Both the position numbers and the translations under genes were made by a program. Positions 1 to 64,000 of a stretch of 64,000 bases of DNA are shown piece by piece (positions within the stretch are counted from its first letter, which is position 1; every line of letters begins with the position of its first letter). Source of the DNA: Arthrobacter sp. Edens01 (lineage in GTDB: Bacteria > Actinomycetota > Actinomycetes > Actinomycetales > Micrococcaceae); assembly GCF_001307035.1 (NCBI RefSeq), contig NZ_LKIU01000005.1, forward strand, positions 389,664 through 453,663, written 5' to 3'. The notes under the pieces were generated by a model. It was not told the DNA's origin. It saw only the letters and a program-made list of their open reading frames with translations, and did no database searches.

Positions 1-1062
1 GAAGAGAAGAAGGGCCGCGCACCGGACAACGGCCTGGCGGACATCGCCTGCGCCAACTGCGGCACCAAGGGCCAGTGGACGGAGCCGCAGGAATTCTCCG
101 GCCTGCTCAAGACCTTCCTGGGCCCGGTGGCCAGTGAAGAAGGCATGCACTACCTGCGTCCGGAAACGGCCCAGGGCATCTTCGTGAACTTCAACAACGT
201 GCTCACCACCTCCCGCAAGAAGCCGCCGTTCGGGATCGGCCAGATCGGCAAGAGCTTCCGCAACGAGATCACCCCGGGCAACTTCATCTTCCGTACCCGC
301 GAGTTCGAGCAGATGGAGATGGAATTCTTCGTCGAGCCCGGCACGGATGAGGAATGGCACAAGTACTGGATCGAAACCCGGAAGAACTGGTACACGGACC
401 TGGGCATCGACCCGGAGAACCTGCGCCTGTTCGAGCACCCGCTGGAGAAGCTCAGCCACTACTCCAAGGGCACTACGGACATTGAATACCGCTTCGGTTT
501 CCAGGGCTCGGAATGGGGCGAGCTGGAAGGCATCGCCAACCGCACCGACTTTGACCTTGGCACCCACTCGAAGCACTCCGGCACTGACCTGAGCTACTTC
601 AATCAGGCCACCAACGAGCGCTTCACGCCGTACGTCATTGAGCCCGCCGCCGGCCTGACCCGTTCCTTCATGGCGTTCCTGGTGGACGCCTACACCGAGG
701 ACGAGGCACCGAACGCGAAGGGCGGCGTGGACAAGCGCACCGTCCTGCGCCTGGATCCGCGCCTGGCCCCGGTCAAGGCTGCTGTGCTTCCGCTGAGCCG
801 CAACGAAGACCTGTCCCCGAAGGCGAAGGAACTGGCCGCCCAGCTGCGCCGGAACTGGAACATCGACTTCGACGACGCCGGTGCCATTGGCCGCCGCTAC
901 CGCCGCCAGGACGAGATCGGTACCCCGTTCTGCATCACCGTGGACTTCGACACGCTCGAAGACCAGGCCGTAACCGTCCGCGAGCGGGACACCATGGCCC
1001 AGGAGCGCGTGAGCCTGGACAAGGTTGAGGGTTACCTCGCCGAACGGCTGATCGGCGCGTAA
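1..1062 (+). CDS. glyS: Glycyl-tRNA synthetase, 3' part (5' end outside window)
   Basis: This class II aminoacyl-tRNA synthetase charges tRNA-Gly in the cytoplasm. The frame is open from base 1, so the N-terminus lies upstream; 353 residues are visible. The first visible residues include a CANC...CGTKG stretch typical of the zinc-binding insertion. Class II motifs follow: [11 protein letters not shown], then FRNEITPG and [13 protein letters not shown]. The C-terminal anticodon-binding domain begins near [12 protein letters not shown] and ends at [12 protein letters not shown]. The stop TAA overlaps the next ATG by one base (TAATG), so the GNAT gene downstream is probably translationally coupled. 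The protein looks intact over the visible part. Confidence 0.95.
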
Positions 1063-1967
1063 TGGCGATCTCCTTCCGTGAATGGCGCGAGGACGACGAC
1101 CTGGCGCTGATCCAGCTTTGGGGCGACCCCGAGACCGGTGAAGCCGCGCACTTCCGTTCTGTCCTGCGGCCGTCGGCCAACGAGCCGTGGAGCCGCTGCA
1201 TCGTGGCGGAGGACGACGGCGTGCCGGTGGCTGCAGGGGTGGTCTACGAGACCAGCCTGCACCCGGACCGGCTGTGGGTGTACATCGAGGTAGCCCGGGA
1301 GAACCGGCGTGCCGGCCTCGGGTCCACCCTCCTGGGCATGCTGCGCAAGGAAGCCGAGAGTGCGCCGTCGGGCGTCACGAAGCTCCGTGCCAAGGTATCT
1401 CCGGATACCCCGGGTGCGGCGTTTGCTGCCGCCGCCGGGATGGAGCCCATCCAGCGTTCCCGCGCGGTGATCGTTGAACCGGGCAAGATCAAGCTGCCCG
1501 TCTTCGAGGACCACGGTCCGCAGCTGGAAGAAGCGGCGACCGGATCGGTGGAACTGACCCGCGCCGTCGCTGACTTCTACAACGCCGTCCATGACTGGGA
1601 CCGGGCGGACATGGGAATCGGCCGTGCCCAGCAGATGCTGCTGCAGGAGGCCACCGGCGCGTCCGGTGCCGTGGTGCTGCGGGACAAGCCCAAGCATGAA
1701 GGCGGGAAGATCGCGGCTTTCGCCGTGAGCTACACCTCTGAGCGCACCGACGCCCCGGCGGACGTGCTGCTGGGCTGGGATACCGGGCTGGAGGAATCCG
1801 AGGCGGAAGCCGCAGTGGCCTCACTGCTGGCCATGCTCGCCTACCAGTACCCGGTGCAGCTGGAGGTCGATGACTCGATGACAGCTCTGGTTCGTGTCCT
1901 GGAGCCGCTCCTGGCCGCCGGCGCCGCACGGCAGGACGGTGCGGACACGCTGATCGTCAGCAGCTGA
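1062..1967 (+). CDS. GNAT family N-acetyltransferase
   Basis: A 301-residue protein. Residues 1-140 look like a GNAT acetyl-CoA-binding domain: YIEVARENRRAGLGSTLLGML fits the acetyl-CoA loop motif R-x-x-G-x-G/A, here RRAGLGS. The C-terminal half (about 150-300) looks like a second, degenerate GNAT-like fold without a clear acetyl-CoA loop. It starts on the last base of the glyS stop codon and ends just before a strong terminator, so it is the last gene of the glyS transcript. The substrate cannot be told from sequence; a link to glyS is only positional. Confidence 0.75.
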   Translation: MAISFREWREDDDLALIQLWGDPETGEAAHFRSVLRPSANEPWSRCIVAEDDGVPVAAGVVYETSLHPDRLWVYIEVARENRRAGLGSTLLGMLRKEAESAPSGVTKLRAKVSPDTPGAAFAAAAGMEPIQRSRAVIVEPGKIKLPVFEDHGPQLEEAATGSVELTRAVADFYNAVHDWDRADMGIGRAQQMLLQEATGASGAVVLRDKPKHEGGKIAAFAVSYTSERTDAPADVLLGWDTGLEESEAEAAVASLLAMLAYQYPVQLEVDDSMTALVRVLEPLLAAGAARQDGADTLIVSS

Positions 1968-1981
1968 TTCGTCCTTTATTT

Positions 1982-2030
1982 AACAACGACGGCGCCGGAT
2001 CCCGCCCAGGGGTCCGGCGCCGTCGTTGTT
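1982..2030. terminator. Strong hairpin terminator after glyS-GNAT
   Basis: About 21-bp inverted repeat (arms 1982-2002 and 2010-2030, core GGCGCCGGA/TCCGGCGCC). The outer ends are AACAA/TTGTT, giving short T/A runs on both sides. It lies between convergent genes (GNAT on plus, TetR on minus) and could stop transcription in both directions. Confidence 0.85.
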
Positions 2031-2042
2031 TCTTGGGTGTTC

Positions 2043-2606
2043 TCAGGCAGTCAGCTGTCCGGAGAGTGTGAACAGCACCGAGTCGGCCACTTCCCCCAGG
2101 CTGCGCTCCGGAGCGAAGACGAGCCACTCGATGCCGCCCACCAGTACGGCGCCAAAGACGGTGCCAGCCATCAGTTCAGCATCCGGGCGTTCCGGGTGGG
2201 TCTGCCTGATCACTGCCACAAACTCGGCCAGCGCCTCCCGGCGGACCAGCTGGAGCGGGGTTTGCCAGGACCGGTCCGTCCGGAAGATCTCGGCCGCGAT
2301 GAGCTTGGCCAGGGGCTGGTTCCCGGAAATCACCTCGAGCATGGCGGTAATCATTGAACTCAGGGCAGGAGCACCGGACCTGCCCTCGCGGGCCTGCCGC
2401 AGTGTCTCCGCCAGAGCGCCCACTCCGTCCAGGAGCAGCTGTTCAAAGAGCTTGTCCTTGGAAGAGAAGTTGTAATAGACGCTTCCCTTGGCGACGCCGG
2501 CGCGCACGGCAACGTCTTCCATGGTGGTGCCCGTTATCCCGTTCAGCGACGCCAGCTCCAGGGCGGCATCCAGAATCGACCGTTTGGTGCCTGATACCCG
2601 TGGCAT
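2043..2606 (-). CDS. TetR family transcriptional regulator
   Basis: A 187-residue one-component repressor. The N-terminal helix-turn-helix covers about residues 8-52: ILDAALELASLNG, then TTMEDVAVRAGVAKGSVYYNF, the classic TetR recognition region. The C-terminal part is a variable ligand/dimer domain. ATG at 2606 is preceded by AAAGGA at suitable spacing. It is the last gene of a three-gene minus-strand unit (ABC ATPase, YhgE-like protein, TetR). A TetR-sized palindrome at 5472-5485 upstream of the unit is the likely autoregulated operator. The inducer is unknown; substrates of the linked exporter are natural candidates. Confidence 0.85.
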   Translation of the reverse strand: MPRVSGTKRSILDAALELASLNGITGTTMEDVAVRAGVAKGSVYYNFSSKDKLFEQLLLDGVGALAETLRQAREGRSGAPALSSMITAMLEVISGNQPLAKLIAAEIFRTDRSWQTPLQLVRREALAEFVAVIRQTHPERPDAELMAGTVFGAVLVGGIEWLVFAPERSLGEVADSVLFTLSGQLTA

Positions 2607-2645
2607 GCAATGAGTCCTTTGTTTCTCCGGTGGTTCCCTTCGATC

Positions 2646-4769
2646 TTAGAGGTGCAGCTCAGGATGCAGGCGCTTGATCGTCCACATGCGCTGCCGGCCA
2701 GCGCTCAGCGAGCTCACCGCTACGCACATGGCAGTAAGGATGCCCAGGAACGCCACGGCGATCCACATACGGGCATCAACTCCGCCCGTAATCAGCGCAC
2801 GAAGTCCGTTGACCACGTAGGTTGCGGGCATAAACGGGTGCAGGGCCTGGAAGAAGGCCGGTGTGGTTTCCACCGGGTACGTACCGCCGGAGGAGCTGAG
2901 CTGCAGCATCAGCAGCACCAGCGAGACCACACGTCCTGCTGCTGTGCCCAGCACGATGATGAGCATTTGCTGCAGCGCCAGGAACGCAACGGTGGTCAGG
3001 TACAGGAAGGCACCCGTGCCCAGCAGGTAGGCGGGATGGATCTCAAGGCCCCAGACCATCACGGCCATCATGATCAGTACCTGGCCCAGGCCAATGGCCA
3101 GGGCAGGGATGAGCCCGGTTGCCGCTGCCCGGAATCCGGAGACACCGGCAGCCAGTGCCCGGGTGGGAAGTGCGCGGAGGAGCAGCCAGGTAATCAGTGC
3201 GCCCACGAAGGTGGCCAGGGCCAGGAAGAAGGGCGCAAAGCCTTCGCCGAAGCTGTCCGCCTGGGTAGCGAAACCGGCGTCCAGTTCAACTGGATCAGCA
3301 GCTACTGCGGCTTTGGCATCGATGAGTGAGCCGTCATCCTGGGGGAGGGCGCTGCCTCCGTCAGCCAGTGCATCGGCAAGGGTGTGGCTGCCTGCCGACA
3401 GTTCGCCGGCGCCCTCGGAGAGCGAGGTGCCGCCGTCAACCAGTTTTCCGGCTCCGTCCGCCAGGTCGGTGGTGCCTCCGCTGAGGGTGGCTGCGCCCGC
3501 GTTCAGTTCAGCGGCGCCCCGGGCTGCTGCCTGCGCGCCGTCGTCCACCTGGGAAGCGCCCGCAGTGAGGTCCGCCGCACCCGCGGACAGCGCCGCAGCG
3601 CCGTCGGCTGCGGACTGTGCGCCTGCGGAGACCTGGGCGGCTCCGGCGGCGAGGTCTGAGCTGCCGGCTGCCAGCCTTCCGGCGCCGTCGGCGGCCTGTC
3701 CAATGCCGGCCTGCAGTGATTCGGTGCCGGAGGCGACCTGCTGTGCGCCCTCGGCCAGCGGCATCAGCTGGGCCAGCAGTGCGTTGTCAGGATCCTGTGC
3801 GGCCAGTCCGGCGACGAGCTGATCGAGTCCGGAGGAGACCTGGGCCGCACCCGTGTTCAGCTGACCGGCCTGCGGGACGGCGTCTCCGAGTTTGCCCGAA
3901 AGCGCGGAAAGGCTGGTGTCCAGCGTCTGTGCGCCCGAGGCCACATCGGCAGCGCCGTCGGACAGGGTGGCTGTGCCGGCCGAGAGGGACTGTGCCCCCG
4001 CAGACAGGTTGCTGCTTCCGGCGGAGAGGGCTGCGGTGCCGGAGGACAGGTCGGTCAGTCCGGCTGCCAGCGTGCCTGCTCCGGCAGAAAGCCTGAAGGC
4101 TCCGTCCTGCAGGGTAACCGTGCCGTCGGCCAGGCTGCCCAGACCTGCGGTCAGCTCTCCCGCTCCGGTGACGGCGGAGTCGATTCCTTCGCTCAGTTCA
4201 CCGGCGCCGGCGGCGGCGTCGCGGAGGCCGGAACCGGCGTCGTTCAGGCCCACAAGAAGCGTGGAGGCAACCTGATTGCCCAGCTGGGAGGAAACAGCGG
4301 CCTGCACCTGTGCCATTGCCTGCTTGCCGAGCACGCCGGCCAGGAAGTTGTTGGAGTCGTTGTAGTCGACCTTGAGTTTTGCCGCCACCGGGTTGTCCGT
4401 GCCCACGGACACGGCGCTGGCGGAGAAATCCTCCGGGATGGTCAGCGAGAGGTAGTACGTGCCGTCGGAGACTCCGGCGGCAGCATCGGCAGCGTTCGTT
4501 GAATGCCAGTCCAGGTCAGCGCCGTCGAGCAGTTTTGTTTCAAGTTCGTCTCCGGCATTGAGGGCTTCCCCGTCCCGGTCTGCCCCCTTGTCCTCATTGA
4601 CCAGGGCGACCGACAGCCCGTCCAGGTGCTTGTCCGGGGAGTCGAAGGCCCAGAGATACAGCGCGCCGTAGATCAGCGGAATGAACAGCATCACCACTAC
4701 GGCGATTTTGGGCAGGGTTCCCCGCCTGAACCGGCTGAGTTCGGTGCCGGGTGAAAAGAGAGCAAACAT
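2646..4769 (-). CDS. YhgE/Pip family membrane protein (ABC-2-like, long periplasmic-type repeat region)
   Basis: A 707-residue YhgE/Pip (phage infection protein) family member. One N-terminal membrane helix (IAVVVMLFIPLIYGALYLWAF) is followed by an extracytoplasmic domain. Residues of roughly 200-470 are Ala/Ser/Gly-rich heptads (repeats like LSAGAxxLxxG) forming a long helical rod. The C-terminus has five or six membrane helices of ABC-2 type. ATG at 4769 is chosen over an in-frame start 57 bases upstream because it has GAGGAGG at good spacing and overlaps the ATPase stop as TGATG. The coupling suggests this is the membrane partner of that ATPase. The substrate is unknown. Confidence 0.85.
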   Translation of the reverse strand: MFALFSPGTELSRFRRGTLPKIAVVVMLFIPLIYGALYLWAFDSPDKHLDGLSVALVNEDKGADRDGEALNAGDELETKLLDGADLDWHSTNAADAAAGVSDGTYYLSLTIPEDFSASAVSVGTDNPVAAKLKVDYNDSNNFLAGVLGKQAMAQVQAAVSSQLGNQVASTLLVGLNDAGSGLRDAAAGAGELSEGIDSAVTGAGELTAGLGSLADGTVTLQDGAFRLSAGAGTLAAGLTDLSSGTAALSAGSSNLSAGAQSLSAGTATLSDGAADVASGAQTLDTSLSALSGKLGDAVPQAGQLNTGAAQVSSGLDQLVAGLAAQDPDNALLAQLMPLAEGAQQVASGTESLQAGIGQAADGAGRLAAGSSDLAAGAAQVSAGAQSAADGAAALSAGAADLTAGASQVDDGAQAAARGAAELNAGAATLSGGTTDLADGAGKLVDGGTSLSEGAGELSAGSHTLADALADGGSALPQDDGSLIDAKAAVAADPVELDAGFATQADSFGEGFAPFFLALATFVGALITWLLLRALPTRALAAGVSGFRAAATGLIPALAIGLGQVLIMMAVMVWGLEIHPAYLLGTGAFLYLTTVAFLALQQMLIIVLGTAAGRVVSLVLLMLQLSSSGGTYPVETTPAFFQALHPFMPATYVVNGLRALITGGVDARMWIAVAFLGILTAMCVAVSSLSAGRQRMWTIKRLHPELHL

Positions 4770-5449
4770 CAGTGCGCCTCCTCGGCGATGAGCAGTGCGG
4801 AGGGCTGGATCTCGAGACCGCTCCACAACCGTGTTTCCAGGGACGCAGCACCAACGACGACGGCGGTGCCGTCTGCCGCGAGGGCCGCCAGCCGCTCCGT
4901 CACCAGGGCACGTGCCTCTTCGCTGTGGACCTGTTCAATGTCGTCAACGAAGAGGACGCGGGGACGGGACAGCATGGCCAGGGAGATGCGCAGCAGGAAC
5001 TGTTCTGCCTCTCCGAGGTTCCAGATCACGGTGTTCCCGGCCGGCACCGGCGTGCTGCTGCCGAAAACGGGGCCGCAGGCCCGGGCGGCCTGGCGGTCAG
5101 AAACCTTGGGAACGAACTGCCACCACGGTGCGAGCCAGGCCAGGCGCTCGCGGAGGGCCTGGCCGACGGTGACGCCGGGCTCCAGGTCATCAATGTCGCG
5201 GAACCCGGCAATCGCGGTCTCTTTCTGGACCTGGCGGGCGGCCCGGGGGAGGGCATGGCCAAGGACCTCGAGGGAGCCGCTGCCGGCTTTCATCCGTCCG
5301 GCAAGGGTGAGGAGGAGGCTGGTCCGGCCGCTGCCGGCGGGGCCGCACACCACGCTGAGTGGATCGGCCACGGTGAAACTTAGCGGGCCGTAGACGCGGC
5401 CCCGCGCGGCGGCGAGGCTGAGCCCCTCCGCTGAGATAAGCGGTTGCAC
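4769..5449 (-). CDS. ABC transporter ATP-binding protein, degenerate signature
   Basis: A 226-residue ABC-type ATPase. Walker A is GPAGSGRTS (about residues 36-44) and Walker B is PRVLFVDDIEQ (about 162-172). The usual LSGGQ signature is replaced by NLGEAEQ, and the second acidic residue of Walker B is D-I rather than D-E. It starts at GTG 5449 after GAAAGG. The stop overlaps the start of the YhgE-like gene, so the pair is presumably co-translated as a two-component exporter. Function as an ATPase is likely but the altered signature leaves activity open. The start lies 23 bases from a TetR-type palindrome, so the unit is probably repressed by the TetR encoded at its end. Confidence 0.75.
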   Translation of the reverse strand: MQPLISAEGLSLAAARGRVYGPLSFTVADPLSVVCGPAGSGRTSLLLTLAGRMKAGSGSLEVLGHALPRAARQVQKETAIAGFRDIDDLEPGVTVGQALRERLAWLAPWWQFVPKVSDRQAARACGPVFGSSTPVPAGNTVIWNLGEAEQFLLRISLAMLSRPRVLFVDDIEQVHSEEARALVTERLAALAADGTAVVVGAASLETRLWSGLEIQPSALLIAEEAH

Positions 5450-5471
5450 GTAGGTGCCTTTCTGTTTTTGT

Positions 5472-5485
5472 ACTGACCAGTCAGT
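5472..5485. promoter_or_regulatory. TetR-type operator upstream of ABC/YhgE/TetR unit
   Basis: Perfect 6-bp-arm palindrome ACTGAC-CA-GTCAGT, 23 bp upstream of the GTG of the ABC ATPase and between two divergent genes. Size, symmetry and position fit an autoregulatory site for the TetR protein at 2043-2606. It may also touch the promoter of the YibE/F-like gene on the other strand. Confidence 0.6.
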
Positions 5486-5603
5486 CTAACCCTGTTGGAT
5501 GCCGGTGAATTACCGATTCGGCAATCAGCGCACGGCATAGGGAGAATAGGGGTGCCTACCCCGTCCGGCCATCCGGTCACCCCAAGAACCAGTGAGGACC
5601 AGT

Positions 5604-7085
5604 ATGGGACACAGTCACCTGCCCGCTCCGGGCACACCCACGCGCGCTGCGCTCGCAGCACGGCGTCGGGCGAACCGCCTGCTGGCGTGGATCCTGGTAC
5701 CCCTGGGGCTGCTGGCATTCGCCGGCATGGTGGCCCTGTGGCCCAGCGGAGACACCGGCGAGGTCACTGTGGCTGATCCCTATGCAACGGCCGACGGCGT
5801 TCGTATTGACACCGGTTCGGTCCAGCGGGTGCTGGAGGAAGACTGCCCTTCGGCAGCAACCCTCACGCAGGCGGGAGCCCAGGCCCCGCAGTGCCAGGTG
5901 GCGTATGCGCTGCCCTCATCCGGCGGTGCCGCCGTCCCGGTGGAAGTCCCCCCGGAAATCGCCAAGACCAATGAGATCGAGGCCGGGGACACCATCCGCT
6001 ACCTCAACCTCGAAGACGTCATGGTGGACAGCGGTGCGCCGCCCTACATCTTTATGGATTTCGTCCGGAGCGTTCCCATCGCGGCCCTGGCCGTGCTGTA
6101 CGCCGGCGTTGTCATCGCCGTCGCGCGCTGGCGAGGACTGCGCGCCCTCATTGGACTTGGCGGCGCCTATGCCGTGCTGGCCGGGTTCATCCTCCCCGGA
6201 CTGGTGGAGGGCAAACCGCCGCTGCTGCTGGGACTGGTCGGATCGAGCGTGATCATGATCGGGGTGCTGTATTTCGCCCACGGTTTCAGTGCCAGGACCT
6301 CGACGGCGCTGCTCGGCACGCTCTTTGGCCTCGCCATCACCGCCGGGCTGGCAGCGTGGGCCACGGATGCCGCACACCTGGTCGGCGTCGACAATGAGAA
6401 CGCCTACGCACTGATCAACGCGTCCGACGAACTCTCCATCTCCGGGATCATCCTGTGCGGGCTCATAATCTCCGGACTGGGTGTGCTCAACGACGTGACC
6501 ATCACCCAGTCCTCGGCGGTCTGGGAAATGTACGAACTCGCTCCCGGTGCCTCTGCCAAACGGCTGTTCGCCGGCGCCATGCGAGTGGGCCGGGACCACA
6601 TCGCCTCCACGGTGTACACCATCGCCTTCGCCTACGCCGGTGCTGCGCTCCCGGTCCTGATCCTGGTGTCCCTCTACGACCGCACGCTGGCAGAGACCCT
6701 TACCAGCGGCGAGCTGGCCGAGGAAGTCATCCGAACACTGGTCGGTTCGATCGGCCTCGTGCTGGCCATCCCGGTGACCACCGCCGTCGCGGTCCTGGTG
6801 GTCAAGGCAGTGGGCATCTCCCGTTCCCCGGAAGCCGAAGGGGAAGGGGCCGGGGGAGTGGCCGACGCCGCCGTTTCTGTGGACGGCGACGACGCCGTTG
6901 TCTCCGGTGGAGCCCACGACGACGCCGGCACCCGGCGCGGTGCCCGGCGCCTTGCCCGGGCGCAGCGTGCTTCCGGCCGCGGACCCGTTGCTGTCTCCGG
7001 ACCGGCTGCTGTCCCCGGCCCCGCTGATGTCCCGGGAACCGCAGGTGTCGCCGGACCGGCTACTGAGCTGCCGGCTCGGGAATGA
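5604..7085 (+). CDS. YibE/F-like multi-pass membrane protein
   Basis: A 493-residue protein of the YibE/F family, whose function is not established. An N-terminal helix (about residues 25-47) anchors a roughly 100-residue extracytoplasmic domain that contains two cysteines (ECPSAA..., PQCQVAY). From about residue 145 there are seven or eight membrane helices, with the conserved run GLGVLNDVTITQSSAVWE. The last 70 residues are a Gly/Ala/Pro tail without structure. ATG 5604 is preferred to GTG 5592, since GAGG lies six bases before it. The 3' end overlaps the convergent AtoE-like gene by 26 bases. Confidence 0.75.
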   Translation: MGHSHLPAPGTPTRAALAARRRANRLLAWILVPLGLLAFAGMVALWPSGDTGEVTVADPYATADGVRIDTGSVQRVLEEDCPSAATLTQAGAQAPQCQVAYALPSSGGAAVPVEVPPEIAKTNEIEAGDTIRYLNLEDVMVDSGAPPYIFMDFVRSVPIAALAVLYAGVVIAVARWRGLRALIGLGGAYAVLAGFILPGLVEGKPPLLLGLVGSSVIMIGVLYFAHGFSARTSTALLGTLFGLAITAGLAAWATDAAHLVGVDNENAYALINASDELSISGIILCGLIISGLGVLNDVTITQSSAVWEMYELAPGASAKRLFAGAMRVGRDHIASTVYTIAFAYAGAALPVLILVSLYDRTLAETLTSGELAEEVIRTLVGSIGLVLAIPVTTAVAVLVVKAVGISRSPEAEGEGAGGVADAAVSVDGDDAVVSGGAHDDAGTRRGARRLARAQRASGRGPVAVSGPAAVPGPADVPGTAGVAGPATELPARE

Positions 7086-8508
7086 CCGGCGGCTCGAAGG
7101 TGAAGGTCATGCCGAGCAGCCAGACCAGCAGCAGCACCACCGGCAGGTGAAGAATGAACTGCAGGAACGTGAACCCCACCAGGTCCCGTGCCCGCAGCTT
7201 CAGTACGGCGAGCAGGGGCAGCATGAAGAATGGGTTGATCAGGTTCGGCAGGGCCTCGGAGATGTTGTAGATCTGCACGGTCCAGCCCAGGTTCATGTCC
7301 ACGTCCGTGGCTGACTGCATCACGTACGGTGCTTCCACCAGCCACTTGCCGCCGCCGGAGGGAACGAAGATCCCCAGGATCACTGTGTAGACCGCAATGA
7401 CCACGGCAAAGGCGCCGCCGGAGCCGACGTCGGTGAAGAAACCGGCCAGGTGCTCGGAGAGAGTCAGGCCGCCGGCGCCCTCGGCCTCGGTGAGGATGGC
7501 GGCCATTGACGCGTAGAGCGGGAACTGCACCAGGATTCCAGCCGTGGCGGGAACAGCTTTGGTGACTGCCTGGAGGAAGTTGCGCGGTGTGCGGTGCAGC
7601 ACGAGGCCGAGCACCAGGAAAACCAGCAGATAGGCGTTCAGGCTGGAAATGACACTCAGGAATGGCTTGGTAGCGAAGGAAGATACCACCCATCCGGCCG
7701 TCAGCAGACCAATCAGCGCAGGAAGGATCGCGGAGTACTCCAGCCACTCCCCGGGGCGCTGCCGCTTCGACGCAGGTTCGGGCTGGTCATTGAGGTCAAT
7801 GCCCAGATCCTCGGCTGTTCGGATGGCACTGCCGCGGGGAGCAGAGAAGTGGGCGATCACCGTAGTCAGTGCGATCAAAAGAACGCAGGTCAGCATCGAC
7901 TGCCAGGTGAAGATGGTCTTGCCGAAGTCGAGGACTCCAGTGATTTGCAGCAGTGCCGGCGGAAGGGAGGCGGCCGTGGCCTGGAGCTGGGCGGCAGAGG
8001 AAGACAGGCCAAGTGCCCAGACGGCGCCCAGGCCCATAAACGCTGCGGCGCCGAGCGCACGGTAGTCGACGTGCAGGTCCCTGCGGCGCGCGATGGCCCT
8101 GGCCAGGAGTCCGCCGAAGACGATGCTGAGTCCCCAGTTCAGTACGGAGACTGACATGGAGAGGAACGCTACGAAGCTCACGGCGGTGGCAGGCGCCTGG
8201 GGTATCCGGGCGAGCCAGGCGATCAGCCGCGCCACCGGGGGAGATGTGGCCACGACATAGCCGGTCAGGACCACCATGGACATCTGCAGCGTAAACGCGG
8301 TCAGGTCCCAGAAACCGTCTCCGAACGAATCCACCACCGCCTGCGGCGAGGAACCGTTCAGCAGTGCTGCCAGCCCAATAAGCACCACACCGCCGAGCGC
8401 GAAGATGTAGGCGTCGGGAAACCACTTTTCCGTCCAGCGGGCCAGTGCCTGGGCAACCCTGGCGAGCCCTTTCTCGGAACCGGCAGACCGCTCTGTGGCC
8501 GTTGGCAT
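7060..8508 (-). CDS. Short-chain fatty acid transporter, AtoE-like
   Basis: A 482-residue secondary transporter of the AtoE (TIGR00366-type) family, which moves short-chain fatty acids such as acetoacetate or butyrate. Sequence marks: WFPDAYIFALG near the N-terminus, VLNWGLSIVFGGLLAR in the middle and the late motif FVPSGGGKWLVEAPYV. About ten to twelve membrane helices are expected. ATG 8508 (MPTATERS) is preferred to the longer frame from 8598, which starts inside GC-rich non-coding DNA; GGAG precedes it. A transporter for acetoacetate-like acids would fit the branched-chain catabolism genes elsewhere in the window, but linkage is loose. Confidence 0.8.
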   Translation of the reverse strand: MPTATERSAGSEKGLARVAQALARWTEKWFPDAYIFALGGVVLIGLAALLNGSSPQAVVDSFGDGFWDLTAFTLQMSMVVLTGYVVATSPPVARLIAWLARIPQAPATAVSFVAFLSMSVSVLNWGLSIVFGGLLARAIARRRDLHVDYRALGAAAFMGLGAVWALGLSSSAAQLQATAASLPPALLQITGVLDFGKTIFTWQSMLTCVLLIALTTVIAHFSAPRGSAIRTAEDLGIDLNDQPEPASKRQRPGEWLEYSAILPALIGLLTAGWVVSSFATKPFLSVISSLNAYLLVFLVLGLVLHRTPRNFLQAVTKAVPATAGILVQFPLYASMAAILTEAEGAGGLTLSEHLAGFFTDVGSGGAFAVVIAVYTVILGIFVPSGGGKWLVEAPYVMQSATDVDMNLGWTVQIYNISEALPNLINPFFMLPLLAVLKLRARDLVGFTFLQFILHLPVVLLLVWLLGMTFTFEPPVIPEPAAQ

Positions 8509-8680
8509 GGTGAGACTCCATCTTCTCGGTGCTTCCCGGCTGCGGCGTTGAAGCCGGGAGGCCTGCCAGTCCCGGAGGGGCCGGCAGGCCTCCTGCACCG
8601 TAGAAAGGGCTCCGGCGGACAGTCAATACCCCGGCCCCGAACCCGGGCCGGGAACCCGGAAACGGTCGTGCCGGCGTCGT
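8509..8680. other. Non-coding DNA upstream of the AtoE-like gene
   Basis: This 172-bp stretch carries the upstream region of the minus-strand transporter. It contains imperfect GGCCGGCAGGCC-like GC repeats but I see no gene and no convincing -10/-35 pair. It leads into the repeat tracts that fill the rest of the 780-bp gap before dusB. Confidence 0.5.
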
Positions 8681-8693
8681 GCATTATTGGCGC

Positions 8694-8723
8694 GTGATTG
8701 GCCGTGATTGGCCGCGATTGGCC
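8694..8723. repeat. Three tandem 10-bp repeats (GTGATTGGCC)
   Basis: Copies start at 8694, 8704 and 8714; the third has one change (GCGATTGGCC). A related TTATTGGC lies just upstream at 8684. They sit at the left edge of a longer mosaic of repeats between the AtoE-like gene and dusB. Confidence 0.85.
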
Positions 8724-8791
8724 GCATGCGGGACGCAGCGTTGCTGAATGCGGCGTTCGGGGGTGCGGTGTTCCTGGACCCAGCGATCCTG

Positions 8792-9000
8792 CGTTTTGGG
8801 ACAAATCGTCCACGAAGGGACAATCCTGCCGCGGAGGGACAATCCTGCCGCCGCGCCGCGCAGGAAAGTCTCCAAGCGGCAGGAAAGTCCCAAAACGGAG
8901 GAATACGGCTCCCTGAGGTGTCCCGATACGGCGGGAAAGTCCCAAAGTGCAGGAAAACCCCTTCCCCCGGCTGCCCCTAACGCAGGAATGTCCCGAAACG
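8792..9000. repeat. Array of degenerate 19-bp repeats in two orientations
   Basis: Plus-strand consensus is GCAGGAAAGTCCCAAAACG. Three units lie in the inverse orientation with exact 19-bp spacing (8792, 8811, 8830). These are followed by direct units at 8860, 8879, 8912, 8931 and 8982. The invariant part is GGGAC / GTCCC flanked by TCCTGC / GCAGGA. Because the left block is the reverse complement of the right block, the region could fold into long imperfect hairpins. Frames through it (for example a 296-codon minus-strand frame 8358-9248) give Gly/Pro/Arg-rich translations, so I treat it as non-coding. Confidence 0.85.
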
Positions 9001-9097
9001 GAGCAACCGGGCACCGGAGCAACCGGGGACCGGGGCAAACGGACATTCAGGCAAGGCTGGGCTCCGGATAGGCGGGGCACCGGAGTAAGCGGACAGC
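9000..9097. repeat. Tandem 16-bp repeats (GGAGCAACCGGGCACC type)
   Basis: Three adjacent 16-bp units start at 9000, 9016 and 9032, and a diverged fourth starts at 9082. They abut the 19-bp array directly. The rest of the gap to dusB (9098-9287) is GC-rich with scattered GGACAG elements and no gene that I can support. Confidence 0.75.
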
Positions 9098-9287
9098 AGA
9101 CCGGCAGGGCCCCGGGCCGGCCGGGCTCCAAACGGACAGGCACCCTGCCAGGCGGGCCGCCAAAGCCGGGACGCAAGGCGCTGGACCAGGCCGGAATCCG
9201 CTCCGACCCGGGACCAACCCTGCGCTCGGCACCAACAGCCTGCGGCAAAGGTCAGCAGGATTTGCACCCGCTTGCGAGAATAGGAAG

Positions 9288-10460
9288 GTGAGCGTTGCAA
9301 CGACTAAGACCAGGCTTGAACTGCCGCCGCTGAAACTCGGCCGGCTGACCGTTGATACGCCGGTGATCCTGGCGCCGATGGCGGGGATCACCAACAAGGC
9401 GTTCCGACGGCTGTGCCGTGAGTACGGCGGCGGGCTCTACGTGACCGAAATGGTTACTTCGCGTGCCCTGGTGGAGCGCTCGCCGGAATCGATGCGAATC
9501 ATCGAGCACGACGATGACGAGTCCATCCGCTCCGTCCAGCTCTACGGCGTTGACCCGGTTACCGTTGGTGCCGCCATCCGGATCCTGGTGGAGGAAGACC
9601 GTGCCGACCACATTGACCTGAACTTCGGCTGCCCCGTTCCCAAGGTCACCCGTAAGGGCGGCGGCTCGGCCCTGCCCTGGAAGCTGGACCTGTTCACTGC
9701 GATTGTCCAGACCGCCGTCCGGGAGGCGTCCAAGGGCGGCGTCCCGCTGACGATCAAGATGCGCAAGGGCATTGACGAGGACCACCTCACGTTCCGTGAA
9801 GCCGGAAAGATTGCCCGGGATGCAGGAGTTGCCGCAGTCACGCTGCACGGCCGCACCGCCTCACAGTTCTACTCCGGCAAGGCCGACTGGAACGCCATCG
9901 CCGAACTGCGCGAATCCCTCCCGGACGTACCCGTGCTGGGCAACGGTGACATCTGGTCCGCTGAGGACGCCATCGCGATGGTGGAGCAGACCGGTGTTGA
10001 CGGCGTCGTCATCGGCCGCGGCTGCCAGGGCCGCCCCTGGCTCTTCGCCGACCTGCAGGCTGCCTTCGAAGGAAGCGCTGAACGGCACCGCCCGGGCCTG
10101 AAGGAAGTCGCAGACAGCGTCTACCGCCACGCCGAACTGCTGGTGGAGACCTTCGGTGACGAAGTGATTGCCCTTCGGGACATCCGCAAGCACATGGCCT
10201 GGTACTTCAAGGGCTACGTCGTGGGGGGAGAGCTGCGGGCTAAGCTGGCCACTGTGCCTTCCCTTGAAGTCCTGCGGGGGCTCCTGGCGGAGCTTGATCC
10301 CACGGCACCCTACCCGGGTGCGGATGCCGAAGGCCCCCGCGGCCGGGCCGGCACACCCAAGAAGACAGCCCTGCCGGAAGGCTGGCTGGACGGCCGGGAG
10401 CTCAACCCCGCCCAGAAAGCCATCATTGCGGCAGCCGAACTCGACGTATCAGGTGGCTAA
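9288..10460 (+). CDS. dusB: tRNA-dihydrouridine synthase
   Basis: A 390-residue FMN enzyme that reduces uridines in the tRNA D-loop using NADPH. Motifs in order: APMAGITNKAFRR (FMN site), LNFGCPVPKVTRKGGGSAL with the catalytic Cys, TIKMRKG, GNGDIWSAEDA and GRGCQGRPWLF (phosphate-binding end of the TIM barrel). The C-terminal helical domain binds tRNA. The GTG start at 9288 merges with AGGAAGG, so spacing is short, but no better in-frame start exists nearby. Six bases separate it from dgt, and dusB-dgt-dnaG read as one unit. Confidence 0.93.
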   Translation: MSVATTKTRLELPPLKLGRLTVDTPVILAPMAGITNKAFRRLCREYGGGLYVTEMVTSRALVERSPESMRIIEHDDDESIRSVQLYGVDPVTVGAAIRILVEEDRADHIDLNFGCPVPKVTRKGGGSALPWKLDLFTAIVQTAVREASKGGVPLTIKMRKGIDEDHLTFREAGKIARDAGVAAVTLHGRTASQFYSGKADWNAIAELRESLPDVPVLGNGDIWSAEDAIAMVEQTGVDGVVIGRGCQGRPWLFADLQAAFEGSAERHRPGLKEVADSVYRHAELLVETFGDEVIALRDIRKHMAWYFKGYVVGGELRAKLATVPSLEVLRGLLAELDPTAPYPGADAEGPRGRAGTPKKTALPEGWLDGRELNPAQKAIIAAAELDVSGG

Positions 10461-10466
10461 GAACCA

Positions 10467-11750
10467 ATGACCCTCCCGCAGGTTTTCCGTACCGCCGGCT
10501 ACACCGATGTCGACCTGGCGCGCTGGGTGACCGAGCCGGCCAAGAGCACGCACCGGACCCAGTTTGGCCGTGACCGTGCCCGGGTACTGCACTCCTCGGC
10601 GCTCCGGCGGCTGGGAGCCAAGACCCAGGTGGTGGCACCGGACACGGACGACTTTGTCCGCACCCGGCTGACCCACAGCCTGGAGGTAGCCCAGGTGGGC
10701 CGCGAGCTCGGCAACGCCCTGGGCTGCGATCCGGACGTCGTGGACGCCGCCTGCCTTTCCCACGACCTGGGGCACCCGCCTTTTGGCCACAACGGTGAAA
10801 CTGCACTGAACGACATTGCCCACGCGATCGGCGGGTTTGAGGGCAATGCCCAGACCCTGCGCCTGCTCACGCGCCTGGAACCCAAGATCATTGCGCCGGA
10901 CGGCTCCCCGGCAGGGTTGAACCTGACCCGTGCCAGCCTGGACGCATCCTGCAAGTACCCGTGGTCCGCCGTCGACGCCCCGCTGGTGAATGGGCACCGC
11001 ACCACCAAGTTCGGCGTCTATGAGGATGACCTGCCGGTGTTCACCTGGCTCCGCGACGGGGCCCCTCCCGGGCGTTCCTGCCTCGAAGCCCAGGTCATGG
11101 ACCTGGCGGATGACATTTCTTACTCCGTCCACGACGTCGAGGACGCAATTGTTGCCGGGCACGTCCAGCTCAAGTGGCTGGACAATCCCGACCAGCGCGC
11201 ACGCGTGATCGGCTATACCCAGCAGTGGTACGTACCCACCGCAGGGACTGCTGCCGTTGACGCTGCACTGGCCCGGCTGGAAGCCGAAGCGGTCTGGGTG
11301 CGCGAAGCCGACGGCAGCCGCCGCGCGATGGCGGCGCTGAAGGACATGACCAGCCAGCTGATCGGCCGGTTCTGCTCCAGTGCACTGAACGCCACACGGG
11401 ACATCTATGGTCCGGATCCGCTGACCCGGTACAACGCGGAGATGGTGGTCCCGGAGGAAACGCAGCTGGAGATCGCCGTGATGAAGGGCCTTGCCACCAC
11501 TTTTGTGATGACCACGGACCAGCGGCAGCCGCTGTACGAACGCCAGCGCGAGGTCCTCACCAACCTGGTTGCCCAGCTCTCCGCCACCGGCGACCGGCAC
11601 CTGGAACCAATGTTCGCTGCGGACTGGCGGGAAGCGCCCGACGACGGCGCGCGGCTGCGCGTGGTCATCGACCAGGTCGCGTCCCTCACAGACGGTTCTG
11701 CCCTGGCCCTGCACGAACGCCTGGTTGGGCCGGTTCCCGCGCTCTGGTAG
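10467..11750 (+). CDS. dgt: Deoxyguanosinetriphosphate triphosphohydrolase-like protein
   Basis: A 427-residue HD-domain dNTPase that hydrolyses dGTP (or other dNTPs) to the nucleoside and triphosphate. The metal-binding H...HD...D set is visible: TRLTHSLEVAQVGRELG and LSHDLGHPPFGHNGE. The later stretch LEAQVMDLADDISYSVHDVED is the typical third metal and substrate region. Bacterial homologues with this length and order are usually called dGTPase-like; substrate range and activation by dNTPs cannot be read from sequence. The gene lies between dusB and dnaG, a common actinobacterial order. Confidence 0.92.
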   Translation: MTLPQVFRTAGYTDVDLARWVTEPAKSTHRTQFGRDRARVLHSSALRRLGAKTQVVAPDTDDFVRTRLTHSLEVAQVGRELGNALGCDPDVVDAACLSHDLGHPPFGHNGETALNDIAHAIGGFEGNAQTLRLLTRLEPKIIAPDGSPAGLNLTRASLDASCKYPWSAVDAPLVNGHRTTKFGVYEDDLPVFTWLRDGAPPGRSCLEAQVMDLADDISYSVHDVEDAIVAGHVQLKWLDNPDQRARVIGYTQQWYVPTAGTAAVDAALARLEAEAVWVREADGSRRAMAALKDMTSQLIGRFCSSALNATRDIYGPDPLTRYNAEMVVPEETQLEIAVMKGLATTFVMTTDQRQPLYERQREVLTNLVAQLSATGDRHLEPMFAADWREAPDDGARLRVVIDQVASLTDGSALALHERLVGPVPALW

Positions 11751-11786
11751 CCGGTCCGGTTTGGTGCCGGGGAATAAGGTAGAACC

Positions 11787-13724
11787 ATGGCCGGCCTGAT
11801 TAAACGCGAAGACATTGATGAAGTACGTTCCCGCACCGACATCAAGGCGGTAGTGGACGGGTATGTCACGCTGAAGTCCGCCGGCATTGGTTCCTTCAAG
11901 GGGCTGTGCCCCTTCCACGACGAGCGCTCACCGTCCTTCCACGTCCGGCCGCAGGTCGGCACGTACCACTGCTTCGGCTGCGGGGAGAGCGGCGACGTCA
12001 TCTCCTTCGTGCAGAAGATGGACCACGGAACGTTCTCGGAAACCGTGGAGAAGCTCGCCGCCCGCCTCGGCTACGAACTGCACTACGAAGACGGCGGCAC
12101 CGGCCCGCGCCGCGAAGACGTCGGCAAGCGGCAGCGGCTGCTTGATGCGCACAAGGTTGCGGCGGAGTTCTTCCGCGAACAGCTGGTAACCCCCGGCGCC
12201 GCTGCTGCCCGCGGTTTCCTGGCTGAACGCGGTTTCGACCCCGCCGCAGCCGAACACTTCGGCGTCGGATACGCGCCGCAGGGCTGGGACTCGCTGCTGA
12301 AGCACCTCACCGGCCGCGGCTTCACCCGGGATGAGCTGGCCCAGACAGGCATGTTCTCCACCGGGCAGGACGCCTCCAGGTTCTATGACCGGTTCCGCGG
12401 CAGGCTCATTTGGCCTATCCGCGACCTCACCGGCGCCGTCATCGGCTTCGGTGCCCGGAAGCTCTACGAGGATGATCAGGGCCCCAAGTACCTGAACACC
12501 CCGGAGACTCCGCTCTACAAGAAGTCGCAGGTGCTCTACGGCATCGACCTCGCGAAGCGCTCGATTGCGAAGGACCGCCAGCTTGTGGTGGTGGAGGGCT
12601 ATACCGACGTGATGGCCTGCCACCTCGCCGGGATTACCACCGCCGTCGCCACCTGCGGTACGGCTTTCGGCACCGACCACATCAAGATCGCCCGCCGGCT
12701 GCTCTCCGATGACGGCACCGGGGGAGAGGTCATCTTTACCTTCGACGGCGACGCCGCCGGCCAGAAGGCAGCGCTCCGTGCGTTTGAGGAAGACCAGCGC
12801 TTCAACGCGCAGACCTTTGTGGCCGTGGACCCCAACGGCATGGACCCGTGTGACATCCGGCAGCAGAAGGGCGACGCCGCCGTGGCGGAACTGATTCGTT
12901 CCCGCCGCCCGCTCTTTGAGTTCGCGATCCGCTCCACCCTGGCCAAGTTCGACCTCAACACCGTCGAAGGCCGGATCTCCGCCCTGCGGGCAGCCGCTCC
13001 CGTAGTCGCTGAAATCCGCGATTCGGCGATGCGTCCGGCATACGCCCGTGAACTTGCGGGCTGGTTGGGCAGCGAAGTGGACGACGTCCTGCGGGCAGTC
13101 AATGCCGCCGCCAAGCGGCAGCGGGAATCCCGCGACCCCAACAGCCAGCACAATCAGCACAACCAGCGCTCCCAGCACGGCGGCCAGGAGACCGCGCGGG
13201 ACCGCAGCACCCACACGCCTCCGGCTGAAGATCCGGCGCACCAGGCTTTCACCCGGCCAGACCCCAACGATCCGGCCGCACGCATGGAACGCCAGGCCCT
13301 GGAAGTTGTCCTGCAGCAGCCCGGGCTCCTGGACGCCGGCCAGTGGGAACGGTTCAAGGCCGCCCGGTTCACCGTTCCGGCCTACGTTGCCGTCCATAAC
13401 GCCGTCCGTGCAGCCGGGGATGTACCCGGTTCAGCTGCTGCCTGGGTGGAACAGGTCCGCCAGGAGCTGCCGGACGCACTGCGCGGGTTCGTGAGCGAAC
13501 TTGCCGTGACACCCATCCCTGCACGGGACGCTGATGCACTGGCGCTTTACTGCCGTGACATCCTCAACCGGCTGTTCGAACTGCAGGTCACGCACCTGAA
13601 GGCAGAGAAACTGGGACAGCTGCAGCGGCTTGATCCAAACGCGGATCCGGCCCTGTTCCAGCAGCTGAACCGTGAGCTGATGGAGCTGGAAATGCAGCGC
13701 CGGGCCCTGCGCGAGATGCAGTGA
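11787..13724 (+). CDS. dnaG: DNA primase
   Basis: A 645-residue primase making RNA primers at the replication fork. The CHC2 zinc finger is near residues 39-68 (CPFHDERS ... YHCFGCGESGD). The TOPRIM core has VVVEGYTDVMACH and the acidic FTFDGDAAGQKAAL. A Gln/His/Asn-rich linker (about residues 448-480) separates the core from the C-terminal DnaB-interacting region. ATG 11787 follows TAAGGTAGAACC. AAGG could be the ribosome site, or TAAGGT could be a -10 of a leaderless message. The 3' end is 51 bp from tRNA-Asn. Confidence 0.96.
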   Translation: MAGLIKREDIDEVRSRTDIKAVVDGYVTLKSAGIGSFKGLCPFHDERSPSFHVRPQVGTYHCFGCGESGDVISFVQKMDHGTFSETVEKLAARLGYELHYEDGGTGPRREDVGKRQRLLDAHKVAAEFFREQLVTPGAAAARGFLAERGFDPAAAEHFGVGYAPQGWDSLLKHLTGRGFTRDELAQTGMFSTGQDASRFYDRFRGRLIWPIRDLTGAVIGFGARKLYEDDQGPKYLNTPETPLYKKSQVLYGIDLAKRSIAKDRQLVVVEGYTDVMACHLAGITTAVATCGTAFGTDHIKIARRLLSDDGTGGEVIFTFDGDAAGQKAALRAFEEDQRFNAQTFVAVDPNGMDPCDIRQQKGDAAVAELIRSRRPLFEFAIRSTLAKFDLNTVEGRISALRAAAPVVAEIRDSAMRPAYARELAGWLGSEVDDVLRAVNAAAKRQRESRDPNSQHNQHNQRSQHGGQETARDRSTHTPPAEDPAHQAFTRPDPNDPAARMERQALEVVLQQPGLLDAGQWERFKAARFTVPAYVAVHNAVRAAGDVPGSAAAWVEQVRQELPDALRGFVSELAVTPIPARDADALALYCRDILNRLFELQVTHLKAEKLGQLQRLDPNADPALFQQLNRELMELEMQRRALREMQ

Positions 13725-13775
13725 AGTCCGGATTTCGTTTCTAGGCGCTTCGTCTGTAAAGTAATAGTCGCGCTT

Positions 13776-13848
13776 TCCCCCGTAGCTCAATTGGCAGAGC
13801 ATTCGACTGTTAATCGAAGGGTTACTGGTTCGAGTCCAGTCGGGGGAG
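13776..13848 (+). tRNA. tRNA-Asn (anticodon GTT), copy 1
   Basis: A 73-nt cloverleaf. The acceptor TCCCCCG pairs with CGGGGGA, D-arm GCTC/GAGC. The anticodon arm TTCGA-CTGTTAA-TCGAA gives GTT, and the T-arm is ACTGG-TTCGAGT-CCAGT. The discriminator is G and CCA is not encoded. A strong terminator follows seven bases later. Confidence 0.97.
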
Positions 13849-13854
13849 CAAATG

Positions 13855-13890
13855 GGCTCCTGACCTGCACAAACAGGTCAGGAGCCTTCT
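13855..13890 (+). terminator. Terminator after tRNA-Asn copy 1
   Basis: A 13-bp perfect stem, GGCTCCTGACCTG / CAGGTCAGGAGCC, six-base loop, then TTCTTCC. Confidence 0.85.
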
Positions 13891-13971
13891 TCCTGCTTCG
13901 ATGTCCGGGGCGGGAGGCAGGGCAGGCGGTCGGTGACAGCCTCCGGTTCCTGTAGACTGATGTCGCCGCTT

Positions 13972-14044
13972 TCCCCCGTAGCTCAATTGGCAGAGCATTC
14001 GACTGTTAATCGAAGGGTTACTGGTTCGAGTCCAGTCGGGGGAG
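13972..14044 (+). tRNA. tRNA-Asn (anticodon GTT), copy 2
   Basis: Identical to copy 1 over all 73 bases and 196 bp downstream. The identity extends a few bases into both flanks (CGCTT before, CAA after). It has its own terminator. Upstream, TAGACT near 13953 could be a -10, which would make this copy independently transcribed. Confidence 0.97.
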
Positions 14045-14050
14045 CAACTG

Positions 14051-14089
14051 CCAAAGGCCTGTAACAGGAACACTGTTACGGGCCTTTGC
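14051..14089 (+). terminator. Hairpin terminator after tRNA-Asn copy 2
   Basis: Stem AAAGGCC-T-GTAACAG / CTGTTAC-G-GGCCTTT (15 bp with one G:T) and a five-base loop. There is no real T-tract, but the T-rich end of the stem can serve. Confidence 0.65.
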
Positions 14090-14366
14090 CGCGTCCGGGA
14101 CCATTCACTGCCCGTGGAACGCGGAGCCGCGCCGCCGAGACCGCATGGTTTGCGGATCTCCCCGTGATCGTGGCTACACTGGGGGTCTGCCGCTGCAAAG
14201 GGCACTGGAACCACAACTGTCCGGTGCTGCAGGCGCCAGGGGCGTACCTATCCTGATGCCCATACCGGAGCCCTACTGCTCTGTTACGTTTCGCGCACGT
14301 GAGGCCGCTGATCCAGCAGGCTACGCAGACGCGGTTCCTCTCTGTTCCTACATCAGGAGTACAACC
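14090..14366. promoter_or_regulatory. Leader region of the malic enzyme gene
   Basis: 277 bp without a gene. A weak promoter candidate is TTGCGG (14150) and TACACT (14175) with a 19-bp spacer, so long that I hold it loosely. An open frame runs in from 14145 into the malic enzyme gene, but its translation before 14367 looks like non-coding DNA. Confidence 0.35.
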
Positions 14367-15524
14367 ATGACCTCTACCGTTGCATCAGCAGCCATCAGCC
14401 AGCAGGAGATTTACGCGGCCCACGAAGGCGGAAAGCTGTCGGTGGAAACGAAGCAGCCGCTGGATTCGATTCGCGCGCTCTCGATCGCCTACACGCCCGG
14501 AGTCGCAGAGGTGAGCCGCGGAATCGCCGCAGATCCTTCTTTGGCGCAGACCCACACCTGGGCATCCCGTCTGGTGGCTGTGGTCAGTGACGGCACCGCC
14601 GTGCTGGGCCTGGGAAACATTGGCCCAGCGGCATCGCTGCCGGTCATGGAAGGCAAATCCGCGCTCTTCAAGACCTTCGCCGGGCTGAACTCAATTCCGC
14701 TGGTCCTTCAAACCACGGACGTCGACGAGATCATTGAAACCCTGGTGCGGCTGCGGCCCAGCTTCGGTGCCGTGAATTTGGAGGACATCTCCGCTCCGCG
14801 CTGCTTTGAACTCGAACGCCGGCTCATCGAAGCACTGGACTGCCCGGTGATGCACGATGACCAGCACGGTACGGCGATCGTGGTGCTGGCAGCCCTCACC
14901 AATGCCGCCCGGGTCATCAAGAGGGACATGTCAGGGCTGCGTGTGGTGGTAAGCGGTGCCGGTGCCGCCGGCGTCGCCTGCGCGAACATCCTCCTCGAAG
15001 CCGGAGTGAAGGACGTCATTGTGCTTGATTCCCGCGGAATCCTCTCCGAGTCAAGGGCGCTGGACGGTGCCAAAGGAGAACTGGCCGGACGGACCAACCC
15101 CCGGAACCTCGACGGCGGTCCGGCAGAGGCACTGGCAGGCGCAGACGTCTTCATCGGCGTTTCCTCCGGTACCGTGCCGGAGGACATCCTGGCCACTATG
15201 GCCCCTGACGCCGTCATCTTCGCGCTCTCCAACCCGGATCCGGAAGTCCATCCCGATGTTGCTTCCCGCTACGCCGCAGTAGTTGCCACCGGGCGCAGCG
15301 ATTTCCCGAACCAGATCAACAATGTACTGGCGTTCCCCGGTGTATTCCGCGGGGCACTGGACAGCGGTGCCCGCCGGATCACATCGGCCATGAAGGTCGC
15401 AGCTGCGCAGGCCATCGCTGACCTGGTGGGGGATGATCTCAGCGCTGCACACATCGTGCCCAGTCCGCTCGATCCGCGCGTTGCGCCGGCCGTCGCGGCA
15501 GCCGTGGCATCGGCAGCGGAGTAA
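14367..15524 (+). CDS. NAD(P)-dependent malic enzyme (oxaloacetate-decarboxylating)
   Basis: A 385-residue short-form malic enzyme converting malate to pyruvate and CO2 with reduction of NAD(P). Motifs: [37 protein letters not shown] with the catalytic Lys, DDQHGTA for metal binding, and the Rossmann loop [19 protein letters not shown]. It lacks the C-terminal phosphotransacetylase-like domain of the large form. ATG 14367 is preferred to the longer frame because AGGAG sits seven bases before it. It stands alone between two terminators. It links the TCA cycle to pyruvate and would support growth on the carboxylates imported by nearby symporters. Confidence 0.9.
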
Positions 15525-15544
15525 GTCCTCCGGAACCCACTCGC

Positions 15545-15588
15545 GGCGCGTCCCCGGACCTGAATCCGGGGACGCGCCGTCGTTGTGC
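15545..15588 (+). terminator. Terminator after malic enzyme
   Basis: A 14-bp perfect GC stem (GGCGCGTCCCCGGA / TCCGGGGACGCGCC) with a six-base loop, followed by GTCGTTGTG. Confidence 0.8.
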
Positions 15589-15733
15589 CTGCCCGCGGTT
15601 CGGGTGCCCGGCGTTGCGCGTTGGCTGCGGAACGCTGAATACTCCCTGTGCAGTTCCCACCAACTCAAAGCATGCTTAGTGTTGGAGTAGGCTTTATTGG
15701 TTATTTCCCAGTACTAGGAAAGCCGAGGAATCG

Positions 15734-17167
15734 ATGGGCGCCAGTCAGACAGGCCCTAGCCGGGGAAGTGCCGGGAATGTTGCGCATCCGGCCAAGGTCA
15801 TTGCCGTTACCGTTGCCGCTGCCGTAGGCGGTCTGCTCTTCGGTTTTGATACGGCCGTGATCAACGGTGCCGTTGACGCGATCGGCGGCGAGTTTTCGCT
15901 TAGTGCGGGTGTCCTTGGATTCACCGTAGCCATCACGCTGCTCGGCTGCGCGATCGGTGCCTGGTTTGCCGGACAGCTGGCAGACCGGCTGGGACGCAAA
16001 ACCGTCATGGTGACGGCTGCTGTCCTGTTCGCGGCCAACTCCATCGGTTCCGCCTGGGCATTCAGCGTGTGGGACCTGATGCTGTGGCGGCTAATTGGCG
16101 GCCTGGCCATCGGTACCGCGTCAGTTATTGCGCCGGGATACATCGCCGAAGTGGCGCCGGCGAAATGGCGCGGCGCGCTTGGATCGGTGCAGCAGCTGGC
16201 GATCACCCTGGGTATCTTCGCGGCGCTCCTTTCGGATGCCTGGCTGGCAAACACCGCCGGAAGCGCGTTCAACGAGCTGTGGTGGGGCATGGCCGCCTGG
16301 CGCTGGATGCTCCTGGTAGGGGTGTTCCCGGCAATCGTGTACGGTGTCCTGGCCCTGACAATTCCTGAGTCTCCGCAGTACCTGGTGCGAAAAAACCGGG
16401 ACGAAGACGCCGCCCGGGTGCTGCGTGACATAACCGGTGTGCAGGACACGGACCGGAAGATCCGCGAAATCCGGGACAGCTTCGAGAACGAGGAAAGGGC
16501 AACCTACTCCGACCTGCGCGGGACCATGCTCGGGCTCAAACCCATCCTCTGGGTCGGCATGGCGATTGCCGCCCTGCAGCAGCTGGTGGGCATCAACGCG
16601 ATCTTCTACTACTCCACTACGTTGTGGCAGTCGGTTGGCTTCAGCGAGTCGGACTCATTTACGACGTCGGTCATCACGTCCGTGGTGAACGTACTGATGA
16701 CCATCGTCGCCATCGCGTTCGTCGACCGGGTGGGCCGGCGGAAACTGCTTATGACCGGCTCGATCGGCATGTTTGTCGGTTTGCTGGCAGCCACAGTCTC
16801 CTTCTTCCAGGCTGACAGCAGCAGCGGTGAAGTCGTCCTGCCGCAGCCCTGGGGTGCCATCGCCCTGATCGGCGCCAACCTGTTCGTGGTCTTCTTTGCA
16901 GCAACCTGGGGACCGGTCATGTGGGTGACGCTGGGAGAGATCTTCCCGAACAACATCCGTTCCCTGGCCCTCGGGCTCAGCACCATGGTCAACTGGATCT
17001 TCAATTTCATCGTGACGCTCTCCTTCCCCTGGGTCAGCGAGAACTTCGGCCTGTGGATCATGTACGCAATCTTCACGATCTTCGCCGTGGTCTCGTTCTG
17101 GTTCGTGAAGACCAAGCTTCCCGAGCTCTCGGGACGTGAGCTTGAGGAGAACAGGGACCATCTGTGA
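15734..17167 (+). CDS. MFS sugar porter (sugar:H+ symporter)
   Basis: A 477-residue major facilitator of the sugar porter family with twelve membrane helices. Family marks: GFDTAVINGA in helix 1, DRLGRKTVM in the 2-3 loop, PESPQYLVRK after helix 6, QQLVGINAIFYYS in helix 7 and DRVGRRKLL in the 8-9 loop. It likely imports a hexose, pentose or inositol; the exact sugar is not readable. GAGGAA precedes ATG 15734. It is a single-gene unit in a 200-bp intergenic setting, and no linked regulator is seen. Confidence 0.9.
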   Translation: MGASQTGPSRGSAGNVAHPAKVIAVTVAAAVGGLLFGFDTAVINGAVDAIGGEFSLSAGVLGFTVAITLLGCAIGAWFAGQLADRLGRKTVMVTAAVLFAANSIGSAWAFSVWDLMLWRLIGGLAIGTASVIAPGYIAEVAPAKWRGALGSVQQLAITLGIFAALLSDAWLANTAGSAFNELWWGMAAWRWMLLVGVFPAIVYGVLALTIPESPQYLVRKNRDEDAARVLRDITGVQDTDRKIREIRDSFENEERATYSDLRGTMLGLKPILWVGMAIAALQQLVGINAIFYYSTTLWQSVGFSESDSFTTSVITSVVNVLMTIVAIAFVDRVGRRKLLMTGSIGMFVGLLAATVSFFQADSSSGEVVLPQPWGAIALIGANLFVVFFAATWGPVMWVTLGEIFPNNIRSLALGLSTMVNWIFNFIVTLSFPWVSENFGLWIMYAIFTIFAVVSFWFVKTKLPELSGRELEENRDHL

Positions 17168-17274
17168 CTGGTGGTGCTGGGGCGATGCGCGCAACTGATA
17201 GTGAAACCTGAGGAGAATGGTAATTTTGGGTAATGGCAACGGCGAACAGTAACGAGCAGACGGAGGCAGGGCCG

Positions 17275-18066
17275 ATGAACAGCTCCGCAAGCACCAGGAC
17301 CCAGCGGGCTAATGGAAGCTCCTCCCTCGTGGGCCTCTCCAAGGTGATGGCGAGGCTGCTGCCCCGCCAGGTCAGCGACGAACTGTCCCTGGCCCTGGCG
17401 GAGATGAAGCAGAAGGGCATCAAGGCAGGCGTCGCAGCGGCGTTCCTCGTCGTCGCGCTTCTTTTCCTTGCCGCACTGGGTGTTGCACTCATCGCCGCGG
17501 CCATCCTGGGCCTTGCCACAGTGATGCCCGCGTGGCTCGCTGCCCTGCTGGTCGCCGCTCTCTTCCTGGTGATCGCTGCAGTTGCTGCCCTTGTTGGCGT
17601 AAACCGCTTCAAGAAGACCATGCCGCTGCTCCCCGAAGACGCGCTCCGGGGAATCCGCTATGACCTCGGCGTCCTCAAGGAAGGCCGGAGCTTCGATCCG
17701 TCCACCCTTGATGCGCCCAGGAAGCCGAAGGAAAAGCCGGAAGAAGGCAAGCAGGAGAAGGCTGAGGATGCCGTGCAGAAGCCGACGCCCGAGGAGCTTC
17801 GCATCCGGCTGCGCCAGCGCCGCGAACACATGGCCGCGGTCCGGGACGGACTCGGCGAGAAGGCAGACGTCAAGAAGCAGATGCAGGACCTCAAGGCCCG
17901 CCGTGCGGCGGACCGGAAGAACGGGAGCTCTGCGGCAGGAGCCCAGGGCGAAGGCCTGGCCGATGAGGTCGGTGCCATGTTCCGTGAACGCAAGCAGCCT
18001 TTGGCGGTCCTGGGGGCCTCCCTGCTGGCCATGGGGATCCTGCTGCGCAGGCTGGCGCGAAAATAG
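17275..18066 (+). CDS. Phage-holin-like (Holin-X type) protein with DUF3618-like C-terminus
   Basis: 263 residues. About residues 20-110 match the actinobacterial phage-holin-superfamily membrane domain: an amphipathic stretch (RQVSDELSLALAEMKQKG) and two long hydrophobic helices. A charged Lys/Glu linker follows. The last 90 residues resemble DUF3618: TPEELRIRLRQRREHMAAV, EKADVKKQMQDL and a final membrane helix ending LLRRLARK. Despite the family name this is a cellular envelope protein, not a lysis gene. ATG 17275 is preferred to ATG 17233 because GGAGG lies eight bases before it. A CDP-alcohol phosphatidyltransferase follows 33 bp downstream, which fits a membrane role. Confidence 0.7.
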   Translation: MNSSASTRTQRANGSSSLVGLSKVMARLLPRQVSDELSLALAEMKQKGIKAGVAAAFLVVALLFLAALGVALIAAAILGLATVMPAWLAALLVAALFLVIAAVAALVGVNRFKKTMPLLPEDALRGIRYDLGVLKEGRSFDPSTLDAPRKPKEKPEEGKQEKAEDAVQKPTPEELRIRLRQRREHMAAVRDGLGEKADVKKQMQDLKARRAADRKNGSSAAGAQGEGLADEVGAMFRERKQPLAVLGASLLAMGILLRRLARK

Positions 18067-18099
18067 CGATTTGTTGAGGAAGGCAGAAGGAGAATACCT

Positions 18100-18732
18100 G
18101 TGATCAGGCTCATCGGCGCCGGGACACGACCGGGCCGGGGAGAGCGGGTTCTTGATACTTTCTGGACGATCCCCAACCTGATCACCATCCTGAGGTTCTT
18201 TGGCGTACCGCTATTCGTCTGGCTGATCGTCCAGGACAACTACGGCGCAGCGTTCATCACGCTGGTGATCGTGGGTTCCACCGACTGGGTTGACGGTTAC
18301 CTGGCGCGCCGGCTGGACCAGGTATCGGCAGCCGGGAAATGGCTGGACCCCGTGGCTGACCGGCTGGCGCTGATCATCGTTGCCACGGTGTTCGTAGTGG
18401 ACCGGATCGCTCCGGGCTGGTTCATCCTTGCAATCGTCATCCCGGACATCATCCTGATTATTAATTCCCTGGTCCTGTTCTGCGGCAGCCCCAACCTGCC
18501 GGTCAGCAACATAGGCAAGATCCGGACGGCACTGCTGCTGGTCGGAGCCCCGATGCTGCTGCTCCAGAAGGTCCCCGGCTTTGACTATGACTGGCTGGCA
18601 GTGGCCGGCAATACTGTCCTGATACTTGGCTGCATTGGCCATCTGGCAGCGTTCGTTGGTTATATGCAGGCGTCCTGGCGGAAGTACAGGAACCGGCAGG
18701 TACCGGCAGCCAAGGACGCATATGGTGCGTAA
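18100..18732 (+). CDS. CDP-alcohol phosphatidyltransferase family protein
   Basis: A 210-residue integral membrane enzyme that transfers a phosphatidyl group from CDP-diacylglycerol to an alcohol. The signature D-x2-DG-x2-AR-x8-G-x3-D-x3-D is complete: DWVDGYLARR ... GKWLDPVAD. Length and the start FWTIPNLITILRFFGVPLF fit phosphatidylglycerophosphate or cardiolipin synthases of Actinobacteria; I cannot separate these by eye. GTG 18100 follows GAAGGAG. It lies 33 bp after the holin-like gene and 24 bp before a transporter gene, so these likely form one unit. Confidence 0.85.
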   Translation: MIRLIGAGTRPGRGERVLDTFWTIPNLITILRFFGVPLFVWLIVQDNYGAAFITLVIVGSTDWVDGYLARRLDQVSAAGKWLDPVADRLALIIVATVFVVDRIAPGWFILAIVIPDIILIINSLVLFCGSPNLPVSNIGKIRTALLLVGAPMLLLQKVPGFDYDWLAVAGNTVLILGCIGHLAAFVGYMQASWRKYRNRQVPAAKDAYGA

Positions 18733-18756
18733 ACCAGAATTCCGGAAGTCACCGGC

Positions 18757-19689
18757 GTGACCGGCATAGCGATTGCCTGCGCGCTGGCCAGTGCCGTGTT
18801 CCTCGCGTTCGGGGCGCAGCGGCAGGGGAGTGCCGTCAGCGCGGACACCGGCGGCCTGAGCCTCAACAGTGCTGGGCTCGGCCGGCTGCTGCGCAACCCG
18901 CGGTGGCTCTTCGGCCTCCTTCTGCTGGGCGTGGGGACTGGCCTGAACGTCGCGGCGCTGGCGATGGCACCGCTGACGGTGGTTCAGCCCATCGGATCCC
19001 TGGCACTGGTTATCACCACGATCGTGAACTCCCGGGATCAGGGCCTAAGGCTGAACCGCGTGACAGTGGTTTCAATCGTGGCCTGCGTTTTGGGCAGCAT
19101 GCTCTTTGTGCTCCTGGCAGTGGGTGCCACCCGGTCCGAACCGGTGGTGGAAGCGCGGCAGGAAATCGTCATCGTCCTGATCCTCGCCGTCGTGGTGGCC
19201 TTCTTCGGCATGCTCAACCTGGTCTTCGGCAAGCGGCTCGGAGCAATCGCCCACATTCTCGGGGCAGGCATCCTCTTCGGTTTCGTTGCCGTCCTGACCA
19301 AGACCATTGCCGCGGACCTCTTGGACCCCAACGGCAGGTTTCTCCTGAACGTGCCCTGGTACACGATCGTCGGTATTGCCGTGGCCGGCGGGCTGGGCGC
19401 CTGGTTCGTGCAGAGTGCCTATTCGAGCGGGCCCCCGGACCTTGTCATAGCGGGACTGACGGTGATCGATCCGATGGTGGGGATCGCCATTGGGATTGGT
19501 GTGCTGAACGAACTTCGCCCCGATGTCCCCGCCGTGCTCGGCGTCGCGATGGGTGTCTGCGCGGTCATTGCTATTGTTGGGGTGGTCGCTTTGTCCCGCT
19601 ATCACCCGGACGTCATTAAGCGCCGGGCAATGAACAAGCGAAGGCAGAAGCCCGTGTCCACCCGGGCCACGCCTACGAACAAGCCCTGA
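18757..19689 (+). CDS. DMT-type (EamA/NIPA-like) membrane transporter
   Basis: 310 residues with nine or ten hydrophobic helices. The arrangement (short N-terminal helix, a GLGRLLRNPRWLFGLLLLG loop-helix, PLTVVQPIGSLALVITT) is that of DMT-superfamily proteins common in Actinobacteria. The substrate is unknown. The C-terminal 30 residues are basic and cytoplasmic. GTG 18757 has only a weak GGAAG upstream. It sits between the phosphatidyltransferase and a GT4 glycosyltransferase, a grouping that hints at lipid or envelope metabolism. Confidence 0.7.
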   Translation: MTGIAIACALASAVFLAFGAQRQGSAVSADTGGLSLNSAGLGRLLRNPRWLFGLLLLGVGTGLNVAALAMAPLTVVQPIGSLALVITTIVNSRDQGLRLNRVTVVSIVACVLGSMLFVLLAVGATRSEPVVEARQEIVIVLILAVVVAFFGMLNLVFGKRLGAIAHILGAGILFGFVAVLTKTIAADLLDPNGRFLLNVPWYTIVGIAVAGGLGAWFVQSAYSSGPPDLVIAGLTVIDPMVGIAIGIGVLNELRPDVPAVLGVAMGVCAVIAIVGVVALSRYHPDVIKRRAMNKRRQKPVSTRATPTNKP

Positions 19690-19734
19690 CACCGCCTGAC
19701 CCGACCGCTGCAACTTCAATAGAGGACTTCATTC

Positions 19735-20916
19735 GTGACCGAGGAACCGGCAGATAAACCGCTGACCATCCTGATCGCCTGCGACACTTACCCGCCCCAC
19801 CTCAACGGTGCTGCCCAGTTCGGATTCCGGCTGGCCCAGGGCATGCACGGACGCGGCCACAACGTGCACGTCCTTGCGCCGAGCCCCGAAAGCGGACCGA
19901 GCCATTCCGAGACAGACGGCCTCTGGACCGTCCACCGGCTCCGTTCGCACGGAGTGCCCACCCACGAGTACTGGAGGATCTGCCTTCCGTGGGAAATCAA
20001 GAAGCATATTTCAATGCTTCTGGACCGGGTCCAGCCCGACGTCGTACACATCCAGTGCCACTACATGGTGGGGGAGTACACCCTTTACGAAGCCCGCAAA
20101 CGCGGCATCCGGGTGGTTGCAACCAACCACTTCATGCCGGAAAATCTTGATCCTTTCCTGCCGTTCCCGAAGTGGTTCAAGCGGATCGTGGCCCGGAACT
20201 CCTGGCGGGACATGGGCAAGGTCATGGGCCAGGCGGCAGTCGTTACCACGCCCACGCCCCTGGCAGCCAAGGCGATGGTCGAGTACGCCCGCCTGCCGGA
20301 CGTCATGCCGCTGTCCAACGGAATCGACGCTTCAACCTACGAGCCGCGGCCGGGCGAGTCGATCGACCGTCCGGACCACCCCACGGTGCTCTTCGTGGGC
20401 CGTCTGGCGGAGGAAAAGCACGTTGACGTGCTGATCGACGCCGTCGCCAAGACCCCGCCGGAGCTGAACGTCCACGCCGAGATTGTTGGCGGCGGCGAGG
20501 TGAAGTCGGCACTGATCGCACAGGCCAAGCGACTCGGCATCGAGGACCGCGTTGCCTTCCGCGGACTGGTCAGCGACGAGGAGCTGCGGCAGGCCTACCT
20601 TCGGGCAGACATTTTCTGCATGCCCGGAACTGCCGAACTGCAGTCACTGGTGACCCTCGAGGCGATGTCCGCCTCCACGCCTGTGCTCCTTGCGGATGCC
20701 ATGGCGCTTCCGCACCTGGTGGAGCAGGGCGAAAACGGCTACCTCTTTGAACCAGGCAACAGCACCGAGGTGTCCAAGCGGATCACCGAAATCCTGGAGC
20801 TTTCAGAAGACGAGCGGGCGAAGATGGGCCGGCACAGCCGTGCCATGGTCGATTCCCACAGCCTCGAGAGCACCCTTGCCACCTTCGAAAAGCTCTACCG
20901 CGCCGAAGGCATCTAG
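19735..20916 (+). CDS. GT4 family glycosyltransferase (mannosyltransferase-like)
   Basis: 393 residues with a GT-B fold. The N-terminal domain has CDTYPPHLNGAAQFGFRLAQ, which resembles the acceptor-side start of PimB/MgtA-type mannosyltransferases. The C-terminal donor domain has VLFVGRLAEEKHVDVLIDA and the E-x7-E type motif (AELQSLVTLEAMSAS). The likely reaction is transfer of a hexose from a nucleotide- or GDP-sugar to a glycolipid at the membrane. The GTG start at 19735 follows GAGGACTTC. It is preceded by a phospholipid enzyme and a membrane transporter, consistent with lipoglycan synthesis, though the acceptor is unproven. Confidence 0.82.
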   Translation: MTEEPADKPLTILIACDTYPPHLNGAAQFGFRLAQGMHGRGHNVHVLAPSPESGPSHSETDGLWTVHRLRSHGVPTHEYWRICLPWEIKKHISMLLDRVQPDVVHIQCHYMVGEYTLYEARKRGIRVVATNHFMPENLDPFLPFPKWFKRIVARNSWRDMGKVMGQAAVVTTPTPLAAKAMVEYARLPDVMPLSNGIDASTYEPRPGESIDRPDHPTVLFVGRLAEEKHVDVLIDAVAKTPPELNVHAEIVGGGEVKSALIAQAKRLGIEDRVAFRGLVSDEELRQAYLRADIFCMPGTAELQSLVTLEAMSASTPVLLADAMALPHLVEQGENGYLFEPGNSTEVSKRITEILELSEDERAKMGRHSRAMVDSHSLESTLATFEKLYRAEGI

Positions 20917-21015
20917 CGGAGCGGCGAGTGCAACCCCGGACGGCGAACGATTCGGCGCCTGGGGCTGCTGCCGATTAGGATGGCACTACTGCCCGTCAGG
21001 AACGGTGCAGTACAC

Positions 21016-21089
21016 GGGGCTGTAGCTCAGCCGGTCAGAGCAGCGGACTCATAATCCGTGGGTCGTGGGTTCAAGCCCCACCAGCCCTA
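21016..21089 (+). tRNA. tRNA with CAT anticodon (Met elongator or Ile2)
   Basis: A 74-nt cloverleaf. Acceptor GGGGCTG / CAGCCCT (first pair G:T), D-arm GCTC/GAGC, anticodon arm GCGGA-CTCATAA-TCCGT, T-arm GTGGG-TTCAAGC-CCCAC, discriminator A, no encoded CCA. It is not an initiator (no mismatch at the first acceptor pair of the initiator kind, no GGG/CCC anticodon stem). CAT can be elongator Met or, if the C is lysidinylated, Ile reading AUA; I cannot decide. Confidence 0.92.
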
Positions 21090-21143
21090 CCCGTGAAGGC
21101 AGCCGCCGTTTCTTCCCAGGCAGAACGGCTGCACTGCACCCAA

Positions 21144-21177
21144 ACACCCCGGTCCTCGGACCGGGGTGTTTTTCTTT
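21144..21177 (+). terminator. Intrinsic terminator after tRNA(CAT)
   Basis: A 12-bp stem (ACACCCCGGTCC / GGACCGGGGTGT) with a two-base gap, followed by TTTTTCTTT, the best T-tract in the window. Confidence 0.9.
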
Positions 21178-21212
21178 GCCAAGGTCTGCCCGGCCCAGGG
21201 GATTGTGCCCGA

Positions 21213-21230
21213 TGTTACTGGCGGGTAACA
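21213..21230. promoter_or_regulatory. Palindromic operator candidate before acyl-CoA dehydrogenase
   Basis: TGTTAC-N6-GTAACA, a perfect 6-bp-arm palindrome 56 bp before the start codon. It overlaps a possible -10 (TAACAT). Motifs of this shape are typical of TetR-family regulators of fatty acid and acyl-CoA genes; no such regulator is adjacent. Confidence 0.5.
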
Positions 21231-21285
21231 TAGGGGTCAGCCGGCTTCCCGGCCCGGATCACACTGGATCAGCGAAGGACATTCC

Positions 21286-22470
21286 ATGGCAACTATCGAC
21301 GTCGATAACCTCCCCTACGCGGACGGCGACTTCTACGCATTCGAGGACCTGCTCAGCGACAAGGAGCGCGACCGCCTTCACGAGGTCCGGTCCTGGCTGA
21401 CAACAGAGGTGAAGCCCTACGCCAACGACTGGTGGAATGCCGGCACCTTCCCGATGCACATGATTCCCAAGCTGGCGGAACTCGACGTTGTGTCACCGGT
21501 CTACCGCCAGGGTTACTCCAACCTCTTTGCGGGACTGTGCCACGCTGAGTTCACCCGCGCGGACACCTCCTTCGCAACCTTCATGGGTGTGCATGACGGA
21601 CTCTTCACCGGCTCCATCGAAGCGCTGGCATCCGAGGAGCAGAAAGAAGCCTGGCTTCCGGACATCTATGCGCTCAAGAAGATCGGCGCATTTGGACTCA
21701 CCGAGCCGCTGGGCGGTTCCGACGTCGCAGGCGGAACGCGCACCACCGCGCGCCGCGAAGGTTCGAACTGGATCCTGAACGGCGCCAAGCGCTGGATCGG
21801 CAACGCCACCTTCTCGGACTGGGTTGTCATCTACGCCCGCGACGAAGCGGACAACCAGGTCAAGGGTTTCCTGGTGGACACGAAGACCGAGGGGTACACC
21901 GCCACCAAGATCGAAAACAAAATCGCCCTGCGCACCGTCCAGAACGCCGACATCGTGCTGGATAACGTGGTTGTCAGCGACGATTTCCACCTCAAGGGCG
22001 CCAATAGCTTCCGCGACACGAACAAGGTCCTCAAAGTCACCCGCCTGGCTGTCGCCTGGCAGGCCGTGGGCCAGCAGATGGCTGCCTTCGACGTTGCCCG
22101 CCGCTACGCGGTTGAGCGTGAGCAGTTCGGCAAGCCGCTTGCCTCCTTCCAGCTGGTCCAGGAACAGCTTGTGCAGATCCTGGGCAACACCGTCAGCTCC
22201 ATGGGCATGATGGTGCGGCTGGCCCAGCTTGAAGACGAGGGCCGGGCCAAGGATGAGCAGTCAGCTCTGGCGAAGGCTTTCACTACAGCACGGATGCGTG
22301 AGTCCGTGGCGCTGGGCCGCAGCATCCTGGGCGGCAACGGAATTGTCACCGACTATGGAATGGCCAAGATCTTCGCAGACGCCGAAGCCATCTACTCCTA
22401 TGAAGGAACCTACGAGATCAATACGCTTGTGACTGGCCGCGCCATTACCGGCGTCGCCGCCTTCGTATAG
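21286..22470 (+). CDS. Acyl-CoA dehydrogenase (glutaryl-CoA dehydrogenase / ACX4-like)
   Basis: A 394-residue FAD enzyme that desaturates acyl-CoA at alpha-beta. FAD and substrate motifs: GAFGLTEPLGGSDVAGG and NGAKRWIGNATFSDW. The C-terminal YEGTYEINTLVTGRAITG carries the catalytic Glu. The YEGTxxI...GRAITG ending and overall length resemble glutaryl-CoA dehydrogenases and their plant ACX4-like relatives. I cannot confirm the decarboxylating variety. GAAGG precedes ATG 21286. It is monocistronic behind a palindromic operator candidate. The last 210 bases overlap the 3' end of the opposite M23 gene. Confidence 0.88.
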   Translation: MATIDVDNLPYADGDFYAFEDLLSDKERDRLHEVRSWLTTEVKPYANDWWNAGTFPMHMIPKLAELDVVSPVYRQGYSNLFAGLCHAEFTRADTSFATFMGVHDGLFTGSIEALASEEQKEAWLPDIYALKKIGAFGLTEPLGGSDVAGGTRTTARREGSNWILNGAKRWIGNATFSDWVVIYARDEADNQVKGFLVDTKTEGYTATKIENKIALRTVQNADIVLDNVVVSDDFHLKGANSFRDTNKVLKVTRLAVAWQAVGQQMAAFDVARRYAVEREQFGKPLASFQLVQEQLVQILGNTVSSMGMMVRLAQLEDEGRAKDEQSALAKAFTTARMRESVALGRSILGGNGIVTDYGMAKIFADAEAIYSYEGTYEINTLVTGRAITGVAAFV

Positions 22471-23085
22471 CAGGCGCGGGCTTGAAGGACCGGCGCCGAG
22501 CGGCAGCAGTACGCTCGGCCGCCGGTCCATCACGAAGCGCAGTGGATCAACGTACTCCCCGTCCAGCCGCACTCCCCAATGCAGGCAGCTGCCGGGGCAG
22601 TGCGGTTTGTTGTTTTCCGGGCCGCCGGCCTGCCGCGTTTCCAGCTCGCCGATGACCTGCCCGGGCTCCACCCGGTCCCCAACAGCAGCGGAACCCGAAA
22701 CCGGTTCGAAGCTGCTCAGCAGGCCCCCGCCGTGATCGACCGTGAGGACTCCCCGGTCCACCACCCGGCCGCTAAACCGGACCGTCCCTGCGGCCGGGGA
22801 CAGGACCGCATTTCCGGGGCCGGCTGCGAGATCCACTCCGCGGTGCCCGGCCAGCCAGCGCTGGGCAGGCTTATCGAACCGGCGGACAACCTGCGGTTCG
22901 GGGTCCAGCGGCCACTGCCAGGACAGGGCAGATGCGGCGCTTGCGGAAGTCTTGCCCGTGCCCGGCGGCCACAATGCTGCGCAGGCGGCAAAGACTGCGG
23001 CGGCCAGTACCAGAACACAGGCAGCCAGCCGGGCCGCCGGCCCGCCGGAACCAGGCAGCGGACGGGAAACCGGAGAAACACTCAT
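22261..23085 (-). CDS. M23-type metallopeptidase-like secreted protein
   Basis: 274 residues. The N-terminus has a signal-anchor (AARLAACVLVLAAAVFAACAALW) and then an M23/LytM domain. HRGVDLAAG gives the first His and Asp zinc ligands. The late motif reads CLHWGVR, where peptidases usually have HLHW, so the first His of HxH is Cys. Similar variants occur in actinobacterial homologues beside rpsB, and catalytic activity is uncertain. The start ATG 23085 is chosen because it puts the hydrophobic segment near the N-terminus; the frame is open to 23286. The last 70 codons run antisense through the acyl-CoA dehydrogenase gene and look unstructured. Confidence 0.7.
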   Translation of the reverse strand: MSVSPVSRPLPGSGGPAARLAACVLVLAAAVFAACAALWPPGTGKTSASAASALSWQWPLDPEPQVVRRFDKPAQRWLAGHRGVDLAAGPGNAVLSPAAGTVRFSGRVVDRGVLTVDHGGGLLSSFEPVSGSAAVGDRVEPGQVIGELETRQAGGPENNKPHCPGSCLHWGVRLDGEYVDPLRFVMDRRPSVLLPLGAGPSSPRLLYEGGDAGNGAASHKRIDLVGSFIGVDGFGVCEDLGHSIVGDNSVAAQDAAAQRHGLTHPCCSESLRQS

Positions 23086-23564
23086 GCCGGCAGTCCACCC
23101 GCCGGGACGCGGCTGGAGGGGCGGGGGACCGCCCGAAGTGGACACACGTTCCCGGGGCGCGGAGGTATCGGCTGCTGTGGAGGAGGAGCGGCCGGAAGGG
23201 CTCCGCCGCTGTAGTACACTTGACGAAGCAGTTTGCTGCGCGCTGATCCTCCCTGCCCAACCGGGAAAGTTCCCTCCTGCCGCCACTGGCGCCGGAGAAC
23301 CGCCCGGAAAGTCAGGATGGGAGCAGGAAGACGCGCCTCAGGCTGACTACGCGTGCTCCAATTATCCGCGTTTTCCGCAAGGGAAAAGCGGGTGTGTTCC
23401 TGCGGTCCGGTCAACACCGGAAAGGTACACACGCCAACTGCCTGTTCCGGGCAGGAGGCTGATGGGCACCAGGAGCAGCACCCGCCGGGTGCTTCTATTA
23501 ACCGTCAATAGGCAGCTTTCTTCGCGTGCGCCAAGCGCCGCATGCTGCCGGAAGGAGTGACGAC
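23086..23564. promoter_or_regulatory. Divergent control region of M23 gene and rpsB
   Basis: 479 bp without a gene I can support. It must hold the rpsB promoter and leader. A weak palindrome CTATT-N7-AATAG lies at 23495-23511, about 55 bp before the rpsB start. TTGACG at about 23220 is a possible -35 but has no good partner. I recognise no known ribosomal leader motif. Confidence 0.45.
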
Positions 23565-24422
23565 ATGCCCGTCGTTACCATGCGCCAGCTGCTCGACAGC
23601 GGCGTTCACTTTGGTCACCAGACCCGTCGTTGGAACCCGAAGATGAAGCGCTTCATCTTCACCGAGCGCAACGGCATCTACATCATCGACCTCCAGCAGT
23701 CGCTGTCCTACATCGACCGTGCATACGAGTTCGTCAAGGCCACCGTCGCCCACGGCGGCACCGTGCTCTTCGTCGGCACCAAGAAGCAGGCGCAGGAAGC
23801 CATCGCAGAGCAGGCCACCCGTGTTGGCCAGCCCTACGTCAACCAGCGCTGGCTCGGCGGCATGCTGACCAACTTCCAGACTGTTGCCAAGCGCATCCAG
23901 CGCATGAAGGAACTCGAAGAAATCAACTTCGACGATGTTGCTTCCTCCGGTCACACCAAGAAGGAGCTCCTGCTCCTCAAGCGTGAACTGACCAAGCTGG
24001 AATCCAACCTGGGCGGTATCCGCAACCTGACCAAGGCTCCGTCCGTGGTCTGGATCGTGGACACCCAGAAGGAACACCTCGCAGTTGACGAGGCCAAGAA
24101 GCTGAACATCCCCGTTGTTGCCATCCTGGACAGCAACTGCGATCCGGACGATGTCGACTTCCCGATCCCGGGCAACGACGACGCCATCCGCTCCGTCAAC
24201 CTGCTGACCCGCGTTATCGCCGACGCCGTTGCCGAGGGCCTCATCGCCCGCCACAACAAGTCCGGCAACACCGAAGCCCCGGCTGAGCCGCTGGCTGAGT
24301 GGGAGCGCGAACTGCTCGAAGGCGCAGCTGCTCCGGCCGCTGAAGCCGCTGCTGAGGCTCCGGCCGCTGAGGCTGCTCCGGAGGCTCCCGCCGCCGAAGC
24401 TCCCGCTGAAGAAGCAAAGTAA
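23565..24422 (+). CDS. rpsB: 30S ribosomal protein S2
   Basis: A 285-residue small-subunit protein that binds at the head-body junction of the 30S and is needed to recruit S1. It starts [19 protein letters not shown] and contains [12 protein letters not shown] and [15 protein letters not shown], all standard. The last 40 residues are an Ala/Glu/Pro repeat tail (EAPAAEA units), longer than in E. coli and typical of actinobacterial S2. ATG 23565 has GAAGGAG in front. tsf follows after two hairpins. Confidence 0.98.
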
Positions 24423-24438
24423 TTCGATTTTCACTGTG

Positions 24439-24466
24439 ATGGCAGCTGCTTTCCAGCAGCTGCCAT
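24439..24466 (+). terminator. Hairpin 1 between rpsB and tsf
   Basis: A 12-bp perfect stem ATGGCAGCTGCT / AGCAGCTGCCAT with loop TTCC. It is followed by TGCGGG and not by a T-tract, so it may attenuate or protect the rpsB 3' end rather than fully terminate. Confidence 0.65.
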
Positions 24467-24480
24467 TGCGGGACCTTCGC

Positions 24481-24516
24481 CTATGCGGCGGGCCGGAACC
24501 CCGGCCCGCCGCATAG
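24481..24516 (+). terminator. Hairpin 2 between rpsB and tsf
   Basis: A 16-bp perfect GC-rich stem (CTATGCGGCGGGCCGG and its complement) with loop AACC, 45 bp before the tsf start codon. No T-tract follows. It sits upstream of the tsf ribosome site and could set the rpsB/tsf expression ratio. Confidence 0.65.
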
Positions 24517-24561
24517 CCGGAACTGCACCAATACTTTTATTACGGGAGGACTGGAGTCCAA

Positions 24562-25401
24562 ATGGCGAACTACACCGCTGCTGATATCAAGGCTCTGCGC
24601 GAGCGCACCGGCGCCGGCATGATGGATGTGAAGAAGGCTCTCGACGAGGCTAACGGCGATGCCGACAAGGCCATGGAGCTCATCCGCATCAAGGGCCTGA
24701 AGGGTGCTACCAAGCGCGAAGGCCGTTCCACCGCTGAAGGCCTGGTTGCTGCCAAGGTCATCGACGGAACCGTTGGCGTGATGGTCGAACTGAACTGCGA
24801 GACTGACTTCGTTGCCAAGTCCGCCAAGTTCATCGAACTCGCCGACCGCGTTCTGGCTGCAGCCATCGAGTCCGCTGCCGCTGACGCCGAGACCCTCCTG
24901 GCCTACGAAGTGGACGGCAAGCCGCTGTCCGAGGTTGTTGTCGAAGAAGGCGCAATCCTGGGCGAGAAGGTTGTTGTCCGCCGCGTTGCACGCGTCGAGG
25001 GCAAGACCGTTGACGCTTACCTGCACAAGACCTCCAAGGATCTGCCTGCACAGGTTGGCGTGCTCTTCGCCGTTGACGGCGAAGGCGACGCAGCTTTCAC
25101 CGCAGCCCACGACATCGCAGTCCACACTGCGGCATATGCTCCGACCTACCTGACCCGGGACGAAGTTCCCTCGGACATCGTCGAGAACGAGCGCCGCATT
25201 GCTGACGAGACCGCACGCGCCGAGGGCAAGCCCGAAGCTGCACTGCCGAAGATCGTCGAAGGCCGCCTGACCGGCTTCTTCAAGGAGATCGTGCTGCTGG
25301 ACCAGCCGTTCGCCAAGGACGCCAAGAAGACCGTAGGCGCTGTTCTGGAAGAAGCCGGCGTCAAGCCGACCGCCTTCGCCCGGTTCCGCGTCGGAGCCTA
25401 A
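24562..25401 (+). CDS. tsf: Elongation factor Ts
   Basis: A 279-residue guanine nucleotide exchange factor for EF-Tu. The N-terminal UBA-like region carries the signature [16 protein letters not shown], and [15 protein letters not shown] starts the first core subdomain. The protein ends [10 protein letters not shown], as in other Actinobacteria. GGGAGGA precedes ATG 24562. Two hairpins separate it from rpsB and a strong terminator follows, so tsf may be transcribed both with rpsB and alone. Confidence 0.98.
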
Positions 25402-25451
25402 GGCACCGAAAATACGCGAACGCACAGCGGACGCGAAATGATGGCATAGAG

Positions 25452-25483
25452 GGGGTGGCCACCGAAAGGTGGCCACCCCTTTT
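25452..25483 (+). terminator. Terminator after tsf
   Basis: A 12-bp perfect stem GGGGTGGCCACC / GGTGGCCACCCC with loop GAAA, followed by TTTT. It separates rpsB-tsf from pyrH. Confidence 0.9.
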
Positions 25484-25556
25484 GCCTGTCCAAATCCCCT
25501 TATTACTCTTGAAACAGCTGACAAGTTCACGCACCAGCATTGCCCCGGGAGGCATC

Positions 25557-26288
25557 ATGGACCACGCCCTGACAGAAACCGACACTCCGCGCCGCCGCGT
25601 CCTGCTAAAGCTCTCCGGCGAGGTGTTCGGGGGAGGGAAACTGGGTGTTGATCCGGAAACGGTCCGCTCCGTGGCAAAGCAGATCGCCGCGACCGTAGGT
25701 GAGGTAGAGACCGCCATCGTGGTCGGCGGAGGCAACTTCTTCCGCGGTGCAGAACTCTCCCAAAGCGGCATGGACCGCTCACGGGCCGACTACATGGGCA
25801 TGCTTGGCACGGTCATGAACTGCCTGGCGCTGCAGGACTTCCTGGAACAGGCAGGCGTGGAGACGCGGGTGCAGAGCGCGATCACCATGGGCCAGGTCGC
25901 TGAAGCCTATATTCCCCGCCGCGCGATCCGCCACCTGGAAAAGGGCCGCGTAGTCATCTTCGGCGCCGGGGCAGGCCTGCCGTACTTCTCCACGGACACA
26001 GTGGCCGCCCAGCGCGCACTGGAAGTCCACGCCGACGAGGTCCTGATGGCCAAGTCAGGCGTAGACGGGGTCTACACGGCAGATCCGAACAAGGACCCCA
26101 ATGCGCAGCGCCTTGAAACCCTCACGTATGACGACGCGCTGCGCCAGGACATCCGCGTCATGGACCAGACGGCTATGACCATGTGCAAGGACAACAACCT
26201 CTCCATGGTGGTCTTCGGCATGGAAGGTGAAGGCAACGTGACCCGGGCCATCCGCGGCGAAAAGATCGGCACCGTAGTTTCAAACTGA
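25557..26288 (+). CDS. pyrH: UMP kinase
   Basis: A 243-residue amino-acid-kinase fold enzyme phosphorylating UMP to UDP. Motifs: [14 protein letters not shown] (phosphate loop), [27 protein letters not shown] and [18 protein letters not shown]. It is the hexameric bacterial type, usually activated by GTP and inhibited by UTP. ATG 25557 follows GGGAGG; the longer frame from 25455 runs into the tsf terminator and is not used. TTGAAA near 25510 may be part of its promoter. Confidence 0.96.
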
Positions 26289-26468
26289 CACTCCTTCCCG
26301 GAGCGGCTTCCGCCCGGTCGCCGTGCGGCATCGCCGCAGGTGCCGCCGCGGGAGCCGCGCGGGTTAGGATGGTAGAAGAGTCCAAACCACGCCGCTGCCC
26401 GGTATGTACTGCAAGATTTACTGCAAGTATTTCCGGCACTGGCCTTTTCCCTGCAATGAGGAGACACC

Positions 26469-27026
26469 GTGATCGAAGAGACCTTGAAAGAGGCAGCCGA
26501 CAAGATGGACAAGGCTGTGGAGGTTGCCAAGGAGGACTTCTCGACAATCCGCACCGGCCGCGCCAATCCCGCACTCTTCTCCAGAGTCCTGGTCGATTAC
26601 TACGGTTCCCCTACCCAGCTGCAGCAGCTGGCCTCCTTCGCGACGCCGGATGCACGCACCCTGCTGATCACCCCGTACGACGTCACCGCGCTTCGTGCGA
26701 TCGAGCGTGCACTTAGCGACTCGGAAGTTGGTGCCAACCCCTCCAACGACGGCAAGGTCATCCGCGTCATCATGCCGGAACTGACTCAGGACCGCCGCAA
26801 GGAATACGTGAAGATTGTCCGCGGCAAGGGCGAAGACGCCAAGGTCTCCGTACGCAACATCCGCCGCAAGGCGAAGGATGCCCTGGACCGCCTGGTCAAG
26901 GACGGGGAGATCGGCGAAGACGACGGCAACCGGGCCGAGAAGGACCTGGACGCCCTGACCAAGGCTCACACCGACTCGATCGATGAGCTGCTCAAGCGCA
27001 AGGAAGCCGAGCTGCTCGAGGTCTGA
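26469..27026 (+). CDS. frr: Ribosome recycling factor
   Basis: 185 residues. RRF splits the post-termination ribosome together with EF-G. Typical features are the three-helix bundle ends ([12 protein letters not shown] at the N-terminal side and [22 protein letters not shown] in the hinge) and a tRNA-like overall length. GTG 26469 is preceded by GAGGAG. The stop TGA overlaps the cdsA ATG (TGATG), so the two are translationally coupled. The 180 bp between pyrH and frr contain only GC-rich imperfect repeats and a possible -10 (TAGGAT). Confidence 0.97.
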
Positions 27027-27991
27027 TGAACCAATCCCAGCCTTCTACCCAGGCTGGCGGAAAACCGTCTCCTGAGGCAGACCCGGCAGCGAAGGGCACG
27101 GACATGGACGGTCCCGCCAGCCGCAGGGCCCGCAGCTCAGCTGCCCGCACGCGGAAAGCAGCCAAGGAGCGCAAACCCTCGAAAGCCGGGCGGAACCTGC
27201 CCGCAGCCATCGCCGTCGGCGTAGTGCTGCTCGGGGCGCTGCTCGTGGGCCTGTTGTTCAGCCCGGTTGCCATTGCCGTGATCGCTGCGGCTTTTTCCGC
27301 CGTCGGCGTCTGGGAAGTCTCCCGTGCGCTGGAGGTCCGCGGGATCAAGGTTCCGCATGTGCCGGTCCTGGTGGGAGCGGTAGCCATACCGCTGGCGGCC
27401 TATTTTGGCGGTACCGAAGCACTGGCCTTCGCGCTTGCCGGAACCGGAATCGCGGTGCTGCTGTGGCGGAGCATTGATACGGCCCAGGACGCGCTGCGGA
27501 GCATCCTCGCCGGTGTATTTGTGCTGCTGTGGATTCCGTTCCTGCTCAGCTTCGCGCTGCTGCTGCTGCGCGAACCGGAGGGCCAGATCCGCGTGGCTGT
27601 CCTGCTGCTGCTGGTAGTGGCCAATGATACGTTCGGCTACCTGGTGGGCGCGTTCCTCGGCAAGCACCCCATGGCGCCGAAGATCAGTCCCAAGAAATCA
27701 TGGGAAGGTTTTGGCGGTTCAGCCGCCGGCGCCACCGTGGTCGGCATCCTGGCATCGGTCCTGTTCCTGGACCAGCCGTGGTGGTTTGGCCTGGTGCTTG
27801 CTGTCGCAACAGTCGCGGCTGCAACAGCCGGTGATTTCTCCGAATCGATGATCAAACGCGAGCTCGGCGTGAAGGACATGTCCAATCTGCTGCCCGGACA
27901 CGGCGGCGCGATGGACCGGCTGGATTCGGTGGTCTTTGCCTCACCCGTGGTATTCCTGCTGTCCGTGCTGCTGGTCCCGGGCTCAATGTAA
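27026..27991 (+). CDS. cdsA: Phosphatidate cytidylyltransferase
   Basis: A 321-residue membrane enzyme that makes CDP-diacylglycerol from phosphatidate and CTP, the precursor for all phospholipids. An Ala/Lys/Arg-rich cytoplasmic N-terminus of about 50 residues precedes seven or eight helices. The family signature is complete: SPKKSWEGFGGS and KRELGVKDMSNLLPGHGGAMDRLDS, split by a membrane segment. It overlaps frr by one base. Its product is the substrate of the CDP-alcohol phosphatidyltransferase at 18100-18732. Confidence 0.95.
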   Translation: MNQSQPSTQAGGKPSPEADPAAKGTDMDGPASRRARSSAARTRKAAKERKPSKAGRNLPAAIAVGVVLLGALLVGLLFSPVAIAVIAAAFSAVGVWEVSRALEVRGIKVPHVPVLVGAVAIPLAAYFGGTEALAFALAGTGIAVLLWRSIDTAQDALRSILAGVFVLLWIPFLLSFALLLLREPEGQIRVAVLLLLVVANDTFGYLVGAFLGKHPMAPKISPKKSWEGFGGSAAGATVVGILASVLFLDQPWWFGLVLAVATVAAATAGDFSESMIKRELGVKDMSNLLPGHGGAMDRLDSVVFASPVVFLLSVLLVPGSM

Positions 27992-28101
27992 GGTTCCCCG
28001 GGGAGTCCTGCCCAGGTCTCGGCCGGCGAACACGTAAGATATTTTCGACGGTCCCGCATCCCGTGGCGGAAGAAGACTTGACACCAAAGGATTAGTTGAA
28101 C

Positions 28102-28680
28102 ATGAACGATGCGAGGCAGGCGAGTGCCCCCTTTGAGCGTGTGGGCCGAAGAGAATACGGCTATAACGTCCGCCAGGTCGACGACTTCCTGACCAAGGCC
28201 CGGAACTACTACAACTCAGAGACACCGGGAGCAAAGGTCATCACCAGCCGCCACGTCCGTTCAATGGCGTTCGATCCGGCCAAGGGAGGCTACGAGGCTC
28301 AGGCCGTCGACGCCGCCCTGGACCGCCTCGAAGACGTCTTCGCCCAGCGTGAGCGCGACCGCCTCATCCAGGAGAAGGGCGAGGAAGCCTGGCTCCTGCA
28401 GATCGGCCGGACCTCCGCCGTGCTGCGCGCCCGGCTGCACCGCAAGCCGGGGGAGCGGTTCCGCCGCCCCACCAAAAAGCGCGCGCACAGCTACAACGTT
28501 CGCGACGTCGATGCGCTCTGCAACGAACTGCTTGGCTACTTCGAGCACGACCGCCCGCTTTCCGTTGATGTGGTCCGCAGGGCAGTCTTCCGCGAAGCCA
28601 AGGGCGACGCCGGCTACGAGGAAACGCAGGTGGATGCCTTCCTGGACCGCGTCGTCGAGCTTATGGCCGCCATCGACTAA
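28102..28680 (+). CDS. DivIVA-domain-like protein with four repeated motifs
   Basis: 192 residues. The DivIVA N-terminal pattern (F/Y-x-V/G-Y-x-x-x-x-V-D-x-F/L-L) occurs four times: YGYNVRQVDDFL, GGYEAQAVDAAL, HSYNVRDVDALC and AGYEETQVDAFL. No long coiled coil follows, unlike polar-growth DivIVA/Wag31. The protein is probably soluble and associated with the membrane or septum; its role is unknown. ATG 28102 is chosen, with AAAGG upstream; TTG 28096 in the same frame is possible. A -10-like TAAGAT lies at 28035. A large palindrome follows the stop. Confidence 0.7.
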   Translation: MNDARQASAPFERVGRREYGYNVRQVDDFLTKARNYYNSETPGAKVITSRHVRSMAFDPAKGGYEAQAVDAALDRLEDVFAQRERDRLIQEKGEEAWLLQIGRTSAVLRARLHRKPGERFRRPTKKRAHSYNVRDVDALCNELLGYFEHDRPLSVDVVRRAVFREAKGDAGYEETQVDAFLDRVVELMAAID

Positions 28681-28692
28681 CTCTCTTTTCAT

Positions 28693-28748
28693 CGAGAGGC
28701 CAGTTACGGCTCTTACCAGCGCTGGTAGGAGCCCTAACTGGCCTCTCG
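28693..28748. terminator. Long bidirectional palindrome between divIVA-like and symporter genes
   Basis: A 56-bp near-perfect inverted repeat with centre at 28720/28721. Outer arms are CGAGAGGCCAGTTA / TAACTGGCCTCTCG and inner arms TACCAGC / GCTGGTA, broken by two mismatches. It lies between convergent genes and can stop both transcripts; GTTAGG and CTCTTTTCAT flank it. Confidence 0.8.
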
Positions 28749-28756
28749 GCGTTAGG

Positions 28757-30244
28757 TCAGGGGCGCAGAATGCGTTCCGGGGTATGCAGCCGGGCCAGGA
28801 AACGTGCGGTTCCGGCTGGAATGGTCCCCGGCCCGCGAAGGGATACAAGGACGGTGACGGCGAAGGCCGCCGGGACCGTCCACGCAGCCGGCTGCTCAAG
28901 CCACACGGGAACCGCTCCGCCGGACACTGACAACACACCTCCGGCCACAATCGCGCCGCCGCACAGCACCGCACCGGTCAGCATCCCGGCAACCGCTCCG
29001 GCAGCGGTCAGCCGCCGCCACCAGATCCCCATCAGCAGCAGCGGGCACAAAGTTGATGCAGTAAACGCGAAGACCATTCCCACGCTGCCGGCCAGCGCCT
29101 GGGTGTTGGTCAGCAGGGCCAGGCCCAGCGGAACCGCACCGGCCAGCAGGGTAGCTGTTCGGAAACCACGGATGCTGCCCCGGAAGAACTCCTGGCTGAT
29201 CACACCGGCCAGGGACACGATCAGTCCGCTGGAGGTGGACAGGAACGCAGCGAAGGCCCCGGCAGTGACGAAGGCCGCCAGCAGGTCTCCGAGCGCGCCG
29301 TCGAACACCTGCGCAGGCAGCAGAAGCACCGTTGCGTCCGCGTTGCCATCCCCGGCCAGGTCAGGCAGGTAGGTGCGGCCCAGGATGCCGTACAGCGTGG
29401 GGAACACGTAGAAAACGGACAGCAGCCCCAGCACGATCAGCGTGGTGCGCCGGGCGGACACGCCGTCGGGATTCGTGTAGAAGCGCACCAGGACGTGCGG
29501 CAGCCCCAGCGTTCCGCACAGCAGGGCAATACTGAGTGAAACATTGCGGTAGACCGAGTCGGCGACTGCCGTGTCGGTCCCGAAGTCGAAAGCGGCGCCT
29601 GAACTGGTCCATGACACGCCGTCTGCGCCGAGCCGGAAGAGGATAAAGAGGACCGGAACGGCCAGCGCCACCAGCTTGAGCCAGTACTGGAATGCCTGCA
29701 CGAACGTAATGGAGCGCATCCCGCCGCTGAGCACGCTCAGGCAGACGATCACGACGACGGCGGCGGACCCCGCCCAGCCCGGCAGCCCGGTGGTCAGGCC
29801 CACCGTCAGTGCTGCCCCGTGCAGCTGAGGCACAATGTAGAGCCATCCCACGGCGACCACCAGGAGGGACGTGACCCGGCGCGCGGGCAGTGAGTCGAGG
29901 CGCGCACGGGCGAAGTCGGGAACGGTGTACGCGCCGGAGCGCCGCAGCGGTGCTGCAACGAACAACAGCAGCATCAGGTAGCCGGCGGTGTAGCCGATCG
30001 GGAACCAGAGTGCGTCCACGCCGGAGACCAGCACCAGCCCGGCAACCCCGAGGAAACTGGCTGCGGATAGGTACTCACCGCCGATCGCGGATGCATTCCA
30101 CCACGGCTTGACCGTCCGGGAAGCAACGTAGAAATCGCCGGTCGTCCGGGAGATCCGCAGGCCGTACGCGCCGATCAGCAGTGTTGCCAAGGTGACTGCG
30201 GCCAGCGCTGTGTAGCCCACGCCGGGGCTGACTTCCCATGTCAC
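28757..30244 (-). CDS. SSS family sodium/monocarboxylate symporter (MctC/ActP-like), copy 1
   Basis: 495 residues with about thirteen membrane helices of the sodium:solute symporter family. Marks are FYVASRTVKPWWNASAIGGEYLSAASFLG and LPHVLVRFYTNPDG, shared with acetate/pyruvate permeases ActP and MctC. It imports a short-chain monocarboxylate; which one is not readable. It is the last gene of a minus-strand unit (histidine kinase, LytTR regulator, small membrane protein, symporter) and begins six bases after the small protein, so the two probably work as a pair. Confidence 0.88.
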   Translation of the reverse strand: MTWEVSPGVGYTALAAVTLATLLIGAYGLRISRTTGDFYVASRTVKPWWNASAIGGEYLSAASFLGVAGLVLVSGVDALWFPIGYTAGYLMLLLFVAAPLRRSGAYTVPDFARARLDSLPARRVTSLLVVAVGWLYIVPQLHGAALTVGLTTGLPGWAGSAAVVVIVCLSVLSGGMRSITFVQAFQYWLKLVALAVPVLFILFRLGADGVSWTSSGAAFDFGTDTAVADSVYRNVSLSIALLCGTLGLPHVLVRFYTNPDGVSARRTTLIVLGLLSVFYVFPTLYGILGRTYLPDLAGDGNADATVLLLPAQVFDGALGDLLAAFVTAGAFAAFLSTSSGLIVSLAGVISQEFFRGSIRGFRTATLLAGAVPLGLALLTNTQALAGSVGMVFAFTASTLCPLLLMGIWWRRLTAAGAVAGMLTGAVLCGGAIVAGGVLSVSGGAVPVWLEQPAAWTVPAAFAVTVLVSLRGPGTIPAGTARFLARLHTPERILRP

Positions 30245-30250
30245 CTGGCG

Positions 30251-30628
30251 CTACCCTTCATCCAGGAGGTCCTGGAAACGTTTCTCGTTCCGGTTGGCAC
30301 TGCGCACGTAGAGCGCGCCGCTGATGATCACCAGCGGATACACCCCAAACCCCAGCAGCACCCAGGGGACAGGAATGCCCAGCAGTTCCAAGGCCCCTAT
30401 CTCCGGAAACAGGGCCAGCACCAGGGGGACGCCCAGCAGGATTAGCCCGAAACCGCCCGCCACTACCAGTGCCAGCCGCAGCTGTGAGCGGATCAGGGAG
30501 GAGAGGAAAACCTCGCCGACCTCGGACTGCTCATCCAGTTCCCGCGCGACGGGAAACGCCGGGGGGACAGCTCCGGGACGCGGGGGAGCAGTGACCCGGA
30601 CCCGCTGCGGGCGGTTCTCGCCGCTCAT
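30251..30628 (-). CDS. Small two-helix membrane protein (DUF485-like position)
   Basis: 125 residues: a basic, proline-rich cytoplasmic start, then two membrane helices (LALVVAGGFGLILLGVPLVLALF and a second ending GALYVRSANR). It resembles DUF485 proteins that accompany ActP/MctC symporters, though it is more diverged than the copy at 32816. The start ATG 30628 overlaps the response regulator stop by four bases (ATGA). It is probably a symporter accessory subunit. Confidence 0.7.
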   Translation of the reverse strand: MSGENRPQRVRVTAPPRPGAVPPAFPVARELDEQSEVGEVFLSSLIRSQLRLALVVAGGFGLILLGVPLVLALFPEIGALELLGIPVPWVLLGFGVYPLVIISGALYVRSANRNEKRFQDLLDEG

Positions 30629-31374
30629 GCCGAAGGCCGGACCCGGCCCGAAGCCAGCGTGCTGCGGACCGTGGGCAGATGCCGGCGGCTCACCGGAAGT
30701 TCGTCGGAGCCTATGCGGATACTCGCCCTGCCTGCGTTGAGCCGCACCTGGGTGATCTGGCTGCGGGCCACCAGATAGGAACGGTGGATCCGCAGGAACC
30801 CGGCGTCCGCCCACTGGGCTTCAAGCTCGGCCAGCGGAATTCGGACCAGGTAACTGGTCTCTTCGGTGTGGAGGCGGGCATAGTCGCCCTGTGCCTGCAC
30901 ATAGCGGATATCCTCCCGGCGGATCATCCGGGTGGTGGCACCCTGCACCACGGTAACGACGTCGCCGTCCTCGGCGCTCTCTGTTCCGGAGCCTGCCAGC
31001 GCCTCGCTGATCCGGCGCACCGATTCAGTGAGGCGTTCAGTACGGACCGGTTTGAGCAGGTAATCAAGTGCTGCCAGATCGAAGGCATCAAGGGCATGGT
31101 CCTCGTCGGCGGTGACGAAAACAACGGCGGGAGCCCGCTCCTTGCGGGCCAGCGCCCTGGCGATGTCCAGTCCGGACAGGGCGGGCATGTGGATGTCCAG
31201 GAACACGGCGTCGACGTCGGCCGTCTCGATGGCGTGCAGTGCCTGGGCGCCGCTGGAAGCACGCAGGACCGTGCCGATGCGCGAATCCCGGCCCAGCAGG
31301 AAAGCCAGCTCGTCGACGGCGGGAGCTTCATCGTCGGCGACCACCACGGTCAGCTGCTTTGCGGATTTGGGCAT
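30625..31374 (-). CDS. LytTR-type response regulator
   Basis: 249 residues. The N-terminal receiver domain (about 1-125) has the acidic pocket VVADDEAP and the phospho-acceptor Asp in AVFLDIHMP. The C-terminal LytTR DNA-binding domain (about 145-245) has IRYVQAQGDYARLH and FLRIHRSYLVA, the family core. Partner of the LytS-like kinase 19 bp upstream. Such LytTR systems (BtsSR, YpdAB, LytSR) control pyruvate or acetate transporters in other bacteria, and two such transporters flank this pair. Likely targets are the flanking promoters; direct-repeat LytTR sites were not identified. Confidence 0.9.
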   Translation of the reverse strand: MPKSAKQLTVVVADDEAPAVDELAFLLGRDSRIGTVLRASSGAQALHAIETADVDAVFLDIHMPALSGLDIARALARKERAPAVVFVTADEDHALDAFDLAALDYLLKPVRTERLTESVRRISEALAGSGTESAEDGDVVTVVQGATTRMIRREDIRYVQAQGDYARLHTEETSYLVRIPLAELEAQWADAGFLRIHRSYLVARSQITQVRLNAGRASIRIGSDELPVSRRHLPTVRSTLASGRVRPSA

Positions 31375-31393
31375 GTGATCCAGACTACTTCCT

Positions 31394-32590
31394 TTACGTT
31401 TGATGCCCCGGCTGCGACTTGGGGATGCGCATGGTGATCAGGGTTCCGGCGCCCTCCGCCGTGTCGATCACCAGACCGTGCGCGTCCCCGTAAACCTGGC
31501 GCAGCCGGAGGTCAACGTTCCGCAGTCCCACGTGGTCGCCGTCGGCGTGCCCGGCGAGCAGCGCCTGCAGTTTTTGTGGATCCATCCCCACTCCGTTGTC
31601 CTCCACAGTGATTTCGGCGAGGGCACCGGCGTCACGGGCGGAGATGGTGATGTGGCCTTCGCCGTCGATTGAATCCAGGCCGTGCCGCACCGAGTTCTCC
31701 ACCAGGGGCTGAAGGGACAGGAACGGAATCACCGTGCCGAGGACTTCGGGACTGATCTGAAGGCTCACCTTGAGCCGTTCCCCAAAACGTGCCCGTTCCA
31801 GGAGCAGATAGCGGTCAATGGACTGCAGCTCCTCGGCGAGCGTGGTGAAGTCTCCGTGGCGGCGGAAGGAATACCGGGTGAAATCCGCGAACTCCACCAC
31901 CAGTTCGCGTGCCCGCTGCGGATCGGTGTTGATGTAGGAGGCAATGGCGTTTAGCGAGTTGTAGATAAAGTGCGGACTGATCTGTGCGCGCAGCGCCTTC
32001 ACCTCTGCCTCCATCAGCAGCGCCCTGGACGCATCCAGCTCCGCCAGCTCCACCTGGGCAGCAACCCAGTCGGCGACGTCGTTGGTTGCTCGGATGAGCC
32101 CGGCGCTGATCGACGGCGCGAAGATGCCCAGGGTGCCAACCGCCTGGCCGTTGGCGCGCAGCGGGCAAACCAGCAGCTCCCCGCCGTCCTGCAGCCCCAG
32201 CGCCCGCAGGGCGGGTCCGCGGAACACCTTGGTCCGTCCGGATTCAAGCACCCCCCGTGCGGCGAAGAAGATCCGTTCCCGCCGCTGCGGCGTGTCCGCC
32301 AGCACGCCCTCCCAGGCAAGAACACCGCCGGTGTCGGTCATGAACAGGGTCTCGCAGCGCAGCAGGCCGCGCAGGTGCCGGCTGGCACGGGAGGCTCCGG
32401 CCGGCGTGAGTCCGGCCCGAAGGTGGCGCGAAGCGAGCGACGCCGTGTGCAGGGTCGCGTAGGCTGCCCGCTCGGCGTCGGACCCCAGGTCCCGCTGGGA
32501 GCGGCTCAGCCGATAGCCCAGCGCAGCCACGGCTGCGAGCGTCAGGACGGCAACAGCGCAGACCAGAGCGACTTCCAAGGCGGCGGGCAT
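31394..32590 (-). CDS. LytS-like sensor histidine kinase
   Basis: 398 residues. One N-terminal membrane helix (about 5-27), a GAF-like sensing region (about 60-180), then a His_kinase domain with the phospho-accepting His in QISPHFIYNSLNAIASY and an ATP-binding HATPase domain with LVENSVRHGL and DNGVGMDP. Unlike LytS/BtsS it lacks the multi-helix 5TM sensor, so it probably senses a cytoplasmic or membrane-near signal. It starts ATG 32590 and heads the minus-strand unit; the 225-bp divergent region to the DUF485 gene holds a CRP-type site. Confidence 0.88.
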   Translation of the reverse strand: MPAALEVALVCAVAVLTLAAVAALGYRLSRSQRDLGSDAERAAYATLHTASLASRHLRAGLTPAGASRASRHLRGLLRCETLFMTDTGGVLAWEGVLADTPQRRERIFFAARGVLESGRTKVFRGPALRALGLQDGGELLVCPLRANGQAVGTLGIFAPSISAGLIRATNDVADWVAAQVELAELDASRALLMEAEVKALRAQISPHFIYNSLNAIASYINTDPQRARELVVEFADFTRYSFRRHGDFTTLAEELQSIDRYLLLERARFGERLKVSLQISPEVLGTVIPFLSLQPLVENSVRHGLDSIDGEGHITISARDAGALAEITVEDNGVGMDPQKLQALLAGHADGDHVGLRNVDLRLRQVYGDAHGLVIDTAEGAGTLITMRIPKSQPGHQT

Positions 32591-32714
32591 GGCTCCCAGA
32601 CTACCCAGTCCTGCAGCCCCTCAACGGCTCCGGGGATGCCGTTTGGCGCACGGATGGGCCCGTTCACCGACACAGGTGCGCGATAAGTGGCACCGGATGC
32701 ATCCGCATTGGAAA

Positions 32715-32730
32715 AGTGATGCCCATCACA
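32715..32730. promoter_or_regulatory. CRP/GlxR-type site between kinase and DUF485-actP
   Basis: AGTGA-TGCCCA-TCACA, one mismatch from TGTGA-N6-TCACA, within the divergent region, 85 bp before the DUF485 start. It fits cAMP-CRP or GlxR control of the symporter operon and possibly of the two-component unit. Confidence 0.65.
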
Positions 32731-32815
32731 GCCGGCGTGCTGGCGGTCGCAGGTCCCCGATGGATCCGCGGTATCAGTGCCGTACCGCCGCACGTGCCCA
32801 ACCCAAGGAGGAGAG

Positions 32816-33187
32816 ATGGCTGAACACCAGCCACATTCACACCCCGAAAGCGAGGCGCCGGTCGACTTCCGGGAAGTCCAGCGGTCCCCGCAGTTCCAGG
32901 AGCTGCGCAAACGCCAGCGCAGCTTCATCTTTCCCATGGCCGTGGTCTTCCTCGTCTGGTACTTCGCCTACGTGCTGCTCGCTGACTACGCGCACGACTT
33001 CATGTCCACTCCGGTCATTGGCAACATCAACATCGGTCTGATCCTGGGCCTGCTGCAGTTCGTCAGCACCTTCGGCATCACCATGTGGTACGTCAGCTAC
33101 GCCAACCGCCGCCTCGATCCGATCGCCTCCGAACTGCGCGGCGAGCTGGAGGCCAAAGGCGTGTCCCTTCCCGAGGAGACCAAATGA
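32816..33187 (+). CDS. DUF485 membrane protein, symporter partner
   Basis: A 123-residue DUF485 protein. A charged N-terminus (DFREVQRSPQFQELRKRQRSFIFP is the family hallmark in this region) is followed by two membrane helices (AVVFLVWYFAYVLLADYA and a second ending WYVSYANRR). Such proteins precede ActP/MctC symporters and are thought to assist them. ATG 32816 has AAGGAGGAGAG upstream. It overlaps the symporter start by four bases (ATGA), so production is coupled. Confidence 0.9.
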   Translation: MAEHQPHSHPESEAPVDFREVQRSPQFQELRKRQRSFIFPMAVVFLVWYFAYVLLADYAHDFMSTPVIGNINIGLILGLLQFVSTFGITMWYVSYANRRLDPIASELRGELEAKGVSLPEETK

Positions 33188-34806
33188 ACACCCTCTACAT
33201 CCCCGCCGCCGTCACCGCCGACGCCGTCCGGGAAACCGGCTGGCTGAACATGCTGATCTTCGGCCTGTTCGTGGCCGTGACCCTTGTGGTGGTGCTGCGT
33301 GCCAGCCGCAACAACAAGACCGCAGCCGACTACTACGCAGCCGGGCGTTCCTTCACCGGCCCGCAGAACGGCACCGCCATCGCCGGCGACTACCTCTCTG
33401 CAGCGTCCTTCCTTGGCATCGTCGGAGCCATCGCCATCAACGGCTATGACGGCTTCCTTTACTCCATCGGCTTCCTGGTTGCCTGGCTCGTGGCCCTGCT
33501 GCTGGTAGCCGAAATGCTGCGCAATACCGGCAAGTTCACCATGGCCGACGTGCTTTCCTTCCGGCTCAAGCAGCGCCCGGTCCGCATCGCCGCGGCTACC
33601 ACTACCCTGGCTGTCTGCTTCTTCTACCTGCTGGCCCAGATGGCCGGCGCCGGCGGACTTGTTTCCCTGCTCATGGGCATCGACTCGAAGCTCGGCCAGT
33701 CCCTGGTGATCACCGTCGTCGGCGGACTCATGATCATCTACGTACTGGTCGGCGGCATGAAGGGCACCACCTGGGTGCAGATCATCAAGGCCTGCCTCCT
33801 GATTGCCGGTGCGGGCGTCATGACCGTCTGGGTCCTGGCCATCAACGGCTTCAACCTCTCCGAACTGCTTGGCTCCGCCGTCGAGATGTCCGGCAACGCC
33901 GCGATCCTCGATCCGGGACTGCAGTACGGCAAGTCTGAAACCTCCAAGCTGGACTTCATCTCCCTCGGCCTGGCCCTGGTGCTTGGCACCGCAGCCCTGC
34001 CCCACGTGCTGATGCGCTTCTACACGGTTCCCACCGCCAAGGAAGCCCGCCGCTCCGTAGTCTGGGCCATCTGGCTGATCGGCCTGTTCTACCTGTTCAC
34101 CCTGGTCCTCGGCTACGGCGCCGCTGCCCTGATTGAGCGGGAGACCATCATAGGAGCTCCGGGCGGCGTGAACTCCGCTGCTCCGCTGCTGGCCTTCGCC
34201 CTGGGTGGGCCGGTCCTGCTGGGACTGATCGCCGCCGTCGCATTCGCTACCATCCTGGCTGTTGTGGCCGGCCTGACCATCACGGCAGCTGCCTCCTTCG
34301 CCCACGACATCTACGCCAACGTTGTCCGCAAGGGCAAGGTGGATGCCGACGGCGAGGTGAAGGTTGCCCGCCGGACCGTGCTGGTGATCGGCGTCGTGTC
34401 AATCCTGGGCGGCATTGGTGCCCAGGGGCAGAACGTTGCCTTCCTGGTCGCCCTGGCCTTCGCCGTCGCGGCCAGTGCCAACCTGCCCACCATCATCTAC
34501 TCGCTCTACTGGCGCCGCTTCAACACCCGCGGTGCTGTCTGGAGCATGTACGGCGGCCTGGGCTCGGCCATCCTGCTGATCATCTTCTCGCCGGTTGTCT
34601 CCGGTGCTGAAACCTCGATGATCGCCGGAGCCGACTTCGCGATCTTCCCGCTGAACAACCCGGGCCTGGTCTCGATTCCGCTGGCGTTCTTCCTGGGCTT
34701 CCTGGGCACTGTCACCAGCAAGGATGACGAGTCTCCGGAAAAGCAGGCGGAAATGGAAGTCCGTTCGCTCACCGGTGTTGGCGCCGAGAAGGCAGTGGAC
34801 CACTAG
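33184..34806 (+). CDS. SSS family cation/acetate (monocarboxylate) symporter, copy 2
   Basis: 540 residues, about thirteen membrane helices. Hallmarks: DYYAAGRSFTGPQNGTAIAGDYLSAASFLG, FTMADVLSFRLKQRP, ALPHVLMRFYTVPTAKEAR and AAASFAHDIYANV. It is closer to classic ActP/MctC than copy 1 and probably takes up acetate, pyruvate or propionate with Na+ or H+. It is coupled to DUF485 and ends before a strong terminator. A CRP-type site lies upstream of the operon and the divergent two-component system is the probable activator. Confidence 0.92.
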   Translation: MNTLYIPAAVTADAVRETGWLNMLIFGLFVAVTLVVVLRASRNNKTAADYYAAGRSFTGPQNGTAIAGDYLSAASFLGIVGAIAINGYDGFLYSIGFLVAWLVALLLVAEMLRNTGKFTMADVLSFRLKQRPVRIAAATTTLAVCFFYLLAQMAGAGGLVSLLMGIDSKLGQSLVITVVGGLMIIYVLVGGMKGTTWVQIIKACLLIAGAGVMTVWVLAINGFNLSELLGSAVEMSGNAAILDPGLQYGKSETSKLDFISLGLALVLGTAALPHVLMRFYTVPTAKEARRSVVWAIWLIGLFYLFTLVLGYGAAALIERETIIGAPGGVNSAAPLLAFALGGPVLLGLIAAVAFATILAVVAGLTITAAASFAHDIYANVVRKGKVDADGEVKVARRTVLVIGVVSILGGIGAQGQNVAFLVALAFAVAASANLPTIIYSLYWRRFNTRGAVWSMYGGLGSAILLIIFSPVVSGAETSMIAGADFAIFPLNNPGLVSIPLAFFLGFLGTVTSKDDESPEKQAEMEVRSLTGVGAEKAVDH

Positions 34807-34823
34807 GTTTACCGCACGGTAAG

Positions 34824-34858
34824 AAGGGCGCCTCCCCATTCCTGGGGAGGCGCCCTTT
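34824..34858 (+). terminator. Terminator after symporter operon
   Basis: A 14-bp perfect stem AAGGGCGCCTCCCC / GGGGAGGCGCCCTT with a six-base loop, ending in TTT on the plus strand. Confidence 0.85.
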
Positions 34859-34934
34859 GCCGTGCCTGGAAGCTGGTGGCAGTACGGCATGGGTGCGACG
34901 CCGCGGCGGCCCGCCTGCGGGCCCCCGAAGCGGG

Positions 34935-35411
34935 CTATTCGCCGGCGGCAGGTCCACGGTCGAGCAGCGGGGCCACCCGGTAGGGGATCAGCTCACCCAT
35001 CGCCAGGGTGGTGTCGGAACGTTCGACGCCGGGCACGGAAAGGATCGCCTTGTTGACCCGGAACAGGTCTTCGGCGTCAAGCGCCACAATCCGCAGCAGC
35101 AGGTCCGCAGCTCCGGTCAGTCCGTGGGCCTCCACGACCTCCGGTACAGCGGAAAGATCAGCGGTGATCTCTGCCAGCCGCTGCTGCTGGACATGCACAT
35201 GGACGAAAGCCATCAGCGGGTACCCCAGGGCCACCGGGTTGATCCGCCGTTCAAAGGAGAGGAAGGCACCTTTCTTTTCCATCCGTGAGAGCCGCGCCTG
35301 GACCGTGTTGCGGGAGATCCCCAGCCGGCCGGCCAGGGCGACCACGGTCCGCCGGGGATCCGTAGCCATGGCCCGCAGGACGCGGAAGTCGGTGGAGTCC
35401 AGAATCTGCAT
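34935..35411 (-). CDS. Lrp/AsnC family regulator (BkdR-like)
   Basis: A 158-residue feast/famine regulator. The N-terminal HTH covers about residues 5-55 (VVALAGRLGISRNTVQARLSRMEKKG). The C-terminal RAM ligand domain follows (VHVHVQQQ to ELIPYRVAPLL). It is divergent from the branched-chain 2-oxoacid dehydrogenase operon and, like BkdR, is expected to sense branched-chain amino or keto acids and control it. ATG 35411 is used; no ribosome site is visible, and TAGCGT about eight bases upstream suggests a leaderless message. The sequence TGCGCAA sits directly beside the start, which suggests autoregulation. Confidence 0.88.
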   Translation of the reverse strand: MQILDSTDFRVLRAMATDPRRTVVALAGRLGISRNTVQARLSRMEKKGAFLSFERRINPVALGYPLMAFVHVHVQQQRLAEITADLSAVPEVVEAHGLTGAADLLLRIVALDAEDLFRVNKAILSVPGVERSDTTLAMGELIPYRVAPLLDRGPAAGE

Positions 35412-35413
35412 AG

Positions 35414-35474
35414 TGCGCAACGCTAGCACGGGGTGAAACGCCGAAGCAGGGCAGTATGCGCAATCGGAGCGCAT
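35414..35474. promoter_or_regulatory. Lrp-type binding region candidates (TGCGCAA repeats)
   Basis: TGCGCAA occurs at 35414-35420 and 35457-35463, 43 bp apart, close to four DNA turns. The second copy is part of the palindrome ATGCGC-N7-GCGCAT (35456-35474). Spacing and place between the Lrp gene and its likely target fit binding by an Lrp-type multimer. Confidence 0.45.
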
Positions 35475-35495
35475 GTGGTTGTGCTGCCTGCGCTG

Positions 35496-35511
35496 TGTGA
35501 GTAGGGTCACA
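35496..35511. promoter_or_regulatory. CRP/GlxR-type site before the 2-oxoacid dehydrogenase operon
   Basis: TGTGA-GTAGGG-TCACA is a perfect match to the CRP half-sites, 82 bp before the chosen start of E1 alpha. A possible -10 (TATCTG, 35515) follows, which would put CRP at the -35 position. Confidence 0.7.
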
Positions 35512-35592
35512 TCCTATCTGGGCAACGGCGCCCGGCATCAGGTTCGGACCCCACCACCCCCGGGGCCCCAACACGAAAGGATGCGTATCAAA

Positions 35593-36732
35593 GTGTCCCT
35601 GCATATCCCGGTAGACCATCCCGAAAACACCGGGACGGAACCGAACGATCCATATGTTCAGCTCATCCGGCCCGACGGCACGCGCGTGGCTGACACGTTC
35701 TACAGCCGCTGGGTCCAGGACGTCGACGCGGAGATCCTCCGCGGCCTGTACCGGGACATGGTCCTGGTACGGCGGATCGACACCGAAGCCACGTCGCTCC
35801 AGCGGCAGGGAGAACTGGGGCTGTGGCCCCCGCTCCTGGGACAGGAAGCCTCCCAAATCGGATCCGCCCGGGCGCTGCGCCCAACCGACTTTGTATTCAG
35901 CAGCTACCGCGAGAACGCAGTGGCCTACTGCCGCGGAGTGGAGTTCGCAGACCTCATGCGCGTCTGGCGCGGCAACGCAGCAGGCGGCTGGGACCCGTAC
36001 TCGGTGAACATGGCTCCCACGCAGGTGATCATCGGCGCCCAGGCGCTGCACGCCGCGGGTTATGCCATGGGTATCGCCCAGGACGGTGCCGACGACGCGG
36101 CGATCAGCTACTTCGGCGACGGCGCCACCAGCCAGGGCGATGTCAATGAGGCGATGGTCTTTGCCGCCAGCTTCCAGGCGCCGGTCATCTTCTTCTGCCA
36201 GAACAACCAGTGGGCCATCTCGGAACCGGTTGGGCTGCAGGCCGCCATTCCCATTGCCAACCGGGCACCGGGATTCGGCATACCCTCCATCCGGGTGGAC
36301 GGGAACGACGTCCTGGCCGTCCTCGCCGCTACCCGCGAGGCACTGGACCGTGCCCGCAGCGGCGCAGGCCCAACCTTCATTGAAGCCGTCACCTACCGGA
36401 TGGGTCCGCACACCACCGCTGATGACCCCACCCGCTACCGTGATGCGGCGGAGCTTGAGGACTGGCGGCGCCGCGATCCGATTACCCGGCTTGGCACCCT
36501 CCTGCAGAACGAGGGAGAAGCAGACAGTGCCTTCCTCGCCTCCGTGGATGCCGACGCCGATGCGCTGGCGGGCGGGCTCCGCGAGGCCTGCCTGACCATG
36601 CCTGATCCGGGGCCGCAGGACGTCTTCGCGCACGTCTACGCCGAGCCGAACAGCTGGCTGGACCGGCAGCAGGAACACTATGGGGCCTACTTGGCAATGA
36701 TGGATGTCCCGGCGGAAGGAAACACCCGATGA
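35593..36732 (+). CDS. bkdA: Branched-chain 2-oxoacid dehydrogenase E1 component, alpha subunit
   Basis: 379 residues. Thiamine diphosphate-dependent decarboxylase subunit of the complex that turns branched-chain 2-oxo acids into acyl-CoA. Marks: RRIDTEATSLQRQGELGLW, QEASQIGSA and the ThDP motif GDG (YFGDGATSQGDVNEAM) closing with CQNNQWAISEP. The sequence YRMGPHTTADDPTRYR is the phosphorylation-loop region of eukaryotic homologues. GTG 35593 is preferred; ATG 35581 directly abuts GAAAGG and leaves no spacing. It overlaps the beta subunit start by four bases. Annotators often label this family pdhA; pyruvate as substrate is less likely. Confidence 0.88.
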   Translation: MSLHIPVDHPENTGTEPNDPYVQLIRPDGTRVADTFYSRWVQDVDAEILRGLYRDMVLVRRIDTEATSLQRQGELGLWPPLLGQEASQIGSARALRPTDFVFSSYRENAVAYCRGVEFADLMRVWRGNAAGGWDPYSVNMAPTQVIIGAQALHAAGYAMGIAQDGADDAAISYFGDGATSQGDVNEAMVFAASFQAPVIFFCQNNQWAISEPVGLQAAIPIANRAPGFGIPSIRVDGNDVLAVLAATREALDRARSGAGPTFIEAVTYRMGPHTTADDPTRYRDAAELEDWRRRDPITRLGTLLQNEGEADSAFLASVDADADALAGGLREACLTMPDPGPQDVFAHVYAEPNSWLDRQQEHYGAYLAMMDVPAEGNTR

Positions 36733-37751
36733 GCAGCATGACTTTCGGCCGCGCGATCACTGCCGGACTGCACGACGCCCTGGCGGCAGACCCAAAGGTC
36801 GTGCTGATGGGGGAGGACATCGGCAAGCTTGGCGGAGTCTTCCGCATAACGGATGGACTGCAGGCCGAGTTCGGCCCCAAACGGGTCATGGACACCCCGC
36901 TGGCCGAATCCGGCATCGTCGGCACCGCCGTCGGACTGGCCTACCGCGGCTACCGCCCGGTTGTTGAGATCCAGTTCGACGGGTTCATCTATCCGGCTTT
37001 CGACCAGATCGTTTCCCAGGTTGCCAAGATGCATTACCGGACCAGGGGCGCAGTGAAGCTACCCCTGACCATCCGCGTGCCCTTCGGCGGCGGCATCGGC
37101 TCACCGGAACACCACTCGGAGTCCCCGGAGGCCTACTTCACCCACACTTCCGGGCTGCGGGTGGTCAGTGTGTCCAACCCGCAGGACGCCTACACCATGA
37201 TCCGGCAGGCGATTGCCTCGGACGACCCGGTGCTCTACTTCGAGCCCAAGCGCCGGTACCACACCAAGGGGAACGTCGAACAGACCCTCGAAGGTGCGCT
37301 GCCGATGGGCTCAGCCCGTGTTGCAGCACCGGGGACGGACGTGACGCTGGTGGCCTACGGTCCGCTGGTTATGACGGCGCTTGATACAGCGACGGCGGCC
37401 GGGGACGAGGGAATCTCAGTGGAGGTGATCGATCTGCGCTCGCTGGCCCCGGTGGATTACGACGCCGTTGAGGCCTCGGTGCGCAAGACCGGCCGGCTTG
37501 TGGTGACCCATGAGGCTGCCCAGTCCGGGGGCCTTGGCGCCGAGATCGCCGCCAGCATCACGGAACGCTGCTTCGACTTCCTTGAACATGCACCCGTCCG
37601 GGTGACCGGGTTCGATATTCCCTACCCGCCCGCACGGCTGGAAAAGCACCACCTTCCCGACCTTGACCGGATCCTGGACGGGGTTGACCGGGTGATGCGC
37701 CGGCCCAACTCACTGGAGACCGCCGCCGTCCTGGAAGGAGTCCGCGGATGA
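36729..37751 (+). CDS. bkdB: Branched-chain 2-oxoacid dehydrogenase E1 component, beta subunit
   Basis: 340 residues, partner of the alpha subunit in the E1 heterotetramer. Typical runs are VLMGEDIGKLGGVFRITDGL, DTPLAESGIVGTAVGLA, RGYRPVVEIQF and RVPFGGGIGSPEHHSESPEA. The C-terminal transketolase domain has VIDLRSLAPVDYD. The start ATG overlaps the alpha stop and its own stop overlaps the E2 start (ATGA in both), indicating tight translational coupling of the three subunits. The E3 (lipoamide dehydrogenase) gene is not in this window. Confidence 0.92.
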   Translation: MSSMTFGRAITAGLHDALAADPKVVLMGEDIGKLGGVFRITDGLQAEFGPKRVMDTPLAESGIVGTAVGLAYRGYRPVVEIQFDGFIYPAFDQIVSQVAKMHYRTRGAVKLPLTIRVPFGGGIGSPEHHSESPEAYFTHTSGLRVVSVSNPQDAYTMIRQAIASDDPVLYFEPKRRYHTKGNVEQTLEGALPMGSARVAAPGTDVTLVAYGPLVMTALDTATAAGDEGISVEVIDLRSLAPVDYDAVEASVRKTGRLVVTHEAAQSGGLGAEIAASITERCFDFLEHAPVRVTGFDIPYPPARLEKHHLPDLDRILDGVDRVMRRPNSLETAAVLEGVRG

Positions 37752-39139
37752 TCCGGGAATTCCGGCTGCCGGACCTGGGTGAAGGCCTGACCGAGTCCGA
37801 GATCCTTTCCTGGCGGGTGGCCGAGGGCCAGCTGGTCACGCTCAACCAGGTCATTGCGGAAGTGGAGACGGCGAAAGCCGTGGTGGAGCTGCCGTCTCCC
37901 TTCGAGGGGGTCGTGGCCAGGCTCCACGAGGCCGAGGGCACTGTTGTTGAGGTAGGCAAACCCATCATCAGCTTCGACGTCATCGATACTGACGTACCTG
38001 TACCGGCTGCGCCGGAACCACAGCGCCGCCAGCCCACCCTTGTGGGGTACGGCGCTGAACCGGACCGCGCCGGACGCCCCGCACGACGGGCACGCCGCGG
38101 GCTTGCAGCGCCGGCGGAACCGACGCCGCCGGCTCCGGCTCCGGCTCGGACTCCGTCCCCGGCGGCAGCACCGGCACCGGCCGCAGCACCTGCTCCCGCC
38201 GCGGTGATCACTGACGCCCCGGTCCGGGAACGGCCGCGTTCCACGCCCCCGGTGCGCAAACTAGCCCGCGATCTGGGTATTGACCTCGCTTTGCTGACCG
38301 GGACCGGCCCGCAGGGCAGGATCCTCCGGGCGGATGTGGAGGCCGCCAGGCTGGCGGACCGTGGACGTTCCGGAGAATCCGTGACGGCTGAGACGGCCGT
38401 GCCGCCGGTGGTTGCCGACGCCCCGCATCTGGGGCAGGGCCGCGAAGAGCGGATCCCGATCGCCGGGATCCGGAAGCACACCGCCGCGGCGATGGTGTCC
38501 AGCGCCTTCACCGCGCCGCACGCCACCGTCTTCCTTACGGTGGACGTCACGGCGTCCATGCAGCTGCTGGAGAAGCTCAGGTCACGCAAGGAGTACGACG
38601 GCGTGCGGCTGACTCCGCTTGTCCTAGCCGCCAAAGCTGTGTGCCTGGCGCTGCGCCGGCACCCTGAGCTGAACGCCCGCTGGGATGAACCAGCACGTGA
38701 AATCGTCCGCTACCGCTACGTCAACCTCGGGATTGCCGCGGCAACCCCCCGCGGCCTGATGGTACCCAACATCAAGGATGCCCAGGACCTTGGCCTGCGG
38801 GAACTGGCCCTGGCCATTTCGGATCTGGCACGCACCGCCCGGGAGGGACGCACGCCGCCTGCGGCACTGTCCGGGGGCACCGTCTCCATCTCGAATGTGG
38901 GGGTCTTTGGAGTGGATGCCGGGACACCGATCCTGAACCCGGGGGAGGCCGCGATCCTGGCCCTGGGTGCGGTCCGGAGCCAGCCCTGGGAGTACGAGGG
39001 CGGAATTGCGCTGCGCCAGGTGACTACCCTAAGCCTGTCCTTTGACCACAGGCTGGTGGACGGGGCCGAAGGCGCCGCCTTCCTCCGGGACATCGGAGAC
39101 GTGCTCGCCGAGCCGGCGATGGTCCTGGCGATGGACTGA
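37748..39139 (+). CDS. bkdC: Branched-chain 2-oxoacid dehydrogenase E2 (dihydrolipoamide acyltransferase)
   Basis: 463 residues in three parts. One N-terminal lipoyl domain (about 1-78) has the lipoylated Lys in VETAKAVVELPSP. An Ala/Pro linker follows, then a peripheral subunit-binding domain (VRKLARDLGIDLALLTGTGP). The C-terminal catalytic domain ends with DHRLVDGAEGA, containing the HxxxDG active site. The acyl group made by E1 is passed to CoA here. A terminator follows. Equivalent genes in M. tuberculosis (Rv2495c-2497c) belong to the same locus as the acyl-CoA genes further right. Confidence 0.92.
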   Translation: MIREFRLPDLGEGLTESEILSWRVAEGQLVTLNQVIAEVETAKAVVELPSPFEGVVARLHEAEGTVVEVGKPIISFDVIDTDVPVPAAPEPQRRQPTLVGYGAEPDRAGRPARRARRGLAAPAEPTPPAPAPARTPSPAAAPAPAAAPAPAAVITDAPVRERPRSTPPVRKLARDLGIDLALLTGTGPQGRILRADVEAARLADRGRSGESVTAETAVPPVVADAPHLGQGREERIPIAGIRKHTAAAMVSSAFTAPHATVFLTVDVTASMQLLEKLRSRKEYDGVRLTPLVLAAKAVCLALRRHPELNARWDEPAREIVRYRYVNLGIAAATPRGLMVPNIKDAQDLGLRELALAISDLARTAREGRTPPAALSGGTVSISNVGVFGVDAGTPILNPGEAAILALGAVRSQPWEYEGGIALRQVTTLSLSFDHRLVDGAEGAAFLRDIGDVLAEPAMVLAMD

Positions 39140-39173
39140 CCCAGGAGCCGCCGCGTCGGCCGCTTAAACTGCA

Positions 39174-39209
39174 CAGGGCCCTTCTCCACCGTCCGGGAGA
39201 GGGGCCCTG
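39174..39209. terminator. Terminator after the bkd operon
   Basis: A 14-15 bp stem (CAGGGCCCTTCTCC with GGGAGAGGGGCCCTG, one bulge) and a seven-base loop between convergent genes. There is no long T-tract. Confidence 0.75.
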
Positions 39210-39229
39210 CTGCAGTATGGTCGGCCAGT

Positions 39230-39697
39230 CTACGCCAGCTCGAGTTCCAGTTCGCGGACCACGGCACCGCGCGCATTGGCGAAGGTCTGTGCTTCGCCGA
39301 TGACCTTGAAGCCGTAGCGTTCCAGGATGCGGATGGAGCTGACGTTGTCGGCCACGGCACGTGCCCGGATGGGGCGCTCAGGGAACTCTTCGAGGAAAAG
39401 TCCCACCGCCGCCGTCGTGATTCCCTGTCCCCAGCGGGAACGGTCAATCCAATAGCTGATCTCCGGGACGGCGCCGTCGCGGTAGGCCAGGATGGAACCA
39501 ACGATTTCGCCGTCGGCAACGATCGTGCGCACGGTCACGCCGGAATCACTGAGGATCTGCTGCCAGTGAAGATCAAAGACACCCCGGTCTGAGGGATTCT
39601 TGGCGGCAAAGGCAGCCATATGGTTGGCGCCCGGGTCCAGCTGATGGGTGAAGAACTCATCAACGTCGCCCGGTTCTACGGCACGAAGCTCAATCAC
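39230..39697 (-). CDS. GNAT family N-acetyltransferase (RimJ/RimL-like)
   Basis: A 155-residue single GNAT domain. The acetyl-CoA loop is WGQGITTAAVGLFLEEF and the C-terminal RILERYGFKVIGEA matches ribosomal-protein-type acetyltransferases (Acetyltransf_3). It could acetylate a protein N-terminus or a small amine. It starts ATG 39697 and lies 36 bp downstream of the TetR gene in the same direction, so the two may be co-transcribed. No functional link to the acyl-CoA operon is evident. Confidence 0.78.
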   Translation of the reverse strand: MIELRAVEPGDVDEFFTHQLDPGANHMAAFAAKNPSDRGVFDLHWQQILSDSGVTVRTIVADGEIVGSILAYRDGAVPEISYWIDRSRWGQGITTAAVGLFLEEFPERPIRARAVADNVSSIRILERYGFKVIGEAQTFANARGAVVRELELELA

Positions 39698-39733
39698 GGC
39701 AGGTCTTTCTGCTCGGGGGTTTTCTCCAGCGTA

Positions 39734-40348
39734 CTAGGCATTCAGGGCTGCCCATGCCATGCGTTCGAGCAGGGCGCGGAGTTTGACGGTCTCGCGGGCG
39801 GTGGTTTTGCTGGTGAGGGTGTGGGAGGTGGAATTGATCAGGCCGAACACTGCCTGCGCCCGGTGGCGCAGCAGCGGCAGCCCGGAGTTTGGGTGAAGGG
39901 CCGAGATGGCGTCCACCCAGACTTCAACGTACTGTCGCTGGAGCTGGCGCACAGCGCGCTCGTCGTCTTCGGGGAGGCTGGCAAGGTCGCGGTCCTGGAC
40001 CCGGATGACGTTCGGCTGGCGCAGGGCGAAGTCCACCTGGAATTCGATCAGTCCGCTCAACGCTGCTTCCGCGGTATCCGATTCAGCCACGACGGCGATG
40101 CCGCCTTCCAGCAGGTCCTTGCTGACCCCGACCAGCAGGGCTGAAAGCATGGCCGACTTGCCGCTGAAGTGGCGGTACACCGCCGGCCCGCTGACTCCCG
40201 CAGCCGCTCCCAGCTCTTCGATTGAGACCCCGTTGTAGCCTTTCTCGGCGAAAAGCGCGGCCGCGGCGTCCAGCATCGCAGCCCGGCGGGACGCCTTCGC
40301 GGCGCTCCTGCCCGTAGCGGTGCGCGGGGTGCTCTTGGTGGAATCCAT
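39734..40348 (-). CDS. TetR family regulator of the acyl-CoA operon (LiuR/AccR-like)
   Basis: 204 residues. HTH at about residues 20-65 (MLDAAAALFAEKG, VSIEELGAAAGVSGPAVYRHF). The C-terminal ligand domain is followed by SKTTARETVKLRALLERM. It is divergent from the methylcrotonyl-CoA carboxylase operon, with two GTTA-N8-TAAC palindromes between them. This is the typical arrangement of local TetR repressors whose effector is an acyl-CoA of the pathway. The start ATG 40348 (MDSTKS) is preferred to TTG 40369 because GGAAAGG lies before it. Confidence 0.88.
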   Translation of the reverse strand: MDSTKSTPRTATGRSAAKASRRAAMLDAAAALFAEKGYNGVSIEELGAAAGVSGPAVYRHFSGKSAMLSALLVGVSKDLLEGGIAVVAESDTAEAALSGLIEFQVDFALRQPNVIRVQDRDLASLPEDDERAVRQLQRQYVEVWVDAISALHPNSGLPLLRHRAQAVFGLINSTSHTLTSKTTARETVKLRALLERMAWAALNA

Positions 40349-40404
40349 GCCTGCCTTTCCGCGGTTCAATTTGGGGCAACCCTTCTATTGTGGTGGACAG
40401 GTCA

Positions 40405-40445
40405 GTTAATAGCCACTAACCTAATCCGAGTTAGCGTGCATTAAC
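40405..40445. promoter_or_regulatory. Double TetR operator before the carboxylase operon
   Basis: Two 16-bp imperfect palindromes of the form GTTA-N8-TAAC at 40405-40420 and 40430-40445, 25 bp centre to centre. They lie in the divergent region between the TetR gene and mccB, likely covering both promoters. Confidence 0.6.
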
Positions 40446-40452
40446 CAACACC

Positions 40453-40468
40453 TGTGATCCGGTTCACA
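40453..40468. promoter_or_regulatory. CRP/GlxR-type site before the carboxylase operon
   Basis: TGTGA-TCCGGT-TCACA, a perfect match to the CRP half-sites, eight bases from the second TetR palindrome and 32 bases before the ATG. This position downstream of the expected promoter would suit repression of mccB or activation of the divergent gene. Confidence 0.7.
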
Positions 40469-40499
40469 GTTCCGGAAGACGCTCAACCTAAGGAAGTCG

Positions 40500-42104
40500 A
40501 TGGAGACCCTTGCCACAGCGCTGGACGCCGCGTCGGCGTCGTACGCGGCCAACGATGCAGCCCAGCGGGTCCTCGCGGGGGAACTGCGCAAGCGGCTGGC
40601 TGAGACTGCCGAGGGCGGTCCGCCCCGGTCCCGGGAGCGGCACACAGCCCGGGGGAAACTGCTCCCGCGCGAACGCATCGAAGCACTGCTCGACGACGGC
40701 AGTCCGTTCCTCGAGATCGCCCCGCTGGCGGCGAACGGAATGTACAACGACGAAAGTCCTGCTGCCGGACTGATTGCCGGAATCGGCCTGGTCCACGGAC
40801 GGCACGTGATGGTGCTGTCCAACGACGCCACGGTCAAGGGCGGCACCTACTATCCCATGACAGTAAAGAAGCACCTGCGGGCACAGGAAATTGCCCTGGA
40901 AAACCGGCTTCCGTGCATTTATCTGGTGGACTCCGGCGGAGCGTTCCTGCCGCTGCAGGATGAGGTGTTCCCGGACCGGGATCACTTTGGGCGGATCTTC
41001 TACAACCAGGCCCGCATGTCGGCAGAAAAGATCCCGCAGATTGCAGCCGTGCTCGGATCCTGCACTGCGGGAGGGGCCTACGTGCCGGCCATGAGTGACG
41101 AGACAGTCATTGTCCGCAACCAGGGCACGATCTTCCTGGGCGGACCGCCGCTGGTGAAGGCAGCCATTGGCGAAGTCGTCACCGCGGAGGAACTGGGCGG
41201 CGGGGAGCTGCACTCCAGGACCTCCGGAGTCACCGACCACCTTGCCGAAAATGACGCCCATGCCCTCGAAATCGTCCGGAACATTGCGGAGACCTTCCCT
41301 GACCCGAGGCGTGCCTGGGAGCCGGTCGAGGCGGTAGAACCCGCCGTGGATCCCCGGGAACTGTATGCGGCTGTGCCCGCCGACCTGCAGACCCCGTACG
41401 ACGTCCGTGAAGTGATTGCCCGCATTGTCGACGGCAGCTCCTTCCACGAGTTCAAGAAGGAATACGGCACCACGCTGGTGACCGGCTTCGCACGGCTGCA
41501 CGGACACCGCGTGGGCATTGTGGCGAACAACGGGGTGCTGTTCAGTGAGTCCGCGCAAAAGGGTGCGCACTTCATCGAGCTGTGCGACCAGCGGGGCATC
41601 CCGCTCATCTTCCTGCAGAACATTTCAGGGTTCATGGTCGGGCGGGACTACGAGGCCGGGGGAATCGCCCGGCACGGCGCCAAGATGGTTACCGCGGTGG
41701 CCACCTGCCGGGTGCCCAAACTGACCGTCGTGATCGGCGGATCCTTCGGCGCCGGCAACTACTCCATGTGCGGCCGTGCCTACTCGCCGCGCTTTTTGTG
41801 GATGTGGCCGGCGGCCCGGATCTCAGTGATGGGAGGAAGCCAGGCCGCTTCAGTCCTGGCGACCGTGCGCCGGGACGCCCTTGAAGCCCGCGGAGAGGAA
41901 TGGGGCTCCGAAGACGAAGAAGCATTCCGGGAACCCATCCGCCGGGATTACGACGCCCAGGGAAGTCCTTACTACTCCACGGCCAGGCTCTGGGATGACG
42001 GCATCATCGACCCGGCTGACACCCGCACCGTACTTGGACTGGCCCTGGATGTCTGCGCCAATGCACCGCTTCCCGAAACTTCCTTCGGCCTCTTCCGGAT
42101 GTGA
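40500..42104 (+). CDS. Methylcrotonyl-CoA carboxylase beta (carboxyltransferase) subunit
   Basis: 534 residues, AccD1-type. It transfers carboxyl from carboxybiotin to 3-methylcrotonyl-CoA in leucine breakdown. Marks: [36 protein letters not shown] (acyl-CoA oxyanion site), [20 protein letters not shown] and [19 protein letters not shown] glycine-rich [17 protein letters not shown] lies in the C-terminal half. The order with the next gene and an acyl-CoA dehydrogenase is that of mycobacterial accD1-accA1-fadE19. A geranyl- or propionyl-CoA substrate is less likely but not excluded. Confidence 0.88.
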
Positions 42105-42108
42105 GCAG

Positions 42109-44211
42109 ATGACCATGGAGAACAAACCACTGACCGCGTTCGGCACCGTACTGGTTGCCAACCGCGGCGAAATCGCCTGCCGCGTCATCCGGACACTCCG
42201 GCGCCTTGGCATCCGCAGTGTGGCCGTCTATAGCGACGACGACGCCGGTGCCCGCCACGTCCGTGAAGCAGACACCGCGGTGCGCCTGGGTCCAGCCGAT
42301 CCGCGCCGCAGCTACCTGGACGCCGAAGCCGTGCTGGCTGCCTGCCGTGCCTCCGGAGCGCAGGCTGTACACCCCGGCTACGGTTTCCTCAGCGAAAACT
42401 CGTCCTTCGCAAGGCTCCTGGCGGAGAACGGAATCGCCTTCATGGGCCCCGGGGTCAAAGCCCTTGAACTGATGGGGGACAAGATTGCCTCCAAGAACCA
42501 TGTGTCCGGCTACGGGGTGCCTGTTATCCCGGGCATCGCGGAACCCAGACTGAGCGATGCGGACCTGCTCGCTGCTGCGGACGCCGTGGGCTACCCGCTC
42601 CTGATCAAGCCGTCGGCGGGCGGCGGCGGCAAGGGCATGCACGCCGTAAGCGCCCCGGATGAACTGCCCGGGGCGCTGGCTTCGGCCCGGCGCGTGGCGG
42701 CAGCCGCCTTCGGAGACGACACACTGTTCCTGGAACGGCTGGTCTCCGCACCCAGGCACATTGAGGTCCAGGTGCTGGCCGACACCCACGGGAACGTGAT
42801 TCACCTCGGGGAGCGTGAGTGCTCACTCCAGCGCAGGCACCAGAAAGTCATCGAGGAAGCGCCGTCGGTCCTGCTCGATTCAGCCACCCGGGAACGGATC
42901 GGGGCAGCTGCCTGCGAAGCTGCCCGGTCGGTGGATTACACCGGAGCCGGGACCGTTGAGTTCCTGGTGTCCGGTGAGGCACCGGACGAGTTCTTCTTCA
43001 TGGAAATGAATACCCGGCTGCAGGTCGAGCACCCGGTCACGGAGATGGTGACCGGAATCGACCTGGTGGAGTGGCAGGTCCGGATCGCTGCCGGTGAGCC
43101 GCTGGAGCTGTCCCAGGCCGAGGTGCGGCTGGACGGGCACGCCGTGGAAGCACGTGTTTATGCCGAAGATCCCGCGGCCGGGTTCCTGCCGACAGCCGGA
43201 CGGGTGGACCTTTTGCGCGAAGCCGCCGGCGCAGGAGTGCGGACAGACTCAGGTCTGCTGGCCGGGCAGACGGTTTCCTCCAGCTATGACCCGATGCTTG
43301 CCAAGGTCATCGCCTGGGGAGCTGACCGGCAGCAGGCAATGGACCGGCTGGACGCGGCGCTCGCCGGGACCGTCATCCTGGGCATCGGAACCAACATCGA
43401 ATATCTGCGCCTGCTGCTGGCTGATCCTGCCGTCCAGGCCGGGGACCTGGACACCACACTCATTGAGCGGCGCCTGCCGGAACTGGCTTTCCAGGAACCC
43501 GGAGACCTGGAACTTGCTGCCGCCGCGCTGTTAAAGCTGGCTGGGCTCCGGGGCGGCGTGCACGGCACGCACGGCAAGCTGGCAGGAGCCGCGGCCCCCT
43601 GGAACCGGGCGGACAGCTGGCGGATCGGGGGCCCGCGTCCGCTTTCCGTGGCGGTAACGGCCGCTGGCACGGAGCGCACTGCAGAAGTGCTCGGATCGCC
43701 GGATGCTGCCCGGCTGAACATCGACGGGGGACCGGAGCGCTCAGCGGGCCTTGAGGTGGACGGGAGCCTGCTGCGCCTGGAGCTGGACGGTGTTGTGCAC
43801 ACCCTGCACTTTGCCCTCGTCCCCGGTGCCGGCGGCTCGGAGGTTCTCTGGACTTCCAGGGAGGGCTACACCGCCGTGCTGGATCTGCCGGACCGTACCG
43901 AGCGGCTGCGGAACCAGCTCGCGGCTGCGGGAAAGACCGAAGGGGCTGCCGATCCGGTACTGCGCTCGCCGATGCCGGGCACCGTCGTAACCGTGGCAGC
44001 CGCAGACGGGGACACCGTCGAAGCCGGCCAGGTGCTGCTGGGGGTTGAAGCCATGAAGATGGAGCACCAGCTCAGCGCCCCCGTGGCGGGACGGGTCTCC
44101 CTGGCCCTGCGGCCGGGAGATTTGGTCAAGGCCGGGCAGGTCCTGGCCACCGTAACGCCGCTGGACGAAACCGAACCACCTACCCAAGGAGCAGGCCATG
44201 CCCAGCTTTGA
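42109..44211 (+). CDS. Methylcrotonyl-CoA carboxylase alpha subunit (biotin carboxylase + biotin carrier)
   Basis: 700 residues. Biotin carboxylase at the N-terminus ([19 protein letters not shown]-grasp loop [30 protein letters not shown]). A middle linker and BT-like domain follow. The C-terminal biotinyl domain has the modified Lys in [14 protein letters not shown] 42109 starts four bases after the beta stop; the longer frame from 41881 overlaps the beta gene and is rejected. The start has only a weak ribosome site (GAGC), so coupling to beta is likely. It overlaps the dehydrogenase gene by 14 bases. Confidence 0.92.
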
Positions 44212-45361
44212 GCTCAGTGAAGAACACCAGGCGCTGTCAGACACAGTGAGGGAATTCGCGGACGAAGTAGTCGCTCCCGTGGCTGCACTGCACGACGCCG
44301 AGCATTCCTTCCCCTACAAGGTCGTCGAACAGATGGGGGAGATGGGCCTGTTCGGTCTGCCCTTCCCCGAGGAGTACGGCGGCATGGGCGGGGACTACTT
44401 TGCCCTGGCCCTGGCCCTCGAGCAGCTGGCCCGGGTGGACCAGTCCGTGGCAATCACGCTCGAGGCCGGAGTGTCCCTGGGCGCCATGCCGATCTACCGG
44501 TTCGGCACCGAGGAACAGAAGCAGAAGTGGCTGCCTGGCCTGGCCCAGGGCACAGCGCTCGCCGGATTCGGCCTGACCGAGAGCGAAGCAGGCTCCGACG
44601 CGGGAGGAACCAAGACCACCGCCCGGCTGGACGGCGGACAGTGGGTGATCAACGGCAGCAAGGAGTTCATTACCAACTCCGGTACGGAGATCACCTCGCT
44701 CGTCACCGTTACCGCGGTCACCGGTACGTCGGAAAACCCCGACGGCAGCATCCGCAAGCATATTTCCACCATCGTTGTGCCCTCCGGTACCCCGGGTTTC
44801 ACGGTCGAGAAGGCGTACAACAAGGTGGGCTGGAACGCCTCCGACACCCACCCGCTGACGCTGGCTGACGTGCGGGTTCCGCAGGAGAACCTGCTGGGCG
44901 CCGAAGGCCGCGGCTTTGCGAACTTCCTGCAGATCCTGGACGAAGGCCGCATCGCGATCGCGGCCCTTGCCACCGGCGCTGCCCAGGGCTGCGTGGACGA
45001 GGCCGTGCGTTATGCCGGCGAGCGTGTTGCCTTCGGCACCACCATTGGGAGCAACCAGTCAATTGCGTTCAAGATCGCCCGAATGCAGACCCGCGCCCAT
45101 AATGCCCGGCTGGCCTACTATGACGCCGCGGCCAGGATGCTGGCAGGCAAACCGTTCAAGGTCCAGGCCGCGATGGCAAAACTGGTTGCCGGTGAAGCAG
45201 CGATGGACAACGCCAGGGATGCAACCCAGGTCTTTGGCGGCTACGGTTTCATCAATGAATTCCCAGTGGCGCGTCATTACCGGGATTCAAAGATCCTGGA
45301 GGTAGGTGAAGGCACCTCCGAGGTCCAGCTCATGCTCATTGCCCGGGAACTGGGGCTCTGA
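44198..45361 (+). CDS. Acyl-CoA dehydrogenase (FadE19-like, branched short-chain)
   Basis: 387 residues, FAD-dependent. Motifs: [34 protein letters not shown] and [20 protein letters not shown]. The ending [15 protein letters not shown] has Glu at the MCAD/SCAD catalytic position, where classical isovaleryl-CoA dehydrogenases have another residue. Isovaleryl-, 2-methylbutyryl- or isobutyryl-CoA are all possible substrates. Operon position after the carboxylase matches fadE19 in M. tuberculosis. AAGGAG sits inside the 14-bp overlap with the preceding gene. Confidence 0.9.
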
Positions 45362-45404
45362 GCCGGCACAAGTTGGTCAACGGCGATTAACGGACGGACA
45401 CATC

Positions 45405-46211
45405 ATGATTGACAAGACAGTAGCCACGGCGGAAGAAGCCGTGGCGGACATTCCCAGCGGCGCCTCCCTGGCGGTAGGCGGGTTCGGGCTCTGCGGCATC
45501 CCGGAAGTACTGATTTCAGCGCTGCACGCCCAGGGCGCAGACGGGCTCGAAACAGTCTCCAACAACTGCGGGGTTGATGACTGGGGGCTGGGCCTGCTCC
45601 TTGGAGACCACCGCATCCGGCGCACTGTGAGCTCCTACGTGGGGGAGAACAAGGAGTTCGCCCGCCAGTTCCTGGCCGGCGAACTGGAAGTTGTCCTCAC
45701 CCCGCAGGGAACCCTGGCCGAGAAGCTGCGGGCGGGCGGCGCCGGCATCCCGGCGTTCTTCACCGCCGCAGGAGTCGGGACGCAGGTCAGCGAGGGCGGG
45801 CTGCCCCAGAAGTACGACGCCGAGGGGCTGGTTTCTGTGGCCTCGGAGCCGAAGGAAGTCCGCAGCTTCGGCGGACGGGAGTATGTCCTGGAGGAATCCC
45901 TCACCCCGGACTACGCGCTGGTCCATGCCTGGAAGGGCGACCGGCACGGCAACCTCGTCTTCCACGCCTCAGCCATGAACTTCAACCCGCTGTGCGCCAT
46001 GGCGGGCAGAACCACCATCGCGGAAGTCGAAGAACTCGTGGAACCTGGGGAGATCAATCCGGCCGAGGTCCACGTGCCCGGCATCTTCGTTCAGCGGGTT
46101 GTGCTGACCGGTCCCGGGGAGAAGCGGATAGAGAAGCGGACCGTCGCGCAGGCCAAGGCGGCACCGGCAACGGCAGCGCCCGAAACAGCGCTGGCAGGGG
46201 AGGGATCCTAA
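45405..46211 (+). CDS. scoA: 3-oxoacid CoA-transferase subunit A
   Basis: 268 residues. Class I CoA-transferase alpha chain, moving CoA from succinyl-CoA to acetoacetate or a related acid. The typical oxyanion region [17 protein letters not shown] is near residue 25, then [12 protein letters not shown] and [12 protein letters not shown] 40-residue Ala/Glu-rich C-terminal tail is unusual. ATG 45405 is the first sensible start; its ribosome site is weak. TAA overlaps the B subunit ATG. It would reactivate acetoacetate released by HMG-CoA cleavage; itaconate is an alternative acceptor. Confidence 0.9.
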
Positions 46212-46852
46212 TGGCACTGACACGCAACGAACTGGCGGCCCGGGTGGCCCGGGAACTCGAAAACGGACAGTACGTGAACCTGGGCATCGGCATGCCGACC
46301 CTGATTCCGAACTACATTCCCGAGGGAGTGGAGGTGGTGCTGCATTCGGAGAACGGGATTCTCGGCGTCGGGCCCTACCCGGAAGAAGCTGCACTTGATC
46401 CGGACCTCATCAACGCCGGCAAGGAAACCGTCACGGTCAACCGCGGCGCAGCGTTCTTCGACTCTGCCCAGTCCTTCGGCATGATCCGGGGAGGCCACGT
46501 GGATGTGGCCGTCCTGGGCGCCATGGAGGTAGCGGCCAACGGGGACCTGGCGAACTGGATGATCCCCGGGAAAATGGTCAAGGGCATGGGAGGTGCCATG
46601 GACCTGGTGTTCGGCGCCAAGCGTGTGATCGTCATGATGGAGCACCTGGACCGGTCCGGCCGGCCGAAGATCGTGGAGCAGTGTTCCCTTCCCCTGACCG
46701 GCAAGGGCTGTGTGAACCTCATCGTCACGGACCTGGCTGTCATTGAGGTTGGTTCCGAAGGACTGGTGCTGCGTGAGACAGCACCCGGGGTCAGCGTGGA
46801 GGACGTCGTTGCCGCCACCGGTGCGCCGCTGGAGGTCTCCCTTGGTGTCTGA
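46211..46852 (+). CDS. scoB: 3-oxoacid CoA-transferase subunit B
   Basis: 213 residues, catalytic beta chain. The active-site Glu is in [13 protein letters not shown], following [17 protein letters not shown]. Later marks [28 protein letters not shown] and [20 protein letters not shown] are standard. It forms the enzyme with subunit A. It starts on the last base of the A stop codon and overlaps the MaoC gene by eight bases. Confidence 0.93.
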
Positions 46853-47393
46853 CACCGCCGGGGGAGCCGCGCCGGACGAAACCGCGGCAGCGAAGGTGGT
46901 GGTTCAGCGCGGGCTCTTCTTTGATGAACTTGAGCCCGGGACCGTCTACGAGCACCGGCCGGGCCGCACCCTGACTGAAGCGGACAACGTCCTCTTCAGC
47001 ACGCTCACCATGAACCCGCAGGCCCTGCACCTGGATGCTGCCTACTCAGCCGGGCAGCCCTTTGGGCAGCGGCTGGTCAACTCGATGCTGACCCTGGCCG
47101 TGATGGTTGGGCAGTCCGTAGGCCAGCTGACCCAGGGCACACTGGTGGCGCAGCTGGGACTGACCGACGTCGCCTTCCCCCACCCGCTTTTCCACGGGGA
47201 CACCCTGTACTCGCAGACCAGGGTCGCCGGTAAGCGGCTCTCCGGGTCACGCCCGGGGCAGGGGATCGTGGCACTGGAGCACACAGGGCGCAACCAGGAC
47301 GGCACAGTGGTGGCCACCTTCACGCGGAGCGCGCTGATGTGGACGTCGGACGGATACCGCCAAAGCGGTGCCCCGGGCGGCGTCCTGCACTGA
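46845..47393 (+). CDS. MaoC-like enoyl-CoA hydratase (Rv2499c-like)
   Basis: 182 residues, a hot-dog fold hydratase. [19 protein letters not shown] starts the domain and [13 protein letters not shown] follows the first strands. The (R)-hydratase Asp/His are probably in [19 protein letters not shown]. The M. tuberculosis homologue in the same locus, Rv2499c, is reported as a hydratase for methylglutaconyl- and itaconyl-type CoA esters. Here it would convert 3-methylglutaconyl-CoA to HMG-CoA, the step otherwise missing. GTG 46845 has GGAGG at about nine bases and overlaps scoB. Confidence 0.82.
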
Positions 47394-47418
47394 CCATTTC
47401 CGGGAGGCCATGTAGGTT
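47390..47418 (+). promoter_or_regulatory. Candidate internal promoter before the CitE-like gene
   Basis: CTGACC (47390) and TAGGTT (47413) with a 17-bp spacer, 36 bp before the citE-like ATG. Both hexamers are fair matches, and this is the largest gap within the operon (61 bp). Confidence 0.35.
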
Positions 47419-47454
47419 GGAAAAGCCGCTGGACGCCACGTAAGGAGTACGCCA

Positions 47455-48273
47455 ATGACCACTTTCCCCATGGGCCCTGCCCTGCTGTTCTGCCCTGCGG
47501 ACCGGCCGGAACGGTTTGAAAAGGCCGCGCAGCGCGCCGACGCCGTCATTCTGGACCTCGAAGATGCGGTCGCGTTCGAGGACAAGGAACAGGCGAGGGA
47601 AAACCTGGCTGCCTCGGCGCTGGATCCGGAGAAGACCATCGTGCGGGTCAACCCAGTGGACAGCACCTCCTTCCGCGCAGACCTCGAGGCGCTCGCCGCT
47701 GCGAATTACCGCTGGGTGATGGCAGCCAAGGCGGAGGATCCAGGCAAGATCGGGCACAGCCTGCGGCACCTGTCCGTGGTGGCCCTGGTGGAAACGGCCC
47801 TGGGGGTACTCAGGGCTCCGGAAATCGCCCGTGAGAAGAACGTTGCAGCACTGATGTGGGGTGCCGAGGACCTGCTGGCCTCGCTGGGCGGGGAATCGAG
47901 CCGCCGGTCCGATGGCTCGTACCGGCCTGTGGCAGTCCATGCGCGCTCCGCCGTCCTGCTGGCAGCGGGAGGCTACGGCAAGGGAGCGATTGATTCCATC
48001 TACGGGAACATCGCCGACACCGCCGGGCTGGAAGAAGAAGCGCGCGACGGCGCCGCGTCCGGGTTCGCGGCAAAAGCCTGCATCCACCCTGGCCAGGTGG
48101 CCGCAATCCGAAGTGTGTATGCCCCTTCCGAGGAAGAGAAAGCACGCGCCCGGGATCTCCTCGAAGCAGCCAAGGGGCAGGGCGGCGTCTTCAGCTTCCG
48201 CGGTGAAATGATCGACGGACCGCTGCTGCGGCAGGCAGAACAGACGCTGCGCCGCGCCGGCATTCCCGGCTGA
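47455..48273 (+). CDS. CitE/HpcH-like beta-hydroxyacyl-CoA lyase (Rv2498c-like)
   Basis: 272 residues with a TIM-barrel lyase fold. Marks: LFCPADRPERFEKAAQRADA, VILDLEDAVAFEDKEQARE with a metal-ligand Glu/Asp pair, VALVETALGVL, and ACIHPGQVAAI. The homologue in the same mycobacterial locus, Rv2498c, is described as a bifunctional lyase for (R)-HMG-CoA and citramalyl-CoA. So this gene probably performs the last leucine step, giving acetyl-CoA and acetoacetate, and may also serve itaconate removal. AAGGAG precedes ATG 47455. No classical HMG-CoA lyase is present nearby. Confidence 0.85.
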   Translation: MTTFPMGPALLFCPADRPERFEKAAQRADAVILDLEDAVAFEDKEQARENLAASALDPEKTIVRVNPVDSTSFRADLEALAAANYRWVMAAKAEDPGKIGHSLRHLSVVALVETALGVLRAPEIAREKNVAALMWGAEDLLASLGGESSRRSDGSYRPVAVHARSAVLLAAGGYGKGAIDSIYGNIADTAGLEEEARDGAASGFAAKACIHPGQVAAIRSVYAPSEEEKARARDLLEAAKGQGGVFSFRGEMIDGPLLRQAEQTLRRAGIPG

Positions 48274-48351
48274 GCGGCGGTCTGGTCCCCGGCGGGTGGA
48301 AAGTTTGGGCAAACGCGGGACTCACCGGGGTGCAGCCGCTGATACTGGGGT

Positions 48352-49029
48352 ATGCGCATAGTCATAGCTGGAGCCCACGGGCAGATTGCACGCGAAACCG
48401 GTCGTCTCCTGGTAGCGGCCGGCCATGATGTTGCGGGTTTGATCCGCGACCCCGATCAGGCGGCGGACCTGGAAGCGGACCATGTGGCCCCGGTGGTCCT
48501 GGACCTGGAGAACAGCACGCTGGAAGACCTGACCCAGGTACTGACCGGTGCGGACCTGGCGATCTTCGCTGCGGGAGCGGGACCTGGAAGCAGCGCCGGG
48601 CGCAAGGACAGCGTTGACCGTGCCGGAGCGGTGATGCTCTCCGAGGCCGCCGAGCAGGCCGGTGTTCCGCGGCTGATCCAGGTGTCTTCGGCCGGGACGG
48701 ACGCAGTCAGCGGCGGGCAGCGTCCTGAGGGACTGGCGGACGCCATGTATGCCTACCTGACGGCCAAGCTCGCGGCGGAGGAAGACCTCATGGCCCGCGA
48801 TGAGCTTGACTGGACGATCATTCGCCCGGGGACGCTGACCAACGGCGACCCGGTGGGCCTGGTGGAACTGGCACCGGATGTCCCGCAGAGCACAGTTCCG
48901 CGCCAGGACGTCGCAGCCGTCCTGGCGGAGCTGGCCACCACGGGCCGCGGCAGCGGACAGGCGCTCGGTGTTGTGACGGGCATGTATCCGATCCCGGACG
49001 CAGTCGCGGCACTGCCGCTGGCCCTCTAG
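48352..49029 (+). CDS. NAD(P)-binding SDR-like protein (atypical, YwnB/SDR_a5 type)
   Basis: 225 residues. The Rossmann glycine motif [17 protein letters not shown] is near the N-terminus. [22 protein letters not shown] and [10 protein letters not shown] fit NAD(P)H-binding atypical SDRs. The YxxxK pair (AYLTAK) is present and [10 protein letters not shown] is typical. The substrate is unknown; such proteins often act as quinone or flavin reductases or as redox sensors. ATG 48352 has no ribosome site; GATACT ends five bases before it, the mark of a leaderless gene. It is not obviously part of either neighbour's pathway. Confidence 0.8.
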
Positions 49030-49124
49030 CAGTCCCGGTTTCCGGCGGCGGGCCCCGCCGGGCATTGCCGGAACCGACGGGTGTGCTGCCCCGAAGCGGG
49101 CCCGGGTGCGCGATACTGGAAGGC

Positions 49125-50375
49125 ATGCAGCTACCTGAACCCAGTGGATCGTTTACCGCCGAACCCAGCTCAATAGATCCGTCCGGCGGCGAAATGGTTC
49201 CACGGCGTGTGGTGCTGCTTGGCTCGACCGGATCGATCGGCACGCAGGCCATCGCGGTAGCCGACGCCGCGCCGGAGCGGTTCCAGATCGTGGCGCTGGC
49301 TGCAGGCGGCAACAACCTTGACCTGCTGGCCGAGCAGGCAGTCCACACGCGGGCCGCCGCCGTTGGCTGCGCCGCGGCTGACCTCGCTGCGCTCAGGCAC
49401 GCCATCTCCAGGGCCAGCACGTCCGCCGGGGTGACCGGCTACGACCCCGAACTGTTCGTGGGCGCAGGCGCTGCGACCGCCGTCGCGGCCTGGCCTGAAG
49501 CCGAAGTGGTCCTCAACGGAATGACAGGTTCCATCGGCCTGGAACCTACGCTCGCGGCACTCGCGGCGGGGCACATGCTGGCCCTTGCCAACAAGGAATC
49601 GCTCATTGTTGGTGGCGCCCTGGTGAAGCAGGCCGCACGGCCGGGCCAGCTGGTGCCCGTCGATTCTGAACACTCCGCGCTTGCCCAGGCTCTTCGGTCA
49701 GGGACATTCGAGGAAGTGGACCGGCTGGTGGTCACAGCCTCCGGAGGCCCCTTCCGCGGCCGCCGCCGCGAAGAGCTCGCCGACGTGACCCCGGAACAGG
49801 CCCTGGCCCATCCCACTTGGAAGATGGGCCGAATGGTCACCACAAACTCCGCGACCATGGTGAACAAGGCCCTGGAAGTGATCGAAGCGCACCTGCTCTT
49901 CGACGTGCCCCTGGACCGGATCGACGTCGTGGTCCACCCGCAGTCCATTGTCCATTCAATGGTCCAGTTCACGGACGGCTCCACAATCGCCCAGGCCTCG
50001 CCGCCGGACATGAAGCTGCCCATCGCCCTGGGCATGGGCTGGCCGGAGCGGGTGCCCGGTGCCGCCGCGCCCTGCGACTGGACCAAGGCCACAGAGTGGA
50101 CCTTCGAACCGCTGGACGAAGAAGCATTTCCGGCCGTCCGGCTTGCCAAGGAGGCAGCCGCTTCGGGCGGAACCGGCATGGCCGTCTACAACGCTGCCAA
50201 CGAAGAAGCCGTCGATGCCTTCCATGACGGTCTCATCGGATTCACAGACATAGTTGATACGATCTCCGCGGTCCTGGCCGAGCACACCGCGTCCGGCGAG
50301 CTGACGCTGCAGTCAGTGCTGGCGGCTGAAAAGTGGGCCCGTTCCGCAGCCCGGGCCCGAATCGGCAGAGGCTGA
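49125..50375 (+). CDS. dxr: 1-deoxy-D-xylulose 5-phosphate reductoisomerase
   Basis: 416 residues. Second enzyme of the non-mevalonate isoprenoid route, turning DXP into MEP with NADPH and a divalent metal. NADPH loop [15 protein letters not shown], then [36 protein letters not shown] with metal ligands, TASGGPFRG and [11 protein letters not shown]. The first 40 residues are an actinobacterial extension. ATG 49125 has no ribosome site but GATACT ends seven bases upstream, suggesting leaderless translation; 49065 is open in frame but less likely. rseP follows at once, and ispG comes after a three-gene insertion. Confidence 0.95.
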
Positions 50376-50399
50376 GAAAGTGCATCCTAAGGAAGTCTG

Positions 50400-51740
50400 T
50401 TGAGCGTTTTACTTTTTATCCTGGGCGTGCTGTTCGTGGCCGTCGGCATCGCGGTCTCAATCGCGCTGCATGAGGTTGGCCACCTGCTGCCTGCCAAAGC
50501 GTTCAAGGTCCGCGTCACCCAGTACATGATCGGTTTTGGTCCCACCGTGTTCTCACGCAGGCGCGGGGAGACGGAATACGGTGTCAAGGCGCTGCCGCTT
50601 GGCGGCTATGTCTCAATGGTCGGCATGTTCCCGCCGAACAAGGAAACGCAGGACGGCGACGTTCGCCGGTCCAGCACGGGCATGTTCCAGCAGCTGGCAG
50701 TTGACGCCCGCCAGGCCGAGACCGACCGGCTCGAACCGGGGGATGAGAACCGGGTTTTCTACAAGCTTCCCGTCTGGAAGCGGATCATCATCATGCTCGG
50801 CGGGCCGTTTATGAACCTGCTGATCGGCGTCGTGCTGTTTGCCGTGCTGCTGATGGGTTTTGGCACCTCGCAGGCCACCACCACCCTGGCGTCCGTGAAT
50901 GAATGCGTTATCAGCGGCAGCCAGGCCGCCGCGGGCCAGACAGAGTGCACGGATGCGGATCCCGCCGCTCCGGCCCACGAAGCGGGGCTGCTGCCGGGGG
51001 ATAAGATCACCGGGTTCGACGGCAAACAGGTGTCCGACTGGACCGAGCTTTCAGAATTGATCCGGGAAGCTGCCGGGCGCAGCGTCACCGTGACTTACGA
51101 GCGCGACGGTGTTGAAGCAGAAGCCACCATCACGCCGCTGCTCACGGAACGTCCTGTGACAGCGGAGGACGGCACCCCGCAGCTGGACGCCGACGGCAAC
51201 GCGGTGACGCAGGAAGTTGGTTTTATCGGGGTCGGTTCGCAGACCGCGCTGGTCCGTCAGCCCGCCACCGAGGTACTGCCGATGGTAGGCGAGAACCTGC
51301 AGGGAATCGCCGGCGTCGTCATCAACCTGCCGCAGCGGATCGCGGACGTGGCGCAGGCCGCCTTCTCTTCCGAGGAACGCGATCCCAACGGGCCCATGAG
51401 CGTTGTGGGCGTTGGCCGGATTGCCGGCGAGATCTCCTCCATGGAACAGGCCCCGGTACAGAACCGGGTGGCCACGCTGATTGGGCTCGTGGGCAGCGTG
51501 AATCTGGCCCTGTTCGTGTTCAACCTCATTCCGCTGCTGCCGCTGGACGGCGGACACGTGGCGGGCGCGCTTTGGGAATCCCTGCGGCGCGGAGTGGCGA
51601 AGCTGTTCCGCCGGCCGGACCCGGGGCCCTTCGACATGGCCAAGCTCCTGCCGGTGACCTACGCCGTAGCGGTGCTGCTCATGGGCATGGGTGCACTGCT
51701 GATCTATGCGGACATCGTGAAACCCGTCAGCCTGTTCTAG
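50400..51740 (+). CDS. rseP: RIP site-2 zinc metalloprotease
   Basis: 446 residues, an intramembrane protease that frees regulators by cutting anti-sigma factors. The zinc site HEVGH is in the first membrane helix (SIALHEVGHLLPAK), and the third ligand Asp is in LLPLDGGHVAGAL. One PDZ domain lies near residues 190-260 (GLLPGDKITGFDGKQV). About four membrane helices. The TTG start at 50400 is preceded by AAGGAAG. This is the normal dxr-rseP order. In M. tuberculosis the homologue is Rip1 (Rv2869c). Confidence 0.95.
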   Translation: MSVLLFILGVLFVAVGIAVSIALHEVGHLLPAKAFKVRVTQYMIGFGPTVFSRRRGETEYGVKALPLGGYVSMVGMFPPNKETQDGDVRRSSTGMFQQLAVDARQAETDRLEPGDENRVFYKLPVWKRIIIMLGGPFMNLLIGVVLFAVLLMGFGTSQATTTLASVNECVISGSQAAAGQTECTDADPAAPAHEAGLLPGDKITGFDGKQVSDWTELSELIREAAGRSVTVTYERDGVEAEATITPLLTERPVTAEDGTPQLDADGNAVTQEVGFIGVGSQTALVRQPATEVLPMVGENLQGIAGVVINLPQRIADVAQAAFSSEERDPNGPMSVVGVGRIAGEISSMEQAPVQNRVATLIGLVGSVNLALFVFNLIPLLPLDGGHVAGALWESLRRGVAKLFRRPDPGPFDMAKLLPVTYAVAVLLMGMGALLIYADIVKPVSLF

Positions 51741-51788
51741 TTTCAAACTGGTTTGAAATCAATTTGGGTTGTAATTCGATTTACAACC
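51741..51788. promoter_or_regulatory. Two adjacent palindromes in the promoter region of the SatD-like gene
   Basis: Site 1 is TTTCAAAC-TG-GTTTGAAA (51741-51758, perfect 8-bp arms). Site 2 is GGTTGTAA-N6-TTACAACC (51767-51788, perfect 8-bp arms). They begin one base after the rseP stop and end 15 bp before the ATG, in an unusually A/T-rich patch. This is a likely operator region, for the SatD-like protein itself or an unlinked regulator. Confidence 0.6.
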
Positions 51789-51803
51789 GAATAAGGTTTC
51801 ATC

Positions 51804-52436
51804 ATGTTCGTGCTCACAATAGACCAGAAAGGCAGCCGCAGCAGCCAGGACCGGGTGCCGGAGCTGCTGGAGCTGCTCCGCCCCCTGGGCATGGAGCTGC
51901 CGTTTGAGCGCACGGTAGGGGATGAGGCGCAGGCGGTCGTTTCCTCGCCGGACGCGGTGGTCGACGCCGCCCTGCTGGCCCTGCGCCAGGGCGGCTGGTC
52001 CGTGGGGATCGGGGTGGGCACCGTGGGGCTGCCCCTTCCTCGGTCTTCCCGTGAAGCGGGAGGCGCAGCCTTCATCGCCGCCCGCGCCGCCGTCGAACGC
52101 GCCAAGAAAACCGGCGACCGTCCGCCGATCGCCGTTTCTGCTGCCCCGGATGCGGGACCTTCCGCAGCGGAAGCCGCAGCCCATGCCGAAGCCGTGCTGG
52201 TGCTGATCGCCCGCCTGGTGTGCGGACGCAGTGAAGCAGAGTGGCGGATCCTGGAACACGTCGACCCGCACAAATGGGGAGCCCAAAGCGCGGCAGCACG
52301 TATGCTCGGGGTCAGTTCCCAGGCGGTCAGTAACGCCGTACAGCGGGCCGGCTGGCAGGAGGAATGGGCCGCACGTCCCGCAGCAGCGGTACTTCTTGAG
52401 CGGGCGGACCGGGCAGCCGGTTCTCCGCCGAGATAG
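51804..52436 (+). CDS. SatD-family-like protein with C-terminal helix-turn-helix
   Basis: 210 residues. The order FVLTIDQKGSRSSQDR, FERTVGDEAQAVV, WSVGIGVGTVGLPL and AAFIAARAAVERAKK follows the SatD family (T-x-GDE-x-Q, then a G-x-G-x strand and an A-R-x-A helix). A C-terminal HTH is visible (QSAAARMLGVSSQAVSNAV). SatD was named in Streptococcus near the SRP genes; its function is not established. The two palindromes before the gene suggest autoregulation. A membrane protein gene follows after a hairpin. The gene is part of a small insertion between rseP and ispG. Confidence 0.62.
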   Translation: MFVLTIDQKGSRSSQDRVPELLELLRPLGMELPFERTVGDEAQAVVSSPDAVVDAALLALRQGGWSVGIGVGTVGLPLPRSSREAGGAAFIAARAAVERAKKTGDRPPIAVSAAPDAGPSAAEAAAHAEAVLVLIARLVCGRSEAEWRILEHVDPHKWGAQSAAARMLGVSSQAVSNAVQRAGWQEEWAARPAAAVLLERADRAAGSPPR

Positions 52437-52484
52437 CAGAAACTGCCCGTTACAGCGCCGAGACGTGCAGTTTCTGCCATCTCG
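52429..52484 (+). terminator. Hairpin across the stop codon of the SatD-like gene
   Basis: An 18-bp stem with one mismatch (CGAGAT-A-GCAGAAACTGC and complement) and a 20-nt loop; the stop TAG is inside the left arm. It lacks a T-tract. It may attenuate transcription into the membrane protein gene or stabilise the message. Confidence 0.55.
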
Positions 52485-52502
52485 AAGAAGACAAGGAGTT
52501 CC

Positions 52503-52955
52503 ATGGACCTGCTCTGGATCGTGCTTGGCCTAGCGGCGGCGGCCCTCGGAGGCTGGCCTGTGACCAGTGGCGTGCTCAAGCTGGCCCGTGCGGTGGAAGC
52601 ATCCCGTCCCGGCCGTGATCCGGCACATGACCCGGCTGCCGACCAGGCGCATGAACTGCACGGCGTGCCTGCCATCCCGCCGCTGCCCCGCCGCCCGCCG
52701 CTCCCGCCCGGCCCGGTGATCCTGCGGGGCGGACTGGTTATCGGGTTCCTGGAACGAATCGCCGTTGCCACCGCAGTCCTGGCCGATGAACCTGTGGCAA
52801 TCGCGTACGTCGTGGCCATCAAGGGGCTGGGCCGGTACGCCGAGCTGAAGGAAACACCTGCTGCCGCCGAGCGGTTCATCATTGGAACCCTTGCCTCCAT
52901 GCTCTGGGCGGTGGGCATTGCCGTGGCCGTACGGGTGGCGCTGGGGCGGGCCTGA
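52503..52955 (+). CDS. Small membrane protein, DUF3307-like C-terminus
   Basis: 150 residues. An N-terminal helix (about 2-25), a proline-rich cytoplasmic or extracellular loop (about 30-75), then a C-terminal half of two or three helices. The run GFLERIAVATAVLADEPVAIAY then AIKGLGRYAELK and RFIIGTLASMLWA resembles the end of DUF3307 proteins, often found beside SatD genes. AAGGAG precedes ATG 52503. Function unknown; as the neighbour of the SatD-like gene it may be its membrane partner. Confidence in the family is moderate. Confidence 0.6.
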   Translation: MDLLWIVLGLAAAALGGWPVTSGVLKLARAVEASRPGRDPAHDPAADQAHELHGVPAIPPLPRRPPLPPGPVILRGGLVIGFLERIAVATAVLADEPVAIAYVVAIKGLGRYAELKETPAAAERFIIGTLASMLWAVGIAVAVRVALGRA

Positions 52956-52975
52956 CATCCCTTAGGGTGGAAAAC

Positions 52976-53269
52976 ATGAGTATCTTTGCCGTTGAATATG
53001 TGTACGACGCCGAATCAGCAGCGCAGCGTGACGAGCACCGCCCCGCCCACCGCGAGTGGCTTGCAAGCCTGGTGGAGGAGGGCAAGGTTCTGGCCAGCGG
53101 CCCGTTCACGGACGGTGCAGGAGCACTGCTGATCTTCGCCGCTGCGGACGAGGAAGAGCTCAACAGCCTCCTCAAGCAGGACCCGCTGGCCGTCGGCGGA
53201 GGCATCTCCGGACTGAAGACCACCGAGTGGAAGCCGGTTACGGGTGCCTTCGCGCACCTGGCGGGCTAA
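52976..53269 (+). CDS. YciI family protein
   Basis: A 97-residue ferredoxin-like fold protein of the YciI/DGPF family. The central motif VLASGPFTDGAGALLIFAA and the early RPAHREWLASL (conserved His) mark the family, whose biochemical role is mostly unknown. ATG 52976 has no ribosome site; TAGGGT ends seven bases before it, so a leaderless message is likely. It sits between the SatD-like module and ispG with no evident link to either. Confidence 0.85.
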   Translation: MSIFAVEYVYDAESAAQRDEHRPAHREWLASLVEEGKVLASGPFTDGAGALLIFAAADEEELNSLLKQDPLAVGGGISGLKTTEWKPVTGAFAHLAG

Positions 53270-53393
53270 GCCCTGAGTGATATTCCACCTGTCTGCTGCA
53301 CACGGTGCCGCAGGCAGGTGGATAATAGGACAGGCGCACTTATCCCCGCCGCCACAGACTAATACCTGCCCCTGGGGGCACATGGAGGATGTT

Positions 53394-54560
53394 TTGACCT
53401 CGGTCAACCTTGGAATGCCAGCAGCACCGCCGCCCGTCCTTGCCCCGAGGCGCAAAACCCGCCAGATCAAGGTGGGCTCCGTCGGCGTCGGCTCCGACTT
53501 CCCGATCAGCGTGCAGTCGATGACCACCACCCCGACCACGGACATCAACGCCACGCTCCAGCAGATCGCCGAGCTGACGGCGTCCGGCTGTGACATTGTG
53601 CGCGTGGCCTGCCCCAGCGCCGACGACGCTGCCGCGTTGCCCATCATCGCCAAGAAGTCGCAGATCCCGGTCATTGCGGACATCCACTTCCAGCCGAAGT
53701 ACGTCTACGCCGCGATCGAAGCCGGCTGCGCCGCAGTCCGGGTGAACCCGGGCAACATCCGCAAGTTTGACGACCAGGTCAAGCAGATCGCGAAAGAGGC
53801 CAAGGACGCAGGCGTATCCATCCGGATCGGCGTCAACGCCGGCTCCCTGGATCCCCGCCTGCTCGCCAAGTACGGCAAGGCCACCCCCGAGGCACTGGTC
53901 GAGTCTGCCGTCTGGGAAGCTTCCCTGTTCGAGGAACACGACTTCCACGACTTCAAGATCTCCGTGAAGCACAATGACCCCGTGGTTATGGTCCGTGCCT
54001 ACGAGCTGCTCGCCGAGCGCGGCGACTGGCCCCTGCACCTGGGCGTGACCGAAGCAGGTCCCGCTTTCCAGGGCACCATCAAGTCCGCCACCGCTTTCGG
54101 TGCGCTGCTCTCCAAGGGCATTGGCGACACCATCCGTGTCTCCCTCTCCGCCCCGCCGGTTGAGGAGATCAAGGTGGGCAACCAGATCCTGCAGTCGCTG
54201 AACCTTCGGCCCCGCAAGCTCGAAATCGTGTCCTGCCCCTCCTGCGGCCGCGCCCAGGTGGATGTCTACACCCTCGCAGAGCAGGTCACCGCAGGGCTGG
54301 AAGGCATGGAGGTGCCGCTGCGTGTAGCCGTTATGGGCTGCGTCGTAAACGGCCCGGGAGAAGCGCGCGAGGCCGATCTGGGTGTAGCCTCCGGTAACGG
54401 AAAGGGACAGATCTTCGTCAAGGGCGAAGTCATCAAGACTGTTCCCGAAGACCAGATTGTTGAGACCCTGATCGAAGAAGCGATGAGGATCGCCGAGGAT
54501 ATGGGGGAAGCCGATGGCGAGGATGCTGGCACGGGTGGCCCCATGGTTACCGTCGGCTAG
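53394..54560 (+). CDS. ispG: 4-hydroxy-3-methylbut-2-enyl diphosphate synthase
   Basis: 388 residues. Iron-sulfur enzyme of the MEP isoprenoid pathway, which reduces MEcPP to HMBPP. The TIM barrel starts with [15 protein letters not shown]. The [4Fe-4S] ligands are in the C-terminal domain: [10 protein letters not shown] and [15 protein letters not shown], followed by the conserved Glu. TTG 53394 is chosen because GGAGG lies five bases before it; ATG 53382 is an alternative. A GNAT gene begins ten bases after the stop. Confidence 0.95.
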
Positions 54561-54570
54561 GACAGAGACG

Positions 54571-55422
54571 ATGCGCAGCGGCAACGCGACAGGAACCCTG
54601 CGCATCCTCGGTGCTGCCGACACGGCGGCCCTCACCGGCCTTGCTGCCGCCGACCCGGTAGCCAATACCTTCCTCCTCTCACACCTTGAAGCCACCGGCA
54701 CCGCCGCTCCGACGGCGGCCGGCGGCCAGGTGCTGGGAGTGTTCGACGGCGGTGAGCTCACCGCCGCCTGCTGGGCCGGTGTCAATGTAGTGCCCACTGC
54801 CGTAACGGTTGACACCGGTCCTGAAATTGGCGCCTACCTGGCCCGTACCGGCCGGCGTTTTTCCTCCCTGTTCGGGCCGGCCGAAGCGGTTTTGTCCCTC
54901 TGGTCCGTGCTGCAGCACAGCCTGCCCCGGCCGTTCGACGTCCGCAGCGACCAGCCGTTGCTGGAAATAACCGGTCCGTCCGCGGTGAAGCCGGCACCCG
55001 GGCTGCGCAAAGCCCGGCCGGAGGACCTTGACCGGCTCCTCCCTGCGTGTACGGCAATGTTCGAGGAAGAAGTGGGGTATTCACCGGTGGCCGGAGGCAG
55101 CCGGCACTACCGCCAGCGGGTCCTCTCCCTGATTCAAAAGGGCCATGCCCTGGTCGAGTTCGATGCCTCCGGTGAGGTCATCTTCAAAGCGGAGCTGGGC
55201 ACGGTCTCCAGCAGCGCCGTCCAGGTGCAGGGGGTCTGGATGAACCCTGCCTACCGGGGCAGGGGCCTGAGCGCCGGTTATATGTCCGCCGTTGTTCAGT
55301 TTGCGCAGGAAATCGCGCCGCAGACCAGCCTCTATGTGAACCACTACAACGCCCCTGCGCGGGCCACTTACGAATCAGTGGGCTTCCGGCAGGTCGGAAC
55401 GTTCGCCACGATCCTCTTCTAG
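54571..55422 (+). CDS. GNAT acetyltransferase with DUF4081 N-terminus
   Basis: 283 residues. The N-terminal half (LGAADTAALTGLAAADPVANTF) is the DUF4081 domain found before GNAT folds in Actinobacteria. The C-terminal half is the catalytic GNAT: VWMNPAYRGRGLSAGYMSAV is the acetyl-CoA loop, then YVNHYNAPARATYESVGF. The gene follows ispG in many Actinobacteria, but its substrate is not known to me. ATG 54571 is taken; the frame is open upstream into ispG. Confidence 0.82.
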   Translation: MRSGNATGTLRILGAADTAALTGLAAADPVANTFLLSHLEATGTAAPTAAGGQVLGVFDGGELTAACWAGVNVVPTAVTVDTGPEIGAYLARTGRRFSSLFGPAEAVLSLWSVLQHSLPRPFDVRSDQPLLEITGPSAVKPAPGLRKARPEDLDRLLPACTAMFEEEVGYSPVAGGSRHYRQRVLSLIQKGHALVEFDASGEVIFKAELGTVSSSAVQVQGVWMNPAYRGRGLSAGYMSAVVQFAQEIAPQTSLYVNHYNAPARATYESVGFRQVGTFATILF

Positions 55423-55499
55423 CGATCCGCCGGCCTGCACGGTTCCTTCCGGCAGGCGGCCTTACGCTGCCAAACGGCGCGTCCTAGGCTGGGACGACT

Positions 55500-56387
55500 A
55501 TGAGAACACTTCGCCGCGGAACCTGCCTGCTGGCTGCAGCCCTGATGCTGACGGCGTGTTCCGGCGGGGGAGGAGACGGGGCATCCACGGCTCCTTCCGT
55601 AACGGTTCCGGCCGGGCCTGTACCCTCTCCGTCCGGCCTCATTGCGCCCGGAGATTCATCATCCTCAGGAGCGCTGCAGGACCAGTCCCCTGAAACGGAA
55701 GAGGACAGGCGCGGCACGGACGCCGGTAGCGGGCGGACTGCCGGGCCCGGGCAGTCCAGCGCTCCGGTAAGTGGTTACGGTACGTCGGACCCGGTGTTCA
55801 GTGCCGCGAGGCTGCAGGCAGCAGTCGCGGCGGTGGACCGTGCACTCTACCTCGACGGCGAAGTCCTGGATGAGGCAACGCTGAGGCAGATCCTTCCAGC
55901 GGCGACCGGAACGTCCGGAGAAGTGACCTTTGACCCGCCTGTCTGTGCCGGGCTGGCGGTCAGTGAATCGGTGGAAGCGGTCCAGGGCGCGGCCCTGGCC
56001 GGGCTCGCCTACGGAGTGCCCGGCGAGGCTCCCACTGTCCTGAACGTGGCTGCCTATGGCGACGGCTCAATCCTTGACACCCTTGGCTTCATCGATGAGG
56101 CAGTCCTGTCAGACTGCGCGGACGTGCGGATGTCCAGGGATGGCACCACGGTCACGGTCACCAACACCCGGCTGGAGATATCCACGACGGCAGAGGAGAC
56201 CCTCGCGCTGGACACCAGGGTGAGCGGTGCCGCGGGGCAGACCCGGCTTGTGGCGGTGAGCGCCCGGACCGGCAGTGTGCGCGTGGTGGTTTCCATCCCG
56301 GCTCCGCAGGACCCTGAGGGGGCAGCGCGGGAAGCCGCGGTGCTGATTGATGCCGTCCTCACCGAACTTGGTGTGGCAGTCCTCTAG
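55500..56387 (+). CDS. Putative secreted lipoprotein of unknown function
   Basis: 295 residues. A lipoprotein signal peptide ends at LTAC, with Cys-20 as the lipid-modified residue. A low-complexity Ser/Pro/Gly linker runs to about residue 95. The remainder is a folded domain with one Cys in each half (PPVCAGL and LSDCADVR), perhaps a disulfide. I recognise no domain. TTACGC-N17-TAGGCT ends nine bases before the ATG, a fair promoter for a near-leaderless message. Confidence 0.75.
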   Translation: MRTLRRGTCLLAAALMLTACSGGGGDGASTAPSVTVPAGPVPSPSGLIAPGDSSSSGALQDQSPETEEDRRGTDAGSGRTAGPGQSSAPVSGYGTSDPVFSAARLQAAVAAVDRALYLDGEVLDEATLRQILPAATGTSGEVTFDPPVCAGLAVSESVEAVQGAALAGLAYGVPGEAPTVLNVAAYGDGSILDTLGFIDEAVLSDCADVRMSRDGTTVTVTNTRLEISTTAEETLALDTRVSGAAGQTRLVAVSARTGSVRVVVSIPAPQDPEGAAREAAVLIDAVLTELGVAVL

Positions 56388-56505
56388 GTGAGGCCTGCAC
56401 CGCCACGGGCTTGCCCTGTCCGGTGCACGTGCTGCCAGGGGCTAGATTAGTAGGGAGAACTTCTTCCTTAGCGTGCAGCCCAAGCTGCAGAAACGGATTC
56501 GACGC

Positions 56506-58305
56506 GTGGTCCTTCGACTTTCCACCCTTTTCCTGCGCACCCTGCGCGAAGACCCGGCCGACGCCGACGTCGCCAGCCACCGCCTGCTGGTCCGGGCCGG
56601 ATACATCCGCCGTGCCGCTCCCGGCATTTACTCCTGGCTCCCGCTGGGACTGCGCGTCCTGGGCAAGGTTGAGACCATCATCCGCGAGGAAATGGCAGCG
56701 ATCGGCGCCCAGGAAGTCCACTTCCCGGCACTGCTGCCGCGTGAGCCTTACGAAGCCTCGAACCGCTGGACCGAATACGGCGAAAACCTGTTCCGCCTCC
56801 AGGACCGAAAGGGCGCGGACTACCTGCTGGCGCCGACGCACGAGGAGATGTTCACCCTCCTGGTCAAGGACCTCTACAACTCCTACAAGGACCTGCCGGT
56901 CTCGCTGTTCCAGATCCAGAACAAGTACCGCGACGAAGCACGGCCGCGTGCCGGACTGCTCCGCGGCCGCGAGTTCATCATGAAGGATTCCTACTCCTTC
57001 GACATTGATGACGAAGGACTTGAGGCCAGCTACCAGGCGCACCGCGGTGCTTACCTGCGCATCTTCAAACGCCTGGGCCTCGACGTCGTAGTTGTCTCCG
57101 CTGTTTCAGGCGCCATGGGCGGATCGAAGAGCGAAGAGTTCCTGCACCCCACCCCGGTTGGCGAGGATACCTATGTCCGTTCCGCCGGCGGCTACGCAGC
57201 CAACGTCGAAGCGGTCACCACAGTCGCCCCGGAACCGGTTGACTACACCGGCGCTCCGGCCGCACAGGTTGTGGACACTCCCGACACCCCCACCATCGAC
57301 ACCCTGGTAGCGGACGTCAACGCCCGCTTCCCGAAGGACGACGGCGAGTGGACCGCCGCAGATACGCTCAAGAACGTGGTGCTCGCGGTGACGCTGCCCA
57401 CCGGAGAGCGGCAGATCGTCGTCGTCGGGGTTCCCGGTGACCGTGCCGTGGACCTCAAGCGGATCGAAGCCAACATCGGTGCGCACCTGGAAATTGGCGG
57501 CGAGCTGGGCATCGAAGCTGCCACCGACGAAGACCTGAAGAAGAACCCGGGACTCGTCAAGGGGTACATCGGCCCGGGCCTGTCCCTGGACGAAGCCGTG
57601 CTCGGCAGCGAATCCGCCACCGGGCTGCTTTACCTCGTGGACCCGCGCGTGGTCTCCGGAACCCGCTGGGTGACCGGAGCCAACACCCAGGGCAAGCACG
57701 TAATCGGCCTGGTCGCGGGACGCGACTTCGGCTGGGACGGCGTCATTGAGGCCGTGGAAGTCCGCGAGGGCGACGAAGCGCCGGACGGCTCCGGTCCGCT
57801 CGAAGCCGCCCGCGGCATCGAAATGGGCCATATCTTCCAGCTGGGCCGCAAGTACGCCGAGGCCCTGGGCCTAAAGGTGCTGGACAAGAACGGCAAGCTC
57901 GCCACCGTCACCATGGGCTCCTACGGTGTAGGCGTCACCCGCGCCGTTGCCGCACTGGCCGAGTCGAACCACGATGACAAGGGCATCATCTGGCCGCGTT
58001 CCGTGGCCCCGGCTGACGTGCACGTTGTTGCCACCGGCCGCGGCGAGGAGATCTTCGAAGCCGCAGCCAAGATCTCCGAGGAACTGGAAGCTGCCGGGCT
58101 GGAGGTCATCTACGACGACCGCCCCAAGGTTTCCCCGGGCGTGAAGTTCGGCGATGCCGAGCTGATCGGCGTTCCGACCATTCTGGTGGTCGGCCGCGGG
58201 CTGGCTGACGGCGTCGTCGAAATCAAGGACCGCGCCACCGGCGAGGCCGAGAATGTTCCGGTGGCCGAGGCCGTGGAGTATGTGCTCCGCGCCGTCCGCG
58301 GCTGA
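56506..58305 (+). CDS. proS: Prolyl-tRNA synthetase, bacterial type
   Basis: 599 residues, class II. It charges tRNA-Pro. Motif 2-like [20 protein letters not shown] and the early [22 protein letters not shown] are visible. Roughly residues 225-400 form the INS editing domain that clears Ala-tRNA-Pro. The C-terminal anticodon domain starts near [19 protein letters not shown] 56506 is preferred, giving [13 protein letters not shown] as in other Micrococcaceae; 56473 is open but less likely. No T-box is seen upstream; TAGATT near 56444 may be the -10. Confidence 0.95.
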
Positions 58306-58313
58306 GTCCGTAG

Positions 58314-59111
58314 GTGGTCTCAGGGCTTGAGGACATAACGCTCGCCACCATCGCACTTGTGGTGGTGGCGGGCCTCGCCGCAGGGTGGGTCGATGCCGTT
58401 GTGGGCGGCGGCGGACTGCTGCAGCTGCCGGCGCTTCTCCTGGTCCCCGGCATCACGCCGGTACAGGCTCTGGCGACCAACAAGATGGGGTCCGTGTTCG
58501 GGACCACCACGAGCGCCATCACCTACTACCGGCGCGCCCATCCGGACCTCAAAACCGCGCTGCCCATGGCCGGCGTCGCGCTGGCGGGCAGCTTTGGGGG
58601 AGCGGTGCTGGCGGCATCGCTGCCGTCCTCGGTCTTCAAACCCATCATTGTGGCGGCACTGATTGTCGTGGCGGTCTTTACTGCCACGCAGCCCACTGTG
58701 GGAGAGCTGACCAAGCTCCGCCACTCCGGGAACCGGCATTACATCACTGCCGGTGCCATCGGCGCCGTCATCGGTTTCTACGACGGCCTCATTGGTCCGG
58801 GCACCGGGTCTTTCCTGATCATTGCCATGGTGACGCTGCTCGGGTATAACTTCCTGGCGGCCAGCGCGAAGGCCAAGATCGTCAACATGGCCACCAACAT
58901 CGGTGCCCTGGCGTTCTTCCTGCCGCACGGTTCACTGCTGTGGGGCGTGGGGCTCATCCTGGGCCTGGCCAACATGACCGGCGGTTACATCGGTGCCCGC
59001 ATGGCCGTGAAGAAGGGCAGCAAGTTTATCCGGATCGTGTTCCTGGTGGTGGTTGGCGCGCTGATCATCAAGCTCGGCACGGACGTCTGGATGGAGAACT
59101 TCCAGGGTTAG
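58314..59111 (+). CDS. TauE/SafE (TSUP) family membrane transporter
   Basis: 265 residues with about eight membrane helices in two related halves, as in sulfite exporter TauE/SafE proteins. AAGWVDAVVGGGGLLQLPALLL and the second-half repeat IGFYDGLIGPGTGSFLIIA are diagnostic. The transported anion may be an organosulfonate, sulfite or similar. GTG 58314 starts eight bases after the proS stop, so it may be co-transcribed with proS. Its 3' end lies 21 bp from a convergent phosphotransferase gene with no clear terminator. Confidence 0.88.
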   Translation: MVSGLEDITLATIALVVVAGLAAGWVDAVVGGGGLLQLPALLLVPGITPVQALATNKMGSVFGTTTSAITYYRRAHPDLKTALPMAGVALAGSFGGAVLAASLPSSVFKPIIVAALIVVAVFTATQPTVGELTKLRHSGNRHYITAGAIGAVIGFYDGLIGPGTGSFLIIAMVTLLGYNFLAASAKAKIVNMATNIGALAFFLPHGSLLWGVGLILGLANMTGGYIGARMAVKKGSKFIRIVFLVVVGALIIKLGTDVWMENFQG

Positions 59112-59132
59112 CCGGTGCCTTCCTGCTGCAGG

Positions 59133-60116
59133 CTAGGCGGCCGGCAGCTCGCTCACCGGCGGCAGCCCGGGATGGGCCTTTCCCGCCAGCGCCGAGGCGA
59201 CCCACAGGGAGCGCTGCGCATCCCCAGCCATTCCGTCCCGGAGATAGTCCACGGCGTTGGCGACTTCACGGAGAATGCTCCACTCAGCCGCGGCTTCGGC
59301 GTCCAGTCCGCCGGCGGCACAAAGGTCCTGCAGCCGCTGCAGCAGTGCTGCTTCCGGCGCAGCCGGGTCCAGGTCCTGCAGCCGGTTCCACAGCATGGGT
59401 GCGACGGCGTACTCCGCCTCGCCGCAGACAGCCTGCGGATCAATTGCCGCGTACCCGCCGGCCGGACGTGCCAGGACGTTCCCAAAGTGCAGATCCGCAT
59501 GCACCAGTACATCGCGGCTGCTCCGCCGTCCCACTATGCCCCGCGTTTGGCAGACGGCCAGCGCTTCTTCCAACAGCCAGCGTTCGAAGGGCTGTCCCAG
59601 GTCCTCCCATTCCGCCGGCAATTCATCCGAGAGCTGTTCGGCCCGCTCCGCTGCGGAGGGAATCCCGGCCCACTCCGGCTCGTCCGCAACCGGGATGCCC
59701 AGCTGCCGGATGAGTCCGCCCCAGACCTGTACCGCGTCTTCCATGGGGGCCTGGAGCAGGCTTACTTCCGGGATGAGCCGCTCCAGCAGCAAAGCGCTTC
59801 CCGTGGGGTCCTGTCCCAGCAGGCGCACCGCCCCGCGGCCCGCCCAGAGGTGCAGGGCCGGTGCCTCGGCTGCTGCTTCGGGATGCGGGAAGGGCAGCTT
59901 GAGAACCGCCGGAGACCGGTCTGCGGCCAGCACGGGCAGCACCAGCGCTCCGTGACCGTGCCAGCCTGCGGTACCGGCAGTGCCGTCAAACTGAAGACCG
60001 AAGGCAGCGAAGGCCGCGTCTACGAGGTCGGGAAGGCTGTCGACCCAGTCCCGGCCTTCACGCGAGCGCCCGTAGCGCCGGCGCAGTGCCTCGGGTACAA
60101 CGACGGTTGATGCCAT
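59133..60116 (-). CDS. Aminoglycoside/hydroxyurea phosphotransferase-like kinase
   Basis: 327 residues of the APH(6)/hydroxyurea kinase type. The Brenner motif HADLHFGNVLA carries the catalytic Asp, and AIDPQAVCGEAEYAVAPML has the metal-binding Asp plus the family hallmark GE. The N-lobe has AVLKLPFPHPEA with the ATP-binding Lys. It would phosphorylate a small hydroxylated molecule; resistance should not be assumed, since such genes are common chromosomal genes in soil Actinobacteria. ATG 60116 follows AGGAGG; the 60197 frame start is upstream of it. Confidence 0.85.
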   Translation of the reverse strand: MASTVVVPEALRRRYGRSREGRDWVDSLPDLVDAAFAAFGLQFDGTAGTAGWHGHGALVLPVLAADRSPAVLKLPFPHPEAAAEAPALHLWAGRGAVRLLGQDPTGSALLLERLIPEVSLLQAPMEDAVQVWGGLIRQLGIPVADEPEWAGIPSAAERAEQLSDELPAEWEDLGQPFERWLLEEALAVCQTRGIVGRRSSRDVLVHADLHFGNVLARPAGGYAAIDPQAVCGEAEYAVAPMLWNRLQDLDPAAPEAALLQRLQDLCAAGGLDAEAAAEWSILREVANAVDYLRDGMAGDAQRSLWVASALAGKAHPGLPPVSELPAA

Positions 60117-60252
60117 GGGGGGGCGCCTCCTGCAGGCTGGATTGCGTGGCCGGGGGTGTTGCCTGCGGGGCAGGCTCATGACTGGTGCGGCCACCAACCC
60201 AGCCTAGGGGGCCGTCCCCAACCGTGCCAGTGCAGGGCTGGGCGGCCGGCTC

Positions 60253-61323
60253 CTAGCCCTGGGCAGCCCAGGGAAGCGCAGCAGGTTCAGCATCCAGCCC
60301 GGGGGCCGGTGGTATCTCGGCTGCGCCGTCGTAGAGGAACAGGGAGCTGGCAACCAGCCGGTCGATCGCCCAGGCCCGCACAGCGCCGTCGCTCGTGCCG
60401 GTCAGTTCGGCATAGAGAGTGGGCATTGCTTCTTCCAGCTCCTCCAGGGAGGTAACCGGATTCGCCAGGAAACCAGGGGACAGCGCATACGCCGGAACAG
60501 GCGTGATTTCCGGCAGGCACAGCGAGGGCAGGCGCTTTGCTCCCTCAAGCCCGGCTTCCAGATGGGCTTCCCTGAGTTTGGCGGGTGTGCTGCCCAGTAC
60601 CGTAAAGGCGCTCCCGGCCTGGGCCTGCGCAACCTCGTAGGCGTACGCCGCGCCGAATTCAGCATCGAGGACCGCCTGCAGCGACTCTGCCGCACCGGGC
60701 CGTTCCCGGATTTCAGCGCGGTCGGACCCCGCGCCGTCGTTGGTGCATTTGGTTTGCCCGTCTTCGTTGAGCACGGGGGTCCATCCGCTTTCCTGGACGG
60801 GTTCCGGGGTTTCGCCCAGGGCCTCGGCGAGGTTCTGTGAGAGCAGCAGCTGCCCGGTCCCGGTCGAGGCAAGCAGCCGAGCCGTTCCATAGTCTGCCCG
60901 GCCAGCGGCGGCCAGGTTCTTCCGTGCCGAATCCTGAAGTGCCTTCGTGAAGGACTGCTCCTCCACACCCTCTGATTCCCGCAGCGCTGCAGCTCCGCCG
61001 GGACTGGTCAGCAGCAGTGACTGCCGGCTGAGCGTGTCCGCCGCATCCAGCAGTGCAGCAGCCCGGGGACCCTGGGCGGCGGCTGCTCGTGACTCCGCCT
61101 CTGCAGCTAAAACCCGGGAAGTGGCGAACGCCTCATTCAGCGCCTGCTCTGAAAAGCTGCGCGGACGTTCCGGCTCTGCTCCGGATCCTGCGGTCAGCCC
61201 CAATCCGGCAATCACGCAGGCCAGCAGGCCCAGCGCGAGGGTACGCCGCAGAAAGCCGGCAGCGGCGGCAGCCCGTGACGGGCGCGCAGCTGACGGCCGC
61301 GGGGCGGTACGGGGCTTGTTCAC
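60253..61323 (-). CDS. DUF4439 domain protein with membrane anchor
   Basis: 356 residues. A basic N-terminus and one membrane helix (LALGLLACVIAGLGLTAG) anchor a helical extracytoplasmic region. The last 150 residues match the ferritin-like DUF4439 domain (AESLQAVLDAEFGAAYAYEVA ... WAIDRLVASSLFLYDGA). There are no ferritin iron-ligand pairs that I can point to. In many Actinobacteria a DUF4439 gene lies divergent from rimP, as here. The function is unknown. The 136-bp gap to the phosphotransferase holds no gene I can support. Confidence 0.8.
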   Translation of the reverse strand: MNKPRTAPRPSAARPSRAAAAAGFLRRTLALGLLACVIAGLGLTAGSGAEPERPRSFSEQALNEAFATSRVLAAEAESRAAAAQGPRAAALLDAADTLSRQSLLLTSPGGAAALRESEGVEEQSFTKALQDSARKNLAAAGRADYGTARLLASTGTGQLLLSQNLAEALGETPEPVQESGWTPVLNEDGQTKCTNDGAGSDRAEIRERPGAAESLQAVLDAEFGAAYAYEVAQAQAGSAFTVLGSTPAKLREAHLEAGLEGAKRLPSLCLPEITPVPAYALSPGFLANPVTSLEELEEAMPTLYAELTGTSDGAVRAWAIDRLVASSLFLYDGAAEIPPAPGLDAEPAALPWAAQG

Positions 61324-61428
61324 AACACTCGATCATGCCACGAACGCGTCCCCACCTGCGGCGGTGACCCGGCGGCCGCGGAAAGTCGGTAGGCTAGGAG
61401 CTACAACAACATCTAGTGGGAGGCAGTA

Positions 61429-62055
61429 ATGGCGGGTCGCCCCAGCCCTAAAAAAGACACGTCGTCTAACTACCGCAAGAACGCACAGCGTGCAGAGGTC
61501 GCAGCAGAGACGCAAAGGCTGAAGGACTATCTGGCTCCCACAGTTGCCGGTGAGAACCTCTTCCTTGAGGACATCGAAATCAGGATCGCCGGTGCCCACC
61601 GCACCGTTCACGTCATTGTGGACCTTCCGGAGACGGAGAGCGGCGGTGTGAGCCTTGACCGCATCGCAGACGTTTCCCGCGTTCTTTCGGATGCCATGGA
61701 CCAGGACCCGAACGATGACGGACGCCCCTACAGCCTGGAAGTCTCCTCGCCCGGCGTTTCCCGTCCCCTGACGGAGCCCCGGCACTGGAGGCGCAATGCC
61801 GGCCGCATGGTCTCGGTGACCCCTGTTCGCGGCGACGGCATTACCGGACGCCTGATTGAGGTCGACGACAAGGGAATCACGCTGATACCCGAAATCGCGG
61901 TCAAAAAGGGAATGAAGGCGAAGCAGGGCGAGAAGACGCACCTGGCATTTGACCAGATAGCCAAGGGACGGGTGGAGATTGAATTCGCCCACCTTGAGGA
62001 CGAACCGGCTGGCGAGGACGCCGACGGAATGAAAAGCACAGCCGAGGAGGCCTAA
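61429..62055 (+). CDS. rimP: Ribosome maturation factor RimP
   Basis: 208 residues, needed for 30S subunit assembly. Characteristic parts are LFLEDIEIRIAGAHRTVHVIVD and YSLEVSSPGVSRPL in the N-terminal domain, then a C-terminal SH3-like domain. The N-terminus (GRPSPKKDTSSNYRKN) is basic. GGGAGG precedes ATG 61429, and TAGGCT at 61388 is a possible -10. TAA is followed at once by the nusA ATG. It heads the rimP-nusA-ylxR-infB operon. Confidence 0.95.
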   Translation: MAGRPSPKKDTSSNYRKNAQRAEVAAETQRLKDYLAPTVAGENLFLEDIEIRIAGAHRTVHVIVDLPETESGGVSLDRIADVSRVLSDAMDQDPNDDGRPYSLEVSSPGVSRPLTEPRHWRRNAGRMVSVTPVRGDGITGRLIEVDDKGITLIPEIAVKKGMKAKQGEKTHLAFDQIAKGRVEIEFAHLEDEPAGEDADGMKSTAEEA

Positions 62056-63027
62056 ATGGATATTGATATGAGTGCGCTGAGGCTGCTGGAAGCGGAACGC
62101 GAAATTCCGCTGGACAAGCTGATCCCCACGATTGAACAGGCACTGCTGGTCGCCTACCACAAGACCACCGGCTCGCAGGAGAATGCCCGCGCCGAACTGG
62201 ACCGCAAGTCCGGCCACGTGACCATCTGGGCCACAGAGCTCGACGACGACGGCGAGGCCGTGGGCGAGTTCGATGACACGCCTGCCGGATTTGGCCGAAT
62301 CGCAGCGAGCACGGCCCGGCAGATCATCCTGCAGCGGCTGCGCGACGTCGAAGACGACAACATCCTTGGTGAGTTCAAGGGCCGTGAAGGAGAACTGGTT
62401 TCCGGTCAGATCCAGCAGGGCAATAACCCGCACATGGTCCAGGTAAACCTTGGTTCCGTTGAAGCGCTGCTGCCGCCGACCGAGCAGGTACCGGGGGAGA
62501 AGTACCTGCACGGATCGCGCGTGCGTGCTTTCGTCGTCGACGTTCGCCGCGGCTTCAAGGGACCGTCGATCACGCTTTCCCGCTCCCACCCGGGCCTGGT
62601 ACGGAAGCTCTTCGAGCTGGAAGTTCCGGAGATCGCGGACGGGTCCGTGGAAATCGTCGCCCTGGCACGCGAGGCGGGCCACCGCACCAAGATCGCCGTG
62701 AAGGCCAACGTACCGGGCATCAACGCCAAGGGCGCCTGCATCGGTGAAATGGGTTCGCGTGTGCGTGCCGTCATGACGGAACTGCACGACGAGAAGATCG
62801 ACATTGTTGACTTCAGCGAAGACCCGGCAACATTTATTGCCAACGCTCTCTCGCCTTCACGCGTGAACTCCGTGACGATCACCGATGCCGACACCCGTTC
62901 GGCGCGCGTGGTGGTCCCTGATTACCAGCTTTCGCTGGCGATCGGCAAGGAAGGGCAGAACGCACGTCTCGCTGCCAAGCTCACGGGCTGGCGCATCGAC
63001 ATCGTCTCCGACGCAAAGTCCGCCTAA
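62056..63027 (+). CDS. nusA: Transcription termination/antitermination factor NusA
   Basis: 323 residues. The N-terminal RNA polymerase-binding domain starts [21 protein letters not shown]. An S1 domain follows ([10 protein letters not shown] ... [13 protein letters not shown]). Two KH domains are at the C-terminus ([39 protein letters not shown]). As in other Actinobacteria it lacks the acidic C-terminal repeats of E. coli. GAGGAGG before ATG 62056 overlaps the end of rimP. Confidence 0.97.
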
Positions 63028-63084
63028 CTTCTTCCTTCCGCAGGCAGGATGAAGGCAAGAGAAAAGAAACGCGGTAGAATGTTC

Positions 63085-63474
63085 ATGGCCGGGTCACCGT
63101 CCGCCTTCCAGCAACCGCAGGAGCCCGTGAATTCGGTGCGGCCTGCGGCAGGATCAGGGCACGTTCCGCAGAGAACGTGCATTGGCTGCAGGAAGAAGGA
63201 TGACCAGGCTGCACTGATGCGGCTGGCACTGGATTCTGGGGATGGCATGAATGCCGTCCTTGTTGATGAGAGCCGCCGTATGTCTGGCCGGGGCGCCTGG
63301 TTGCACCCCGACGCAGCATGCTTTGCAACCGCTGTGAAACGCCGGGCCTTTGGCCGTGCCTTCCGGGCACAGGCTGATCCCTCGGCAGTGGCACAGTGGT
63401 TTGAAGCTCAAGAGGCGGGTCCGGCCCGGAACCCCCTCGAAACCGTCCAACCTGAAAGCGGGTCAGAAATCTGA
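63085..63474 (+). CDS. ylxR: YlxR family RNA-binding protein
   Basis: 129 residues, DUF448/YlxR. The conserved PQRTCIGCRKK region and GRGAWLHPDAACFATAVKRRAF form the nucleic-acid-binding fold. The start is uncertain: TAGAAT ends four bases before ATG 63085, suggesting a leaderless message. An earlier ATG (63049) and a later GTG (63127) are in frame. It lies between nusA and infB, the normal place. About 130 bp separate it from infB. Confidence 0.85.
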   Translation: MAGSPSAFQQPQEPVNSVRPAAGSGHVPQRTCIGCRKKDDQAALMRLALDSGDGMNAVLVDESRRMSGRGAWLHPDAACFATAVKRRAFGRAFRAQADPSAVAQWFEAQEAGPARNPLETVQPESGSEI

Positions 63475-63606
63475 TGGAAACCCGATGAGTACCCAGCGAT
63501 GAGTACTTTGTTGTGCTCTGTGATGGGCCCTGCTGCATCCGCAGTGGAAGCCCGCAGCAAATAGACGGTTCGTGCCTGGCTCGGTGCGGACCGAGACAGG
63601 AGAAAT

Positions 63607-64000
63607 GTGGCCAAGGTCCGCGTACACGAGCTCGCCAAAGAGCTCGGCATTACTTCGAAGGACGCAGTTGCAAAACTGCAGGAACTGGGCGAATTCGTCC
63701 GTTCCGCGTCCTCGACCATTGAAGCGCCCGTAGTCAAGAAGCTGCGCGGTGCATTCCCCGACGCAGCATCCAAGCCGGCATCCAAGCCGGCCAGCTCAGG
63801 CCCCCGTCCGGCAGCACCCGCTCCGGCCGCCCCTGCCGCTGAAGCACCGGCGGAAGCTTCGGCTCCCGCCGCTGAAAAGCCGGCTGCTCCGGCACCGGCA
63901 GCCCCGGCTGCTCCCGCCCCTAAGGCAGAGAGCAAGCCTGCAGCACCGGCCCCCGCTCCGGCAGCACCGGCAGCTCCGGCTCCGAAGGCTGCAGAAAAGC
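63607..64000 (+). CDS. infB: Translation initiation factor IF-2, 5' part (cut by window end)
   Basis: Only the first 131 codons are visible. The N-terminal IF2_N domain starts [20 protein letters not shown] and [20 protein letters not shown]. It passes into the Ala/Pro/Lys-rich linker ([15 protein letters not shown] type) typical of actinobacterial IF-2. The GTPase domains lie outside. GTG 63607 is preceded by AGGAG at five bases. The frame is open to the window edge. Confidence 0.95.

Follow-up and report, generated by a model that had tools for sequence, protein, structure and literature searches.

In Arthrobacter sp. Edens01, three operons of one catabolic block carry CRP/GlxR-type boxes in their control regions, and we consider it probable, at roughly two chances in three, that the CRP/GlxR homologue of this bacterium operates these boxes and represses the mctC and bkd promoters through occlusion of their -10 elements, alongside local regulators. 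The window, which is the whole 64 kb stretch of DNA that was analysed, was searched for TGTGA-N6-TCACA, the motif given for GlxR of C. glutamicum in the available text of PMC7999487. Box 1 departs from this palindrome at one position and boxes 2 and 3 match it fully (Table 1). The earlier note had proposed these three sites and had seen none in the other intergenic regions that it read; all three lie where it placed them, no other place in the window matches with one mismatch or fewer, and each box occupies a divergent control region with one local regulator (LytTR, Lrp and TetR, respectively), as it had described.

Table 1. Predicted genes, promoter elements and regulatory sites in the three control regions and operons of the window.
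Feature	Position	Strand	Evidence or remark
LytTR response regulator	30625..31374	-	Pfam Response_reg, LytTR
LytS-type histidine kinase	31394..32590	-	Pfam His_kinase, HATPase_c
Tandem LytTR-like repeats, 21 bp apart	32639-32649 and 32660-32670	+	Loose fit
Putative -10 of duf485-mctC promoter, nAnAGT	32712..32717	+	Overlaps left arm of box 1
CRP box 1, AGTGATGCCCATCACA	32715..32730		lytS / duf485-mctC region; motif match, 1 mismatch
DUF485 protein	32816..33187	+	Pfam PF04341
MctC-type monocarboxylate symporter	33184..34806	+	NF058657, 913 bits vs curated equivalog cut-off 670
Lrp/AsnC regulator, predicted leaderless	34935..35411	-	Pfam AsnC_trans_reg
GCA-N3-TGC palindrome, candidate Lrp operator	35449..35461		In 76/80 regions
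Putative bkd -35, TTGTGC	35479..35484	+	TTG invariant, 66/66; 17 bp ahead of -10
CRP box 2, TGTGAGTAGGGTCACA	35496..35511		Putative bkd -10 TAGGGT inside, at 35502-35507
2-oxoacid dehydrogenase E1 alpha	35581..36732 (start codon uncertain)	+	Pfam E1_dh
2-oxoacid dehydrogenase E1 beta	36729..37751	+	Pfam Transket_pyr, Transketolase_C
2-oxoacid dehydrogenase E2	37748..39139	+	Pfam 2-oxoacid_dh
TetR regulator, BkaR-type	39734..40348	-	Best solved relative 4g12, E 3.7e-52
Putative carboxylase promoter	40394..40422	+	-35 TGGACA 40394-40399, 17 bp, -10 TAACCT 40417-40422
BkaR operator 1, GTTAATAGCCACTAAC	40405..40420		Exact GTTA(N)T(N4)A(N)TAAC
BkaR operator 2, GTTAGCGTGCATTAAC	40430..40445		One change from GTTA(N)T(N4)A(N)TAAC
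CRP box 3, TGTGATCCGGTTCACA	40453..40468		About +25 to +40 of predicted carboxylase transcript
AccD1-type carboxyltransferase (methylcrotonyl-CoA carboxylase type)	40500..42104	+	M. tuberculosis AccD1 4q0g, E 9e-263
Further carboxylase operon genes: biotin carboxylase-like, acyl-CoA dehydrogenase, CoA-transferase subunits	42109..46852	+	Acyl-CoA dehydrogenase and CoA-transferase A, family matches; names of biotin carboxylase and CoA-transferase B taken from translations only

Compared with 100 dinucleotide shuffles of the window, the two perfect boxes are clearly above chance (mean 0.03; no shuffle reached 2), whereas the count of sites with at most one mismatch is only modestly raised and not extreme (3 versus a mean of 1.07, with 10 of 100 shuffles reaching 3), and the seven sites with at most two mismatches fall below the shuffle mean of 16.5. 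Across the 3.64 Mb genome, a scan against chance expectation, which the earlier note had suggested as a check, found 62 sites that differ from the motif at no more than one position, versus 18 for the reversed motif used as a control, and five perfect sites, two of them in the window, versus none. Among the 50 of these 62 sites that were listed, window trio included, 44 are intergenic and upstream of a gene and 6 lie inside genes; the 18 control sites comprise 4 upstream of a gene, 1 otherwise intergenic and 13 inside genes. Gene positions came from a simple gene caller of our own, based on codon usage, which leaves about 12% of the window as non-coding. All five perfect boxes lie upstream of genes. 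No weight was given to the matrix scores of the three sites, which are circular in that one and the same consensus served to choose the training sites, or to the matrix expectation for random sequence, which was derived from 10 replicates and a shortcut filter.

The genome encodes a CRP homologue, residues 4-225 of which align to its best solved relative (E 1.2e-82), and the AQLVGASRETVNKALA stretch of its recognition helix is identical to that relative; a class III cyclase homologue is encoded as well. We take the structures 3mzh and 3d0s to be M. tuberculosis Crp, and 4byy and 4cyd to be GlxR. The genome-wide set and these two homologues support the assignment of the boxes to the CRP/GlxR type, and by sequence the trio belongs to a genome-wide predicted regulon; cAMP-dependent binding of CRP to the boxes is predicted.

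Of 58 orthologous regions, the window included, 57 keep box 1 with no more than one mismatch, while motifs with permuted half-sites or a different spacing are found in at most 6. The -10 consensus is TANNNT, and transcription starts about 7 nt after this element. The nAnAGT at box 1 is a weak match to it and has no clear -35, yet an A at -2 and a T at +2 of the box are invariant (57/57 regions), and the invariant A at -2 is no feature of the remaining genome sites. At the five loci inspected, 14-21 bp separate the end of box 1 from an ATG preceded by a Shine-Dalgarno sequence, so there is no room for a promoter downstream of it. Upstream, the best-fitting LytTR-like pair is spaced by 21 bp in 46 of 57 regions and begins 55-56 bp ahead of box 1 in 44 of 57, both by a loose fit (0-8 mismatches of 22). 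Comparable paired LytTR sites, 9-11 nt long and 11-13 nt apart, are described in the accessible part of PMC4847170.

Among 80 orthologous regions, 66 retain box 2 with no more than one mismatch (at most 4 have the motif with permuted half-sites or altered spacing), and all 14 misses are Microbacteriaceae. Within Micrococcaceae, both box 1 and box 2 are conserved, the placement of relatives in the two families being presumed from genus names. The TA and T of the predicted bkd -10, which falls in the spacer of box 2, are invariant (66/66). The Microbacteriaceae retain lrp, the GCA-N3-TGC palindrome (at most 12 of 80 regions when its half-sites are permuted) and the -35/-10 at equal spacing but lack the CRP arms, with TTG-17 bp-TANNNT present without arms in 10 of 14 regions. 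We think it very improbable that the palindrome of box 2 serves the neighbouring Lrp as its operator, or reflects a constraint on the promoter, instead of being a CRP site. The interval from lrp to box 2 is indeed rigid (84 bp in 63/66), and the 16-mer of box 2 lies between lrp and E1 alpha in all 15 fetched family loci outside the window's genome, while none of the 14 fetched loci outside the family has a relative of lrp, E1 alpha or E1 beta within 1.5 kb; against this, the arms are identical to the genome-wide motif, and they are what the Microbacteriaceae lack. Of the 396 genomes in the order, 37 contain the bkd box YGTGAGTANNGTCACR without change (23/35 in the family of the window, 14/361 outside).

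The lrp mRNA is predicted to be leaderless, with a conserved TA...T (35420-35425, minus strand) directly ahead of its start codon. The centre of box 2 is 90.5 bp from the predicted lrp start, and box 2 may be a dual site that additionally activates lrp; the rigid spacing is no evidence for this role because the Microbacteriaceae hold the same scaffold without the box. The 2-oxoacid dehydrogenase genes of the operon that the earlier note called bkd are present, and their putative branched-chain identity comes from gene context alone: E1 alpha matches TIGR03181 (448 versus 411 bits), whose NCBIfam name is pyruvate dehydrogenase subunit, and the best solved relatives of E2 are pyruvate dehydrogenase E2 proteins, with the M. 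tuberculosis branched-chain E2 fragment 3l60 at 7.7e-40. At the start of E1 alpha, the ATG at 35581 directly adjoins an SD-like AAAGG, and a little further downstream there is a GTG that looks in-frame.

Box 3 looks species-specific, as the region has at least three mismatches throughout in each of the 28 further genomes of the genus that were searched. A similar -35/-10 arrangement (16-18 bp) is found at the carboxylase promoter in 53 of 70 regions. A CRP-like box elsewhere, over the carboxylase -35, occurs in 29 of 53 relatives (at most two mismatches, counted without a chance control), suggesting turnover of CRP sites at this promoter. We regard it as rather unlikely that box 3 is a chance palindrome without a role, with mctC and bkd the only CRP targets here. 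Its absence from the rest of the genus fits that possibility, as do the 18 control sites, by which near matches to the motif do occur by chance, but the upstream position of every perfect box in the genome, the lack of perfect control matches and the boxes over the carboxylase -35 in relatives speak for a function.

Two BkaR operators with at most one mismatch lie between tetR and the carboxylase operon in 50 of 70 regions, and one in the other 20. The TetR regulator scores 245.8 bits against the SACE_7040 family, slightly below the cut-off of 250, and we take 4g12, its best solved relative, to be the Rv2506 protein. The available text of PMC3920632 gives GTTA(N)T(N4)A(N)TAAC as the BkaR motif and describes a mycobacterial cluster (Rv2506 / MSMEG_4718) that is alike in its TetR gene divergent from an AccD1-type operon, its two operator copies and the dehydrogenase genes nearby. 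In M. smegmatis, a single run of genes from accD1 to bkdC is under the control of BkaR, whereas the dehydrogenase operon of this Arthrobacter is served by a separate promoter and by an Lrp of its own. The available text of that paper nowhere uses the word crp.

The earlier note proposed that the trio makes one cAMP-responsive unit. The genome-wide set and the co-occurrence of boxes 1 and 2 in 51 of 52 loci holding all three regions fit this view in part, but the three boxes are not equivalent, as box 3 is missing from the 28 other genus genomes. Clustering as an argument for a unit was rejected: when 62 sites were placed uniformly at random, ignoring contig borders, a triple within 7,753 bp appeared in 36% of simulations (P about 0.36), and the same contig holds a second triple, spanning 7,897 bp, at 136614-144511.

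The earlier note left the sign of control open, and the geometry points to repression. Boxes 1 and 2 sit on the putative -10 element and the bkd -35/-10 exists without the arms, so CRP should repress both promoters. At the class II position, TANNNT was found in 0 of 57 box 1 regions and 1 of 66 box 2 regions, which says little because TANNNT is scarce in this G+C-rich DNA, its frequency being close to 0 in every neighbouring interval. In the available texts, the GlxR regulon of C. glutamicum and the Crp regulon of M. tuberculosis are alike in motif and have a closely related regulator, and GlxR can repress, ptsI-ptsG and citH being examples (PMC7026483); mctC, bkd and the AccD1-type carboxylase were not found as GlxR/Crp targets in the literature searched. 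Activation from the boxes in a class I or II manner, which would make the block cAMP-induced like btsT in E. coli, seems improbable to us. In the parts available, GlxR is described as both activator and repressor (PMC7026483), ldhA is activated by GlxR (PMC7999487), which we count against repression, and crp loss abolishes btsT expression (PMC7730263); on the other side stand the overlap of boxes 1 and 2 with the putative -10 elements and the short distance from box 1 to the ATG. BtsSR-btsT is alike in that a LytS/LytTR system and CRP both act on a carboxylate transporter, and it differs in the transporter family, Arthrobacter having DUF485 plus the SSF protein MctC, and in sign, since btsT needs CRP whereas mctC is predicted to be CRP-repressed.

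Under repression by CRP, the homologue would add a global cAMP signal to a block for monocarboxylate uptake, keto-acid and leucine-type catabolism, shutting mctC and bkd by covering their -10 elements. LytTR probably activates mctC, bkd would be under Lrp control, and the BkaR-type TetR would repress the carboxylase operon, in whose predicted leader box 3, probably gained in this species, would act as a roadblock if bound. More tentatively, CRP control may have stayed while its sites moved, with a box wrapped round the pre-existing bkd -10 in Micrococcaceae and the carboxylase operon tied in by non-homologous boxes, which in many relatives cover the -35 and only in this species lie in the 5' leader, giving three occlusion geometries in one block.

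If CRP repression of the block holds, monocarboxylate uptake, 2-oxoacid decarboxylation and leucine-type degradation would come under a global cAMP regulator, with a predicted sign, in a widespread soil family. Present in two families, one having the CRP arms and the other lacking them, the bkd promoter would be a natural series for a repressor site built onto an existing promoter, and the perfect, seemingly species-specific box 3 would be a test case for site turnover.

The earlier note had read three CRP/GlxR-type sites as joining one catabolic block into a cAMP-responsive unit. A motif search of the window found all three at the positions it had reported and no further box at one mismatch or fewer. 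The two perfect boxes clearly exceed the mean of 0.03 in shuffled sequence, while three boxes at ≤1 mismatch is a modest excess over 1.07 (10 of 100 shuffles reach three) and boxes at ≤2 mismatches are fewer than expected (7 versus 16.5). The genome-wide scan that the note had suggested (3.64 Mb, 10 contigs) returned 62 boxes at ≤1 mismatch, compared with 18 for the motif read backwards. Using a simple codon-usage gene caller, 50 of the 62 boxes, the window's three among them, were placed relative to genes: 44/50 are intergenic and upstream of a gene and 6/50 lie within genes, whereas the reversed-motif controls fall upstream in 4/18, elsewhere between genes in 1/18 and within genes in 13/18. 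All five perfect boxes of the genome are upstream of genes, and no perfect match occurred among the reversed-motif controls genome-wide. Two other features were observed: a perfect palindrome, TGTAATTCGATTTACA, two symmetric mismatches off the CRP consensus, and a second triple of CRP-like boxes inside 7.9 kb (loci L138, L139 and L140), near genes for, among others, a Peripla_BP_6 protein and a protein with a branched-chain amino acid-type permease domain.

Coordinates of the features discussed (window positions unless a contig is named)
Feature	Position	Remark
Box 1	32715-32730	lytS / duf485-mctC region; one mismatch
Box 2	35496-35511	lrp-bkd region; perfect
GNAT acetyltransferase gene	39230-39697	separates dehydrogenase operon from TetR
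Predicted carboxylase promoter	40394-40422	TGGACA, 17 bp, TAACCT; overlaps BkaR operator 1
BkaR operator 1	40405-40420	exact core
BkaR core, second copy	40430-40445	one change
Box 3	40453-40468	tetR-carboxylase region; perfect
TGTAATTCGATTTACA palindrome	51770-51785	between ORFs 50400-51740 and 51804-52436
Second triple of boxes	G000:C5:136614-144511	contig of the window's own genome

A single protein in the genome matches the Crp HTH family. Its residues 4-225 align to a solved CRP-family protein (E 1.2e-82), which we take to be M. tuberculosis Crp, and the stretch AQLVGASRETVNKALA is identical in the two; by homology, a CRP-type regulator is present. One class III cyclase homologue was also found. 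Each control region has its own local regulator, as had been proposed. DUF485 and MctC (NF058657, 913 bits against a cut-off of 670) are divergent from LytS and LytTR genes, the E1 alpha, E1 beta and E2 operon from an Lrp/AsnC gene, and the carboxylase operon from a TetR gene. The operon is called bkd from its context; in NCBIfam, E1 alpha carries the name of a pyruvate dehydrogenase subunit, and the best-matching structures of E2 are PDH. The TetR protein is nearest 4g12 (E 3.7e-52), presumably Rv2506. The first carboxylase-operon protein is nearest M. tuberculosis AccD1 (4q0g, E 9e-263), which with AccA1 forms the methylcrotonyl-CoA carboxylase of leucine catabolism (PMC4347857). The published BkaR core operator, GTTA(N)T(N4)A(N)TAAC (PMC3920632), occurs once exactly and once with a single change in the tetR region (table). 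For the GNAT acetyltransferase, most of the more distant fetched loci yielded no relative.

Conservation was examined in 80 named loci plus the window, with orthologous divergent regions located by tblastn; the nearest named locus is Arthrobacter citreus DSM 20133 (95% identity over E1 beta), in a set that may leave out records very near the window's own. Box 1 is kept at ≤1 mismatch in 57/58 regions, the single miss (L091) having two mismatches, and box 2 in 66/80, perfectly in 60, the 14 misses being records of Agromyces, Leifsonia, Cryobacterium and Homoserinimonas. With the half-sites permuted or the spacing changed, no more than 6/58 and 4/80 regions match, respectively. In the tetR-carboxylase region a perfect box occurs in the window alone (1/70); 18 other regions have a one-mismatch box at different positions, and 30/70 have at least four mismatches. 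Boxes 1 and 2 are thus kept and box 3 is not. The idea of one set of three is supported for boxes 1 and 2, which co-occur in 51 of the 52 loci that hold all three regions, but not for box 3: the 28 others of 29 searchable genus genomes all have at least three mismatches throughout this region, including those whose TetR is ~94% identical. By raw counts, 18 of the 52 loci have a third box when one mismatch is allowed, and 30 when two are. Separately, four genomes from a different family in this order (L184, L186, L187 and L188) have the same 16-mer pattern as box 2, YGTGAGTANNGTCACR, near position 1501, ~1.5 kb or less from an acyl-CoA dehydrogenase relative of 28-31% identity and adjoining a conserved palindrome-like GAGTATCAGGTACT stretch.

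Anchoring the columns on box 2 (66 sequences) revealed an invariant TTG at -17 to -15 and, 17 bp past this -35, an invariant TA....T within the spacer; the predicted bkd promoter therefore has its -10 in mid-palindrome. Among the Microbacteriaceae, 10/14 regions have TTG, 17 bp and TANNNT without CRP arms at an unchanged position relative to lrp; one has 18 bp, and three extracted regions end before that point. Box 2 lies 84 bp from the Lrp start in 63/66. A GCA-N3-TGC palindrome, kept in 76/80 regions (permuted half-sites, at most 12), is perhaps the Lrp operator.

At box 1 (57 sequences), A at -2 and T at +2 are both invariant, giving nAnAGT, read here as a predicted -10 overlapping the left arm. 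This reading fits box position 1, where A instead of the consensus T is found in 54/57. A at -2 does not characterize the 41 other upstream CRP-like sites in the genome. LytTR-like repeats (best fit with the spacing varied over 17-25 bp; 0 to 8 of 22 mismatched) are 21 bp apart in 46/57 and begin 55-56 bp ahead of box 1 in 44/57, whereas the distances from box 1 to lytS and duf485 vary widely. In five loci, chosen for a short gap, an SD-preceded ATG lies 14-21 bp past the end of box 1. TANNNT at the class II position was found in 0/57 (box 1) and 1/66 (box 2), which is weak evidence since neighbouring windows nearly lack it too.

An arrangement similar to the predicted carboxylase promoter occurs in 53/70 tetR-carboxylase regions, with a CRP-like box centred on the -35 in 29/53 (raw counts: 17 at one mismatch and 12 at two); all 29 fall within loci L039-L082. 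The window has four mismatches at that register; its perfect box 3 lies in the predicted leader, at ~+25 to +40.

Every element is of a known kind, and no report of CRP control of the mctC, bkd or carboxylase promoters in Arthrobacter was found in the literature searched, which covered few subscription papers. CRP-family proteins act positively or negatively depending on position (PMC5449483); GlxR represses ptsI-ptsG and citH (PMC7026483) and activates ldhA (PMC7999487). The nearest analogy, E. coli btsT, requires CRP (PMC7730263), opposite to the sign predicted here, so the repressive sign is the main risk of the proposal. We propose that CRP, presumably together with cAMP, would keep RNA polymerase away from mctC and bkd by covering their -10 elements; with CRP off, LytTR and Lrp would set the level of each according to substrate. 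By analogy with mycobacteria, the carboxylase operon should be under repression by its BkaR-type TetR, and in this species a CRP roadblock at box 3 may add to this control.
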